From: an uncultured Clostridia bacterium
Lineage (GTDB): Bacteria > Bacillota > Clostridia > TANB77 > CAG-465
DNA length: 48,485 bases
NCBI GenBank assembly: GCA_944386635.1
Contig: CALXBV010000066.1
Coordinates: 1-48,485 of the forward strand
Direction: 5' to 3'
Of the stretch, positions 1-48,485 are shown piece by piece. The first letter of the stretch is position 1, and every line of letters starts with the position of its first letter. The position numbers were made by a program, and so were the translations under genes. The notes below the pieces were generated by a model. That model made no database searches. It saw only the letters and a program-made list of their open reading frames with translations, and was not told where the DNA came from.

Positions 1-383
1 CTATGATACTAGCTATGGAAAATGCAGGAAAACTGATTGAAGATGAAGAGTTAAGGGAGCAAATAAAGGGGAGTGGAATAGGTACAAGTGCAACTAGAGC
101 AGAAATTATAAAAAAATTGGAAAGAATAGATTATATTTCTACCAATAAAAAAACACAAATTTTGACTCCTACTAAAAGAGGAGAATCAGTTTATGAGATA
201 GTATCAAAAACTATGCCAGATTTATTAAATCCGGAGCTTACAGCTAGCTGGGAGAAAGGGCTTACAATGGTGGCACAAAAGGAAATTAAAGCGGATGAAT
301 TTATGGATAAGCTAGAGGAATATATTAGAAACAAAGTTGTAAAATTTAAAAAAAGAAGAAATCAATATTTGTATGGTTATTAA
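1..383 (+). CDS. topB: DNA topoisomerase III-like (type IA), C-terminal part
   Basis: Partial gene; the frame is open to the left edge, so the true start lies outside the window. The visible ~126 residues carry a GIGTSATRAEII motif followed by a KLERIDYI helix and an LTPTKRG stretch, the signature of the C-terminal core of type IA topoisomerases of the TopB/TopA group that relax or decatenate single-stranded DNA. The protein stops with a Lys/Arg-rich tail and shows no C-terminal zinc-finger cysteines, which fits TopB better than TopA. The catalytic tyrosine and Toprim domain are not in view, so TopB versus TopA rests on this tail only. Confidence 0.75.
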   Translation, partial: MILAMENAGKLIEDEELREQIKGSGIGTSATRAEIIKKLERIDYISTNKKTQILTPTKRGESVYEIVSKTMPDLLNPELTASWEKGLTMVAQKEIKADEFMDKLEEYIRNKVVKFKKRRNQYLYGY

Positions 384-386
384 TTA

Positions 387-414
387 TTGCTTTTTTCTAT
401 TTTTAATGTATAAT
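387..414 (+). promoter_or_regulatory. sigma-A-like promoter for frr operon
   Basis: TTGCTT (387-392), 16-base spacer, perfect TATAAT (409-414), placed 38 bases before the frr start in the short gap after the topoisomerase gene. Confidence 0.5.
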
Positions 415-451
415 TATATTATGAGCAAATTTAAAGGAGAGTTAAAAAATT

Positions 452-1000
452 ATGGAATATGATCAATTAGAAGAAAAAATGCAAAAGGCTGTTGATTATT
501 TATGTGATGAATTAGCAGCAATAAGAGCAGGTAGAGCAAATCCTGCAATATTAAATAAAGTAACAGTAGAGTACTATGGTGTACAGACTCCATTAAATCA
601 AATAGGAGCTATATCTGTACCAGAAGCAAGACAATTATTAATAACTCCATGGGACAGATCTTTACTTGGACCAATAATAAAAGCTATACAGGTAGCAGAA
701 CTTGGAGTTAATCCTATAAATGATGGAAATAGTGTAAGACTTACATTTCCAGAATTAAATGAGGAAAGAAGAAGACAAATTGTAAAAGATGTAAAGGCAT
801 TAGGTGAAGACGCAAAAGTTGCTATTAGAAATGTAAGAAGAGATGGAATAGATGAAGCTAAATCACTAAAAAATAGTGGCGAAATGACAGAAGATGGACT
901 AAAAGCTGCAGAAGAAAAAATACAAAAAATAACAGATAAATATATAGATAAAGTTGAAAAGGTAATTACTGAAAAAGAAAAAGAGGTAATGGAAGTATAA
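452..1000 (+). CDS. frr: Ribosome recycling factor
   Basis: RRF, acting with EF-G to split the post-termination ribosome. The 182-residue length is close to the family norm (about 185), and the protein shows the typical N-terminal helix, the RAGRANPAIL motif near residues 26-35, the beta-rich domain II (VPEARQLLITPWD) and a C-terminal Lys/Glu-rich helix bundle. The ATG is preceded by AAAGGAG at 433-439. In most Bacillota frr is followed by uppS and cdsA; here cdsA follows directly after 21 bases, so uppS is absent from the usual place. Confidence 0.95.
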   Translation: MEYDQLEEKMQKAVDYLCDELAAIRAGRANPAILNKVTVEYYGVQTPLNQIGAISVPEARQLLITPWDRSLLGPIIKAIQVAELGVNPINDGNSVRLTFPELNEERRRQIVKDVKALGEDAKVAIRNVRRDGIDEAKSLKNSGEMTEDGLKAAEEKIQKITDKYIDKVEKVITEKEKEVMEV

Positions 1001-1021
1001 AAAAAGTAAGGGGTTTTTAAA

Positions 1022-1849
1022 TTGAGAGAAAGCGTTAAAAGATTAACATCTGGATTTGTCTTTATGGTAGTATTAATATTAGTGTTGTGTTTAAATAATG
1101 CTATAGTAGATTCAGTGTTTGTTTTATTACTATCTATTATAGGAGTATATGAATATAATAAATGTTTTAAAACTAAGGGATATAATCCAATTTCTATAAT
1201 TGGATATATAGGCTGTTTAGGAACTTTATTATTAGGAGCCAATATAGACGTACTAACTAAAGTTAACATTATTGCAATCTCGATTCCAGTTTTACTTGTT
1301 ATTATGTTTTCTTATATAGTTATAAAGAAATTAAAAGTAAATATTATTGATTTAATTATTACTTTCTTTTCAATAATATATGTTCCGTTTTTATTTTCAT
1401 TTATTAAATTATTATTTTTAATGCCTCATGGCAGAATTTTTGTTATACTCGCATTTGCAAGTTCTATCTCTACAGATACATTCGCATATGAGATAGGATC
1501 ACGCTTTGGAAAGCATAAATTGTCAGAAGTTGTAAGCCCTAAAAAAAGTATTGAAGGCTCAATTGCTGGAATTATCGGTTCTGTTATTGTATGTAGTATA
1601 GTTGCAGTAATAACAAATACATATTTTAATACTAATTTTAATATAATATTAATAGCGATTATGGGATTAGTTTTGAGTATAGTAGGTCAGATTGGTGATT
1701 TAGCTGCATCTTCTATAAAAAGATTTTGTGGTGTAAAAGATTTTAGTAAACTAATGCCAGGACATGGTGGTATTTTAGATAGATTTGATAGTGTTATGTT
1801 TATAGCACCTATATTATACGCATTTATATATTTATTTAATTTAATATAA
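1022..1849 (+). CDS. cdsA: Phosphatidate cytidylyltransferase
   Basis: Makes CDP-diacylglycerol from phosphatidic acid and CTP in the membrane, the entry to phosphatidylglycerol and cardiolipin. 275 residues with about seven or eight hydrophobic segments. The C-terminal signature is present: SSIKRFCGVKDFSKLMPGHG followed by GGILDRFDS, containing the KD and DRxD residues of the CDP-alcohol/cytidylyltransferase motif. Starts with TTG behind a TAAGGGG ribosome site (1007-1013). Lies between frr and rseP, as in many Bacillota, but without uppS before it and dxr after it. Confidence 0.92.
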   Translation: MRESVKRLTSGFVFMVVLILVLCLNNAIVDSVFVLLLSIIGVYEYNKCFKTKGYNPISIIGYIGCLGTLLLGANIDVLTKVNIIAISIPVLLVIMFSYIVIKKLKVNIIDLIITFFSIIYVPFLFSFIKLLFLMPHGRIFVILAFASSISTDTFAYEIGSRFGKHKLSEVVSPKKSIEGSIAGIIGSVIVCSIVAVITNTYFNTNFNIILIAIMGLVLSIVGQIGDLAASSIKRFCGVKDFSKLMPGHGGILDRFDSVMFIAPILYAFIYLFNLI

Positions 1850-1871
1850 AGTATAAAGGGAGGTAAAAAAA

Positions 1872-3134
1872 TTGATAACTTTTTTAATAACTATAGTAAA
1901 ATTACTTGCAATAATTGTAGTAGTAGCTACTGTTCATGAGTTTGGACATTTTTTAGCAAGTAAGCTATTGAAAGTTGGAGTAGATGAATTTGCAATTGGA
2001 TTTGGACCAAAAATTGTACAGAAAAAGTTTAGAGGTACTATGTATTCTTTAAGATGGATACCTCTTGGTGGATATTGTGCTATCGAAGGAGAAGAGGCAA
2101 CAGATGGGGAAGAAGTAAGTGAATCCTCATATCAAAAAAAGAATGCATTTGAAAAAATTATTATTCTTTCAATGGGTGTAATATTTAACTTTATTTTAGC
2201 AACAATTGTATTTTTAGTAGTATATTTACCAGGAAATGTTGCTACAACTCAAATTACATCGCTTACTGAAAATTCTGTTTTAGAGGATGCTGGATTACAA
2301 CCCGGGGATATAATAAAATCTATAAATGGAAAAGAAGTAGAATTATATTCACAAATTTCTAATTATAGACTAAGTGGAGAATCAAATGATATAACTGTAG
2401 AATATGAAAGAGATGGTCAAATATACACTGCTACTGTAGAGAATGCTAGAAGAATAGAAGGAAAGATTGGTATAAGTTTTAAAGTAGATGATGAAGGAAA
2501 TCAGACAAATGTTGTAGAACTAACTGGAGCAGGAACAAGTGCTACAGAAGTTGGAATAAAAGCTGGCGATATTATTTTATCTGTAGATAATGTATCAACA
2601 CCAGATGCTATTAGTGTAGTAAATGAAATAGAAAAGAAACCTGAACAAGAAGTAATAGTAAAGGTGCAAAGAGGAGATGAAATAATAGATTTTAGTGTTG
2701 TACCAGAGGCAACAGAAGTATTTGATTTGGGTATAGCAAGTATTGCAACAACAAAATCAAATATATCATATGCTTTTATAGAAACAGTTGAAAATATTAA
2801 AAGTATAGTAGGTTCATATGCGGATTTATTTACTGGTAAAGTATCTTTAGATAATATGTCTGGAATAGTTGGAATAGGAGAAGTAGTTTCAAAGAGTCAA
2901 GGAGTTTTAAATTTCTTCTTCTTAATGGCAATGATTAGTATGGCTGTTGGTGTAGCAAACATATTACCTTTCCCACCTCTAGATGGAGGAAAAATATTAC
3001 TTGTACTTATAGAATGTATTACAAGAAGAAAAGTATCTGAAAAAGTTGAACTTGCAGTATCATATATAGGACTTGGATTACTATTATTGCTAACAGTATT
3101 TGTAACATATAAAGATATAGTAAGAATTATATAG
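1872..3134 (+). CDS. rseP: Site-2 membrane metalloprotease RseP/RasP (M50)
   Basis: Intramembrane zinc protease that cleaves anti-sigma factors and remnant signal peptides. 420 residues. HEFGH (22-26) lies in the first transmembrane helix and provides two zinc ligands and the catalytic Glu; the third ligand lies in LDGG near residue 370. Two PDZ-like stretches (LEDAGLQPGDII around residue 137 and VGIKAGDIIL around 228) lie between them. TTG start with GGGAGGT upstream. The next gene is bofA; in sporulation the related protease SpoIVFB is held by BofA, but this protein has the PDZ-bearing RseP layout, not the SpoIVFB one. Confidence 0.92.
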   Translation: MITFLITIVKLLAIIVVVATVHEFGHFLASKLLKVGVDEFAIGFGPKIVQKKFRGTMYSLRWIPLGGYCAIEGEEATDGEEVSESSYQKKNAFEKIIILSMGVIFNFILATIVFLVVYLPGNVATTQITSLTENSVLEDAGLQPGDIIKSINGKEVELYSQISNYRLSGESNDITVEYERDGQIYTATVENARRIEGKIGISFKVDDEGNQTNVVELTGAGTSATEVGIKAGDIILSVDNVSTPDAISVVNEIEKKPEQEVIVKVQRGDEIIDFSVVPEATEVFDLGIASIATTKSNISYAFIETVENIKSIVGSYADLFTGKVSLDNMSGIVGIGEVVSKSQGVLNFFFLMAMISMAVGVANILPFPPLDGGKILLVLIECITRRKVSEKVELAVSYIGLGLLLLLTVFVTYKDIVRII

Positions 3135-3150
3135 TTTAGGGGGTATACAT

Positions 3151-3405
3151 ATGACTGAGTATATAGTTTTAATATTTGCGGCTATTGCTGTAATTATAGT
3201 AGCAAAATTGCTAGCATGGCCTATAAAAAAGATTATAAAACTTGCTATAAATGTTGGTTTAGGTATAATAATGATTTATTTAGTCAATACTTTTGGTGGA
3301 GCTATAGGAATAACAATTCCTTTTAATATAATAACTGCATTGATTGCTGGAATATTTGGTGTACCTGGTGTTATACTATTAATTTTTATTGGATTTTTTA
3401 TATAA
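3151..3405 (+). CDS. bofA: Pro-sigma-K processing inhibitor BofA family protein
   Basis: 84-residue protein made almost entirely of hydrophobic segments (about residues 4-20, 28-48, 55-84) and ending GVPGVILLIFIGFFI, which matches the conserved C-terminus of BofA. In Bacillus subtilis BofA with SpoIVFA restrains the SpoIVFB protease that activates sigma-K. Neither spoIVFA nor spoIVFB is visible here. Ribosome site TTAGGGGG sits just upstream. It is followed by sleB and ypeB, so the context is sporulation. The assignment is from length, membrane layout and the C-terminal motif. Confidence 0.75.
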   Translation: MTEYIVLIFAAIAVIIVAKLLAWPIKKIIKLAINVGLGIIMIYLVNTFGGAIGITIPFNIITALIAGIFGVPGVILLIFIGFFI

Positions 3406-3472
3406 AATAGATAAATTTAGCATGTTGTATATTTTTTATCTTTATAACTCAAAATATTTAAAGGTGAAGATT

Positions 3473-3955
3473 ATGAAGAAAAAATATATAGCATGTCTTT
3501 TTTTTGTTATGTTTTTTATATATACAATAGTAGTAGTATATGCTCAAACGCAAAAAGTGGAAAGCTCAATATCTACTAACAAAGCATCTGGAGATAATAT
3601 GGTAGAGCTTCTTGCTCGTCTAATAAATGGTGAAGCAAGAGGAGAACCATATATAGGTCAAGTAGCTGTTGGTGCAGTAATAATGAATAGGGTAAAAGAT
3701 CCGTCTTTTCCAAATACTATTGCAGGAGTAATATATCAAAATGGGCAGTTTTCATGTGTTACAGATGGGCAATTTGATGTACCTATAGATGAAGAATCAA
3801 CTGTGTACAAAGCAGCACAAGATGCTATGAATGGTGTTGATCCAACAAATGGTGCATTGTATTTTTATAATCCATCTAAGACCAAAAGCAAATGGCTATT
3901 TTCTCTTAAAACATTAACGACCATTGGAAAGCATGTATTTGCAGTGGAGGAATAG
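3473..3955 (+). CDS. sleB: Spore cortex-lytic enzyme, SleB family
   Basis: Lytic transglycosylase that degrades the spore cortex during germination. The start chosen is ATG 3473, behind AAAGGTGAAG; an in-frame ATG at 3389 would overlap bofA and lacks a ribosome site. The 160-residue protein has an N-terminal signal segment (residues 5-24, ending VYAQT) and then one hydrolase_2 domain with NGEARGE (Glu54 is the expected catalytic acid), AVGAVIMNRV and GQFSCVTDGQFD. The N-terminal peptidoglycan-binding domain of B. subtilis SleB is missing, so this is the short form. ypeB follows after 2 bases. Confidence 0.88.
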   Translation: MKKKYIACLFFVMFFIYTIVVVYAQTQKVESSISTNKASGDNMVELLARLINGEARGEPYIGQVAVGAVIMNRVKDPSFPNTIAGVIYQNGQFSCVTDGQFDVPIDEESTVYKAAQDAMNGVDPTNGALYFYNPSKTKSKWLFSLKTLTTIGKHVFAVEE

Positions 3956-3957
3956 CT

Positions 3958-5331
3958 ATGTTTGAAAAATTTGAAAAGAAGATAATAGATTTTAAAAGAA
4001 AATTAGGTCAGAAGAAACTTGGAATTTTATTTTTTAGTATATTTTCATTAATAATACTCGGAACTATGGTATTATTAAAGCAATTTAAGATAGAAAAACA
4101 ACTAGTACAAGATGGATATAATAGGAGTATGTATGATTTTGTTGCAAATGTTAATAATGTAGAAAACGAAATAGCTAAATTAAAAATCACAAGTAATGAT
4201 ACATATACACTAACTACACTTGCAAGTATATTTGCTAAAGCTAATAGTGCTAAATCTAATTTAGATATATTACCTTTTTCTGCAAACAGTATATCTAATG
4301 TCTCTAAGTTTTTAACACAAGTAAGTGATTTTTCATATTCTCTTATGAGAAATATTATAAATGGTGAGAATATATCAGATTATAAGGAGGAAATTGATAC
4401 TATTTATGCTAAGATATATGATCTATCTAATGTTACGGAAGAAATATATAATGATTTAAATAATAAAAATATCAAATGGGATGAATTAGAAGAGATAGGA
4501 GATGAAAAAATAAAAACATCTCAGGCTGAAGAAGAGCTATCTAGTGTAAATAAAATTGGAAAGACATTTACAGAATATGAAGGGTTAATATATGATGGTG
4601 CATTTTCGGATCATATATTGCAAATGGAGCCAAGTTTTTTGACAGGGAATATTTTATCTAGTCAAGAAGTAGAAAATAATTTAAAAGAAAAATTAAATAT
4701 AACTGAGATTACGTTTAAAGAAGAACAAGATGGAAAAATTCCACTTTATATATATGAAGCAAAACTAGAAGGAAATGACACATTAAAAACTATATATGTA
4801 ACAAAAGATGATGGAAGAATCTATCAAATAGTATCAGATAGAAAAGCTGAAGAAGAAAATATTGATATAGAACAAGCAAAACAATATGCACAAGATTTTA
4901 TGAATAGGCTTGGTATATATGATATAACACCAACATATTATCTTAAAGGAGAGAATATGGTAACAATATCTTTTGCTGCACTTCAAGAGAATGTAATTAT
5001 ATATTCAGATTTAATAAAAGTTAAAGTCGCTTTAGATACAGGAGAAATAATGACTTTTGAAGCTAATGGATATATATATAATCATAAAGAAAGGAATATA
5101 TCTCCTAGTAAGAGTATTGAAGAGGCACGAGAAAAATTATACCAAGACCTAAATATTGAGACTCAAAGACTTTGCATAATACCTACAGATTCTAAGGATG
5201 AGGTATTAGCATATGAATTTAAAGGTAATATAGATGATAAAGAGTTTTTGGTATATATAAATGCTGATACATTACAGGAAGAAAAGATATATATTTTGTT
5301 AGACACACCTGGAGGTACAATGGCTATTTAG
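3958..5331 (+). CDS. ypeB: Germination protein YpeB
   Basis: Partner protein needed to place and protect SleB in the spore. 457 residues, near the family size (about 450). One N-terminal transmembrane segment (residues 20-41), then a mostly helical region, then repeated PepSY-like units in the C-terminal half (for example IDIEQAKQYAQDFM around residue 300 and SPSKSIEEAREKLYQDL around 380). Lies 2 bases after sleB, the standard sleB-ypeB pair, and is followed by a terminator, so it ends the frr-to-ypeB block. Confidence 0.88.
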   Translation: MFEKFEKKIIDFKRKLGQKKLGILFFSIFSLIILGTMVLLKQFKIEKQLVQDGYNRSMYDFVANVNNVENEIAKLKITSNDTYTLTTLASIFAKANSAKSNLDILPFSANSISNVSKFLTQVSDFSYSLMRNIINGENISDYKEEIDTIYAKIYDLSNVTEEIYNDLNNKNIKWDELEEIGDEKIKTSQAEEELSSVNKIGKTFTEYEGLIYDGAFSDHILQMEPSFLTGNILSSQEVENNLKEKLNITEITFKEEQDGKIPLYIYEAKLEGNDTLKTIYVTKDDGRIYQIVSDRKAEEENIDIEQAKQYAQDFMNRLGIYDITPTYYLKGENMVTISFAALQENVIIYSDLIKVKVALDTGEIMTFEANGYIYNHKERNISPSKSIEEAREKLYQDLNIETQRLCIIPTDSKDEVLAYEFKGNIDDKEFLVYINADTLQEEKIYILLDTPGGTMAI

Positions 5332-5335
5332 TAAC

Positions 5336-5378
5336 AAAAAAATATAGTGTTTCATAATTGAAATACTATATTTTTTTT
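5336..5378 (+). terminator. Rho-independent terminator after ypeB
   Basis: AATATAGTGTTTC pairs with GAAATACTATATT (one G-T pair, 6-base loop) and is followed by a run of eight T. Confidence 0.8.
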
Positions 5379-5386
5379 GATATAAT
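5358..5386 (+). promoter_or_regulatory. sigma-A-like promoter overlapping the ypeB terminator
   Basis: TTGAAA (5358-5363), 17-base spacer, TATAAT (5381-5386). The -35 box lies inside the second arm of the ypeB terminator hairpin and the spacer is its U-tract. It would drive the DUF6873-like gene, pcrA and the NTP pyrophosphatase gene. Confidence 0.65.
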
Positions 5387-5447
5387 AAATTAGAAATTAG
5401 GTTATGTTTTATTTGAAAAAATTTATATAAAAAAGGATGGATGTATT

Positions 5448-6167
5448 ATGCAATATATTTTAATAGACTGCAGAATGAGAAATATAGAAAAAAATATGTT
5501 AAAATATTTAGGTTATAAACTTATTAGCATAAATAAATCTCAAAATGTATATCCAGAAATATCATCTCATGTGGATATTTTTACAACTAAAATTGGAGAT
5601 AATTTAATTGTTGAAAAAAGCAAATATGAAGATCTACTTTTTTTAATTAAAAATAGTGAGTATAATATTATATCTGGTAAAGAGAAAGTTGGTATTAATT
5701 ATCCAGAAGATATAAAGTATAACGTATGTATTGTAGGAAAGTATGCAATACATAATTTTAAATATACAGATAAAAATGTGTTAAGATTATTGAAAGATAA
5801 TGGATATGAATTAATAAATGTTGAACAAGGATATTCAAATTGTTCAATAGCAGTGATAGATGATAATAGTGTTATTACATCCGATAAAAAAATTGCAGAA
5901 AAACTCAAAGCTAATAACATTAGTGTATTGCTTTTAGATTATGTTCCAGACATAAAGTTAAAAGATGAATATAATAATTATAGTAATATGACAGGATTTA
6001 TTGGTGGGGCTATAGGAAGAATAGGAAATAGTATTATTATATTTGGAGATTTAAATAAAATAGATAAAGAAGAAAAAATCAGAAAATTTATAACTGATAG
6101 AAAACTAAAAATAATAGATTTTAAAGGATTAGATGTTATAGATTATGGTGGAATTTTAGAATTATAA
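5448..6167 (+). CDS. DUF6873-like (GME-fold type) conserved protein
   Basis: 239-residue soluble protein without signal peptide or membrane segment. The C-terminal pattern (a glycine-rich FIGGAIGRIG block, IIIFGDLNKID, then an ending DYGGILEL) resembles the DUF6873 family, which is assigned to the guanidino-modifying-enzyme (GME) fold by its family name; I recognise this by motif only. No enzymatic function is established and I cannot see a clear Cys/His catalytic pair. It stands 13 bases before pcrA in one operon, which suggests co-expression but not a role in repair. Ribosome site AAAAGGATGG. Confidence 0.5.
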   Translation: MQYILIDCRMRNIEKNMLKYLGYKLISINKSQNVYPEISSHVDIFTTKIGDNLIVEKSKYEDLLFLIKNSEYNIISGKEKVGINYPEDIKYNVCIVGKYAIHNFKYTDKNVLRLLKDNGYELINVEQGYSNCSIAVIDDNSVITSDKKIAEKLKANNISVLLLDYVPDIKLKDEYNNYSNMTGFIGGAIGRIGNSIIIFGDLNKIDKEEKIRKFITDRKLKIIDFKGLDVIDYGGILEL

Positions 6168-6180
6168 AGGGGTATTATAA

Positions 6181-8481
6181 ATGAGTGAATTATTGGAAAA
6201 TTTAAATGATAAACAAAAAGAAGCAGTTGAATATATGGCAGGACCATTATTAATTCTTGCAGGAGCTGGCTCTGGAAAAACTAGAGTATTAACATATAAA
6301 ATAGCATATTTACTTGAAAAAGAAATTGTTAAGCCATGGCAAATACTTGCTATTACGTTTACAAATAAAGCAGCAAAAGAAATGAAAGAAAGAGTAGAAG
6401 CACTTGTTGGACAAGTATCAAATGATATGTGGCTTGGTACATTTCATTCTGTTTGTGTAAGAATATTAAAAAGAGAAATTGAACTTTTAGGGTATACAAG
6501 AGATTTTAATATATTTGATGAGATTGATAAGGAAAAAGTTATAAAAGAAGTTATGAAAAAACTCAATATAGATGAAAAAGTATATCCCGTTGGACTTATA
6601 AAGTCTGAAATAAGCAAAGCTAAAGAAGTTATGAAAGATGAAGTAGCATATCAAAAAGATGCAATGGGAGATTTTAGAAAAGAAGAAATAGCTAAAGTTT
6701 ACAATATGTATCAGACAACACTTAAAAAGAATAATTCTATAGATTTTGATGATATAATTATGCTTACAGTAAAACTTTTTTTAGAGAATCCAGATAGACT
6801 TTTATATTATCAAAATAAATTTAACTATATTTTAGTTGATGAGTATCAAGATACTAATAAAACACAGTTTTTATTAATAAGTATGTTATCTTCTGCTACA
6901 GGCAATATTTGTGTTGTTGGAGATGAATCACAGAGTATATATGGCTTTAGGGGCGCAGATATATCTAATATTTTAAATTTTGAACAAGAATTTCCAAATG
7001 CTAAGATAATAAAATTAGAAGAAAATTATAGAAGTACAAAAAATATTTTAAATGCTGCAAATGAAGTTATTAAAAATAATAAATCTAAAATAGACAAGCA
7101 GTTATGGACACAAAATGAAGAAGGAGATAAAATAGAGTATAAAACATTAAATAATGAGTATGAAGAAGTTGAATATGTTGTAGATGAAATAGATGATATT
7201 TGTAGAAAAGAAAATGAAAAATATTCAGATTTTGCAGTATTATTTAGAACTAATGCTCAGGCACGTGTGCTAGAAGAGGTATTTATGAAGTCTGGAACTC
7301 CATATAAGCTTGTTGGAGGAATAAAGTTTTATGCAAGAAAAGAAATTAAAGATATAATTAGCTATTTGAAGTTGATACAAAATGTAAATGATAATATTGC
7401 TTTAAAAAGAATAATTAATGAGCCTAAAAGAGGCATAGGTGATACTGCAGTAGATAAGTTGGATTTGATAGCCACTGAAAAAGGGGTATCGATTTTTGAG
7501 TTAATACAAGATAGCAATAACTTAGTTGGACTTAGAAGTGCTGGAAATATAATGGCATTTAGAGATATGATAAATGAATTAATTAAAGAGAAAGATAAAA
7601 TTAAGGTTTCAGAGCTTATTAAAAAGACTTTAAAAGATTCTGGATATGAAGATATGTTAAATTTAGAAGGAACTAAAGAGACAGAAATAAGATTTGATAA
7701 CTTAATGGAATTTATTGGTGTAGCTATTGAATTTGAAAATGAAAATGCAGAAAATTCGCTTGGAGATTTTTTAGATAGTATTGCATTAGTATTAGATGTA
7801 GATAATTTAGATGAGTCAACTGATGCGGTTACACTTATGACAATGCATAGTGCAAAAGGACTAGAGTTTGATAATGTATTTTTAGTGGGAATGGAAGAAG
7901 GACTATTTCCTTCAAAACGCTCTATAGAAGAGGACTCACAAACAGAGGAAGAAAGAAGACTATGCTATGTTGCTATTACAAGAGCTAAAAAACATTTATT
8001 TATAACTAATACGAAAAAAAGAACATTATATGGCTCAACTACATATTCGACTCCATCTCGCTTTATCGATGAAATACCAGATAGCTTATTAAGTGAAAGT
8101 TCATTAGAAAACAAAGAAAATAAGGGAAACAAAAACAATACGAATATGTGGTTGGATAATGAATATAAAAGAGTTGAAACATATTTATCTAATAGAAATA
8201 GAGTAAGTGAAAATGTTGAAAGAAAAATAAGACCTAATATTGGTGTTAGTGTTGATTCGTTTTTAAAAAATTTAGCAGGAAGTAATCAAGTAAAGACTAA
8301 TTCAACACCTAAATACAAAGTTGGAATGGAAGTTAAACATAAAAAATTTGGAATAGGAACAATAGAAAATATTGAGCCAGAAGGCGATGACTTTAAGCTT
8401 GAGATTATGTTTGATGGCTCTGGATTTAAAAGACTTATGGCAAACTATACACCACTTGAGATTATAAAAGAGGAGAAATAA
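6181..8481 (+). CDS. pcrA: ATP-dependent DNA helicase PcrA/UvrD
   Basis: Superfamily 1A 3'-5' helicase for nucleotide excision and mismatch repair and for removing stalled complexes. 766 residues. Walker A AGAGSGKT (27-34), motif Ia TFTNKAAKEM, motif II VDEYQDTN (near 219), motif III VGDESQSIYGFRGAD, motif IV LEENYRST, motif V VTLMTMHSAKGLEF and motif VI CYVAITRAK are all readable. The C-terminal ~60 residues form the Tudor-like RNA-polymerase-binding domain of PcrA (YKVGMEVKHKKFGIGTI). Downstream gene starts 1 base after its stop codon. Confidence 0.95.
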   Translation: MSELLENLNDKQKEAVEYMAGPLLILAGAGSGKTRVLTYKIAYLLEKEIVKPWQILAITFTNKAAKEMKERVEALVGQVSNDMWLGTFHSVCVRILKREIELLGYTRDFNIFDEIDKEKVIKEVMKKLNIDEKVYPVGLIKSEISKAKEVMKDEVAYQKDAMGDFRKEEIAKVYNMYQTTLKKNNSIDFDDIIMLTVKLFLENPDRLLYYQNKFNYILVDEYQDTNKTQFLLISMLSSATGNICVVGDESQSIYGFRGADISNILNFEQEFPNAKIIKLEENYRSTKNILNAANEVIKNNKSKIDKQLWTQNEEGDKIEYKTLNNEYEEVEYVVDEIDDICRKENEKYSDFAVLFRTNAQARVLEEVFMKSGTPYKLVGGIKFYARKEIKDIISYLKLIQNVNDNIALKRIINEPKRGIGDTAVDKLDLIATEKGVSIFELIQDSNNLVGLRSAGNIMAFRDMINELIKEKDKIKVSELIKKTLKDSGYEDMLNLEGTKETEIRFDNLMEFIGVAIEFENENAENSLGDFLDSIALVLDVDNLDESTDAVTLMTMHSAKGLEFDNVFLVGMEEGLFPSKRSIEEDSQTEEERRLCYVAITRAKKHLFITNTKKRTLYGSTTYSTPSRFIDEIPDSLLSESSLENKENKGNKNNTNMWLDNEYKRVETYLSNRNRVSENVERKIRPNIGVSVDSFLKNLAGSNQVKTNSTPKYKVGMEVKHKKFGIGTIENIEPEGDDFKLEIMFDGSGFKRLMANYTPLEIIKEEK

Positions 8482-8482
8482 A

Positions 8483-9061
8483 ATGAAGAAAATTACATTT
8501 GTTACAACAAATAAGGGAAAAATAGCTTCTGCAAAACAATATTTAGGCGATTTAGACATAGAGGTTGAACCATATAATCATGAGTTAATTGAGCCTAGGA
8601 CAGATGATATTCAAGAGATTGCAAAGCAAAAGGTAATGCAGGCATATAATTTAGTAAAACATCCGTGTATTGCAATGGACTCGGGATTTTATATAGAAGC
8701 ATTAAATGGATTTCCAAGAGCATTTGTAAATTTTGCGTTAGATACACTTGGAGTAAATGGAATACTAGATGCAATGAGAGGCAAAGAAAACAGAAAATGT
8801 TCATTTAAAGAATGTGTTGCATACTATGACGGAAAAGAAATAAAGTATTTTTTCTATGAACATAAGGGAATTCTGGCAAATGAATATAAAGGAATAGATA
8901 AAAAAGATCAGTGGAGTCCTTTATGGCATATATATAAAGATAGCTTTGATTTAACAAAAACTTTATCTGAGCTATCTGAAGAAGAAATGATTCAAAGAAG
9001 AAAAGCTACAGGATCATCACTTCAAGAATTTGCAAGGTGGTATGTTAATGAAAATAAATAA
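8483..9061 (+). CDS. Non-canonical purine NTP pyrophosphatase, RdgB/HAM1 family
   Basis: House-cleaning enzyme that hydrolyses dITP, XTP and similar nucleotides to the monophosphate. 192 residues. The family N-terminal motif TNKGK (residues 9-13), the ELIEPRTDDIQEIAKQK helix and the metal-site motif MDSGFYIEALNGFP (65-78) are present. The C-terminal part is less canonical than E. coli RdgB (QWSPLWHIYKDS where the family usually has a GYDPIF-type loop, and KATGSSLQEFARW instead of SHRxxA), so it may be a divergent branch with shifted substrate use. Translationally coupled to pcrA (1-base gap). Confidence 0.8.
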   Translation: MKKITFVTTNKGKIASAKQYLGDLDIEVEPYNHELIEPRTDDIQEIAKQKVMQAYNLVKHPCIAMDSGFYIEALNGFPRAFVNFALDTLGVNGILDAMRGKENRKCSFKECVAYYDGKEIKYFFYEHKGILANEYKGIDKKDQWSPLWHIYKDSFDLTKTLSELSEEEMIQRRKATGSSLQEFARWYVNENK

Positions 9062-9090
9062 AGCACTTCTAATAAGTGCTTATTTTTTTA
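9061..9090. terminator. Terminator between convergent genes
   Basis: AAGCACTT, loop CTAAT, AAGTGCTT, then ATTTTTTT. The hairpin includes the stop codons of both convergent genes, so it probably serves both strands; the U-tract is much better on the plus strand. Confidence 0.8.
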
Positions 9091-10639
9091 TAATTATTTT
9101 TTTATTTTGCTTGCTATGTATTTCTTTTAACTTATTGTTTATCAAATCAACAGTTTTATCATTACATTCATTTTTAGATAGGTATAGATTTGCATAGTAT
9201 TCACATTTTTCAAGTAAAGATTTATTTGCAGTTTCTATATATAAATCATAATATATGAATATTAAATCTTCACATGCTTTGTATATACCATGTTTTGTGC
9301 ATTCTTCAAGTAGATTAATGCTTTTGTTAATATCTTTTGATATATTAATTTCTGGTACACCAATCTCATAAAAGTAGTGTGCCAGATTATATTTTGACCA
9401 AAAGCATATAGAGTATATTGTAGCTTGAGTAGCTTGTGTATAGTATTCAAAAGCTTTTTTTAAATCTTTTTTTGTACCAAGACCTAATCTATAAATCTCT
9501 CCTAGTTTATTTGAAGCCCAACTATCACCTTGTGAGGCTGAAGACTTATATAATGAAATAGCTTTAGAATAATTTCCTTCATCTTCATACATTTTTCCTA
9601 AATTATTAAAGGCATATATATAATTTTTATTTGCTGCAAATTCAAACATTTTTTTAGCTTTTTTAAGATCTTTTTTTATAAAAGGAATATTACCCTCTTT
9701 ATATACTGTTCCGAGACTATTAATTGCTGCAATGCAATTTACTTTTCTTGCTTTATTAAAGTACATAAAAGCTTTTTTCATATCATCTCTAGATTTTGAA
9801 CCTACAAATCCATTGTAGTATAAATGTCCGAGTGCCCATATTGCATTTGGATGATTTTTTTTGGCAGCAGTTTTATAAAATTCAAAACTTTCTTGATATC
9901 TAGGATATCCAGCTACCTGTCCATAAAGCTCTAGTGATCCCATTTCAAAGCATGCATATGGATTTCCTTTTTTGGCAAGTTCATGTATTCCTCTTATTGA
10001 CCAAAGACCTCCTTTAAGTTGTACAGTTACAAAGTCTATAGCATCATCTGATGATACTTCAGATGAGTATAAAAAATCATCAAGAGTATCCATAAATTTA
10101 TCTTCAATATATACTGGTTGCTTTTTATCTAGTATTACAAAAAATAATACTTCTATGAAAAATTTATATAAATTTTTTGTATCTAGTAATTTTTTTAAAA
10201 GTGAAGAGAATTCGTTAGTAACTTCTAAATCATTTTTAGATATATTGTACAGTCTTAAACATACTTTATAAAATTTTTGATTATTATTAATTACATCTAA
10301 TGATTGTTTAAAATAATCTTTAGTTATGAATACATTTTTACTGTCTATAGTTGCTATTATGTTTAAAATAATATCTTTAAATATTGTCTCATCTTTTTTA
10401 TATTTATTTCTCCAGTTTACATATATGCTTTTATATTTTGAATTTATAGCACGGACTCCTGTACAATAGTTATTAACTGTTGTATCAGATATAGAGTCAA
10501 TATCAAACAATATACAAAATATTTCCGATTGTATTGTAAAGTTTTTATTATTTGCTTCTTCTTTTAAAATTCTAAATAAGTTTCCTAATGATAAATGTCT
10601 ATTATTATTGTTTAATTTTACATAGTTTTTCTTATTCAT
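9080..10639 (-). CDS. Sel1-repeat (TPR-like) protein
   Basis: 519-residue protein without signal peptide. Residues 1-210 match nothing I recognise. From about residue 215 on it is a chain of 36-38-residue Sel1-like repeats: readable units include AKKGNPYACFEMGSLELYG, NHPNAIWALGHLYYNG, CIAAINSLGTVYKEG, YIYAFNNLGKMYEDEG and DSWASNKLGEIYRLGLG, with the expected A-x-x-x-L-G spacing. Sel1 repeats are protein-interaction scaffolds; the partner is unknown. It stands alone on the minus strand between two plus-strand operons, with ribosome site AGGAG just upstream of the ATG. Confidence 0.8.
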   Translation of the reverse strand: MNKKNYVKLNNNNRHLSLGNLFRILKEEANNKNFTIQSEIFCILFDIDSISDTTVNNYCTGVRAINSKYKSIYVNWRNKYKKDETIFKDIILNIIATIDSKNVFITKDYFKQSLDVINNNQKFYKVCLRLYNISKNDLEVTNEFSSLLKKLLDTKNLYKFFIEVLFFVILDKKQPVYIEDKFMDTLDDFLYSSEVSSDDAIDFVTVQLKGGLWSIRGIHELAKKGNPYACFEMGSLELYGQVAGYPRYQESFEFYKTAAKKNHPNAIWALGHLYYNGFVGSKSRDDMKKAFMYFNKARKVNCIAAINSLGTVYKEGNIPFIKKDLKKAKKMFEFAANKNYIYAFNNLGKMYEDEGNYSKAISLYKSSASQGDSWASNKLGEIYRLGLGTKKDLKKAFEYYTQATQATIYSICFWSKYNLAHYFYEIGVPEINISKDINKSINLLEECTKHGIYKACEDLIFIYYDLYIETANKSLLEKCEYYANLYLSKNECNDKTVDLINNKLKEIHSKQNKKIIIKK

Positions 10640-10702
10640 TATATACTCCTATTCTTGTGAATTTAGTGTGGATTTAAAAAAAACACTGTAGTTTAATATA
10701 TG

Positions 10703-10731
10703 TTGCAAAAAGATAAAATATTACGTATAAT
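10703..10731 (+). promoter_or_regulatory. sigma-A-like promoter of the alr operon
   Basis: TTGCAA (10703-10708), exactly 17 bases, TATAAT (10726-10731), 92 bases upstream of alr in the divergent gap. Confidence 0.7.
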
Positions 10732-10822
10732 GATTATATAAGTGTTAATATTATAACATATCTTAATATATAAATCAAAATTTACACATTGGAAATGTTG
10801 TGAAAAAAGTGAGGATTTTTTT

Positions 10823-11899
10823 ATGAAAGCAACTCTACATATAAATAAAAAAAATGTAAAATATAATTTAGAATACATAAAAAATAAGATTGGAAAAGAC
10901 AAAGATATTATTGTTATGTTAAAGGCTAATGCATATGGTGTGGGAGACAAAAATATGGCTATGCTATTTCAAGAGTTTGGAGTAAAATTCTTTGGAGTAG
11001 CAAATATAGAAGAAGCAATAAGATTAAGAGAATATGGAATAAAAGGAGAGATACTTGTTACATCACCGTGTATTGGTGATGAGATAAAAGATGCTATACA
11101 AAATAATATATCTATGTCAGTATCTAATATAGAAAATATTAATGATATAGATATGGTTGCAAAATCTATAAGCAAAAAAGCAAAATTGCATATAAAAGTT
11201 GAGACTGGAATGACAAGACTTGGATTTTCATATTATGAATTGAGGAAAAATATAGAGTTTATTCTTAATTTAAAAAATATAGAAATAGAAGGAATATATA
11301 CACATTTATCTTGTGCTGGTAGTGATGATGAATATACTAAATTACAGTTTGATGAATTTAAAAAGACATTAAATTTGTTTGGTAGAAAATTAAAATTTAA
11401 GTATATACATATTTTAAATTCTGATGGTACTGAAAATTTCTCTAATAAAGATATTGGTATAAATTATACACATATCAGAGTTGGATTAATGCTTTATGGT
11501 TATACAAAAAATACTAAACCAATATTGAAACTTGAAGTACCAATAATACATATAAATAATGTGAAAAAATACCAAAAAGTAGGCTATGATGGTACTTTTT
11601 TAGCAAAGCCTAAAATGAAAATAGCTGTTTTAAAAATCGGATATGCAGATGGTATAAGTAGACTATTATCAAATAAATTAAATGTAGTAATAGATGGTAA
11701 AAAGTGTCCTATTGTAGGAAATATTTGTATGGATATGTGTATGGTAGATGTAACTGATGTAGATGATGTAAAAGTTGGAGATAATGCAGTCTTTTTTGAT
11801 TATGATAATGATCTAGAAGAAATATCTAAGTTATCAGGAAAAATTGTATATGAATTTATCTCAGGACTGTCTAATAGAATTGATAGAACAATAGAGTAG
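10823..11899 (+). CDS. alr: Alanine racemase
   Basis: PLP enzyme that makes D-alanine for the wall. 358 residues. PLP lysine K34 lies in VMLKANAYGVG; the second catalytic base is Tyr274 in KIGYADGISR, and the C-terminal ICMDMCMVDVTDV strand that closes the active site is present. Slightly short for the family (about 370-390). First gene of a four-gene run (alr, alpha/beta hydrolase, murF-like ligase, ddl) dedicated to the D-Ala branch of peptidoglycan synthesis. Confidence 0.92.
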   Translation: MKATLHINKKNVKYNLEYIKNKIGKDKDIIVMLKANAYGVGDKNMAMLFQEFGVKFFGVANIEEAIRLREYGIKGEILVTSPCIGDEIKDAIQNNISMSVSNIENINDIDMVAKSISKKAKLHIKVETGMTRLGFSYYELRKNIEFILNLKNIEIEGIYTHLSCAGSDDEYTKLQFDEFKKTLNLFGRKLKFKYIHILNSDGTENFSNKDIGINYTHIRVGLMLYGYTKNTKPILKLEVPIIHINNVKKYQKVGYDGTFLAKPKMKIAVLKIGYADGISRLLSNKLNVVIDGKKCPIVGNICMDMCMVDVTDVDDVKVGDNAVFFDYDNDLEEISKLSGKIVYEFISGLSNRIDRTIE

Positions 11900-12682
11900 G
11901 TGAATTATGTGGATATATCGATAAATAATTTAAAAATTAATTACATAAAAAAAGAAGTGGGCAGTAAAGCTAACATTATATTTCTACATGGATGGGGTGC
12001 AAATATTAATTGTTTTATGCCAGTTATAAATGAAGTATCTAAAAAATATAATGTATATGCTATAGATTTACCAGGATTTGGTTTAAGTCAAGAGCCGTCT
12101 CAAGAATATACGGTAGAAGATTATTCTAAAGTAATATTTGAGTTTATTAAACAACTTAAATTAGATAATGTAGTTTTAATTGGGCATTCTTTTGGGGGAA
12201 GAGTAATAATAAAACTTGTAGGAAGTTTAAAATATGAGCCTAAGAAAATTATTTTGATAGATAGTGCGGGAATAAAACCTAAAAGGACATTAAAATATTA
12301 TATAAAAGTTTATTCATATAAATTTGTAAGAAATGTATTAAAAATAATACTTGGAAAAGAAAAATCAAATAAAATAATTGAAAAGTATAGATCAAAAGTA
12401 GGATCTGAGGATTATAAAAATGCATCTAATGTTATGAGAGAAGTATTTAAAAATACAGTAAATGAGGATTTAAAAAGATATTTACCTAATATTAGAGTAC
12501 CGACACTTTTAATTTGGGGAGAAAATGACACAGATACACCATTATCAGATGGTAGAGTTATGGAAAAAATGATACCTGACTCTGGACTTGTTATATTAAA
12601 AGGTGCAGGACACTATAGTTATTTAGATAATTATAATCAATTTATTAGAGTTTTATACAAGTTTTTAGAGGAGTGTGATTAA
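11900..12682 (+). CDS. Alpha/beta hydrolase in D-Ala operon
   Basis: 260-residue alpha/beta-hydrolase fold. Oxyanion region LHGWG (29-33), nucleophile elbow GHSFGG (95-100, Ser97), acid on LLIWGENDTDTP and catalytic His in GAGHYSYLDN. No signal peptide, so cytoplasmic. The substrate cannot be read from sequence. It sits between alr and the murF-like gene, with its GTG start touching the alr stop and its stop touching the next ATG, so it is almost surely co-translated with D-Ala/peptidoglycan enzymes. An alternative GTG at 11909 has a better-spaced AGGTGA ribosome site. Confidence 0.85.
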   Translation: MNYVDISINNLKINYIKKEVGSKANIIFLHGWGANINCFMPVINEVSKKYNVYAIDLPGFGLSQEPSQEYTVEDYSKVIFEFIKQLKLDNVVLIGHSFGGRVIIKLVGSLKYEPKKIILIDSAGIKPKRTLKYYIKVYSYKFVRNVLKIILGKEKSNKIIEKYRSKVGSEDYKNASNVMREVFKNTVNEDLKRYLPNIRVPTLLIWGENDTDTPLSDGRVMEKMIPDSGLVILKGAGHYSYLDNYNQFIRVLYKFLEECD

Positions 12683-14263
12683 ATGGAGGTAGCAATTATT
12701 ATAACAGCATATATACTAACAAATGCACTTATTGTAGTTAATATAAATAAGTTTATGCATATATTTCAGCAGTCTTTTTATCAAATAGAGGAATTTTTTC
12801 CAGCTATAAAAACTACTGGTGTATATAAGCCACAAATATATGAAGTCGTATTGCTAATATTAGGTGCATTATCATTTGTGAATTCTTTTGTTTTAATACC
12901 ATATGTGTTTTTTGCAATTTTTAGTGCATATAAGACAATAAATAATAGACCAGTTGCAAAGAAAAAATTTGTATATAGTACACGTGTAAAGATTACTTAT
13001 AGTATTATTGCTGTAATTTTATTTGTATTATTATATGTAGTATGTATGATAGCATATTTAGAGGCTTCAAAATTTGTATTTTTAATAATGGCAATGTATA
13101 AGTTTGTTGCAATAGGAATTGTAATTTTAGGAAATTTTATTGCACTTCCTATATTAAATTTATTAAATTATCATTATATTAAAGAGGCAAAAAAAATAAT
13201 TAGAGAAAATAAAAAGCTAAAAGTTGTAGCTATAACAGGAAGTTATGGAAAGACATCTACTAAAAATATTGTAAATTCAATATTAGAAGAAAAGTATATA
13301 TCAGTCATGACACCAAAAAGTTTTAATACAACTCTTGGTGTAGTAAGATCTATTAGAGAACTTGTAAAACCATATACAGAGGTATTTGTATGTGAGATGG
13401 GGGCTTCTAAATTAAAAGATATAGAAAAAATTTGTAAGATAGTAAAACCGGATATATCTGTAATAACAACAATTGGTCCACAACATTTGACAACGTTTAA
13501 ATCTATGGATAATGTTGAAAAAGGAAAATTTGAAATTATAACAAATGCAAAAGAAAATGCAACAGCTATATTAAATATAGACAATGAGTATATAAAAGAT
13601 GGAATAGAAAAATATGCAAAAGATGTAAAAGTTATATCATATAGTATGGATAATAAAGAGGCTATGTATACTGTTAAGAATATAAAGATGTCAGATAAGG
13701 GAAGTATTTTTACTATATGTTATGGTAAAAGTAAACTTACTCTAGAGACAAGACTTTTAGGAAAGCATAATATATATAATGTTGTATGTGCAGTAGCAAT
13801 AGCAAAGGAACTCGGAATGACTAATGAGCAAATAAGAAAAGCAGTAAGGAAAATTAAGCCTATTGAACATAGATTAGAACTAAAGAATATGGGTGGAATA
13901 CTTGCTTTAGATGATTCATTTAATTCAAATCCAGAAGGCTCTAAAGCTGCAATTGATACACTTTGTATGTTTAAAGATAAATATAAAGTAATGGTAACAC
14001 CTGGAATGATAGAACTTGGAGAGAAAACGGACGATTTAAATAAGAAATTAGGTGAGTATGCTACAGTACTGGACTATGTTATTTTAGTAGGAGATGTAAC
14101 TACTAAAAAAATAGAAGAAGGAATGAAGGAAAAAGGATATAAAAATTATATAGTTGTGAAAGATTTATATGAAGCATTTAGAAAACTAGAAGAAATTCAG
14201 ATTAGTAATAATAATTTACTAGCACTATTTGAAAATGATTTGCCAGATAGTTATATAAAGTAG
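12683..14263 (+). CDS. murF: Membrane-anchored Mur ligase (MurF-like)
   Basis: ATP-dependent Mur ligase, expected to add D-Ala-D-Ala to the UDP-MurNAc-tripeptide. 526 residues, longer than soluble MurF (about 450). Residues 1-165 form a membrane part with roughly four hydrophobic segments (1-22, 52-82, 105-127, 130-160) in place of the normal MurF substrate-binding domain. The ATPase core starts at ITGSYGKTSTKN (185-196, Lys190), followed by KSFNTTLGV, VCEMGAS and IGPQHL; the C-terminal domain includes EHRLELK and DDSFNSNPEGSKAAID. Flanked by alr upstream and ddl 14 bases downstream, which supports the D-Ala-D-Ala role. Function by homology and context; the missing N-terminal domain leaves substrate choice open. 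Confidence 0.8.
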   Translation: MEVAIIITAYILTNALIVVNINKFMHIFQQSFYQIEEFFPAIKTTGVYKPQIYEVVLLILGALSFVNSFVLIPYVFFAIFSAYKTINNRPVAKKKFVYSTRVKITYSIIAVILFVLLYVVCMIAYLEASKFVFLIMAMYKFVAIGIVILGNFIALPILNLLNYHYIKEAKKIIRENKKLKVVAITGSYGKTSTKNIVNSILEEKYISVMTPKSFNTTLGVVRSIRELVKPYTEVFVCEMGASKLKDIEKICKIVKPDISVITTIGPQHLTTFKSMDNVEKGKFEIITNAKENATAILNIDNEYIKDGIEKYAKDVKVISYSMDNKEAMYTVKNIKMSDKGSIFTICYGKSKLTLETRLLGKHNIYNVVCAVAIAKELGMTNEQIRKAVRKIKPIEHRLELKNMGGILALDDSFNSNPEGSKAAIDTLCMFKDKYKVMVTPGMIELGEKTDDLNKKLGEYATVLDYVILVGDVTTKKIEEGMKEKGYKNYIVVKDLYEAFRKLEEIQISNNNLLALFENDLPDSYIK

Positions 14264-14277
14264 AAAGGGTGAGCGTT

Positions 14278-15456
14278 ATGAAAACAGTAATTGGTGTTTT
14301 TTTCGGTGGTAAAAGTGTGGAACATGAGGTGTCAATTATATCAGCATTACAAGTTATAGAAAATTTAGATAAGGAGAAATATGATATTGTTCCTATATAT
14401 ATATCTAAAGATAATAAGTTTTATTCATCACAATTTTTAGAAGATATTAACAGATATAAGGATTTAGATGAGGTGAAAAAAAGTTCAGATGAGGTATATT
14501 TTACTCATGAAAATGGAAGCTTAATAGTAAATAAGAAAGATGGAATGCTTAAAAAAGTATTATATAAAATAGATATTGCTTTTCCTGTTGTACATGGAAT
14601 TAATGTAGAAGATGGAACATTAGAAGGATTCTTAGAAATGTATAATATTCCATATGTTGGATGTGATGTATGTGCATCTGCGGTTGGAATGAATAAGATT
14701 ATATTTAAAAAAGTATTAGAGTCATCTAATATACCTGTTATAGAATATGAGACTTTAAATATATCAGAATTTGAACAAGACTCACAAAAAGCATATGAAA
14801 AAATAACAAAGAAATTGAACTTACCAGTAATAGTAAAGCCTGCAAATTTAGGTTCGAGTGTTGGAATCGAAATAATAAGAAATAGAGATGAGTTTTTATC
14901 TAAAATGCAACAAGTTTTTGAATTTTGTGAGAATGTCTTAATTGAAAGATGTGTTACAAATCTTAGGGAAATAAATTGTTCTGTAATAGGAGATTTCTCA
15001 TCTCAAGAAGTATCTGTACTTGAAGAACCAATAAAAGAAGATGAAATACTAAGTTATAAAGATAAATATATGGGAAATGGAAAGGGCGGAAAATTATCTA
15101 AGTTTGGTGGAAAATCATCTGGAATGGCATCTCTTACAAGAAAAATACCAGCAGAATTAACTAAAGATCAACAAGAAGAAATATATGATTTGGCAAAAAA
15201 TACATTTAAGCTACTTAATTGTGAAGGTGTATCTCGTATTGATTTTATAATAGATAATGATACTCAAAAAATATATGTAAATGAAATTAATACAATACCT
15301 GGATCTTTGTCATATTATTTATGGGAGCCAAAAGGATTAAAATTTAATGAACTTTTAGATAAAGTAATAAGAATAGCAATAAAAAGGCAAGAAAGAAGAA
15401 ATAAAATAGTTTATTCTACAGATGTAAATATTTTAAATATGAAAAGTAAAAAATAA
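14278..15456 (+). CDS. ddl: D-alanine--D-alanine ligase
   Basis: ATP-grasp ligase that makes the D-Ala-D-Ala dipeptide. Start set at ATG 14278 behind AAAGGGTGAG; a GTG at 14269 is in frame but overlaps that site. 392 residues. FFGGKSVEHEVS near the N-terminus, VVHGxxxEDGTLEG, VKPANLGSSVGIE and the metal motif YVNEINTIPG are all clear. The omega-loop has SYKDKY; the tyrosine at the end (about residue 264) is the residue found in D-Ala-D-Ala ligases, where D-lactate ligases carry Phe, so vancomycin-type D-Lac synthesis is not indicated. The loop carries a Gly/Lys/Ser-rich insertion. Last gene of the operon. Confidence 0.93.
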   Translation: MKTVIGVFFGGKSVEHEVSIISALQVIENLDKEKYDIVPIYISKDNKFYSSQFLEDINRYKDLDEVKKSSDEVYFTHENGSLIVNKKDGMLKKVLYKIDIAFPVVHGINVEDGTLEGFLEMYNIPYVGCDVCASAVGMNKIIFKKVLESSNIPVIEYETLNISEFEQDSQKAYEKITKKLNLPVIVKPANLGSSVGIEIIRNRDEFLSKMQQVFEFCENVLIERCVTNLREINCSVIGDFSSQEVSVLEEPIKEDEILSYKDKYMGNGKGGKLSKFGGKSSGMASLTRKIPAELTKDQQEEIYDLAKNTFKLLNCEGVSRIDFIIDNDTQKIYVNEINTIPGSLSYYLWEPKGLKFNELLDKVIRIAIKRQERRNKIVYSTDVNILNMKSKK

Positions 15457-15477
15457 AGGCGGTGGTATACCGCCTTT
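15455..15477 (+). terminator. Hairpin after ddl
   Basis: Perfect 9-base stem AAAGGCGGT / ACCGCCTTT with loop GGTAT starting at the ddl stop codon. It is the strongest GC hairpin of the region but has no U-tract after it, so termination may be partial or need the second inverted repeat that follows. Confidence 0.55.
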
Positions 15478-15483
15478 AATAGG

Positions 15484-15525
15484 TAATAGTATATAGCCCT
15501 ACGAATAAATTACTATATACTATTA
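15484..15525. repeat. 13-base inverted repeat
   Basis: TAATAGTATATAG (15484-15496) and CTATATACTATTA (15513-15525) are perfect reverse complements around a 16-base spacer. It could be a second terminator hairpin after ddl or an operator upstream of the GH18 gene promoter. Confidence 0.6.
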
Positions 15526-15582
15526 GTATTATTTCACAAAATAGATAAAAAATACTATTAAATATAAAATAGTGTAAACTTC

Positions 15583-15611
15583 TTCACAAATAATTCGTTT
15601 TATAGTATAAT
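15583..15611 (+). promoter_or_regulatory. Promoter of the GH18 gene
   Basis: TTCACA (15583-15588), 17 bases, TATAAT (15606-15611). The whole element (TTCACAAAT, then TTTATAGTATAAT) is almost repeated at 17374-17402 before the SNF2 gene. Confidence 0.6.
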
Positions 15612-15636
15612 GAACATATGTGATAGAGGTAAATTT

Positions 15637-17262
15637 ATGAAAGAAAGAATTATAGGTATTGTAAAGTGTGTTGTATTATTAGTTGTAGTAGTATTATTAT
15701 TTAATGTTATACATTACAGCACTAGACAAAATAGTAATAGTAACTCTAAATTAGTAATATTTGGAGATAATATAGATAAAAAGTATGTACCTGTTTTGGA
15801 AAATGATGATATATATATATCATTTGATACTGTATCAAGTTTTATAGATGAAGAGATTTTTTATGATGAAGAAGCTCAAAAGGTAATAATAACAAATGAA
15901 AATTATGTATATAAATTTGATTTAAATGATAAAAAGGCTACTAGAAATTTTGAAAAATATGATATAGGAACATGTGCTAAGATAATAAATGACGAGGTGT
16001 ATATTAATATATCTTTAATAAAAGATATATATAATGTAAAAACGGAATATAACGAAGAGTTAAATACAATTTCAATAGATAAGAAAGATTTAAATGATAT
16101 AAATTTAAATTATAATGGTGTAAAGTTATATAGTGATATAGATACAAATTCGCAAGTATTAGAAACATTAAATAAATATAATACAGTAACTGTATATGAG
16201 GATAGTTTAAAACATAATAGATGGTATAAAGTAAAAAGTGATACAGGGAAAATAGGGTATATAGATAAAAGTGCTGTGACTGTTATATCAGATAATGATA
16301 ATACAGAAGAGGAGGAGCCACAAAACCAAGAAAAACTAATAATGTTTTGGCAATATGGTAGTAATCTTGATACATTGGGTGATAAGATAGAGGGTGTAGA
16401 CGTAGCTATGCCAACATGGTATTCTATATCTGATTCTGAAGGAAGTGTTGAAGAAGAATATAGTGAGGACTATTATGATAAAGCCAAATCTTATGGATAT
16501 GAGATATGGCCAATAATAACCAATGGCTTCGATAAAGAGAATTTTGATAAAAAAGAGATTACATCACAAATAATGAATGATGAATCAAAAAGAGAGACAC
16601 TAATTAAAAATATAATTAAAGTAATAAAAGATAATAAATTAGATGGAATTAATATAGACTTTGAGGGTATGAAAGAAGAAGATAAATATATGTATACACA
16701 GTTTTTAAGGGAATTGTATCCTTTGGTAAGAGAAACTGGTGCAAAACTTTCTGTAGATATATATTTTACAAATTATATTGATAGACAAGGTGTAGGAAAA
16801 GCATGTGACTATGTTATGCTAATGGGATATGATCAAAGAGGTAATTGGTCAGATGAGGCTGGATCTATATCTGAGATAGATTGGGTTGAAAATAATGTAA
16901 ATTCACTAATAGAAGACTCAAACATTGATCCATCAAAAATTATATTAGGAGTTCCTTTTTATACAAGGTTATGGGAAATAGATAGTAATGGTGATATTTC
17001 AACTACAGTATTTGGAATGGAAAGCTCACGAGAATTTATTGAAGAAAATGGATTAACTGAGCAAGTAGATGAGGAGTCTGGACAACACTATGTAGAATTG
17101 GATACCAATAGTGAGACTTATAAGTTATGGATAGAGGATGCATATTCTATGTCTCAAAGGGCGGATATAGTAATTAATTATAACCTTGCCGGGATAACTG
17201 GATGGCAAAAAGGATTTGAAACACCAGATATCTGGGAAGTATTGAATGAAAAATTAAAATAA
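15637..17262 (+). CDS. GH18 glycosyl hydrolase with stalk and SH3 domains
   Basis: 541-residue exported wall or spore hydrolase. Start at ATG 15637 behind AGAGGT; an in-frame ATG 15610 overlaps the promoter. Order: membrane anchor/signal (residues 5-25), a copper-amine-oxidase-N-like stalk domain (about 40-150, VPVLENDDIYISFDTVSSFI ... VYINISLIKDIY), a bacterial SH3 domain (about 155-215, NGVKLYSDIDTNSQVLETL ... GKIGYIDKSAV) and a GH18 barrel from about 235. The catalytic motif is DGINIDFEG with Glu343 as the acid; the middle Asp of the classic DxxDxDxE is Asn, a form I associate with spore-wall GH18 proteins such as YaaH/YdhD. Likely cuts peptidoglycan glycan strands rather than chitin (inference). 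Confidence 0.85.
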   Translation: MKERIIGIVKCVVLLVVVVLLFNVIHYSTRQNSNSNSKLVIFGDNIDKKYVPVLENDDIYISFDTVSSFIDEEIFYDEEAQKVIITNENYVYKFDLNDKKATRNFEKYDIGTCAKIINDEVYINISLIKDIYNVKTEYNEELNTISIDKKDLNDINLNYNGVKLYSDIDTNSQVLETLNKYNTVTVYEDSLKHNRWYKVKSDTGKIGYIDKSAVTVISDNDNTEEEEPQNQEKLIMFWQYGSNLDTLGDKIEGVDVAMPTWYSISDSEGSVEEEYSEDYYDKAKSYGYEIWPIITNGFDKENFDKKEITSQIMNDESKRETLIKNIIKVIKDNKLDGINIDFEGMKEEDKYMYTQFLRELYPLVRETGAKLSVDIYFTNYIDRQGVGKACDYVMLMGYDQRGNWSDEAGSISEIDWVENNVNSLIEDSNIDPSKIILGVPFYTRLWEIDSNGDISTTVFGMESSREFIEENGLTEQVDEESGQHYVELDTNSETYKLWIEDAYSMSQRADIVINYNLAGITGWQKGFETPDIWEVLNEKLK

Positions 17263-17269
17263 GTATTTT

Positions 17270-17321
17270 GACTTAAATTAAAATTATACTTAATGTATAT
17301 ATTTAGTTTAAGTCTTTTTTT
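17270..17321 (+). terminator. Terminator after the GH18 gene
   Basis: GACTTAAA (17270-17277) pairs with TTTAAGTC (17307-17314), followed by seven T; the loop is long (about 29 bases) and AT-rich. Confidence 0.6.
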
Positions 17322-17373
17322 GTAAAAATAATGCATATAGTATAATTATTTTTATTAAAATTAACATAAATCA

Positions 17374-17402
17374 TTCACAAATTAAGCTTTTTATAGTATA
17401 AT
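17374..17402 (+). promoter_or_regulatory. Promoter of the SNF2 helicase gene
   Basis: TTCACA (17374-17379), 17 bases, TATAAT (17397-17402), within a TTCACAAAT...TTTATAGTATAAT element like that at 15583. The transcript would have a leader of about 85 bases, in which I see no known riboswitch. Confidence 0.6.
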
Positions 17403-17494
17403 ATAAGTTATGATATAAATAAAAATATGCTTATTAATGTCTAAAGTTATTATGGGTAATTTATTATTTTTGTTTTTTAATAGGAGATGAAAAA

Positions 17495-20400
17495 ATGTTA
17501 ATAAATGCAGAAGAAATAAATGATATTTTATTTGATGCTGGAACAGATGTTACAAATAGAGGTAAAAAATATTTTGAGCAAAATAGAGTAAAAGTAGCAG
17601 ATTTTAATTATGTATCTGAGAATAATTATATAGCAAAAGCATATGTTGAAGGAACTTATATTTATGAGGTGGAAATAAAAAAGAAAAATGGGGTCCTTTC
17701 ATATAAATGTGAGTGCCCATCTTCATCTAAAAAAGATACTCCTTGTAAACATGTTGTAGCTATGATTTTTGATATGTATATTAATGAATCTTCATATATG
17801 AATTATGATAAAAATAGTGAGTCAGCAGATATAGATGATGATGTGATAGATAATAAATCATATAAGGATAAAATAAACGAGCAAAGAGAAAATAATGGAC
17901 TTATGGCATATTATGAAAATCTAGAATTGAATAGAAATATAGATAAAGAAAGTATAGATATTCAAGCTGTATTATATCTTTTAAATGATATGAAAAAAGA
18001 ATTAGAAATATCTTTTAAAATTGGAAAAGACAGAATGTACATACTAAGAGATCTATATAAATTTAGTGAAGATATGCAAAACGGTAATATAGTAAAGTAT
18101 GGAAAAGAATTAGAATTTAAACACTCAATTGAATCATTTACTAAAGATTCTCAGGCTTTAGCTAAGCTTATAGTAGCTAAAGCTTTGGAATATAATGAGT
18201 TCTCAAAACTTGGAACATATCACTTTACATTGAATAAAAGATATAAGACTAATTTTAAGTTGAAGTATTCATTATTAGATGAAGTCTTTGACATATTAAA
18301 AGGTCAAAAAATAGTTATAGAGGGATACGATTATGAGAAAGCATATGGGATGGTAACATTAGTAGATGAGGATCCATCATTTGATGTTGAAATTGTAGAC
18401 GAAGATGAAAATGGAATAGATGTTATTACTAATAGTGATAGATACTATGTTTTTGAAGGACAAGATTATTCATATGTTTTGTATAAGGATAAACTGCATA
18501 GATGTAGTGATGAATTTAAAACAAAAGTATTACCACTTATGGAAAAATTATCAAGTGATGCGGAAGGTAAAATTACAATTTCTAAAGGCAGTGCAACAAG
18601 TTTTTGTGAATACGTTTTACCTGCTTTAAAAAATAGTACTAATATAACTGTTTCTGATGAATTGCTAGAAAAATATAAAGCAGAAAAGTTAGGTACTAAG
18701 ATATTCTTAGATATAGATGATAGAGGAAATATTGTGGCAGAAGTAAAATTTTGCTATGGTAATGATGAGTTTAATCCTTTTGATAAAGATTTAAATGTAA
18801 CATGCAACAGAAATATAATTGAAGAGGCAAGGGCAAAGGAGCTATTTAAATTATATAACTTTGTTATAAACTTTAAAAAACATATAATTTATTTATCGAA
18901 TGAAGATGATATTTATACTTTTCTAACAGAAGGTATAGATAAGTTTATGGAAAAATTTGAAGTTTTAGTAACAGATAAGCTAAAAAATAGGCAGATCATA
19001 ACTCAGAAAACGTTTAATATAGGTGTAAGAATAGAGAACAATTTCTTAGAGATGGATTTTGATGATCTAGAATTAGACGAAAATGAGCTTAAAGATATAT
19101 TTAAGAGATATAAATTAAAGAAAAAATACTATAGGTTGAAAAATGGTAGCTTTATAAATATAGATTCAGATGGTATAGGATCACTTGTAAATCTAGCAAA
19201 AACATTAAATATTACTGAAAAAGATATCGTAAAAGGAAAGGTAGAAATACCAACTTATAGAGCTTTATATATCGATAGTTTGGCTAAAAATAACGACTCT
19301 GATATGGTTATAAAGCTAGACAATAAATTTAAAGATATTGTAAAAAATATCAAAGATATAGAAGATGTAAGATATGAGGAGCCAGAAGAATTAAAAGGTG
19401 TATTAAGAGAATATCAAAAAACAGGATTTAGTTGGCTAAAGACTTTAGAAAAATATGGATTCGGTGGAATTTTAGCAGATGACATGGGACTTGGTAAAAC
19501 AATACAAATTATTGCTTTATTATTAGATGAAAAAAATAGGACATCAAAAACATCTATTGTTGTGTGTCCAAGTTCACTATATATTAACTGGGAAAAAGAG
19601 ATAAAGAGATTTTCTAGTAACATGAATACTTTAATAATATCTGGAAATGCTGATCAAAGAGAACATCTTATAGCAACAATACCAAATTATGATGTTATAA
19701 TAACTTCATATGATTTATTAAAAAGAGATATAGAAAAATATAAGAACTTTAGATTCAAATACGTTATTGCTGATGAAGCCCAGTATATAAAAAATAATAA
19801 TACTAAAAATGCAAAAGCACTAAAAGATTTAAAAAGTGAAGTAAGATTTGCTCTTACTGGTACTCCAATAGAAAATTCATTAGCAGAATTATGGTCTATA
19901 TTTGATTTTATTATGCCAGGATACTTATATACATATAAAAAATTCAAAGATGAGTTTGAAACACCTATAATAAAAGAAAATGATAAATTTGTAATGGATA
20001 GATTGCAAAAACTTGTAGCTCCATTTGTATTAAGACGTATTAAAAAGGATGTATTAAAAGAATTGCCAGATAAGACAGAGCAAATAATGTATAGTAAAAT
20101 GGATGAAGAACAACAAAAGCTATATAATTCATATCTTGCTCTAGCAAAAGTTAAAATGAAACAGGAAATAGAAGCTAATGGCTTTGAGCAAAGTAGGTTT
20201 AAAATATTATCTTTAATTACAAGACTTAGACAGATATGTTGTCATCCAAAACTATTCTTAGAAGATTATGAAGGAGATAGTGCAAAATTAAATCAATGTC
20301 TAGAATTAATTGAAGGTGCAATAGCTGCAAAACATAAAATTCTACTTTTCTCAGGATTTACTTCGATGTTTGATATAATAACTAAAGAGCTTGAAAAAAG

Positions 20401-20791
20401 AGGAATAGAGTATTCAATTTTAACAGGTCAAACAAAAGTAGATACAAGAATTGAAATGGTAGATGAGTTTAATAAGGATGATAATATAAAAGTATTCTTA
20501 ATTTCTCTAAAAGCAGGCGGTACAGGTCTTAACCTTACTGGAGCGGATGTTGTTATTCACTATGATCCATGGTGGAACCTATCTGCACAAAATCAGGCAA
20601 CAGATAGAGCTTATAGAATAGGTCAAAGGAATAATGTTCAAGTATTTAAGTTAATATGTGAAAATAGTATTGAGGAGAAAATACAAAAGCTTCAAGAAAG
20701 AAAAAAGGATTTGACAGATTCAGTTATAAAGACAGGTGAGACTTTTATATCACAGATGTCAAAAGAAGAATTGCTAGATTTGTTTAATTAA
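17495..20791 (+). CDS. SWIM zinc-finger SNF2-family helicase
   Basis: 1098-residue SNF2 ATPase, a DNA translocase rather than a strand-separating helicase. N-terminus: SWIM finger C72-x-C74-x9-C84-x-H86. Residues about 140-600 are the bacterial SNF2-associated region. The ATPase core begins at LREYQKTGFSWL, with DDMGLGKTIQ (about 660-670), SYDLLKRD, DEAQ (about 759-762), ALTGTPIENSL, and the helicase C domain with LLFSGFTSMFD, LISLKAGGTGLNLTGAD and QATDRAYRIGQ. Single-gene transcript between a promoter and a terminator. Bacterial members are linked to RNA polymerase or stress functions, but the substrate here is not known. Confidence 0.92.
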   Translation: MLINAEEINDILFDAGTDVTNRGKKYFEQNRVKVADFNYVSENNYIAKAYVEGTYIYEVEIKKKNGVLSYKCECPSSSKKDTPCKHVVAMIFDMYINESSYMNYDKNSESADIDDDVIDNKSYKDKINEQRENNGLMAYYENLELNRNIDKESIDIQAVLYLLNDMKKELEISFKIGKDRMYILRDLYKFSEDMQNGNIVKYGKELEFKHSIESFTKDSQALAKLIVAKALEYNEFSKLGTYHFTLNKRYKTNFKLKYSLLDEVFDILKGQKIVIEGYDYEKAYGMVTLVDEDPSFDVEIVDEDENGIDVITNSDRYYVFEGQDYSYVLYKDKLHRCSDEFKTKVLPLMEKLSSDAEGKITISKGSATSFCEYVLPALKNSTNITVSDELLEKYKAEKLGTKIFLDIDDRGNIVAEVKFCYGNDEFNPFDKDLNVTCNRNIIEEARAKELFKLYNFVINFKKHIIYLSNEDDIYTFLTEGIDKFMEKFEVLVTDKLKNRQIITQKTFNIGVRIENNFLEMDFDDLELDENELKDIFKRYKLKKKYYRLKNGSFINIDSDGIGSLVNLAKTLNITEKDIVKGKVEIPTYRALYIDSLAKNNDSDMVIKLDNKFKDIVKNIKDIEDVRYEEPEELKGVLREYQKTGFSWLKTLEKYGFGGILADDMGLGKTIQIIALLLDEKNRTSKTSIVVCPSSLYINWEKEIKRFSSNMNTLIISGNADQREHLIATIPNYDVIITSYDLLKRDIEKYKNFRFKYVIADEAQYIKNNNTKNAKALKDLKSEVRFALTGTPIENSLAELWSIFDFIMPGYLYTYKKFKDEFETPIIKENDKFVMDRLQKLVAPFVLRRIKKDVLKELPDKTEQIMYSKMDEEQQKLYNSYLALAKVKMKQEIEANGFEQSRFKILSLITRLRQICCHPKLFLEDYEGDSAKLNQCLELIEGAIAAKHKILLFSGFTSMFDIITKELEKRGIEYSILTGQTKVDTRIEMVDEFNKDDNIKVFLISLKAGGTGLNLTGADVVIHYDPWWNLSAQNQATDRAYRIGQRNNVQVFKLICENSIEEKIQKLQERKKDLTDSVIKTGETFISQMSKEELLDLFN

Positions 20792-20850
20792 ATAATGATA
20801 AAAATGTAATAAAAAATAATATATATAAATTAAATTATATATTATTTGTA

Positions 20851-20885
20851 AAAAAGAATGTAGTATTTACTACATTCTTTTTTTT
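20851..20885 (+). terminator. Terminator after the SNF2 gene
   Basis: AAAGAATGTAGTA pairs with TACTACATTCTTT around a 2-base minimum loop and is followed by a T-run. Confidence 0.85.
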
Positions 20886-20981
20886 GCTAAATTTAGAATA
20901 TATTTTTACTTTTATATAGTATATTTCTACAAAAAATTTTTTTATATGGGAGTATAACTATTGTATCTAAGAGGTGAGTAT

Positions 20982-21890
20982 ATGATAGAGGAAATATTAA
21001 AAGTACTTCCTAAATATATAGCAAGTGAAATTGTTAGAATAAACTGTACTCAAAATATAACTGAAATACGTCTAAGAACAAAAAGTAAAGTTATATTGAG
21101 GTGTATGAATACAGAAATAGTTTTAGAATGTATTGTTACAGCTAAGGCTATTTTAGAGGTATTATTAAATGTTTCTAAAAATTCCATATATGCTATACAA
21201 AATGATATAAATAATGGCTTTGTTATAATCAGAGGCGGTCATAGAATAGGAATAAGTGGAGAGGTAGTATATGTTGATGGAAAAATAAAGAATATAAAAA
21301 ATATTTGTGCTTTAAATATTCGTGTAGCAAGACAAGTATATGGTTGTGCAGATAAAGTATTACCGTATATTATACAAAACGGAAGGTTATTAAATACATT
21401 AATTGTTTCACCTCCAGGGTGTGGAAAAACAACTTTAATAAGAGATATAGTAAGACAAATAAGTAATGGAATACCTAAACTTAATTTAACTGGAAAAAAT
21501 GTATCTTTAATTGATGAAAGAGGGGAGATTGCATCAGTATATGAAGGAGTTGCAAGCCTAGATGTTGGAGTAAGAACAGATGTTATGAGTAATGTAACTA
21601 AGTCTACTGGAATGAAAATGATGGTGCGTTCTATGGCACCGGAAGTTATAGCAACTGATGAAATTGGAAGACCAGAAGATATAGTTGCTATAAAAGAGGC
21701 GATTTTATCTGGCGTTAGTGTTATATTTACAATGCATGGAGATTCATTAAATAGTATACTAAAAAATAAAGATATAAAAGAGCTTATTGATTTAAATATA
21801 TTTTCTAAGATTGTTATACTCTCTAGTGGAAAAATCCCTGGAATAGTTGAAAAAATATATGATACCTCTAAAATTGGGGGTGTAGCATGA
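20982..21890 (+). CDS. spoIIIAA: Stage III sporulation protein AA (ATPase)
   Basis: Secretion-type ATPase of the SpoIIIA-SpoIIQ channel, cytoplasmic side of the mother-cell membrane. Start at ATG 20982 behind AAGAGGTGAG; a TTG at 20961 is in frame but lies before that site. 302 residues. Walker A PPGCGKTT around 144-151, then SLIDERGEIA and a Walker-B-like VIATDEIGR, and TMHGDSL. Overlaps spoIIIAB by 4 bases (ATGA). The upstream 100 bases contain no clear sigma-A promoter; a mother-cell sigma-E promoter would be expected, but I cannot place one with confidence. Confidence 0.93.
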   Translation: MIEEILKVLPKYIASEIVRINCTQNITEIRLRTKSKVILRCMNTEIVLECIVTAKAILEVLLNVSKNSIYAIQNDINNGFVIIRGGHRIGISGEVVYVDGKIKNIKNICALNIRVARQVYGCADKVLPYIIQNGRLLNTLIVSPPGCGKTTLIRDIVRQISNGIPKLNLTGKNVSLIDERGEIASVYEGVASLDVGVRTDVMSNVTKSTGMKMMVRSMAPEVIATDEIGRPEDIVAIKEAILSGVSVIFTMHGDSLNSILKNKDIKELIDLNIFSKIVILSSGKIPGIVEKIYDTSKIGGVA

Positions 21891-22402
21891 TATTTATAAA
21901 AATTATTATAGCAATAGCTATATTATTTATTACTTCATATATCGGAATAGAAATGGCGAATTCTTTAAAATCCAGAGAAGAAATCTTAACAGATATGATA
22001 ACTTTTTTGAGAATGGTTCAAAACGAAATGATGTATATGTTAAATAGTTTACCTGTAGCATATGAAATGTCAAGGCAAAGATTAAATACACAGCTTAAAG
22101 ATGTTATTGGAGCTATTTCTTTAGATATGTCAGAATATGGAATTGATAAAATAGATATGAGTATAACAAATAATGTTAATTCTTTAAAAGCATTGAATGA
22201 ATATGATAAAGAGATTATAATTTCTACATTAAAAAATCTAGGAAGGAGTGATTTAGAATCACAATATAACATAATAGAAAATGGAATATCAATAATAAAT
22301 AAACAGATTAAAGAGGCAAACGAAATAAAAAATAAGAATTCTAAAGTATACAAAACAATAGGGGTTATTACTGGGTTAATGATTGTGATTATATTCATAT
22401 AA
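21887..22402 (+). CDS. spoIIIAB: Stage III sporulation protein AB
   Basis: 171-residue protein with an N-terminal membrane helix (residues 2-20), the SLKSREEILTDMITFLRMVQNEMMY helix typical of AB, and a C-terminal membrane helix (VIGLMIVIIFI-type). It resembles GspF-like components of type II secretion. Second gene of spoIIIA, ATGA overlap with AA. Confidence 0.9.
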   Translation: MIFIKIIIAIAILFITSYIGIEMANSLKSREEILTDMITFLRMVQNEMMYMLNSLPVAYEMSRQRLNTQLKDVIGAISLDMSEYGIDKIDMSITNNVNSLKALNEYDKEIIISTLKNLGRSDLESQYNIIENGISIINKQIKEANEIKNKNSKVYKTIGVITGLMIVIIFI

Positions 22403-22414
22403 GGAGGAATAGAT

Positions 22415-22609
22415 ATGGATATAGATTTATTATTTAAAATAGCAGGAGTAGGAATACTTGTAGCTGTACTAAATCAAGTATTGTCTAAAGCTGGCAGAGA
22501 AGATCAAGCTATGATGACAACATTAACAGGTGTAATTATTGTATTAATGATGGTTATTTCTAAAATTAGTGAGCTATTTAATACAGTAAGAGACACATTT
22601 AATTTATAG
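22415..22609 (+). CDS. spoIIIAC: Stage III sporulation protein AC
   Basis: 64-residue two-helix membrane protein: MDIDLLFKIAGVGILVAVLNQVLSKAGREDQAMM... is split by the charged loop SKAGREDQAMM, a hallmark of AC. Ribosome site AAGGAGG. Between AB and AD in the usual order. Confidence 0.93.
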   Translation: MDIDLLFKIAGVGILVAVLNQVLSKAGREDQAMMTTLTGVIIVLMMVISKISELFNTVRDTFNL

Positions 22610-22618
22610 GAGGTTGAT

Positions 22619-23002
22619 ATGAATATTTTTAAAATTGTAGGTTTTGGTATAATATCAGTTTCTTTAATAATTATATTGAAAAATCAAAAGCCAGAAATGG
22701 CACTGATGTGTGTAGTGGCAGCTTCAATTATAATGTTGCTTTTTATAGTAGATGAATTAACAAGTGTAATAGAGTTATTAAATAGATTAATAGAAAGTTC
22801 ATCAATAGATGTTAATTTTTTAAAGATAATATTGAAAGTAGTAGGAATATCATACATTGTTGAATTCGGAAAAAATATATGTAATGATGCCGGAGAAAGC
22901 TCTATAGCTAATAAAATAGAGATAGCAGGAAAAGTAATAATTGTATCATTATCCATCCCTATTATAACATCTCTTTTGGAAATTGTATCAACAGTTGTAT
23001 GA
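22619..23002 (+). CDS. spoIIIAD: Stage III sporulation protein AD
   Basis: 127-residue membrane protein with about three or four hydrophobic helices and the conserved stretch VVGISYIVEFGKNICNDAGE, ending in a LEIVSTVV helix. AGGAGG ribosome site; overlaps spoIIIAE by 4 bases. Confidence 0.93.
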   Translation: MNIFKIVGFGIISVSLIIILKNQKPEMALMCVVAASIIMLLFIVDELTSVIELLNRLIESSSIDVNFLKIILKVVGISYIVEFGKNICNDAGESSIANKIEIAGKVIIVSLSIPIITSLLEIVSTVV

Positions 23003-24171
23003 TAAAAAAGAGTATAAGATTAATTGCTTTTGTTTGTCTGTTATTTAGTTTTAGCAATGTATTGGCAGCTCAAGAAGAAATTATAGTAGAAGATAGCCAA
23101 GATGTTACACAAGATGTCGCAGATAGTTTAGAAATGGATAGTTTTTTATCTATATTTGAAGAGTATGCAGCAGAAAATGATATAGAAGATTTTAATGTTA
23201 ATACTTTATATGATGACTTAATATCTGGCCAAGGAATACAATATGATAGTATATTAAGTATTTTAGTAAATAGTATTTTTAAAGAAGTAAAAAATACTAT
23301 TAGCAGTGTAACTAGCATTTTTATTATAGTAATCATAATGGCTATTGTAACGAGTCTTGAGCTTGATAAAAATAGTGATGTTGTAAAAATTACAAAGTTA
23401 GTTATTTTTATAGCAATTAGTGCTTTACTTTTAAAAAACTATTTAGATATAGTTACAATGTTTAAAAATATTGTAAACATGCTTGGATATATAATGCAAA
23501 TTGTATCTACATTTCTTTTGGGTATACTTATGGCTACAGGAAAAATTACATCTACTGGTGTAGTAGAGCCATTACTTCTTTTTATAGCAAATTTTATATG
23601 TTTTGCTACAGAGTATATTATAATTCCATTTTTTACAATATCTATTGCAATTAATATAGTATCTAGAATATCCGAGAATATAAAGATGGATAATTTATCA
23701 TCCATGTTTAGAAAGTCATCATTATACATTTTTACAACTATTATAGGAATTTTTGTATTTGTACTTTCTATGGAATCTTCTGTTACTAAATCTATTGATA
23801 CAATATCTTTTAAAACTGCGCAGAATATGGTATCTAATTTTGTTCCCGTAGTTGGAAAATTTCTATCTGATAGTTTAGATACTGTACTTGGAGCAACACA
23901 ACTTATTGGAAAAGTAGGAGGAATAGTATCATTAGTTACAACAATAATTATTGTAAGTATTCCAATAATAAAGCTAGTGGCTGTTATAGTTTTATATAAT
24001 ATATTAATTGCAATTAGTGAACCTATAAATGAGGACAAAAGTATAGAAAACTTTTTAAAAGGGTTTGTTGGGGTATATAAAGATATGCTAGGAATTTTAA
24101 TAGGTATAATGGTTCTTTTTATAATGTCTACAGGAATTATATTAAGTATAATAAATTCAATTAGTGGATAG
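22999..24171 (+). CDS. spoIIIAE: Stage III sporulation protein AE
   Basis: 390-residue polytopic membrane protein with a cleavable-type signal (residues 4-24, ending VLAAQ), a short extracytoplasmic acidic segment, and about seven membrane helices (from about residue 100). Characteristic phrases include FIANFICFATEYIIIPFFTISIA and AISEPINEDKSIENFLKGF. Forms part of the core of the A-Q channel membrane complex. Confidence 0.92.
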   Translation: MIKKSIRLIAFVCLLFSFSNVLAAQEEIIVEDSQDVTQDVADSLEMDSFLSIFEEYAAENDIEDFNVNTLYDDLISGQGIQYDSILSILVNSIFKEVKNTISSVTSIFIIVIIMAIVTSLELDKNSDVVKITKLVIFIAISALLLKNYLDIVTMFKNIVNMLGYIMQIVSTFLLGILMATGKITSTGVVEPLLLFIANFICFATEYIIIPFFTISIAINIVSRISENIKMDNLSSMFRKSSLYIFTTIIGIFVFVLSMESSVTKSIDTISFKTAQNMVSNFVPVVGKFLSDSLDTVLGATQLIGKVGGIVSLVTTIIIVSIPIIKLVAVIVLYNILIAISEPINEDKSIENFLKGFVGVYKDMLGILIGIMVLFIMSTGIILSIINSISG

Positions 24172-24182
24172 GGGGAATATTT

Positions 24183-24686
24183 ATGTTGGATACATTTAGA
24201 AATTGGATAAATATGATACTAGCTATTGGTATACTTTTTACTGTTATACGTATAATTGTGCCTAATACCAAATTAAAAAAGTATATTTATTCTTTGATGG
24301 GAATAGTAACTATAATAGTCATCTTGGGTCCTGTAATTAATTTAGTAAAAAACGGAGATTTGAAAGACAGTTTTAAAAATATTTTTCTAAATATGGCTAC
24401 AGCAGAAACATTGAATATGGAATACACTAATTTATCTAATTATGAAGATATAAATAAAAATAATGTAAAGGAAAATTTTAAATCAAGCGTTGAAAATGAT
24501 ATAAAGCAAAAATTATCCGAAAATATTGAAAATGAAATACAAGTAGAAATAGATATTACAGATACATATAATATAGATAAGGTAACTGTGAAAGTTACAG
24601 GTGATACATCATTTGATATAGTTTCTTTTATAAATCAAGAGTATGATATAGATAAACAAAAAGTAACAGTTGAAAAAGGAGGCTAA
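24183..24686 (+). CDS. spoIIIAF: Stage III sporulation protein AF
   Basis: 167 residues: two N-terminal membrane helices (about 8-27 and 36-55) joined by a short PNTKLKKYI loop, then a ~110-residue soluble domain that ends with a beta-alpha-beta ring-type fold (VEIDITDTYNIDKVTVKVTG). Order and spacing in spoIIIA confirm the call. Confidence 0.88.
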   Translation: MLDTFRNWINMILAIGILFTVIRIIVPNTKLKKYIYSLMGIVTIIVILGPVINLVKNGDLKDSFKNIFLNMATAETLNMEYTNLSNYEDINKNNVKENFKSSVENDIKQKLSENIENEIQVEIDITDTYNIDKVTVKVTGDTSFDIVSFINQEYDIDKQKVTVEKGG

Positions 24687-24691
24687 AGTTT

Positions 24692-25222
24692 ATGAATTAT
24701 TTAGAAACCTTAAAGAATATTACTAAAGATAATAAAAGAAAAAAGGAAAATTTGATATTACTTTTAGTATTATTAGTAATACTTTTGATTAGTATTAATT
24801 ATATATTTAATAGTGATGAATCAGTACAAGAGACAACTATGGAAAATAAAGTTCAAGAGCAAGAAGAAAAAAGTGAAAATATAGAAGATAAAATAAGTCA
24901 AGTATTATCTCAAATATCCGGGGTAAGTGATGTATCAGTAATTATTAATTATTCAAATAATGGAAATACAAGTGTTGTTTATGATACAAAAGAGACTTTA
25001 AATGAGAATGGAAATGTTACTAGTGTTGAAAAAAGTGTTGCATATAATGAAAAGAGTGGCGAAAAGACTGCAATAATTCAAATGTATAATACTCCATCAG
25101 TAGAAGGAGTTATAGTAGTAGCTAAAGGGGTAGAAAGTTCAGACTTAAAACAAAGACTTGCAACAGCACTAGGAAATTTACTAGGAATAGCATCATATAA
25201 AGTTCAAGTTTTTGAAAAATAA
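24692..25222 (+). CDS. spoIIIAG: Stage III sporulation protein AG
   Basis: 176 residues: a membrane helix (about 21-41), a charged Glu-rich linker, then a ring-building motif domain (IEDKISQVLSQISGVSDVSVIINY ... VEGVIVVAKGVESSDLKQRLATALGNLLGIASYKVQVF). Forms the large ring of the feeding channel in the intermembrane space. Begins 5 bases after spoIIIAF. Confidence 0.92.
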   Translation: MNYLETLKNITKDNKRKKENLILLLVLLVILLISINYIFNSDESVQETTMENKVQEQEEKSENIEDKISQVLSQISGVSDVSVIINYSNNGNTSVVYDTKETLNENGNVTSVEKSVAYNEKSGEKTAIIQMYNTPSVEGVIVVAKGVESSDLKQRLATALGNLLGIASYKVQVFEK

Positions 25223-25235
25223 TAGGAGGTTTTTT

Positions 25236-25784
25236 ATGAAAAACAAAGAGAAAATAAAAAGGTTTGCTATGGCAGGAGCATCTTTTTGCTTTATGCTTCT
25301 TATTGCTGGATATATAAATTATAGATATAATCCAGAAAGAGAAAAAGATTTAGGTCAAACGGTATATGTGAATTCAAATAATGATCAGGTAGATATATAT
25401 AATGATGCACAATCTACAAGTAGTCAGGCAGATGAAACAATAGCATCTTTTAGATATGATAGAGATAATATGTATTCTGAGCTTTCAAATAACTATTCTG
25501 ATATTATAAATAATTCAAATTCTACTGCAGAAATTGTATCAGAGTATCAAAATAAACTCAGTGAGTTGATAGAGGAAAAAAATCAGATTATAATGGTTGA
25601 AAATGTAATAAGATCTAAAAATATAGAAGATGTGGTAATAATACCTACAACTAGTGGAAAATATAATGTTATAGTAAAAACAGAGGAACTAGATGAAACT
25701 TTAGTAGCACAAATAATGCAAATAATAGTAGATCAATTAGGTGTTGATGCAAATAATATAAGTATAGAAAAGATAAATATGTGA
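25236..25784 (+). CDS. spoIIIAH: Stage III sporulation protein AH
   Basis: Mother-cell ring protein that binds forespore SpoIIQ. The start chosen is ATG 25236 behind AGGAGG (25224-25229); an upstream in-frame TTG at 25212 would overlap spoIIIAG. 182 residues: one membrane helix (about 9-25), a flexible Ser/Asp/Gln-rich linker, a coiled region and a C-terminal YscJ/FliF-like domain (IEDVVIIPTTSGKYNVIVKT). Last gene of the operon. spoIIQ itself is not in the window. Confidence 0.92.
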   Translation: MKNKEKIKRFAMAGASFCFMLLIAGYINYRYNPEREKDLGQTVYVNSNNDQVDIYNDAQSTSSQADETIASFRYDRDNMYSELSNNYSDIINNSNSTAEIVSEYQNKLSELIEEKNQIIMVENVIRSKNIEDVVIIPTTSGKYNVIVKTEELDETLVAQIMQIIVDQLGVDANNISIEKINM

Positions 25785-25794
25785 GAATAATGTG

Positions 25795-25823
25795 AAAGAT
25801 ATCCTAAATGATATCTTTTTTTT
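25795..25823 (+). terminator. Terminator of the spoIIIA operon
   Basis: AAAGATATC, loop CTAAAT, GATATCTTT, then a run of T to 25823. Confidence 0.85.
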
Positions 25824-25873
25824 GACTTTTTCTTGAATAGAAATAAAAGTAATGCTAAAATGTGATTATATTA

Positions 25874-25905
25874 TTGAAAAAAAAATCTATTTATGATACT
25901 ATAAT
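25874..25905 (+). promoter_or_regulatory. Possible promoter(s) of the 25938 gene
   Basis: TTGAAA (25874-25879) with TACTAT at 17 bases or TATAAT (25900-25905) at 20 bases; a second TATAAT lies at 25911-25916. The repeated TATAAT boxes mark a promoter region, but which one is used cannot be decided. Confidence 0.4.
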
Positions 25906-25937
25906 CTTGATATAATGATAATTAAGGAGTGAAATGA

Positions 25938-26423
25938 ATGAAAAGTAAAAAGCAGACATTGATTATAATAATACTTTTAATTTTATTAGGACTTGCAGGT
26001 GCTTATATATTATTTGGACCTAATGGATATGCGGCAAATCAGCAAGGAAGAGAATTTTTAGATGATGTATTAGAATTGCAATCTACTCTTTCATATTATG
26101 TTGGATCTTCATATTCTGATGCATTTGGTGTATATACTAAAGAAGAATTATTATCTGGAAAAACAGCTGACGGTGAGCAAATAAATGATTATGAGGATAA
26201 TATATTACCAGCATTAATAACACAAGAAGATTCTTTAGATTATGATGAAGATTCAAAAGCATATAAATTAAATATGGAAAATGTAGAAACTACACTAGGA
26301 ATAGATATAAGTGATTATAAAGGCGTAACATTTTATGTAGTAGAGGGTGATATTGTTAAAGTAAAACTAGATGGTACACCTGATTGGTGGAATAATAATT
26401 ATAATGGATTAGTGCTAGAATAA
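25938..26423 (+). CDS. Membrane-anchored extracytoplasmic protein, unknown
   Basis: 161 residues. A Lys-rich start, then one hydrophobic helix (residues 8-26) and an exported domain rich in Asp, Glu and Tyr (QGREFLDDVLELQSTLSYYV, then a C-terminal TFYVVEGDIVKVKLDGTPDWW). I do not recognise a family. The hydrophobic helix followed directly by an amphipathic one recalls pseudopilins, but there is no prepilin cleavage motif. Ribosome site AAGGAGTG. Followed 11 bases later by another small anchored protein; together with the MshEN gene these form a suggestive cluster. Confidence 0.75.
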   Translation: MKSKKQTLIIIILLILLGLAGAYILFGPNGYAANQQGREFLDDVLELQSTLSYYVGSSYSDAFGVYTKEELLSGKTADGEQINDYEDNILPALITQEDSLDYDEDSKAYKLNMENVETTLGIDISDYKGVTFYVVEGDIVKVKLDGTPDWWNNNYNGLVLE

Positions 26424-26434
26424 GGAGAATTTTT

Positions 26435-26905
26435 ATGAAAAAAGTTTTCGTAAGCATTGTAAGAATTATTATAATTTTTGTTATAATTTTACTTGGAGTA
26501 TTACTAGTTTTTAAAATAAAAAATGATACTATAATAGAAAAGCAAAATGATGAGTTAGATCAAAATGTTCAGGCGGAATCTGAATATATTATAGAAAATG
26601 CAATGGGTAAGCTTAGTGAAATTAAAGATATGATACAAGAAGATATTGGTCAAAATGTTGAGCTTGCAGATTCAGGGAATATTACAAATATTGATATTTA
26701 TTTTGTTGTAAAAGATGGAGAAAGTTATAAATATATTGTAAAGAAAAATGAAGATGGTGAGGAAAAATTTGCTATAGCTCAAAGTAGTAATGAAGAAGGA
26801 AGATATATTATATCAACAGAAAGTTTAGGCTTTGATGATTGTATATATACTAGTGCACAAGATTATAACATTGATGATTCTGGAGTGATTACATACATGA
26901 ATTAA
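26435..26905 (+). CDS. Membrane-anchored extracytoplasmic protein, unknown
   Basis: 156 residues with an N-terminal hydrophobic helix (about 5-26), a Gln/Asp/Glu-rich linker and a small exported domain (IDIYFVVKDGESYKYIVKKNEDGEEKFAIAQ) of alternating strands. No family recognised. Shares general architecture (anchor plus small beta-rich acidic domain) with the preceding gene and is in the same operon; a terminator follows. Confidence 0.75.
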   Translation: MKKVFVSIVRIIIIFVIILLGVLLVFKIKNDTIIEKQNDELDQNVQAESEYIIENAMGKLSEIKDMIQEDIGQNVELADSGNITNIDIYFVVKDGESYKYIVKKNEDGEEKFAIAQSSNEEGRYIISTESLGFDDCIYTSAQDYNIDDSGVITYMN

Positions 26906-26913
26906 TATAGTTT

Positions 26914-26948
26914 AAGATGAAGTCTAAATATTTAGATTTCATCTTTTT
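26914..26948 (+). terminator. Terminator after the two anchored-protein genes
   Basis: AAGATGAAGTCTAAA pairs with TTTAGATTTCATCTT (one G-T pair) with a 2-base minimum loop, followed by T-run. Confidence 0.8.
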
Positions 26949-26953
26949 AGATA

Positions 26954-26982
26954 TTAAAATTTAAATTTATTTATGCTATAAT
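26954..26982 (+). promoter_or_regulatory. Promoter of the MshEN-domain gene
   Basis: TTAAAA (26954-26959), 17 bases, TATAAT (26977-26982) preceded by TGC, that is an extended -10. Confidence 0.55.
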
Positions 26983-27027
26983 ATATTTGTAGATATTATT
27001 AAAGTAATATTGAAAGGAATGATAGTT

Positions 27028-27582
27028 ATGAATAATGAAAATAAATTACCAATAGGTGAAGAATTTATACAAAGAAAAGTATTAACAAAAAAAGAAGTTA
27101 GAATAGCATTAAATTATCAAGAAGAGCATCCAGATCTAAAGTTTGGTGAGATAGTTGATGTTTTAGATATGTGTGATAAAAAAGATTTACTTGAAGTTTT
27201 ATCTTCTAATTTAGGAGTAAAATCTGCAATAATTGATAGAAAATTATCTATAAATCCACTTAACTATTTACCATCAGATATAATAATTACATATAGAGCA
27301 TTGCCTTTTGATAAGGTAGGAGATACTATATACGTTGCTTTTGCAAATCCACAAGACAAAGAAACAGTAGAATATGTAAGAAAGCTTATTGAAAATGAAG
27401 GCTATAAAATAGAAGTATATATAACATTATATACAACAATAATGGCACATATAGAGAAAATAAAAAATTCAAAGCAAATAAGAATGTGTTTTAGTGATTC
27501 ACAACAAGAGCCAGAAGTAAAAGAAGAAGATATAGGAAAAACAATACTTGAAGATATAAAAAATAAAATGAGAAAAGAATAA
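27028..27582 (+). CDS. Stand-alone MshEN / GspE N-terminal domain protein
   Basis: 184 residues, soluble. Start at ATG 27028, the only one with proper spacing from AAAGGA (27013-27018); TTG 27010 and ATG 27019 are in frame but overlap that site. Residues 7-60 carry two tandem MshEN-like units (LPIGEEFIQRKVLTKKEVRIAL and KFGEIVDVLDMCDKKDLLEVL), then residues 75-150 the T2SSE_N fold (LPSDIIITYRALPF ... VAFANPQDKETVEYV). In PilB, GspE and MshE this region precedes the ATPase and can bind cyclic di-GMP; here the ATPase is missing and the protein ends in an acidic/basic tail. The conserved Arg of the first RLG is Pro and the Gly before the Ile is Lys, so nucleotide binding is uncertain. Confidence 0.75.
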   Translation: MNNENKLPIGEEFIQRKVLTKKEVRIALNYQEEHPDLKFGEIVDVLDMCDKKDLLEVLSSNLGVKSAIIDRKLSINPLNYLPSDIIITYRALPFDKVGDTIYVAFANPQDKETVEYVRKLIENEGYKIEVYITLYTTIMAHIEKIKNSKQIRMCFSDSQQEPEVKEEDIGKTILEDIKNKMRKE

Positions 27583-27597
27583 CAAAAAAGTAAGTAC

Positions 27598-27638
27598 ACT
27601 TTATTTAAAAAAATACTAAATAAAGTTTATTTTTTTTA
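27598..27638 (+). terminator. Terminator after the MshEN gene
   Basis: ACTTTATTT (27598-27606) pairs with AAATAAAGT (27618-27626), followed by TTATTTTTTTT. Confidence 0.7.
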
Positions 27639-27667
27639 GTTTACATACTTATTGTAACAGTAATGTC

Positions 27668-27705
27668 TTTTTTTTTTTTTGATATTGCAACATTATTGCA
27701 ATATC
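27668..27705. promoter_or_regulatory. T13 tract and 10-base inverted repeat before the adhesin gene
   Basis: A run of 13 T (27668-27680) directly abuts the perfect inverted repeat GATATTGCAA / TTGCAATATC (27681-27690, 27696-27705; loop CATTA). The T-run is before, not after, the hairpin, so it is not a plus-strand terminator. An extended -10 (TGCTATATA, 27708-27716) lies just downstream, so the repeat would sit on the promoter as an operator. The promoter placement is inference. Confidence 0.45.
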
Positions 27706-27811
27706 AATGCTATATAAGTAGAAAAAATTACATAATTTTATGGAAAAATCTACCAATTATTTTTAGATATTATAAAATATAGTTGTGTACAAAATAGGAG
27801 GGAAAATATAT

Positions 27812-30800
27812 ATGAAAAAAAACAAGTCTAAAAATAAAAAGGTGGTTATTGCAGTATCGGGAATGATTCTTGCGGTATCAATTGGAACGGTTGGATTTAA
27901 GTATAAAAATGAGGTTATTAAAACAGTTAATTTGAGTGAGTATGATGCCCAATCAGAACTTGAAATATTAGATACAAATAATGTAGAAGAAGTTAATATT
28001 GGTGAATCTAATATATGGAAAGTAGTGGAAGAGAGTAGAAGCAGAATGTTGAGGATAAGTAATGATGGATTTTTAACTATGACTAGAAGTGCTGATATTA
28101 GTTATTTTTCTTCTGATATAAAGAAATATGATTATAAAGGAAATTTATTATTTAATTTAGAAGATAAAATTAATGAACTAATGGGAGATGTAGCAAATGA
28201 AGTACTTGACGTAGGAGTAAACCCAAATAACAATAACATATTTGTTTTTTTTAGTAATGGTTTTACACTAGAATTTGATAGTAATGGAAATTATATTAAT
28301 AAAATTGCTAGTCGTGGAGCTGGAAGGATTAATTATTTCCTTGATGATGGTATTATTATAGCTGGTAATCTTTACAATTGTAATAAATCAAAAATAAGTT
28401 ACGATGGAAATGTTATATGGGATAATTCAACTGGCTTTTTATATAGACCAGGTATTATAGAATGTATAAAAGATGGAGATAACGATATTATTATTACACA
28501 TGAGTATCGAGATAAATTAGAATCAAAATTGTATAAAATAAATACTTCTGGAGAAATTATATATGAAAAAAATCTTCCTTTTAAATATAGTTCTGGTAGA
28601 CCTAAAGTTACAAAAATTAAAGATGGATTTATTGCTATAGAGCCAGTAACTGATGAGTATGGTAATAAGATTAGTGGAGAGGGAAGTAGAATTATAAAAT
28701 TTGATTTTAATGGAAATATAATATTTGACAAAGTTGATGAATATTTGTATGCAGTATTTGATGGAAATATACAACATGAAATAAAAATAAAATCTTCGTC
28801 TAATGGTTTTTTTGTTTATAGTAGAGATAATGATTTGAAAGAATCTATAAGAGAATACAATAATAATGGAGATTTAGTAAAAATAATAAATTTAAATGAT
28901 GTAAATTTTGATGATTTGGAAGATTTTATTGTAACGGATGATTTAATAATAGTAAGGTTATCTGAAAATTATGATGGTACATTTGTTGCAATAGAAAATT
29001 CATATTTGGATAAATCTAAATTAATTGAAATATTAGAAAAAGTAGAAAACTTAACAAAATCAGATTATAGCGAAGAATCTTGGAATAAGTTACAAGAAGT
29101 AATAAACGGTGCAGATAGTTTAACAAGCCAAGAGGAAATAGATGCTAAAGTAGACGAGATACAAAATGCAATAGATAATTTAGGCATAGATAGAAGTGCA
29201 TTAGATAAAGCAATAGAAGATGCAGGAAAACTAGTACAAACAGACTATAGTGTAGCATCATGGCAAGCATTACAAAATGCACTTGCTGGTACAGATGGAC
29301 TAACAAAACAAAGTGAAATTGATGCAAAAGCACAAGAGATACAGACAGCTATAGCAAATTTAACAGTAGATAGAAGTGCATTAGATAAAGTAATAGAAGA
29401 TGCAGGAAAACTAGTACAAACAGATTACAGCGCAGAATCATGGCAAGTATTACAAAATGCACTTGAAGGTACAGATAATTTAACAAAACAAAACGAGATA
29501 GATGCAAAAGTACAAGAGATTCAAAACGCAATAAATAATTTGATGGGCGATAGAAGTGAGTTGGATGATTTATTAGATCATGTAGGAGACTTAGTAGAAT
29601 CAGACTATAGTGAAGAATCTTGGAATAAGTTACAAGAAGCAGTATCTGGTGCAGAAGATTTAAAAGATAAAAGTGAGATAGACGCTAAAGTAGAAGAAAT
29701 ACAAGATGCAATAGATAATCTAGGAACAGATAGAAGTGAGCTAGATGGACTACTTGAGCAAGTAGGTAGTTTAGAAGAATCAGATTATAGTGAAGAATCT
29801 TGGAATAAGTTACAAGAAGCAATAGCTGGTGCAGAAGATTTAACAAAGCAAAGCGAAATTGATGCTAAAGTAGAAGAAATTAAAGATGCAATAGAAAGTC
29901 TAGGAACAGACAGAAGTGAGCTAGATGGATTACTTGAACAAGTAGGAAGTTTAACAGAGTCGGATTATAGTGATAGTTCTTGGGATGCATTACAAGAAGC
30001 AATAGCTGGTGCAGAAGATTTGACAAAGCAAAGTGAGATAGATGCTAAAGTAGAAGAAATACAAGATGCAATAGAAAGTCTAGGAACAGACAGAAGTGAG
30101 CTAGATGGATTACTTGAACAAGTAGGAAGTTTGACAGAGTCAGATTATAGTGATAGTTCATGGGATGCATTACAAGAAGCAGTAGCTGGCGCAGAAGATT
30201 TAACAAAGCAAAGTGAGATAGATGCTAAAGTAGAAGAAATTAAAGATGCAATAAATAATCTAGGAACAGACAGAAGTGAGCTAGATGGATTACTTGAACA
30301 AGTAGGAAGTTTAACAGAATCAGATTATAGTGATAGTTCATGGGATGCTTTACAACAAGCAATAGCAGGAGCTGATACTTTAACAAAACAAAGTGAAATT
30401 GATGCAAAAGTACAAGAAATCCAGAATGCTATGACAAATTTAACAGTAGATAGAAGTGTATTAGATACTCTTTTAGATAATATATCTAAATTAAATTCAT
30501 CAGATTATAGTGAGGAATCATGGCAAGCATTACAAAATGCACTTGCTGGTACAGATGGATTAACAAAACAAAGTGAAATTGATGCTAAAGTAGAAGAAAT
30601 TAAAAATGCTGTAAATGGTTTAGGTATAGACAGAAGCGAATTAGATATATTACTTGAAGAAGTAGGTAAATTAGTAGAAACAGATTATAGTAAAGCATCA
30701 TGGGATGTATTAGAAAATGCAGTTAATATGGCTGATACAGTAACTACACAGTCACAAATAGAGGAAGTTATAGCAAAAATTCAAGACGCAATGTCTGGTC

Positions 30801-31675
30801 TAACTATTGATAGATCGCAATTAGATGGATTATTAGAAGAAGTTAAAAAATTAAATAGTTCAGATTATAGTAACTCTTCATGGGAAGCTTTGCAAAATAC
30901 ACTTACTGGTACAGATGGATTAACAAAACAAAGTGAAATTGATGCTAAAGCGCAAGAAATACAAAATGCAATAGATAATCTTGGCGTAGATAGAAGTGAA
31001 TTAAATAAATTACTTGAAGAAATTCATAAACTAGAAGAAAGAAACTATAGTGTGGAGTCATGGGCTAATTTACAACAAATAGTAGAAGGTTCAAATGCTC
31101 TTACTAAACAATATGAGATAGATAAAAGAGTAGATGATATACAAAATGCATTAAATAATTTAACTGTAGATAGATCTAAATTAGATGAAATTATAAAGAA
31201 AGTTGAAAGTATGGATAGTACTAAATATACTATAGATTCATGGCAAACTCTTGAAAGTTTATTAAATACAGATGAGCTTACTAAACAATATGAGATAGAT
31301 AATAGAGTTGAAGATATACAAGAAGCTATAAATAATTTAGTATTAGATATGAGTGGATTAAATGATTTAATTGATCAATCCGGAAATTTAAATAAAGATG
31401 ATTATACAGAAGATTCATGGAATAATTTAGATCAAACTGTTAACGATATTAAAGATAAAATTAATAATGGTGAAATTAATGAAGATAATATCGACGATTA
31501 CACAGCAAACTTACAAGAAGCTTTAGATTCATTGAAATTAAACGAAAATAAAGATACAAATGAAGATCAAAATGTAAATACATCAGATGTTATGGGTATG
31601 GGATTAATTCTAGCATTTATTGTATCATTACTTGGAATTCTTAAAAATGTAAAGAAATTTATATTTAAAAAATAA
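27812..31675 (+). CDS. Large FIVAR-repeat surface protein
   Basis: 1287 residues. Start at ATG 27812 behind AGGAGGG (27796-27802); an in-frame codon at 27785 precedes that site. Order: membrane/signal helix (about 13-31), a propeller-like beta domain with repeated W/F-D-x-x-G-N motifs (about 55-395, e.g. YDYKGNLLFNLE, ISYDGNVIWDN, KFDFNGNIIFDK), then 14 FIVAR-like repeats of 60 residues (29009-31543), and a C-terminal NVNTSD motif, hydrophobic helix (MGMGLILAFIVSLLGIL) and Lys-rich tail. FIVAR modules occur in wall-bound adhesins and glycan-binding proteins of Bacillota. The tail looks like a sortase signal with NxNTSD where LPXTG or NPxTG would stand. Single gene, terminator follows. Confidence 0.85.
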   Translation: MKKNKSKNKKVVIAVSGMILAVSIGTVGFKYKNEVIKTVNLSEYDAQSELEILDTNNVEEVNIGESNIWKVVEESRSRMLRISNDGFLTMTRSADISYFSSDIKKYDYKGNLLFNLEDKINELMGDVANEVLDVGVNPNNNNIFVFFSNGFTLEFDSNGNYINKIASRGAGRINYFLDDGIIIAGNLYNCNKSKISYDGNVIWDNSTGFLYRPGIIECIKDGDNDIIITHEYRDKLESKLYKINTSGEIIYEKNLPFKYSSGRPKVTKIKDGFIAIEPVTDEYGNKISGEGSRIIKFDFNGNIIFDKVDEYLYAVFDGNIQHEIKIKSSSNGFFVYSRDNDLKESIREYNNNGDLVKIINLNDVNFDDLEDFIVTDDLIIVRLSENYDGTFVAIENSYLDKSKLIEILEKVENLTKSDYSEESWNKLQEVINGADSLTSQEEIDAKVDEIQNAIDNLGIDRSALDKAIEDAGKLVQTDYSVASWQALQNALAGTDGLTKQSEIDAKAQEIQTAIANLTVDRSALDKVIEDAGKLVQTDYSAESWQVLQNALEGTDNLTKQNEIDAKVQEIQNAINNLMGDRSELDDLLDHVGDLVESDYSEESWNKLQEAVSGAEDLKDKSEIDAKVEEIQDAIDNLGTDRSELDGLLEQVGSLEESDYSEESWNKLQEAIAGAEDLTKQSEIDAKVEEIKDAIESLGTDRSELDGLLEQVGSLTESDYSDSSWDALQEAIAGAEDLTKQSEIDAKVEEIQDAIESLGTDRSELDGLLEQVGSLTESDYSDSSWDALQEAVAGAEDLTKQSEIDAKVEEIKDAINNLGTDRSELDGLLEQVGSLTESDYSDSSWDALQQAIAGADTLTKQSEIDAKVQEIQNAMTNLTVDRSVLDTLLDNISKLNSSDYSEESWQALQNALAGTDGLTKQSEIDAKVEEIKNAVNGLGIDRSELDILLEEVGKLVETDYSKASWDVLENAVNMADTVTTQSQIEEVIAKIQDAMSGLTIDRSQLDGLLEEVKKLNSSDYSNSSWEALQNTLTGTDGLTKQSEIDAKAQEIQNAIDNLGVDRSELNKLLEEIHKLEERNYSVESWANLQQIVEGSNALTKQYEIDKRVDDIQNALNNLTVDRSKLDEIIKKVESMDSTKYTIDSWQTLESLLNTDELTKQYEIDNRVEDIQEAINNLVLDMSGLNDLIDQSGNLNKDDYTEDSWNNLDQTVNDIKDKINNGEINEDNIDDYTANLQEALDSLKLNENKDTNEDQNVNTSDVMGMGLILAFIVSLLGILKNVKKFIFKK
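29009..31543 (+). repeat. Fourteen tandem 180-base repeats coding FIVAR modules
   Basis: Units start at 29009, 29189, 29369, 29549, 29729, 29909, 30089, 30269, 30449, 30629, 30809, 30989, 31169 and 31346. Each encodes DRSxLDxLLExVxxL-x3-DYSxxSW-x2-LQxAxxGAxxLTKQSEIDAKVxEIQxAIxxLG. Unit 13 is one codon short and unit 14 is degenerate and longer. Units 5 to 8 are nearly identical in DNA (units 6 and 7 differ at about a dozen sites), a sign of recent unequal recombination or gene conversion. Confidence 0.92.
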
Positions 31676-31680
31676 CTGTT

Positions 31681-31711
31681 AAACTCTACGGGTTATACCC
31701 GTAGAGTTTTT
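31681..31711. terminator. Terminator between convergent genes
   Basis: AAACTCTACGGG pairs perfectly with CCCGTAGAGTTT around a short loop; TTTTTATT follows on plus. It is shared with the minus-strand gene whose stop codon overlaps its edge. Confidence 0.88.
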
Positions 31712-32192
31712 ATTCTTCTACATATGTATTTGCAGGTGCTACTATTTTGCTTACTTTATCTATTTTAATAACTGGTACATCTCCATTATAGTTTCCTTTA
31801 ATTATTGTTCCGCATACTTCTATCCATTCGTTTTCATTTAGTTCTAAGTCACCATTATAATTACATAAATATCCTGCTACTTGTGTCTCATTATCTTGTA
31901 CCATATACCTTCCACATACAAAAAAATCTTCGTTAAAATCTGGTAGAGTATAAACAAATCCAGATACTTTTATTGTTTTTCCTATATTTTCGTCTATATT
32001 TTCATGAATCTTCTTTAGTGTAGAGACAAATGTTGTCTCGTCTATATCATAATCATAATTATTTATATTATTGCTAGTAAATATAGATTTATCATTAAAG
32101 CCAAATTCTATAATTGAAGCAATTATTGTTGCACATATAATACATATAAGTAGTATTTTTTTATAATCCATTTTTATATTTATAACGAACAT
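31710..32192 (-). CDS. YcgQ/DUF1980-like OB-fold membrane protein
   Basis: 160 residues: one N-terminal membrane helix (about 11-29) and an exported OB-like domain. The phrases IGKTIKVSGFVYTLPDF, FFVCGRYMVQ, WIEVCGTI and VIKIDKVSKIVAPANTYV line up with the C-terminal domain of the TIGR03943/YcgQ family, in which FVVxRFxMxCCxAD and APxxPYVY are typical. The Cys pair of that family is missing (QDNETQ in its place), and the usual YraQ/YcgR permease partner is not next to it. ATG is preceded by GGAGG. Function not known. Confidence 0.6.
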   Translation of the reverse strand: MFVINIKMDYKKILLICIICATIIASIIEFGFNDKSIFTSNNINNYDYDIDETTFVSTLKKIHENIDENIGKTIKVSGFVYTLPDFNEDFFVCGRYMVQDNETQVAGYLCNYNGDLELNENEWIEVCGTIIKGNYNGDVPVIKIDKVSKIVAPANTYVEE

Positions 32193-32301
32193 AGTATTCC
32201 TCCATTATTCTAATATATATATATTAAAAAATAGGAAGATTATGATAAAACCTATATGCAAAAATTTATTATTAAGTGTTTTATTTTAAACGGATATATG
32301 G

Positions 32302-32307
32302 TATAAT
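32302..32307 (+). promoter_or_regulatory. -10 box of a possible secA promoter
   Basis: TATAAT at 32302-32307 with only TTTTAT at the -35 distance. The transcription start would fall just a few bases before the ribosome site, giving a very short leader. Confidence 0.35.
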
Positions 32308-32328
32308 GTCTGATATGGAGGCATGAAG

Positions 32329-35085
32329 ATGAAACTATTAGAAAGAATATTTGGAACATATAGTAGTAGGGAAATAAAAAGAATATTACCTATTGTAGAT
32401 AAGATAGAAGCTATAGAAGAAGATTTAAAAAAATTAAGTGATGATGAATTAAGAGCAAAAACGGATGAATTTAAAAATAGATTAAAGTCTGGAGAAACTT
32501 TAGATGATATATTACCTGAAGCTTATGCTACTGTTGCGGAAGCAGCAAGTAGAGTATTAGGAATGAGACATTTTAGAGTTCAACTTATTGGTGGAATAAT
32601 AATACATCAAGGAAGAATAGCTGAAATGAAAACTGGTGAAGGTAAAACTTTAGTTGCAACTTTACCTGTATATTTAAATGCGTTAGAAGGAAAGGGAGTA
32701 CATGTTGTTACAGTAAACGATTATCTTGCTAAAAGAGATAGTTTATGGATGGGAAAATTGTATAATTTTTTAGGACTTACTGTAGGACTTGTTATACCTA
32801 ATATGTCTCCTGAAGAAAAGAAGAAAGCGTATAATTCAGATATAACTTATGGTACAAATAATGAGTTTGGCTTTGATTATTTAAGAGATAATATGACTAT
32901 GGATAAAGAATCTATGGTACAAAGAGAATTAAACTATGCAATTGTCGATGAAATTGATAGTATTTTAATTGATGAAGCTAGAACTCCACTTATTATATCT
33001 GGAAATATAAATAAACAAAGTGACTTATATAAGCAAGCCAATTCTTTTGCTAAAGGATTAAAAGCAAGAAAAATTGTTGAAAATAATGATAAAGAATTTG
33101 ATGAAACAGATGATGATTATGACTATATTGTAGATTTAAAAGCACATACTGTAGCTCTTACAGATACAGGTACTAAGAAGGCAGAAAAGTATTTTGGAAT
33201 AGAGTCTCTATCTGATGTATCAAATTTAACTATTTCTCATCATATAAATCAAGCATTAAGAGCATATGGGCTTATGACTAGAGATAAAGACTATATAGTA
33301 AGAGATGGTAAAGTATTAATTGTAGATGAATTTACTGGACGTGTAATGGAAGGAAGAAGGTATAGTGATGGGCTTCATCAAGCAATAGAAGCAAAAGAAG
33401 GTGTAACTATAGCAAATGAATCTCAAACACTTGCAACTATAACTTTTCAAAACTATTTTAGATTGTATCATAAACTTGCAGGTATGACTGGTACGGCTAA
33501 AACAGAAGAAGATGAGTTTAAAGGAATATATAAATTAGATATAGTCGAGATTCCTACTAATAAACCTGTGATAAGAAAAGATTATAATGATGTAGTATAT
33601 AAAAATCAAATGGCTAAGTTTAATGCTATAGTAAATGAAGTTGAAGATTGTTATAAAAGAGGTCAACCAGTACTTGTTGGTACAATATCTATAGATAAAT
33701 CCGAAAAATTAAGTAGTTTGCTATCAAAGAAAAAAATACCACATCAAGTATTAAATGCTAAATTTCATGAAAAAGAAGCTGAAATTATAGCTCAAGCTGG
33801 TAAATATAAAGCTGTTACAATTGCTACTAACATGGCTGGACGTGGTACTGATATAATGTTAGGAGGTAACTTAGAGTTTATTGTAAGAAGTGAGCTTGCT
33901 AAAAAAGGGTATACACCTGAAGAAATTGAGCTTGCTATTACTCCTATACATAATGACAATCCAAGAGTAATTGAAGCTAAAAAAGACATGGAAGAAATAG
34001 AGGCTAAGTATAAACCTGAAATTCAAAAGGAAAAAGAAAAGGTAATACAAGCTGGAGGATTAAGAATAATTGGTAGTGAAAGACATGAATCACGTCGTAT
34101 AGATAACCAGCTGAGAGGTCGTTCTGGACGTCAAGGAGATCCAGGTGAATCACGTTTTTATATTGCTATGGATGATGATTTAATGAAACTATTTGGATCA
34201 GATAAGATGGCAAGAATAATTGATACTCTTGGTATACCAGATGATATGCCTATCGAGCAAAAAATGCTTACAAATACAATTGAAGCTGCACAAAAGAAAG
34301 TTGAAGGAAGAAATTATAGTATAAGAAAAAATGTTCTAGAATATGATGATGTAATGAATCAACAAAGAGAGATAATATATTCTCAAAGAAGAGAAGTATT
34401 AGAATGTGATAATGTATATGATATAGTAAAGAAGTTATATGTAGGTATAATTACATCCATCGTTAAAGAATATTTTGTAAATGCAGACAGTATATCAAGC
34501 ATAGATTATAATGCTGTAAATGCCGTTTTAAGGAACTTATTTGGTGAGGACAATATAATTAAGCAAGAAGATGTAAAAATTCTTGATGAAGAAGATATGA
34601 CTGAATTATTAACTCAAAAAATTGATGCTATATATCAAATGAGAGTAGAAGAGGCTAAAAAGTTAAATATTGAAGCTGAATTTAATAAGATAGCAAAGTA
34701 TCTTGTATTAAATACAGTAAATCAAAAATGGATGGATCATATTGATGCTATAACAGCTTTAAAAGAAGGAATAGGACTTAGAGCATATGCTCAAACAAAT
34801 CCATTAGAAGCATATAAAATAGAGTCATTTAATATGTTTGAAGACTTAGTAAAATCTATTAGAGAAGAATCTGTAAAAGCAGTGTTCTCATTAAAGCCAA
34901 AAAGAAAAGAAGAGGTAGTAAATGTAAAAATGACTAATAATGTTACTAATATTGTAACAAATGGCGGTGGAGAAGATACGCCAAAAAGAAAGCCAGTAAG
35001 AGCAGAGAAAAAAATAGGTAGAAATGATCCTTGTCCATGCGGAAGTGGCAAAAAGTATAAAAACTGTTGTGGAAAAAATCAATAG
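32329..35085 (+). CDS. secA: Preprotein translocase ATPase SecA
   Basis: Motor of the Sec export pathway. Start at ATG 32329 behind TGGAGG (32316-32321); an in-frame ATG 32323 is too close to that site. 918 residues. Readable parts: [12 protein letters not shown], Walker [11 protein letters not shown] (around 99-108), [34 protein letters not shown], the helicase part [14 protein letters not shown] and [25 protein letters not shown], and the C-terminal zinc motif [19 protein letters not shown] full canonical SecA, not SecA2-like. prfB, which often follows secA, is absent here. Confidence 0.97.
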
Positions 35086-35129
35086 TAAGAAATATATAAA
35101 AGTTAATATTTTTAAGGAGGTAGTGAAAT

Positions 35130-35345
35130 ATGTTTGGAGGTAGAGGAAGAGGACCCGGAGGTATGGGACCTGGACCACATGGCGCACCCGGAGGATTTGG
35201 TGGCCCTATGGGTGGTCCACCACCACCACCTCCTCGTCGCCCATATTTTGGATGGAGAAGACCACCATATAGAAGAGGAGGATGTTTAGGACCATTCTTT
35301 TTTAGCATTGTAATAATGGTTTTAGTAATTTTTTCTATATTTTAA
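35130..35345 (+). CDS. Small Gly/Pro-rich membrane protein
   Basis: 71 residues. The first ~35 are almost only Gly, Pro, Arg and Met (FGGRGRGPGGMGPGPHGAPG), then PPPPPPRRPYFGWRRPPY, then a Cys and a C-terminal hydrophobic helix (LGPFFFSIVIMVLVIFSIF). A strong AAGGAGG ribosome site supports translation. The base composition is far richer in G+C than its neighbours, as the amino-acid content demands. The layout (basic disordered Pro/Gly head plus tail anchor) suggests an inner-membrane scaffold, with no assigned function. Might be co-transcribed with secA (44-base gap). Confidence 0.75.
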   Translation: MFGGRGRGPGGMGPGPHGAPGGFGGPMGGPPPPPPRRPYFGWRRPPYRRGGCLGPFFFSIVIMVLVIFSIF

Positions 35346-35380
35346 TTTGATGAAATTATAATATTATAGAAAATTTATAA

Positions 35381-35536
35381 AAATCAGATTATGCTTTAGC
35401 AAAAGATCATTATAAAAACTTAGAAAAAACAGCTAAAGATTATATTTCTTGTGGATATTGCAATAAGAGAGGCCCGTTTAAAGTTGATCAAATGAGTGGA
35501 ATGAAAGAAATAGAAGAGTATTCTGAGAATATATAA
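35381..35536 (+). pseudogene. Start-less coding remnant with CxxC motif
   Basis: An open frame of 51 codons begins straight after a TAA and has no ATG, GTG or TTG near its beginning, yet reads as an ordinary soluble protein sequence: SDYALAKDHYKNLEKTAKDY, then ISCGYCNKRGPFK and an ending MKEIEEYSENI, followed by a terminator. The ATG at 35350 continues in another frame, so small frameshifts could have broken a ~60-residue protein. I read it as a decayed gene tail or frameshifted small CxxC protein. Confidence 0.45.
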
Positions 35537-35541
35537 AAGAC

Positions 35542-35582
35542 AAAAAGACTTGTATATTAAAATTGATATCAAGTCTTTTTTT
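35542..35582 (+). terminator. Terminator after the CxxC remnant
   Basis: AAAAAGACTTG (35542-35552) pairs with CAAGTCTTTTT (35570-35580), loop of 17 bases, T-run to 35582. An intact terminator behind the remnant argues that the remnant was once a gene. Confidence 0.75.
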
Positions 35583-35640
35583 AGTAATAAGTAATATAAA
35601 ATAAATTGGTATTAAGTAAATATAATAATTTGGAGGCTAT

Positions 35641-36261
35641 ATGAAGAGTATATTTTTAATAGGAGATAGTATATCATTATATTATCATAAATATTTGAAA
35701 GAATTGTTAAAAGATGAAGTAAAGTATTATAGGAAAGGAAATGAAGATGAAATAGAATCTGCTTTAAATAATCCAAATAATCCATATGGTGCTAATGGTG
35801 GAGATAGTAATTTAGTATTTAAGTATATGAATCAGATGATAGATGATAATAAGAAATATGATTTGATTTTAGTAAATTGTGGTTTGCATGATATTAGAAT
35901 AGATAGAAAAAGTTTAAAGAGGCAGACAGATAAATTGCAATATAAAATTAATATAGAAAATATTTTAAGGTTAGGTCAAAAAATGTCATCAAGATTTATA
36001 TGGATAAATACTACTCCTATTAGAGATAAGATTCATAATAAAAGAAAAGAAGGATATATTAGATATAATAAAGATGTAATAGAATATAATAAAATAGCGG
36101 ATGATGTTATGAGAGAAAATAATATAGAAATAATTGATTTATATAATTTTACAAAGAGTATACAGATTAAGGATGCTTATAGTGATCATGTACATTTTAA
36201 AGAAGAAATAAGCAAAGATCAGGCAAAATTTATATATGATAATATAAAAAAGTATTTATAA
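35641..36261 (+). CDS. SGNH/GDSL-family hydrolase
   Basis: 206-residue cytoplasmic protein with the SGNH blocks: GDS (8-10, nucleophile Ser10), a Gly in block II (NGGDSN), block III LVNCGLHD (Asn/His) and block V D182-x-x-H185 (DHVHF). This is the catalytic triad of esterases and acyl-transferases acting on lipids, glycans or other acylated substrates. No signal peptide, so the substrate is probably intracellular. Single gene, TTTGGAGG ribosome site; the substrate cannot be read. Confidence 0.82.
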   Translation: MKSIFLIGDSISLYYHKYLKELLKDEVKYYRKGNEDEIESALNNPNNPYGANGGDSNLVFKYMNQMIDDNKKYDLILVNCGLHDIRIDRKSLKRQTDKLQYKINIENILRLGQKMSSRFIWINTTPIRDKIHNKRKEGYIRYNKDVIEYNKIADDVMRENNIEIIDLYNFTKSIQIKDAYSDHVHFKEEISKDQAKFIYDNIKKYL

Positions 36262-36281
36262 TTGATATTATATTCTATAAA

Positions 36282-36318
36282 AAATAGATACTATGCTTAA
36301 AAGTATAGTATCTATTTA
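36282..36318. terminator. Hairpin after the SGNH gene
   Basis: AAATAGATACTATGCTT pairs with AAGTATAGTATCTATTT with one mismatch and a tiny loop. The U-tract is short, so it is a weak plus-strand terminator, and may also serve the minus-strand gene ending at 36368. Confidence 0.55.
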
Positions 36319-36367
36319 AATTATCAAGATAAGTTTATTATAGTATGAAAACTTTTCTATTTACTAA

Positions 36368-37243
36368 TTATTTTAAATCTTGTATTTCATTTTTTGTTAA
36401 TTGAGTTATTTCCATTATATCTTCAATGCTCATATTCTTTTTTAACATTCTTTTAGCAATTTCTATTTTATTTTTTGATACTCCTTTTCGAATGCCTTCT
36501 TGTATACCTTCTTGTAATCCATCTCTTTTGCCGTCAATATATCCACCATCTCTTATTGCCTTTTCGTCTTTTAATGCCCTTTCTCTTAGTTCTGCTTTTT
36601 TTATTTCTTCTTCGTCTTGACTTATTTCATCTAATTTCTCTTTTGCCTTTTTTATATATTCATTATTACTCATAATAGAATCCTCCAATTTTTCTGGATC
36701 TTTTATAAATTTACACCAATTTAGTAATTCTTTTTTATCTGTTTTATTTATATTATCCAGTTTATCTAACTCTATTATAACTATATCTAATTTGTCTGTC
36801 AATATTTTATCTTTATACTTTTCTTCTCGTATCTTCCATCTAGTGTAGTATTCTGGTATTTCTTTTAAGCTATCTATTTTAAAATCTGCTATTAATATGC
36901 ATATAGCTTTTTTTGATGTATCATATCCATCTCCGGATTTTACTGACTTTGAGTACATTTTTGCCCAGTACCATAGTATTCTATCCGCTATATATGCACT
37001 TTTAACTACTTGCATTTCTAAGTCTATATTATTAATATCATCTGCAAGAACTTTTACATCTAGCACTCCCATTTTATTATCTATTAAATCTCTTTCGAGA
37101 ATAGGAGTGCCATCTAAATTTATATTTTTAAATTCTATACCAGTTGCTGCTTTAATAAAGTCTCGTGTTATATCTTCATTTCCAATTCTACCAAATATTC
37201 TTTTAAATACATAGTCATTTGTTGGTAACAATGTTTTTCTCAT
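36368..37243 (-). CDS. Rpn-family recombination-promoting nuclease
   Basis: 291 residues. The start is ATG 37243, directly behind a strong AAGGAGG (37248-37254); a TTG at 37258 is in frame but lies before it. PD-(D/E)xK nuclease core: D62 in VLDVKVLAD and E76-x-Q78 in IDLEMQVV, with the N-terminal LLPTNDYVFKRIFG motif of the PDDEXK/Rpn ("transposase_31") group. C-terminal basic and Glu-rich coiled part with DGLQEGIQEGIRKG, the duplicated QEG/REG hallmark, then a small helix-turn-helix-like end. E. coli Rpn proteins raise RecA-independent recombination. No terminal inverted repeats or target duplication were seen, so it is not evident as a transposon. Confidence 0.85.
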   Translation of the reverse strand: MRKTLLPTNDYVFKRIFGRIGNEDITRDFIKAATGIEFKNINLDGTPILERDLIDNKMGVLDVKVLADDINNIDLEMQVVKSAYIADRILWYWAKMYSKSVKSGDGYDTSKKAICILIADFKIDSLKEIPEYYTRWKIREEKYKDKILTDKLDIVIIELDKLDNINKTDKKELLNWCKFIKDPEKLEDSIMSNNEYIKKAKEKLDEISQDEEEIKKAELRERALKDEKAIRDGGYIDGKRDGLQEGIQEGIRKGVSKNKIEIAKRMLKKNMSIEDIMEITQLTKNEIQDLK

Positions 37244-37376
37244 TAAAACCTCCTTCAAAACTTCTAATATATGTCCATTTATTTTGAAGTAATGTAATTA
37301 TAATATACTAATATATAGTTTTCAAATCTTTTTAGTGTTTGTTTTATATCGAATTTTGAAAAAGTATTTATATTAG

Positions 37377-37406
37377 TTGACTAATTATAAATACATTATA
37401 TATAAT
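37377..37406 (+). promoter_or_regulatory. Promoter of the AIM24-family gene
   Basis: TTGACT (37377-37382), 18 bases, TATAAT (37401-37406), followed after 18 bases by AGGAGG and the TTG start. Confidence 0.6.
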
Positions 37407-37438
37407 TTTAATATAAAAAGAATAAGGAGGAATAGAAG

Positions 37439-38239
37439 TTGATTACTATAAAAAATTTATTTGATAATGATGACGTAAAAATAATTGAAAAGAAAGGAAA
37501 TATTTCTGTTTTAGAATATCAAAGAGATGTAAGTGTTAATAAACTTACCGCAATGTCAGAGTACTATGCTTCAAAAATGAATGTAAGAAGAAGACAGGTT
37601 GTTATTCAATTGGATGGAGATGAATATATTACAAGTGCAGGTGCATTGCAATGGATGGCAGGAAATATAGAATCTAAGTCTAATGTAAAGGGAGTTGGAG
37701 ATTTCTTAGGAAAAGCAATAAAAGGGAGTGTTACTAGTGAATCAACAGTAAAGCCTAAATATCAGGGAAAAGGATTACTTGCTTTAGAGCCAACATATAG
37801 TTATATATTATTAGAAGATGTGGCAGAATGGAATGGAAGTATAGTATTAGAAGATGGACTATTTTTAGCTTGTGAGGCAACATTAGATCATAATGTAGTA
37901 ATGAGATCAAATTTATCATCAGCAGTACTTGGTGGAGAAGGATTATTTAATTTAAAATTATCTGGAAAAGGAATTGCTGTTCTTGAAAGTCCAGTTCCAA
38001 GAGAAGAATTAATAGAGATACAATTAGAAAATGATCAAATAAAAATAGATGGTAATATGGCTATTGCTTGGTCTGACTCGCTAAACTTTACAGTTGAAAA
38101 ATCAACGAGAAGTATACTTGGATCAGCTATTGCTGGAGAAGGTTTTGTTAACGTATATAGAGGAACAGGAAAAATATTAATGTCACCAGTAAGACCAGAA
38201 TCTACTAATAATATCTTAAAATATAATTCAAAGAAGTAG
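37439..38239 (+). CDS. AIM24 family protein
   Basis: 266 residues, beta-rich, no signal peptide. Matches the AIM24 (TIGR00266-like) family: LDGDEYITSAGALQWMAGNI near residue 60, GKGLLALEPTYSYILLE, GLFLACEATLDHNVVMRS, GGEGLFNLKLSGKGIAVLESP and AIAGEGFVNVYRGTGKILMSP. Family members form trimeric/stacked beta-prism structures; the bacterial role is not established. TTG start with AGGAGG. Own promoter and terminator. Confidence 0.85.
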   Translation: MITIKNLFDNDDVKIIEKKGNISVLEYQRDVSVNKLTAMSEYYASKMNVRRRQVVIQLDGDEYITSAGALQWMAGNIESKSNVKGVGDFLGKAIKGSVTSESTVKPKYQGKGLLALEPTYSYILLEDVAEWNGSIVLEDGLFLACEATLDHNVVMRSNLSSAVLGGEGLFNLKLSGKGIAVLESPVPREELIEIQLENDQIKIDGNMAIAWSDSLNFTVEKSTRSILGSAIAGEGFVNVYRGTGKILMSPVRPESTNNILKYNSKK

Positions 38240-38277
38240 TTATTTTGAGATTTTATTTTGTAGATATTATAAATAAA

Positions 38278-38316
38278 AATACCTAATAGGAATAATGCTT
38301 TCTATTAGGTATTTTT
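38278..38316 (+). terminator. Terminator after the AIM24 gene
   Basis: AATACCTAATAG pairs with CTATTAGGTATT, loop GAATAATGCTTT, then T-run. Confidence 0.8.
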
Positions 38317-38447
38317 TATGAAAAAAAATATCATATATCATAATAAAAGATTAATAATAATAGTGCGGTATGATTTTTACAATGTCAAATTTAAATAATT
38401 AGAATATAATATATCAATTAAATTTTTTTAAGGGAGATGATTGTATT

Positions 38448-39416
38448 TTGAAATATAGTAAAATAATTGGAGATACTCCAATGATAATGATAAATTATGA
38501 GTATAAAGGTAAGGTAAAAAAGGTATATGTTAAATTAGAGTACTATAATCTGACTGGTAGTATAAAAGATAGAGTAGCATATTATATTATAAAAAATGCA
38601 AAAGACAGAAAAATATTAAAAAAAGGTATGCCAATAATTGAAGCTACTAGTGGAAATACAGGAATTTCAATTAGTGCACTAGGTGCATATTATAACCATC
38701 CAGTATACATTTTTATGCCTGATTGGGCAAGTAAAGAAAGATTAGAATTAATGAAAAGTTTTGGGGCAAATATAACTTTAGTATCTGAAAAGGATGGTGG
38801 ATTTATAGGATGTGTTGAACAAGCTAAGAAACTTTCAAAAGAGAAAAATGGATTTTTAGCTAATCAGTTTGCAAATAAAGATAATTTTTTAGCACATTAT
38901 GAAACAACTGGTGAAGAAATAATAAAACAGGTACCAGAAGAAATAGATGGTTTTGTATCAGGTGTCGGAACTGGTGGAACTCTTATGGGAATAGGTACAA
39001 AACTTAAGGAAAAATTTAGAGATTTAAAAGTTGTAGCAATAGAACCAGACAAAATACCAATAATATCTGAGGGTAAAAAGATAAGTAATCATAAAATAGA
39101 GGGAATAGGAGATGATTTTGTTCCAGATTTAATAGATAGAAGTAAAATAGATGATATTATATTGGTAAATGATGATGATGCAGTAAATATGTCTAGAATC
39201 TTAGCAAGAAATTTAGGCCTTGGTGTTGGTATATCTTCAGGTGCTAATTTTATAGGAAGTGTTTTGTTAAATGAAAAAGTTGAAAAATCCACTGTTACTA
39301 TTTTCGCAGATGATAATAAAAAGTATTTATCTACAGATCTATCTAAGAATATAGATAAAAATAATAGCTTTATATCAAATCAAATTAAATTGCTGGATTA
39401 TAAAGAAGTCTTATAA
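38448..39416 (+). CDS. cysK: Cysteine synthase family PLP enzyme
   Basis: O-acetylserine sulfhydrylase type (fold II PLP). 322 residues. PLP lysine K40 in NLTGSIKDRVAYY, substrate loop TSGNTG (67-72), pyridoxal phosphate loop GVGTGGTLMGIG, and the C-terminal GVGISSGANFIG and YLSTDLS. The last ~25 residues after YLSTDLS are an extra tail. cysE is not next to it, so whether the acceptor substrate is O-acetylserine or O-phosphoserine is open. TTG start, AAGGGAG upstream; a weak TGTCAA-16-TATAAT lies at 38383-38410. Confidence 0.85.
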   Translation: MKYSKIIGDTPMIMINYEYKGKVKKVYVKLEYYNLTGSIKDRVAYYIIKNAKDRKILKKGMPIIEATSGNTGISISALGAYYNHPVYIFMPDWASKERLELMKSFGANITLVSEKDGGFIGCVEQAKKLSKEKNGFLANQFANKDNFLAHYETTGEEIIKQVPEEIDGFVSGVGTGGTLMGIGTKLKEKFRDLKVVAIEPDKIPIISEGKKISNHKIEGIGDDFVPDLIDRSKIDDIILVNDDDAVNMSRILARNLGLGVGISSGANFIGSVLLNEKVEKSTVTIFADDNKKYLSTDLSKNIDKNNSFISNQIKLLDYKEVL

Positions 39417-39420
39417 TAAT

Positions 39421-39453
39421 AAAAAGTATCTCTTATTATAAGAGATACTTTTT
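39421..39453. terminator. Bidirectional terminator
   Basis: AAAAAGTATCTCTT pairs perfectly with AAGAGATACTTTTT around loop ATTAT. Poly-A and poly-T on the two flanks serve both the cysK transcript and the minus-strand VirD4-like gene ending at 39462. Confidence 0.85.
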
Positions 39454-39461
39454 ATTTAATT

Positions 39462-41963
39462 TTATTTTTTATTTCTTTTTATTATTGGTGACTCATAATG
39501 TTCTGTTATAGCTCCACCATTTCCTTTCTGATCTATAGTAACATCACTATTTTCAAAAACTATTTCAAAATCTTGGTTATTTTCGTTTTGTGTATAATCA
39601 GTTCCTGTGGAAATAAAATCTGGATTATTATTAACATTTGAAGCTGTTGAGTTCTTCTTTATTTCCTCTTTTAAACGATTAGTAGTATTTACTCCAAATA
39701 AGTTATCATCATTTGTTGAAGAATCACTATCATTCATAGTTATAGTTGGTGAATCAGGTTTTGACATCATATATTTTTCAAAGTTAAACATAAGTGTATT
39801 TTGATGTTGTTTATATTTATCTGCCAAGAAAGAAGTCTTACCTTCACCAAATACAGTTTTACCATTTGCAGTTTTAGTTTTATAGAACATTGAACCAAAT
39901 CCAAGTTCTGCAAGTTTGTGTTTTTTAATTCTTTCCTTATCTTTAACAACTATCTTTGTAGGTTCAGCTTTAAATCCATCAGTTGGATCAATCTTATATG
40001 AAGTAGAAGAATCTACTTTCTTTTCCATACCAAAAGCCTCACTCCAGTATTCACTATCTTCTTTTACTGTATCACCAAATACAATTTGTGTTTTAGTATT
40101 TGCAAGTACAGTTTGTCTGTAATATGAATGACCAGATTTTTCAAGCTGAGATAAGTTCTGAATTGCAACTGTAACACCACATCTATATTTTCTAAATAAA
40201 GTGAACATAACTTCCATATCTTTTGTAATATATTCAGGAAACTCGTCTATATATAAGAAATGAGGTGTTCGAGATTCTTCATTACCTTTTCTTCTAAGTA
40301 CAGCGTCTTGGAATTGTAGAATAAAGAACATACCAAATGCTTTTGCTTGTATAATACCAAGATCACCTTTTCTAGAGCAAGCAGTTATTACACTACCATT
40401 TGCTAATGCTTTATCAAAATCTATTACATTTTCCTTACCACAAAGTGCAGCTTTTAGTCCTGGATTACGTATCAAGTTATTAAGCTGTGTGATAGCACCA
40501 TATAGATATTTTTCGGTATCTTTTCTACCACTACCACGAGTACCTGGTATTTCATATCCATTTATATTTAAACTTGGTTTGTAGAAATTCTTTTCAAAAT
40601 ATTTTATTAATAATTTATATTTTTCTGCTAGTTCAGGAATTTTTTTCATTTCCTCTGTCATCTCTTCTACAGCATCAAAGTTATATAATAGTTCAAGCAT
40701 ATCTTCAAGAGATGCCATCTCACCATTATGAAGTACAGGATACATTTCTTTTAATAATATAGATAAGTTTTGGAATGCATCAATAGTTACTTGAGTAAAG
40801 AATGGATCGCTACTTCCTTTTTGATCGTACATTGCCATAAGAACGTCTGCTACTATAGATGCTGCCTTTGCAGGATCTGGAATAGCAAATGGATTTATAC
40901 TAAGTGTTGTCTCTGGGCTTGCAGGATCAATAGATAAAACATCTATATCAAAATTCTTAGCTACCCCAATAAATTGAGATATAAAGTTACCATCATTTTC
41001 AACTATTGTTATACCTAAATTTCTATAAGTAACTTCTCCTGTAGCATTATCTACATACTGCACTAAAGGCCTTACTTCTTCTTCAAATTGTTCTTCCATA
41101 CCAGTTTTTGGCTTTAGCATATTTAAAGAAAAGTTCCTATTAATGTATCTATTGTCATAAGGTCCATTCATATATGCAATACCTTTTTTTAGCATAGAAT
41201 ATCCAATTTTTTTAGCATATTCTCTAAAGAAGAATTTCTTTTCAAGATCTAATGCACTCATAGGAAGTAGAACTGTTGCAGTTTTACCTGTACCTGTAGC
41301 ACCTTGAACTAGTGTTGCTTCATAACGTTTTTTCTCTGGTACAACTATAGGAACAGAAGTTCCTTTTGCAACACCTATTACAGTATCACAGTCAAAAGCA
41401 CCATTCTTTTTTCCACCAGAGCTTACTGTAAGTCCGACATATCCAGCTATTGATTTTAGTAAATCTTCATCATTATATACAGATAAAACAAAATCTATTA
41501 TATAAGTTATTGATATAAATGGAATAAGTAATGTTATAGATTTTACAGCTGGTGGAATAAATTGTGGATAAGTAGTTAATACTTGTTCATATTTAGGTAA
41601 TGCCTCTAATACGTTCCAAATAATCCAATTCATTGTTCCACTTATTGCATATAATACAGGTATCGCTAAGAGAATACATGTTAAAATAAACATTTTTACC
41701 TTATCATCATCATTTTTAGCTAATCCCGAATTTACGTAATAAGAAAAAGCTAATGCTGGGATTATAAATAATATAGAAATAACATATGGAATAGGCGAAT
41801 CTATAGAGATATTATCGCTCATATGTATATTTCCAGCAGCTAAGCTTAAAATTTTAGCTAAACAGAAAAAAGCTACTACTATACTAATGGCATAAAGTAT
41901 ATAAGTTAAAATCTTTTCTGGTTTAACTGAAATATGTAACTTTTTAAAAAGTTTTTCTATCAA
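39462..41963 (-). CDS. VirD4/TraG-type coupling ATPase (orphan)
   Basis: 833 residues. Four membrane helices (about 20-42, 58-78, 90-110, 142-163), then the ATPase: Walker A GATGTGKT (221-228), preceded by VPIVVPEKKRYEATLVQ, a substrate-binding all-alpha insert, Walker B PHFLYIDEFPEYI (about 567-576), TKTQIVFGD and a long disordered Asn/Ser/Thr-rich tail (from about 735). This is the domain order of type IV secretion coupling proteins. No relaxase, VirB4/VirB6 or attachment site lies nearby; its neighbours are cysK and pth. TTG start with GGTGAT upstream. The role without a T4SS is unknown. Confidence 0.88.
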   Translation of the reverse strand: MIEKLFKKLHISVKPEKILTYILYAISIVVAFFCLAKILSLAAGNIHMSDNISIDSPIPYVISILFIIPALAFSYYVNSGLAKNDDDKVKMFILTCILLAIPVLYAISGTMNWIIWNVLEALPKYEQVLTTYPQFIPPAVKSITLLIPFISITYIIDFVLSVYNDEDLLKSIAGYVGLTVSSGGKKNGAFDCDTVIGVAKGTSVPIVVPEKKRYEATLVQGATGTGKTATVLLPMSALDLEKKFFFREYAKKIGYSMLKKGIAYMNGPYDNRYINRNFSLNMLKPKTGMEEQFEEEVRPLVQYVDNATGEVTYRNLGITIVENDGNFISQFIGVAKNFDIDVLSIDPASPETTLSINPFAIPDPAKAASIVADVLMAMYDQKGSSDPFFTQVTIDAFQNLSILLKEMYPVLHNGEMASLEDMLELLYNFDAVEEMTEEMKKIPELAEKYKLLIKYFEKNFYKPSLNINGYEIPGTRGSGRKDTEKYLYGAITQLNNLIRNPGLKAALCGKENVIDFDKALANGSVITACSRKGDLGIIQAKAFGMFFILQFQDAVLRRKGNEESRTPHFLYIDEFPEYITKDMEVMFTLFRKYRCGVTVAIQNLSQLEKSGHSYYRQTVLANTKTQIVFGDTVKEDSEYWSEAFGMEKKVDSSTSYKIDPTDGFKAEPTKIVVKDKERIKKHKLAELGFGSMFYKTKTANGKTVFGEGKTSFLADKYKQHQNTLMFNFEKYMMSKPDSPTITMNDSDSSTNDDNLFGVNTTNRLKEEIKKNSTASNVNNNPDFISTGTDYTQNENNQDFEIVFENSDVTIDQKGNGGAITEHYESPIIKRNKK

Positions 41964-42009
41964 ACGAAATCACCACTTTCAGTAATATAAATAGTTAATA
42001 AGACTCTAA

Positions 42010-42038
42010 TTGACATATTAACTTAATTCATATATAAT
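42010..42038 (+). promoter_or_regulatory. Perfect consensus sigma-A promoter for pth
   Basis: TTGACA (42010-42015), 17 bases, TATAAT (42033-42038): an exact consensus. Its -10 overlaps the -10 of the divergent VirD4-like promoter. Confidence 0.8.
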
Positions 42039-42065
42039 GATACTATAAAATACTTATTTTTTCAA
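42037..42065 (-). promoter_or_regulatory. Promoter of the VirD4-like gene
   Basis: On the minus strand TTGAAA (42065-42060), 17 bases, TATCAT (42042-42037), 74 bases before the TTG start. Confidence 0.55.
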
Positions 42066-42126
42066 GAGTTTTTAGTAAAGTATTAAGTAAAATAATACAT
42101 AAAAAAAGAAAGAGCGTGAGTGAAAA

Positions 42127-42660
42127 TTGAAAATTATAGTAGGACTTGGAAATCCTGGAAAAGAATATGATATGACTAGACATAATGTAGGATGGATGGC
42201 ACTGGATTATCTAGCTTCATTATATAATGTAGATATTACTAAAAGTAACTGTAATTGCTTAATGGGTCAAACAGTTATAAATGGAGAAAAAGTAGTTTTT
42301 GCAAAGCCATTGACATATATGAATTTAAGTGGAAATGCTGTAGTCGCATTAAAGAATTGGTTTAAAGTAAATAATGATAATATACTTATTATTTTTGATG
42401 ATGTAGATATACCATTTGGAACTATTAGATATAGGCAAAAAGGAAGTGGTGGTACTCATAATGGAATGAAAAATATAGTGCAAATGCTTTCGAGTGAACA
42501 GATACCAAGAATAAGAATTGGACTTGGAGGATTAAAACATCCTAAACAAGATATGGTAGATTTTGTCTTAGAAAAATTTAAAAAGGATGAAATAAAAAAA
42601 TTAAATGAAGATGTTTTTGTACAAGTAGAGTCAAAATTTAAAGAATTTCTTGACAATTAA
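42127..42660 (+). CDS. pth: Peptidyl-tRNA hydrolase
   Basis: Releases peptides from prematurely dropped tRNA. 177 residues, a little short (185-195 usual). [20 protein letters not shown] carries Asn9 and catalytic His19; [10 protein letters not shown] and FDDVDIPFG (Asp91) follow, and the C-terminal [24 protein letters not shown] start is fixed by the conserved N-terminus. The usual neighbours (mfd, spoVT) are absent. The rplU promoter is buried in its last codons. Confidence 0.95.
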
Positions 42661-42678
42661 TTATAAATATGTTAAAAT
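42650..42678 (+). promoter_or_regulatory. Promoter of rplU inside the 3' end of pth
   Basis: TTGACA (42650-42655) spans the pth stop region, 17 bases, TAAAAT (42673-42678) with TGT in front as extended -10. Confidence 0.7.
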
Positions 42679-42684
42679 ACTCTC

Positions 42685-42758
42685 TGTATTCCGCACAGAA
42701 AAGGTTTTAAAGCACATGCACCTCTATGGCGAGAGCAAGTTAGATTTAAGGAGGAACA
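42685..42758 (+). ncRNA. Ribosomal protein L21 leader (candidate)
   Basis: The 5' leader of rplU holds CTGT-ATTCCGC-ACAG and CTCT-ATGGCG-AGAG hairpins, and the GCGAGAGCAAGTTAGATTTA stretch before GGAGGA that I associate with the L21 leader family, an autoregulatory element found before rplU in Bacillota. Its start is set by the 42650 promoter. Exact boundaries are a guess. Confidence 0.6.
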
Positions 42759-42760
42759 TT

Positions 42761-43114
42761 ATGTACGCAATAGTTGAAATTAGTGGAAAGCAGTACAAAG
42801 TTCAAGAAGGAGACATTATCTTTGTTGATAGACTAGAAGAATTAGAAGAAGGTAAAACAACTACTTTTGATAAAGTTCTATTAATATCTGATGGAGATAA
42901 AGTTACAGTAGGAACTGATACTGTTAAAGGAGCAAAAGTAAAAGCTACAGTTGTTGGTCATGGAAAAGCTAAAAAAATGCTTGTATATAAATACAAAGCA
43001 AAGAAGAATCAAAGAAAAGTAAGAGGACATAGACAACCTTATACTAAGATTCAAATAGAAAAAATAACAACTGGAACAAGAGCTAAGAAAGCTACTGAAG
43101 AAGCAGCTGAATAA
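42761..43114 (+). CDS. rplU: 50S ribosomal protein L21
   Basis: Starts [18 protein letters not shown] behind AAGGAGG; a longer in-frame ORF from 42650 runs through the leader and is not real. 117 residues against the usual ~103, because of a Lys/Ala/Glu tail ([11 protein letters not shown]). [20 protein letters not shown] and [12 protein letters not shown] are the conserved rRNA-binding end. Confidence 0.97.
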
Positions 43115-43154
43115 TTAAAACGTAATGTAATTTGATTTAAAAGGAGTGAGATAA

Positions 43155-43415
43155 ATGGCACATAAAAAAGGCGGCGGATCTACTAAAAATGGTAGAGATA
43201 GTGAAGCTAAAAGACTTGGAGCAAAAAGAGCTGATGGTCAATTCGTATTAGCAGGAAATATTTTATATAGACAAAGAGGAAGCAAAGTTCACCCAGGTAC
43301 TAACGTTGGTATTGGAAGTGATGATACTTTATTCTCTAAAGTTGATGGTGTCGTTAAATTTGAAAGAAAAGGAAAGAACGACAAGAAAGTTAGTGTATAT
43401 CCTGTAGAAGAATAA
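43155..43415 (+). CDS. rpmA: 50S ribosomal protein L27
   Basis: 86 residues, beginning [22 protein letters not shown], the mature L27 N-terminus that reaches the peptidyl-transferase centre. Most Bacillota encode L27 with a short extra N-terminal peptide cut by the protease Prp; here the codon before the ATG is a stop (TAA), so no extension exists. The prp gene that normally stands between rplU and rpmA is also missing (40-base gap). AAGGAGTGAG ribosome site. Confidence 0.97.
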
Positions 43416-43419
43416 TTAA

Positions 43420-43448
43420 ATACAACCCAAAGGGTTGTATTTTTTTTA
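43420..43448 (+). terminator. Terminator after rpmA
   Basis: ATACAACCC, loop AAA, GGGTTGTAT, then eight T. obgE is therefore not in the rpmA transcript. Confidence 0.9.
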
Positions 43449-43458
43449 TATCAGTTTG

Positions 43459-43481
43459 AAAGCACTTTTTAAAGTGCTTTT
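43459..43481 (+). terminator. Second hairpin after rpmA
   Basis: AAAGCACTTT / AAAGTGCTTT perfect hairpin with only a 2-base minimum loop, ending in TTTT. Probably a backup terminator. Confidence 0.5.
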
Positions 43482-43484
43482 CAC

Positions 43485-43513
43485 TTGCTTATTTTACATA
43501 AATATGATAAAAT
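43485..43513 (+). promoter_or_regulatory. Promoter of the 43581 gene
   Basis: TTGCTT (43485-43490), 17 bases, TAAAAT (43508-43513) preceded by TGA as an extended -10. Confidence 0.55.
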
Positions 43514-43580
43514 ATATTATATTGTTATTTTTTAGTTAAAAAGTTAATATTTTTTAAATTATTAAAAGGGAGGAATTTAT

Positions 43581-44213
43581 ATGGTAAAGAAGGATAGTGT
43601 TTATGCTGTCTATAGTGAAAAAGCAGAAAAACTAGAATTATTTAATGAGGATGCATATGATGAAAGAGAAAGAAGAATAGAAGGCAAGGTCTTTGTTGAT
43701 CATTATAATGAGGAAATAAGAGTATATAATTTTAGGAAGGATAGTCTTACAAATAAGGAAAAAGTAGAAATAATATATGGGATACTAGAAGAGAGTATCT
43801 TATTTCCAAATAGCATATTTTCTTTGAATAATACAGAAGGAAAAATGGGTGAATATACGTTACTTGTTAATGGGTATCTTTTAAATGGAGAATACAAAGA
43901 AAAAAATAAAAAGTATGATTCTATTATAACTGAGCTAATAGACAAGACTAAACATTATGATGGTGAACCAGAATGTATTGAGTATTATAGGAGTAAGATT
44001 AAATCTTTTTATAAAGAAAATAAAAATTCTTTAGGAAAAGAAAATTTAGTATTAGAATTAAAGAATACTAACATATTTAAAGGATATATTTATTATAAGA
44101 ATATGTCTAAGTTACTTTATACATATTTAAAAGAAAAGAGAGTAAGATTTAAAATACAATTAGATAAGAAAACATTTTCTACACATAGAAAAATATACAT
44201 TTTACCTCGTTGA
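43581..44213 (+). CDS. Unknown soluble protein
   Basis: 210 residues, Lys/Glu/Tyr-rich, no signal or membrane segment. I recognise no family. Visible: an N-terminal VYAVYSEKAEKLELF, a middle acidic DAYDERERRIEGKVFVDHYNEE segment, and a basic C-terminus (KLLYTYLKEKRVRFKIQLDKK). GGGAGG ribosome site, own promoter and a terminator, so it is a true single-gene unit. It interrupts the usual rplU-rpmA-obgE order. Confidence 0.75.
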   Translation: MVKKDSVYAVYSEKAEKLELFNEDAYDERERRIEGKVFVDHYNEEIRVYNFRKDSLTNKEKVEIIYGILEESILFPNSIFSLNNTEGKMGEYTLLVNGYLLNGEYKEKNKKYDSIITELIDKTKHYDGEPECIEYYRSKIKSFYKENKNSLGKENLVLELKNTNIFKGYIYYKNMSKLLYTYLKEKRVRFKIQLDKKTFSTHRKIYILPR

Positions 44214-44215
44214 CA

Positions 44216-44256
44216 AAAAAATAAAGCTTGAATATTTTTTCAAGCTTTATTTTTTT
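44216..44256. terminator. Bidirectional terminator
   Basis: AAAAAATAAAGCTTG (44216-44230) pairs with CAAGCTTTATTTTTT (44241-44255), loop of 10 bases; poly-A and poly-T flanks serve both convergent genes. Confidence 0.85.
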
Positions 44257-44633
44257 GTCATTATTGCTATTCTATTCCGAGATAATATATTCATATCAGT
44301 TGCTATAAATGTTTTAGCTATTCCATATGCATAAATACGAATATAGTTTTTATTATCTAATATAGCAACATTTTTTGGAGCAATTTTAGAGATTACTTCT
44401 TTTGCATAATCTTCTTTTACATTTGTATTTCCATGATTTATTAGTACAGATTTTATATTTTGGAATTTCTTTAACAAATCTATTAACTCTTCTTTTTTTG
44501 CATGTCCAGAGAACTCGTTTGTAGAATATACTTTAGCTACTTTTTTAACCATTAATCCATTTAAATTAAATATTTCATTATTTTTTAGTTGCTTTAATTT
44601 TCCACCGAAGACTATCTGGTGTAGTATATCCAC
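44247..44633 (-). CDS. Beta-CASP RNase, C-terminal part (after frameshift)
   Basis: Downstream part of a split gene; see the N-terminal part at 44578-45768. In this frame the protein reads GGKLKQLKNNEIFNL, then VYSTNEFSGHAKKEELIDLL and VLINHG, which are the C-terminal motifs (SGHA histidine, HG) of the MBL/beta-CASP family. The only start is a GTG at 44633 without a ribosome site, so it is not expressed as a separate gene. Skipping the C at 44607 joins the two parts to a 506-residue protein. Confidence 0.75.
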   Translation of the reverse strand: MDILHQIVFGGKLKQLKNNEIFNLNGLMVKKVAKVYSTNEFSGHAKKEELIDLLKKFQNIKSVLINHGNTNVKEDYAKEVISKIAPKNVAILDNKNYIRIYAYGIAKTFIATDMNILSRNRIAIMTKK

Positions 44634-45768
44634 AAAAAATTATGCTACATTTTGGTCTTGTTATATAATATGGTAAATAAGTTTGAGCGGGTCCATAATT
44701 TCCCATGCCAGAAGTAGTTAAAATGATTTTGCATGATCTATCTTGCAGTAATTTTTCTCTTTCTATATTATCTTTTACAAAGTGAAAGTTTTTTGGTAGA
44801 AAATTTTGTACATCTTTATCTTTCTTTAAAAATTCTTTATGATTTAAATAGAAATTAGTATAACTATAGGAAAGCTTTCCATCAGCAAATATTGGTATAG
44901 ATTCATCAAGTAATTTTTCGTTTTGTAGCTTTTTTAACTCGTAAGGTATTTCTTGAGCTCTTCCTTGAGAAAATACCGTAACTATACATGTTTCCTTATT
45001 TTTTATTGAGTTTAATAAATCATCTTTAAAGGTATAAGATATTGTATTTTTACTAGTAGTTCCATAAGTTGATTCTTGAATAATATTTATTGGAAGATCA
45101 TAAATATCGTTTTTTTCTTCTACATCAAACATTCTATTACTTACAGAATAATCGCCTGAGAAAAATAAATATATTGGGTTTTCGTTTTTGTAAGTTATAG
45201 TAAGTAATATAGATGCAGCTCCTAAAAGATGAGCATTAGGAATAAATGTGACATTTATATTATCAGTTATTTTAAAAGCAGAATTATATTCTTTACCAAT
45301 AACATTATTCATCACGTTTTCCACGTCTGTTTGATCATATAAAATATCATTATTAATAAATACGGGAACAGAAGCATCAGCCATTATTTTTTTATATTTA
45401 TTTGGATTCTTTTGGAAAGAATAAGATAGTATTTCAGCGGTATTATATAGAGCAAGAGGCATAAGTAGTGATGTTATTTTACTAGCATAAATATTTCCTC
45501 TAAATCCATCTTTATATAGTTTTGGAATACGTCCTACATGGTCTATATGGTTGTGTGTTACAAGTACAAATTCAATTTCTTTTGGATCAAATGGAAATGA
45601 GTAATTTTGAATCTGATAATTTTCTTCTTGAAATAGGCCACAATCTACTAGAAATTTAATTTTTTTCTTGTTTGGAAATCTAACTGTACATATTATGCAC
45701 GATCCTGTTACTTCATTGTGTAAAGATATAATGTCAGCATACATATTTGTTTTGTTTTTATTTCCCAT
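44578..45768 (-). CDS. MBL-fold beta-CASP RNase, N-terminal part (frameshifted)
   Basis: Zinc-dependent RNA nuclease of the RNase J/CPSF-like group. 396 residues before the premature stop. MBL motifs: THNHIDHVGR (H72, H74, D76, H77), PNAHLLGAAS and FSGDYS. Beta-CASP motifs: VFSQGRAQEIPYEL and TTSGMGNYGP with IIFCGYTTPDSL, after which the frame departs at CTT CGG (44610-44605). ATG behind AAAGGAGGAATTTTT. The remaining domain is encoded in the overlapping frame. This is either a +1 frameshift site, a true mutation or a one-base sequencing error. Confidence 0.85.
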   Translation of the reverse strand: MGNKNKTNMYADIISLHNEVTGSCIICTVRFPNKKKIKFLVDCGLFQEENYQIQNYSFPFDPKEIEFVLVTHNHIDHVGRIPKLYKDGFRGNIYASKITSLLMPLALYNTAEILSYSFQKNPNKYKKIMADASVPVFINNDILYDQTDVENVMNNVIGKEYNSAFKITDNINVTFIPNAHLLGAASILLTITYKNENPIYLFFSGDYSVSNRMFDVEEKNDIYDLPINIIQESTYGTTSKNTISYTFKDDLLNSIKNKETCIVTVFSQGRAQEIPYELKKLQNEKLLDESIPIFADGKLSYSYTNFYLNHKEFLKKDKDVQNFLPKNFHFVKDNIEREKLLQDRSCKIILTTSGMGNYGPAQTYLPYYITRPKCSIIFCGYTTPDSLRWKIKATKK

Positions 45769-45868
45769 AAAAATTCCTCCTTTTTAATAATAATTTAAAA
45801 TAGAAAATAATAGTTTCCATGTGTAAAAATAATAGTAATTATTTTTTTATAGTCTTGTATCTAGCATT

Positions 45869-45897
45869 ATTATATCTTGCGTTTATTTATTAGTCAA
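45869..45897 (-). promoter_or_regulatory. Promoter of the beta-CASP gene
   Basis: On the minus strand TTGACT (45897-45892), 17 bases, TATAAT (45874-45869), about 100 bases before the ATG. An intact promoter suggests the split gene is still expressed. Confidence 0.6.
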
Positions 45898-45990
45898 TCT
45901 AATTATATAAAATAAAATAAATTTAACAAAAAAGTATACATAAAAATCACAAAATGCATATTTTTTGTGGATTTTTTATAGTATTTATTG

Positions 45991-45996
45991 TATAAT
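45991..45996 (+). promoter_or_regulatory. -10 box of a possible trpS promoter
   Basis: TATAAT at 45991-45996 with no good -35. The leader between it and the ATG is only about 20 bases, so there is no room for a T-box. Confidence 0.35.
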
Positions 45997-46021
45997 ATCT
46001 AAATAACGTGAGGTGAAAACA

Positions 46022-48485
<2,464 letters not shown>

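Follow-up and report, generated by a model that had tools for sequence, protein, structure and literature searches.

Chromosomal type IV secretion systems (T4SSs) have been described in the Patescibacteria (PMC12102498), including Southlakia epibionticum (PMC12857230), where VirB1, VirB3, VirB4, VirB6 and VirB8 components accompany arrays of VirB2-like pilins. Most of these systems have no relaxase, and the coupling-protein gene usually lies far from virB4 (PMC12102498). Gram-positive T4SSs have been reviewed as being without VirB2 pilins, the Patescibacteria excepted (PMC12857230). Coupling ATPases of the TrwB/VirD4 type, such as those of R388, H. pylori (Cag-beta) and Legionella (DotL), are recognised by their fold, Walker motifs, membrane region and TraG-D_C motif. 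Relaxases of the MOBC class combine a winged helix with a restriction-endonuclease-type active site (PMC12857230), and the Replic_Relax family corresponds to MobC of CONJscan (PMC5357655). In Thermus thermophilus, TdtA transjugation moves chromosomal DNA between cells using a motor ATPase and a nuclease partner, with no classical relaxase (PMC5365140).

We analysed a 48,485-nucleotide stretch of DNA (the window) from an uncultured Clostridia bacterium of the order TANB77 (hereafter the order). One of its genes, here called T4CP1, is likely to encode a coupling ATPase of the VirD4 class that serves a T4SS fixed in the chromosome across the order. We favor this reading because of the fold and motifs of the protein, its conservation under selection, a T4SS locus close by and the partners it shares with plasmid relatives. 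The relevant features of the window are:

39462-41963, minus strand: T4CP1, a VirD4/TrwB-type coupling ATPase of 833 aa with a TTG start (ORF, Pfam, motifs, AlphaFold model, fold match)
41445-41921, minus strand: N-terminal membrane region of T4CP1, predicted helices, residues 15-173 (AlphaFold secondary structure and sequence hydrophobicity)
39804-41405, minus strand: motor domain of T4CP1, residues 187-720, superposing on TrwB (Z 26.0, rmsd 3.5, 376 aligned)
41280-41303, minus strand: Walker A motif GATGTGKT, residues 221-228
40239-40262, minus strand: Walker B motif HFLYIDEF, residues 568-575
39465-39761, minus strand: disordered C-terminal tail, residues 735-833 (pLDDT under 50 across most of it)
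42037-42065, minus strand: candidate T4CP1 promoter TTGAAA-17-TATCAT (consensus matches only)
42010-42038, plus strand: pth promoter, 12/12 consensus, back to back with the T4CP1 promoter (consensus matches only)
42127-42660, plus strand: pth, divergent neighbour conserved in families f1 and f5; not a component of the system
39418-39456, no strand: candidate terminator between the convergent genes cysK and T4CP1, an 18-pair hairpin with a T-rich stretch after it
47049-48458, plus strand: obgE, at the right end of the window; the next gene in the relative G015 is the first gene of contig C41

Judged from its sequence, the reading frame at 39462-41963 is a genuine gene; its TTG start and the preceding ribosome-binding sequence GAAAGNGGTGAT are conserved in 7/7 orthologues inspected. 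The protein matches TraG-D_C (5e-11), T4SS-DNA_transf (6e-11) and TrwB_AAD_bind (2e-5), each above its own Pfam cut-off, and its Walker motifs, A (GATGTGKT) and B (YIDEF), hardly vary across 45 homologues. An AlphaFold model built from these homologues (mean pLDDT 77) has a RecA-like motor and hydrophobic helices at residues 15-43, 58-79, 85-121 and 136-164, the four helices together providing the predicted N-terminal transmembrane region (15-164) of a coupling protein. Its best solved structural match is TrwB (Z 26.0, rmsd 3.5 Å, 376 residues); further matches include Cag-beta and the Legionella coupling complex. Pfam, motifs and model alike therefore bear out the original prediction of a complete coupling ATPase that has both Walker motifs, four helices and a long disordered tail. 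A sequence search of the PDB returned no match, and in the NCBIfam CD1115 VirD4-like conjugal transfer family the protein scores 41.9 bits, below the curated cut-off of 250 bits.

As predicted, T4CP1 lies between cysK on one side and pth on the other. It is probably, from its sequence signals, a one-gene transcription unit divergent from pth, because it has its own candidate promoter and a terminator-like hairpin before cysK. Whether the gene always sits beside one of these neighbours had been posed as a check: it is divergent to pth in families f1 and f5, and the gene on the opposite side varies. No tRNA was found in the window, and an Rfam search of 34-48.5 kb gave no element. Elsewhere in the window, a spoIIIAA-AH sporulation operon (20961-25784) indicates that the lineage retains spore-formation genes despite its small genome, and a beta-CASP/metallo-beta-lactamase gene (44247-45768) is split into two frames where the relative G015 has a single 507-aa frame.

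To establish how widely the gene is distributed, we searched 251 near-complete genomes from this order, nearly all with a completeness of 95% or more. T4CP1 is present in 238 of them at E <= 1e-30, representing 40 of 41 genera. Among 57 relatives, 53 gave matches at E <= 0.001, some of these being the weak paralogue T4CP2 only. When 391 Clostridia were drawn evenly from the class, the matches were members of the order and two weaker outsiders, one full-length and one fragmentary. Family f1 genomes without T4CP1 usually have no pth either; five of them (G005, G009, G013, G020 and G029) have neither gene, and we regard the missing T4CP1 as an assembly gap because pth is absent too. An apparent co-loss of T4CP1, VirB4 and RR (a replication-relaxation protein, see below) in four of these (G005, G013, G020 and G029) was dropped once the pth search showed the whole region to be missing from the assemblies. 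In family f2 (G040 and G044; L058 and L063), T4CP1 occurs as a tandem duplicate.

Comparison of the window's genome (G000) with G015 gave a dN/dS of 0.054 for T4CP1, indicating strong purifying selection; the corresponding values were 0.015 for RR, 0.036 for the S1-domain protein encoded beside it (S1), 0.077 for VirB4 and 0.11 for pth. A phylogeny, proposed earlier as a check against the coupling proteins of integrative and conjugative elements (ICEs), placed the T4CP1 sequences of the order apart, with support 1.0, from plasmid proteins, T4CP2 and ICE-type coupling proteins. On these genome comparisons, T4CP1 is a chromosomally fixed lineage trait, vertically inherited across the order. The view that it was not recently transferred is upheld. 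Its GC content is 0.28-0.33 over most of the gene, like its neighbours, its chromosomal position is fixed, and it is present in 238/251 genomes; the pattern that would have told against that view, presence in a few strains inside an ICE, is replaced by an order-wide, conserved locus.

The gene had also been called an orphan, and this description fails: a T4SS with VirB4 is located at a distance of about 18-25 kb in its own genus and of about 11 kb in genus g2. Contig C41 carries the T4SS locus in the genome from which the window comes. We place this contig at the right end of the window because the gene order of G015 continues from obgE, the last gene of the window, into the first gene of C41; across this junction the first T4SS pilin is about 18 kb from T4CP1. 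Distances from T4CP1 to VirB4 are 19.7 kb in G015, 23.7 kb in G026, 24.9 kb in G017 and 23.7 kb in G014 (all genus g1), 11.2 kb in G028 (g2) and 72 kb in one g3 genome, so that the T4SS lies 11-25 kb away in five of the six genomes that carry both on one contig and for which the distance was measured.

The locus encodes three two-helix, VirB2-like pilins (T4SS_pilin PF18895 / TrbC PF04956), PrgI (VirB3-like), and a split VirB4 consisting of an N-terminal-like protein and an ATPase of about 664 aa (P-loop_TraG/AAA_10). Also present are VirB6-like membrane proteins with weak Pfam support, two VirB8-like candidates assigned from position and topology only, a VirB1-like protein of 1046 aa that matches lysozyme and CHAP, and a divergent M23 peptidase. 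Counting all loci, VirB4-like ATPases occur in 57/57 genomes of the order. Between the T4SS locus and the S1-RR gene pair, G015 encodes two large surface proteins (L116:8349-13964 and 14091-18512) that carry 10 and 7 SpaA domains plus a sortase-like tail; both are candidate adhesins.

We further searched 72,556 plasmids by tblastn. Relatives of T4CP1 were found on 68 plasmids, all Bacillota among the matches listed. Forty-four plasmids have a close relative of VirB4 (E at most 1e-50), and at least 41 of them belong to these 68 (by a hypergeometric test, P about 1e-127, a value overstated in that some plasmids are related). T4CP1, S1, RR, VirB4, PF18895 pilin and PrgI co-occur on Bacillota megaplasmids such as Thermoanaerobacterium pMU3262, Sporosarcina pSP10-266k and those of Priestia and Cytobacillus. 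Their T4CP1 homologues are mostly 22-33% identical to those of the order and their VirB4 proteins 27-33% identical over about 90% coverage; S1, RR, PrgI and T4SS_pilin are likewise homologous, and the S1-RR adjacency is the same. On pMU3262, S1 and RR are adjacent, the RR homology is significant, and an operon encodes pilins, a weak PrgI match and a DUF87 VirB4. The Sporosarcina plasmid has the order Replic_Relax (replication-relaxation protein), T4CP1 relative, S1, RR (a second replication-relaxation protein). The megaplasmids differ in having a catalytic-looking Replic_Relax gene and replication and partition genes, whereas the set of the order is chromosomal, split over two or three sites and vertically inherited.

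MOB-suite typed 65 of the 68 T4CP1-bearing plasmids as non-mobilizable. On NC_017998.1, NZ_CP146247.1, NZ_CP061869.1 and others, mostly so typed, we observed a pilin-PrgI-VirB4 operon, a coupling protein and Replic_Relax proteins. From this gene content, these Bacillota megaplasmids probably encode an under-recognised conjugation system.

In the order, the S1-domain protein and RR form a conserved gene pair. In g1, g4 and g5 this pair occupies the far end of the T4SS locus; in g2 it adjoins T4CP1, and in f5 it is close to T4CP1. RR is found in 48/57 genomes, including that of the window (contig C89). Its match to Replic_Relax (PF13814) exceeds the cut-off in 16/57 genomes; in the genus of the window, the scores fall short of it. 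Comparison of the RR profile with single plasmid proteins gave mostly no clear match, and BLAST through pMU3262 provided the link. Like MOBC relaxases such as pAD1 TraX, RR belongs to the Replic_Relax family and has an N-terminal winged helix (Z 9.8 in its model) with a weak restriction-endonuclease-like match: almost all VIA-align matches are winged-helix proteins, and the putative nuclease-like half is represented by weak Foldseek matches (E about 3e-3). Unlike them, it is without the D..ExD catalytic acids of a PD-(D/E)XK-type site. Only one glutamate, E209, is invariant in the order, with V at +2 and no invariant acid in the preceding strand; RR of the Sporosarcina plasmid has a similar E-x-V-R....W signature. 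The D..ExD..T..K motif is retained by the relaxase-like Replic_Relax proteins of the plasmids and not by RR of either the order or the plasmids. By alignment, then, the catalytic motif of RR is degenerate.

The PF13814 profile matched only RR itself in 57 order genomes, with no second Replic_Relax, and PF03432 found no relaxase in G000 (77% complete), the sole genome checked for that family. No catalytically intact relaxase was thus found with PF13814 in 57 genomes and PF03432 in G000, and the chromosomal T4SS is apparently relaxase-less. Both mating-pore genes and a relaxase had been named as the genes whose discovery outside the window would overturn the original prediction: the former are there, VirB4 being found in 205/251 genomes, and for the latter we recovered only the degenerate RR. 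With no intact relaxase among our matches, the proposal of a chromosomal export function not described for this lineage may still hold in modified form. Our literature search found no description of this T4SS in this order.

We propose that membrane-anchored T4CP1 would collect a cytoplasmic substrate and feed it to the VirB4/VirB6 channel. On the substrate side, RR, through its winged helix, and S1 may be adaptors that bind nucleic acid, and the pilins, with the two SpaA-repeat surface proteins in G015, may serve contact. Such a machine could be a conjugation system that the order's ancestor domesticated. A plasmid-type catalytic-looking relaxase gene was not found, and export would therefore no longer start with the same oriT nicking. 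We give roughly even weight for and against the substrate being chromosomal DNA or nucleoprotein passed to neighbouring cells. Nucleic acid is the somewhat likelier cargo because RR and S1 are retained and strongly constrained. The fullest version of this proposal, an order-wide, vertically inherited machine bearing VirB2-type pili and exchanging chromosomal DNA between cells with no classical relaxase, RR and S1 presenting the DNA to T4CP1, is offered tentatively and may well prove wrong.

That proteins are the substrate is a serious possibility, if one we would not bet on. The same T4SS would then export toxins, adhesion or signalling factors, or build a contact pilus, as has been suggested for Patescibacteria and reported for Streptococcus suis, and would move no DNA. 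We hold this account to be credible but short of probable. The VirB2-like pilin array, the two SpaA sortase-type surface proteins (7 and 10 domains) near the T4SS locus in G015 and the failure to find a catalytic Replic_Relax relaxase all fit it, as does the precedent of the Patescibacteria, whose T4SS is likewise chromosomal and mostly relaxase-less (PMC12102498). However, the DNA-binding-type RR and S1 persist across the order, with constraint among the strongest in the set, and no effector family was identified.

The order also has a second VirD4, T4CP2 (L079-L083 and L085; G000:C53:976-3087), present in nearly all of its genomes and located in genus g1 in the dnaX-ybaB-recR region. Several genomes encode it in two pieces, a membrane ORF of about 165 aa and an ATPase ORF of about 510 aa. 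T4CP2 could serve the same channel as T4CP1, which may then not be the sole coupling protein. It is even conceivable, if unlikely, that the chromosomal T4SS relies mainly on T4CP2 for coupling and that T4CP1 has an accessory role with a special substrate, in a division of labour between DNA and protein. T4CP2 is the canonical VirD4 of the two, scoring 430 bits in the CD1115 family against the cut-off of 250, and is nearly universal in the order; yet it is encoded in the unlinked dnaX/recR region, and the close plasmid relatives of VirB4 travel with relatives of T4CP1. A second chromosomal VirB4-like ATPase of 534-571 aa (L097:9494-11098, minus strand, on G000:C21; and L109) adjoins M16 peptidases and a 375-aa P-loop protein, in an order conserved in G000 and G015, and is possibly the partner of T4CP2.

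We consider it improbable that T4CP1 works independently of any T4SS, as an FtsK- or HerA-like DNA pump in chromosome segregation or repair. Its motor fold is common to HerA and FtsK and its gene probably forms a unit by itself. Across the 251 genomes, T4CP1 and VirB4 are not strongly associated (196 have both, 42 T4CP1 only, 9 VirB4 only and 4 neither), so that 42 of the 46 near-complete genomes in which VirB4 was not found retain T4CP1; in these 42, VirB4 may be missing through gaps in the assembly, or the machine may have been lost while the ATPase stayed. Nevertheless, the closest folds are T4SS coupling proteins, at Z 26 for TrwB versus about 19-21 for HerA/FtsK (TcpA and FtsK reach about 19, in a comparison that covers the shared motor domain only), and T4CP1 co-occurs with this VirB4 on plasmids and is linked to S1-RR. 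Finally, we think it very improbable that T4CP1 was left behind, or is carried, by an ICE or some other mobile element: the T4CP1 family is otherwise known from megaplasmids and genuine ICE-like loci (L112-L115) exist in some relatives, but the gene is fixed beside pth in two families, order-wide and under strong constraint (dN/dS 0.054), with no relative in IMG/VR contigs, one marginal match among phages and no tRNA in the window.

A T4SS that is order-wide and apparently relaxase-less points to a cell-to-cell function selected in the host and not in a mobile element. The hosts are abundant, almost wholly uncultured gut bacteria, and T4CP1, VirB4, RR and S1 offer concrete genes for asking what is transferred between them. 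On the plasmid side, current typing has probably missed a conjugation system on large Bacillota plasmids labelled 'non-mobilizable'.

Returning to the known systems, T4CP1 is only 13-16% identical to TrwB/VirD4 proteins, from which it also differs in its long disordered tail and in being a lone gene apart from its machine. The Thermus TdtA system resembles ours by analogy only, as it uses a HerA-type pump encoded on an ICE and has no T4SS (PMC5365140). In contrast to the reviewed picture of Gram-positive T4SSs (PMC12857230), pilin genes are present together with PrgI and VirB4 in this order of Clostridia and in its plasmid relatives. Among the features of the Patescibacteria-type T4SS, pilins, PrgI and VirB4 were found in the order and VirB6 weakly, the absence of a relaxase extending across genomes for PF13814 only. 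The Patescibacteria are ultrasmall epibionts of another phylum, whereas the order consists of Clostridia with sporulation genes and genomes of 1-2.4 Mb. Even so, their T4SS appears to be the nearest described parallel, being likewise chromosomal, pilin-bearing and mostly relaxase-less with a coupling gene at a distance.
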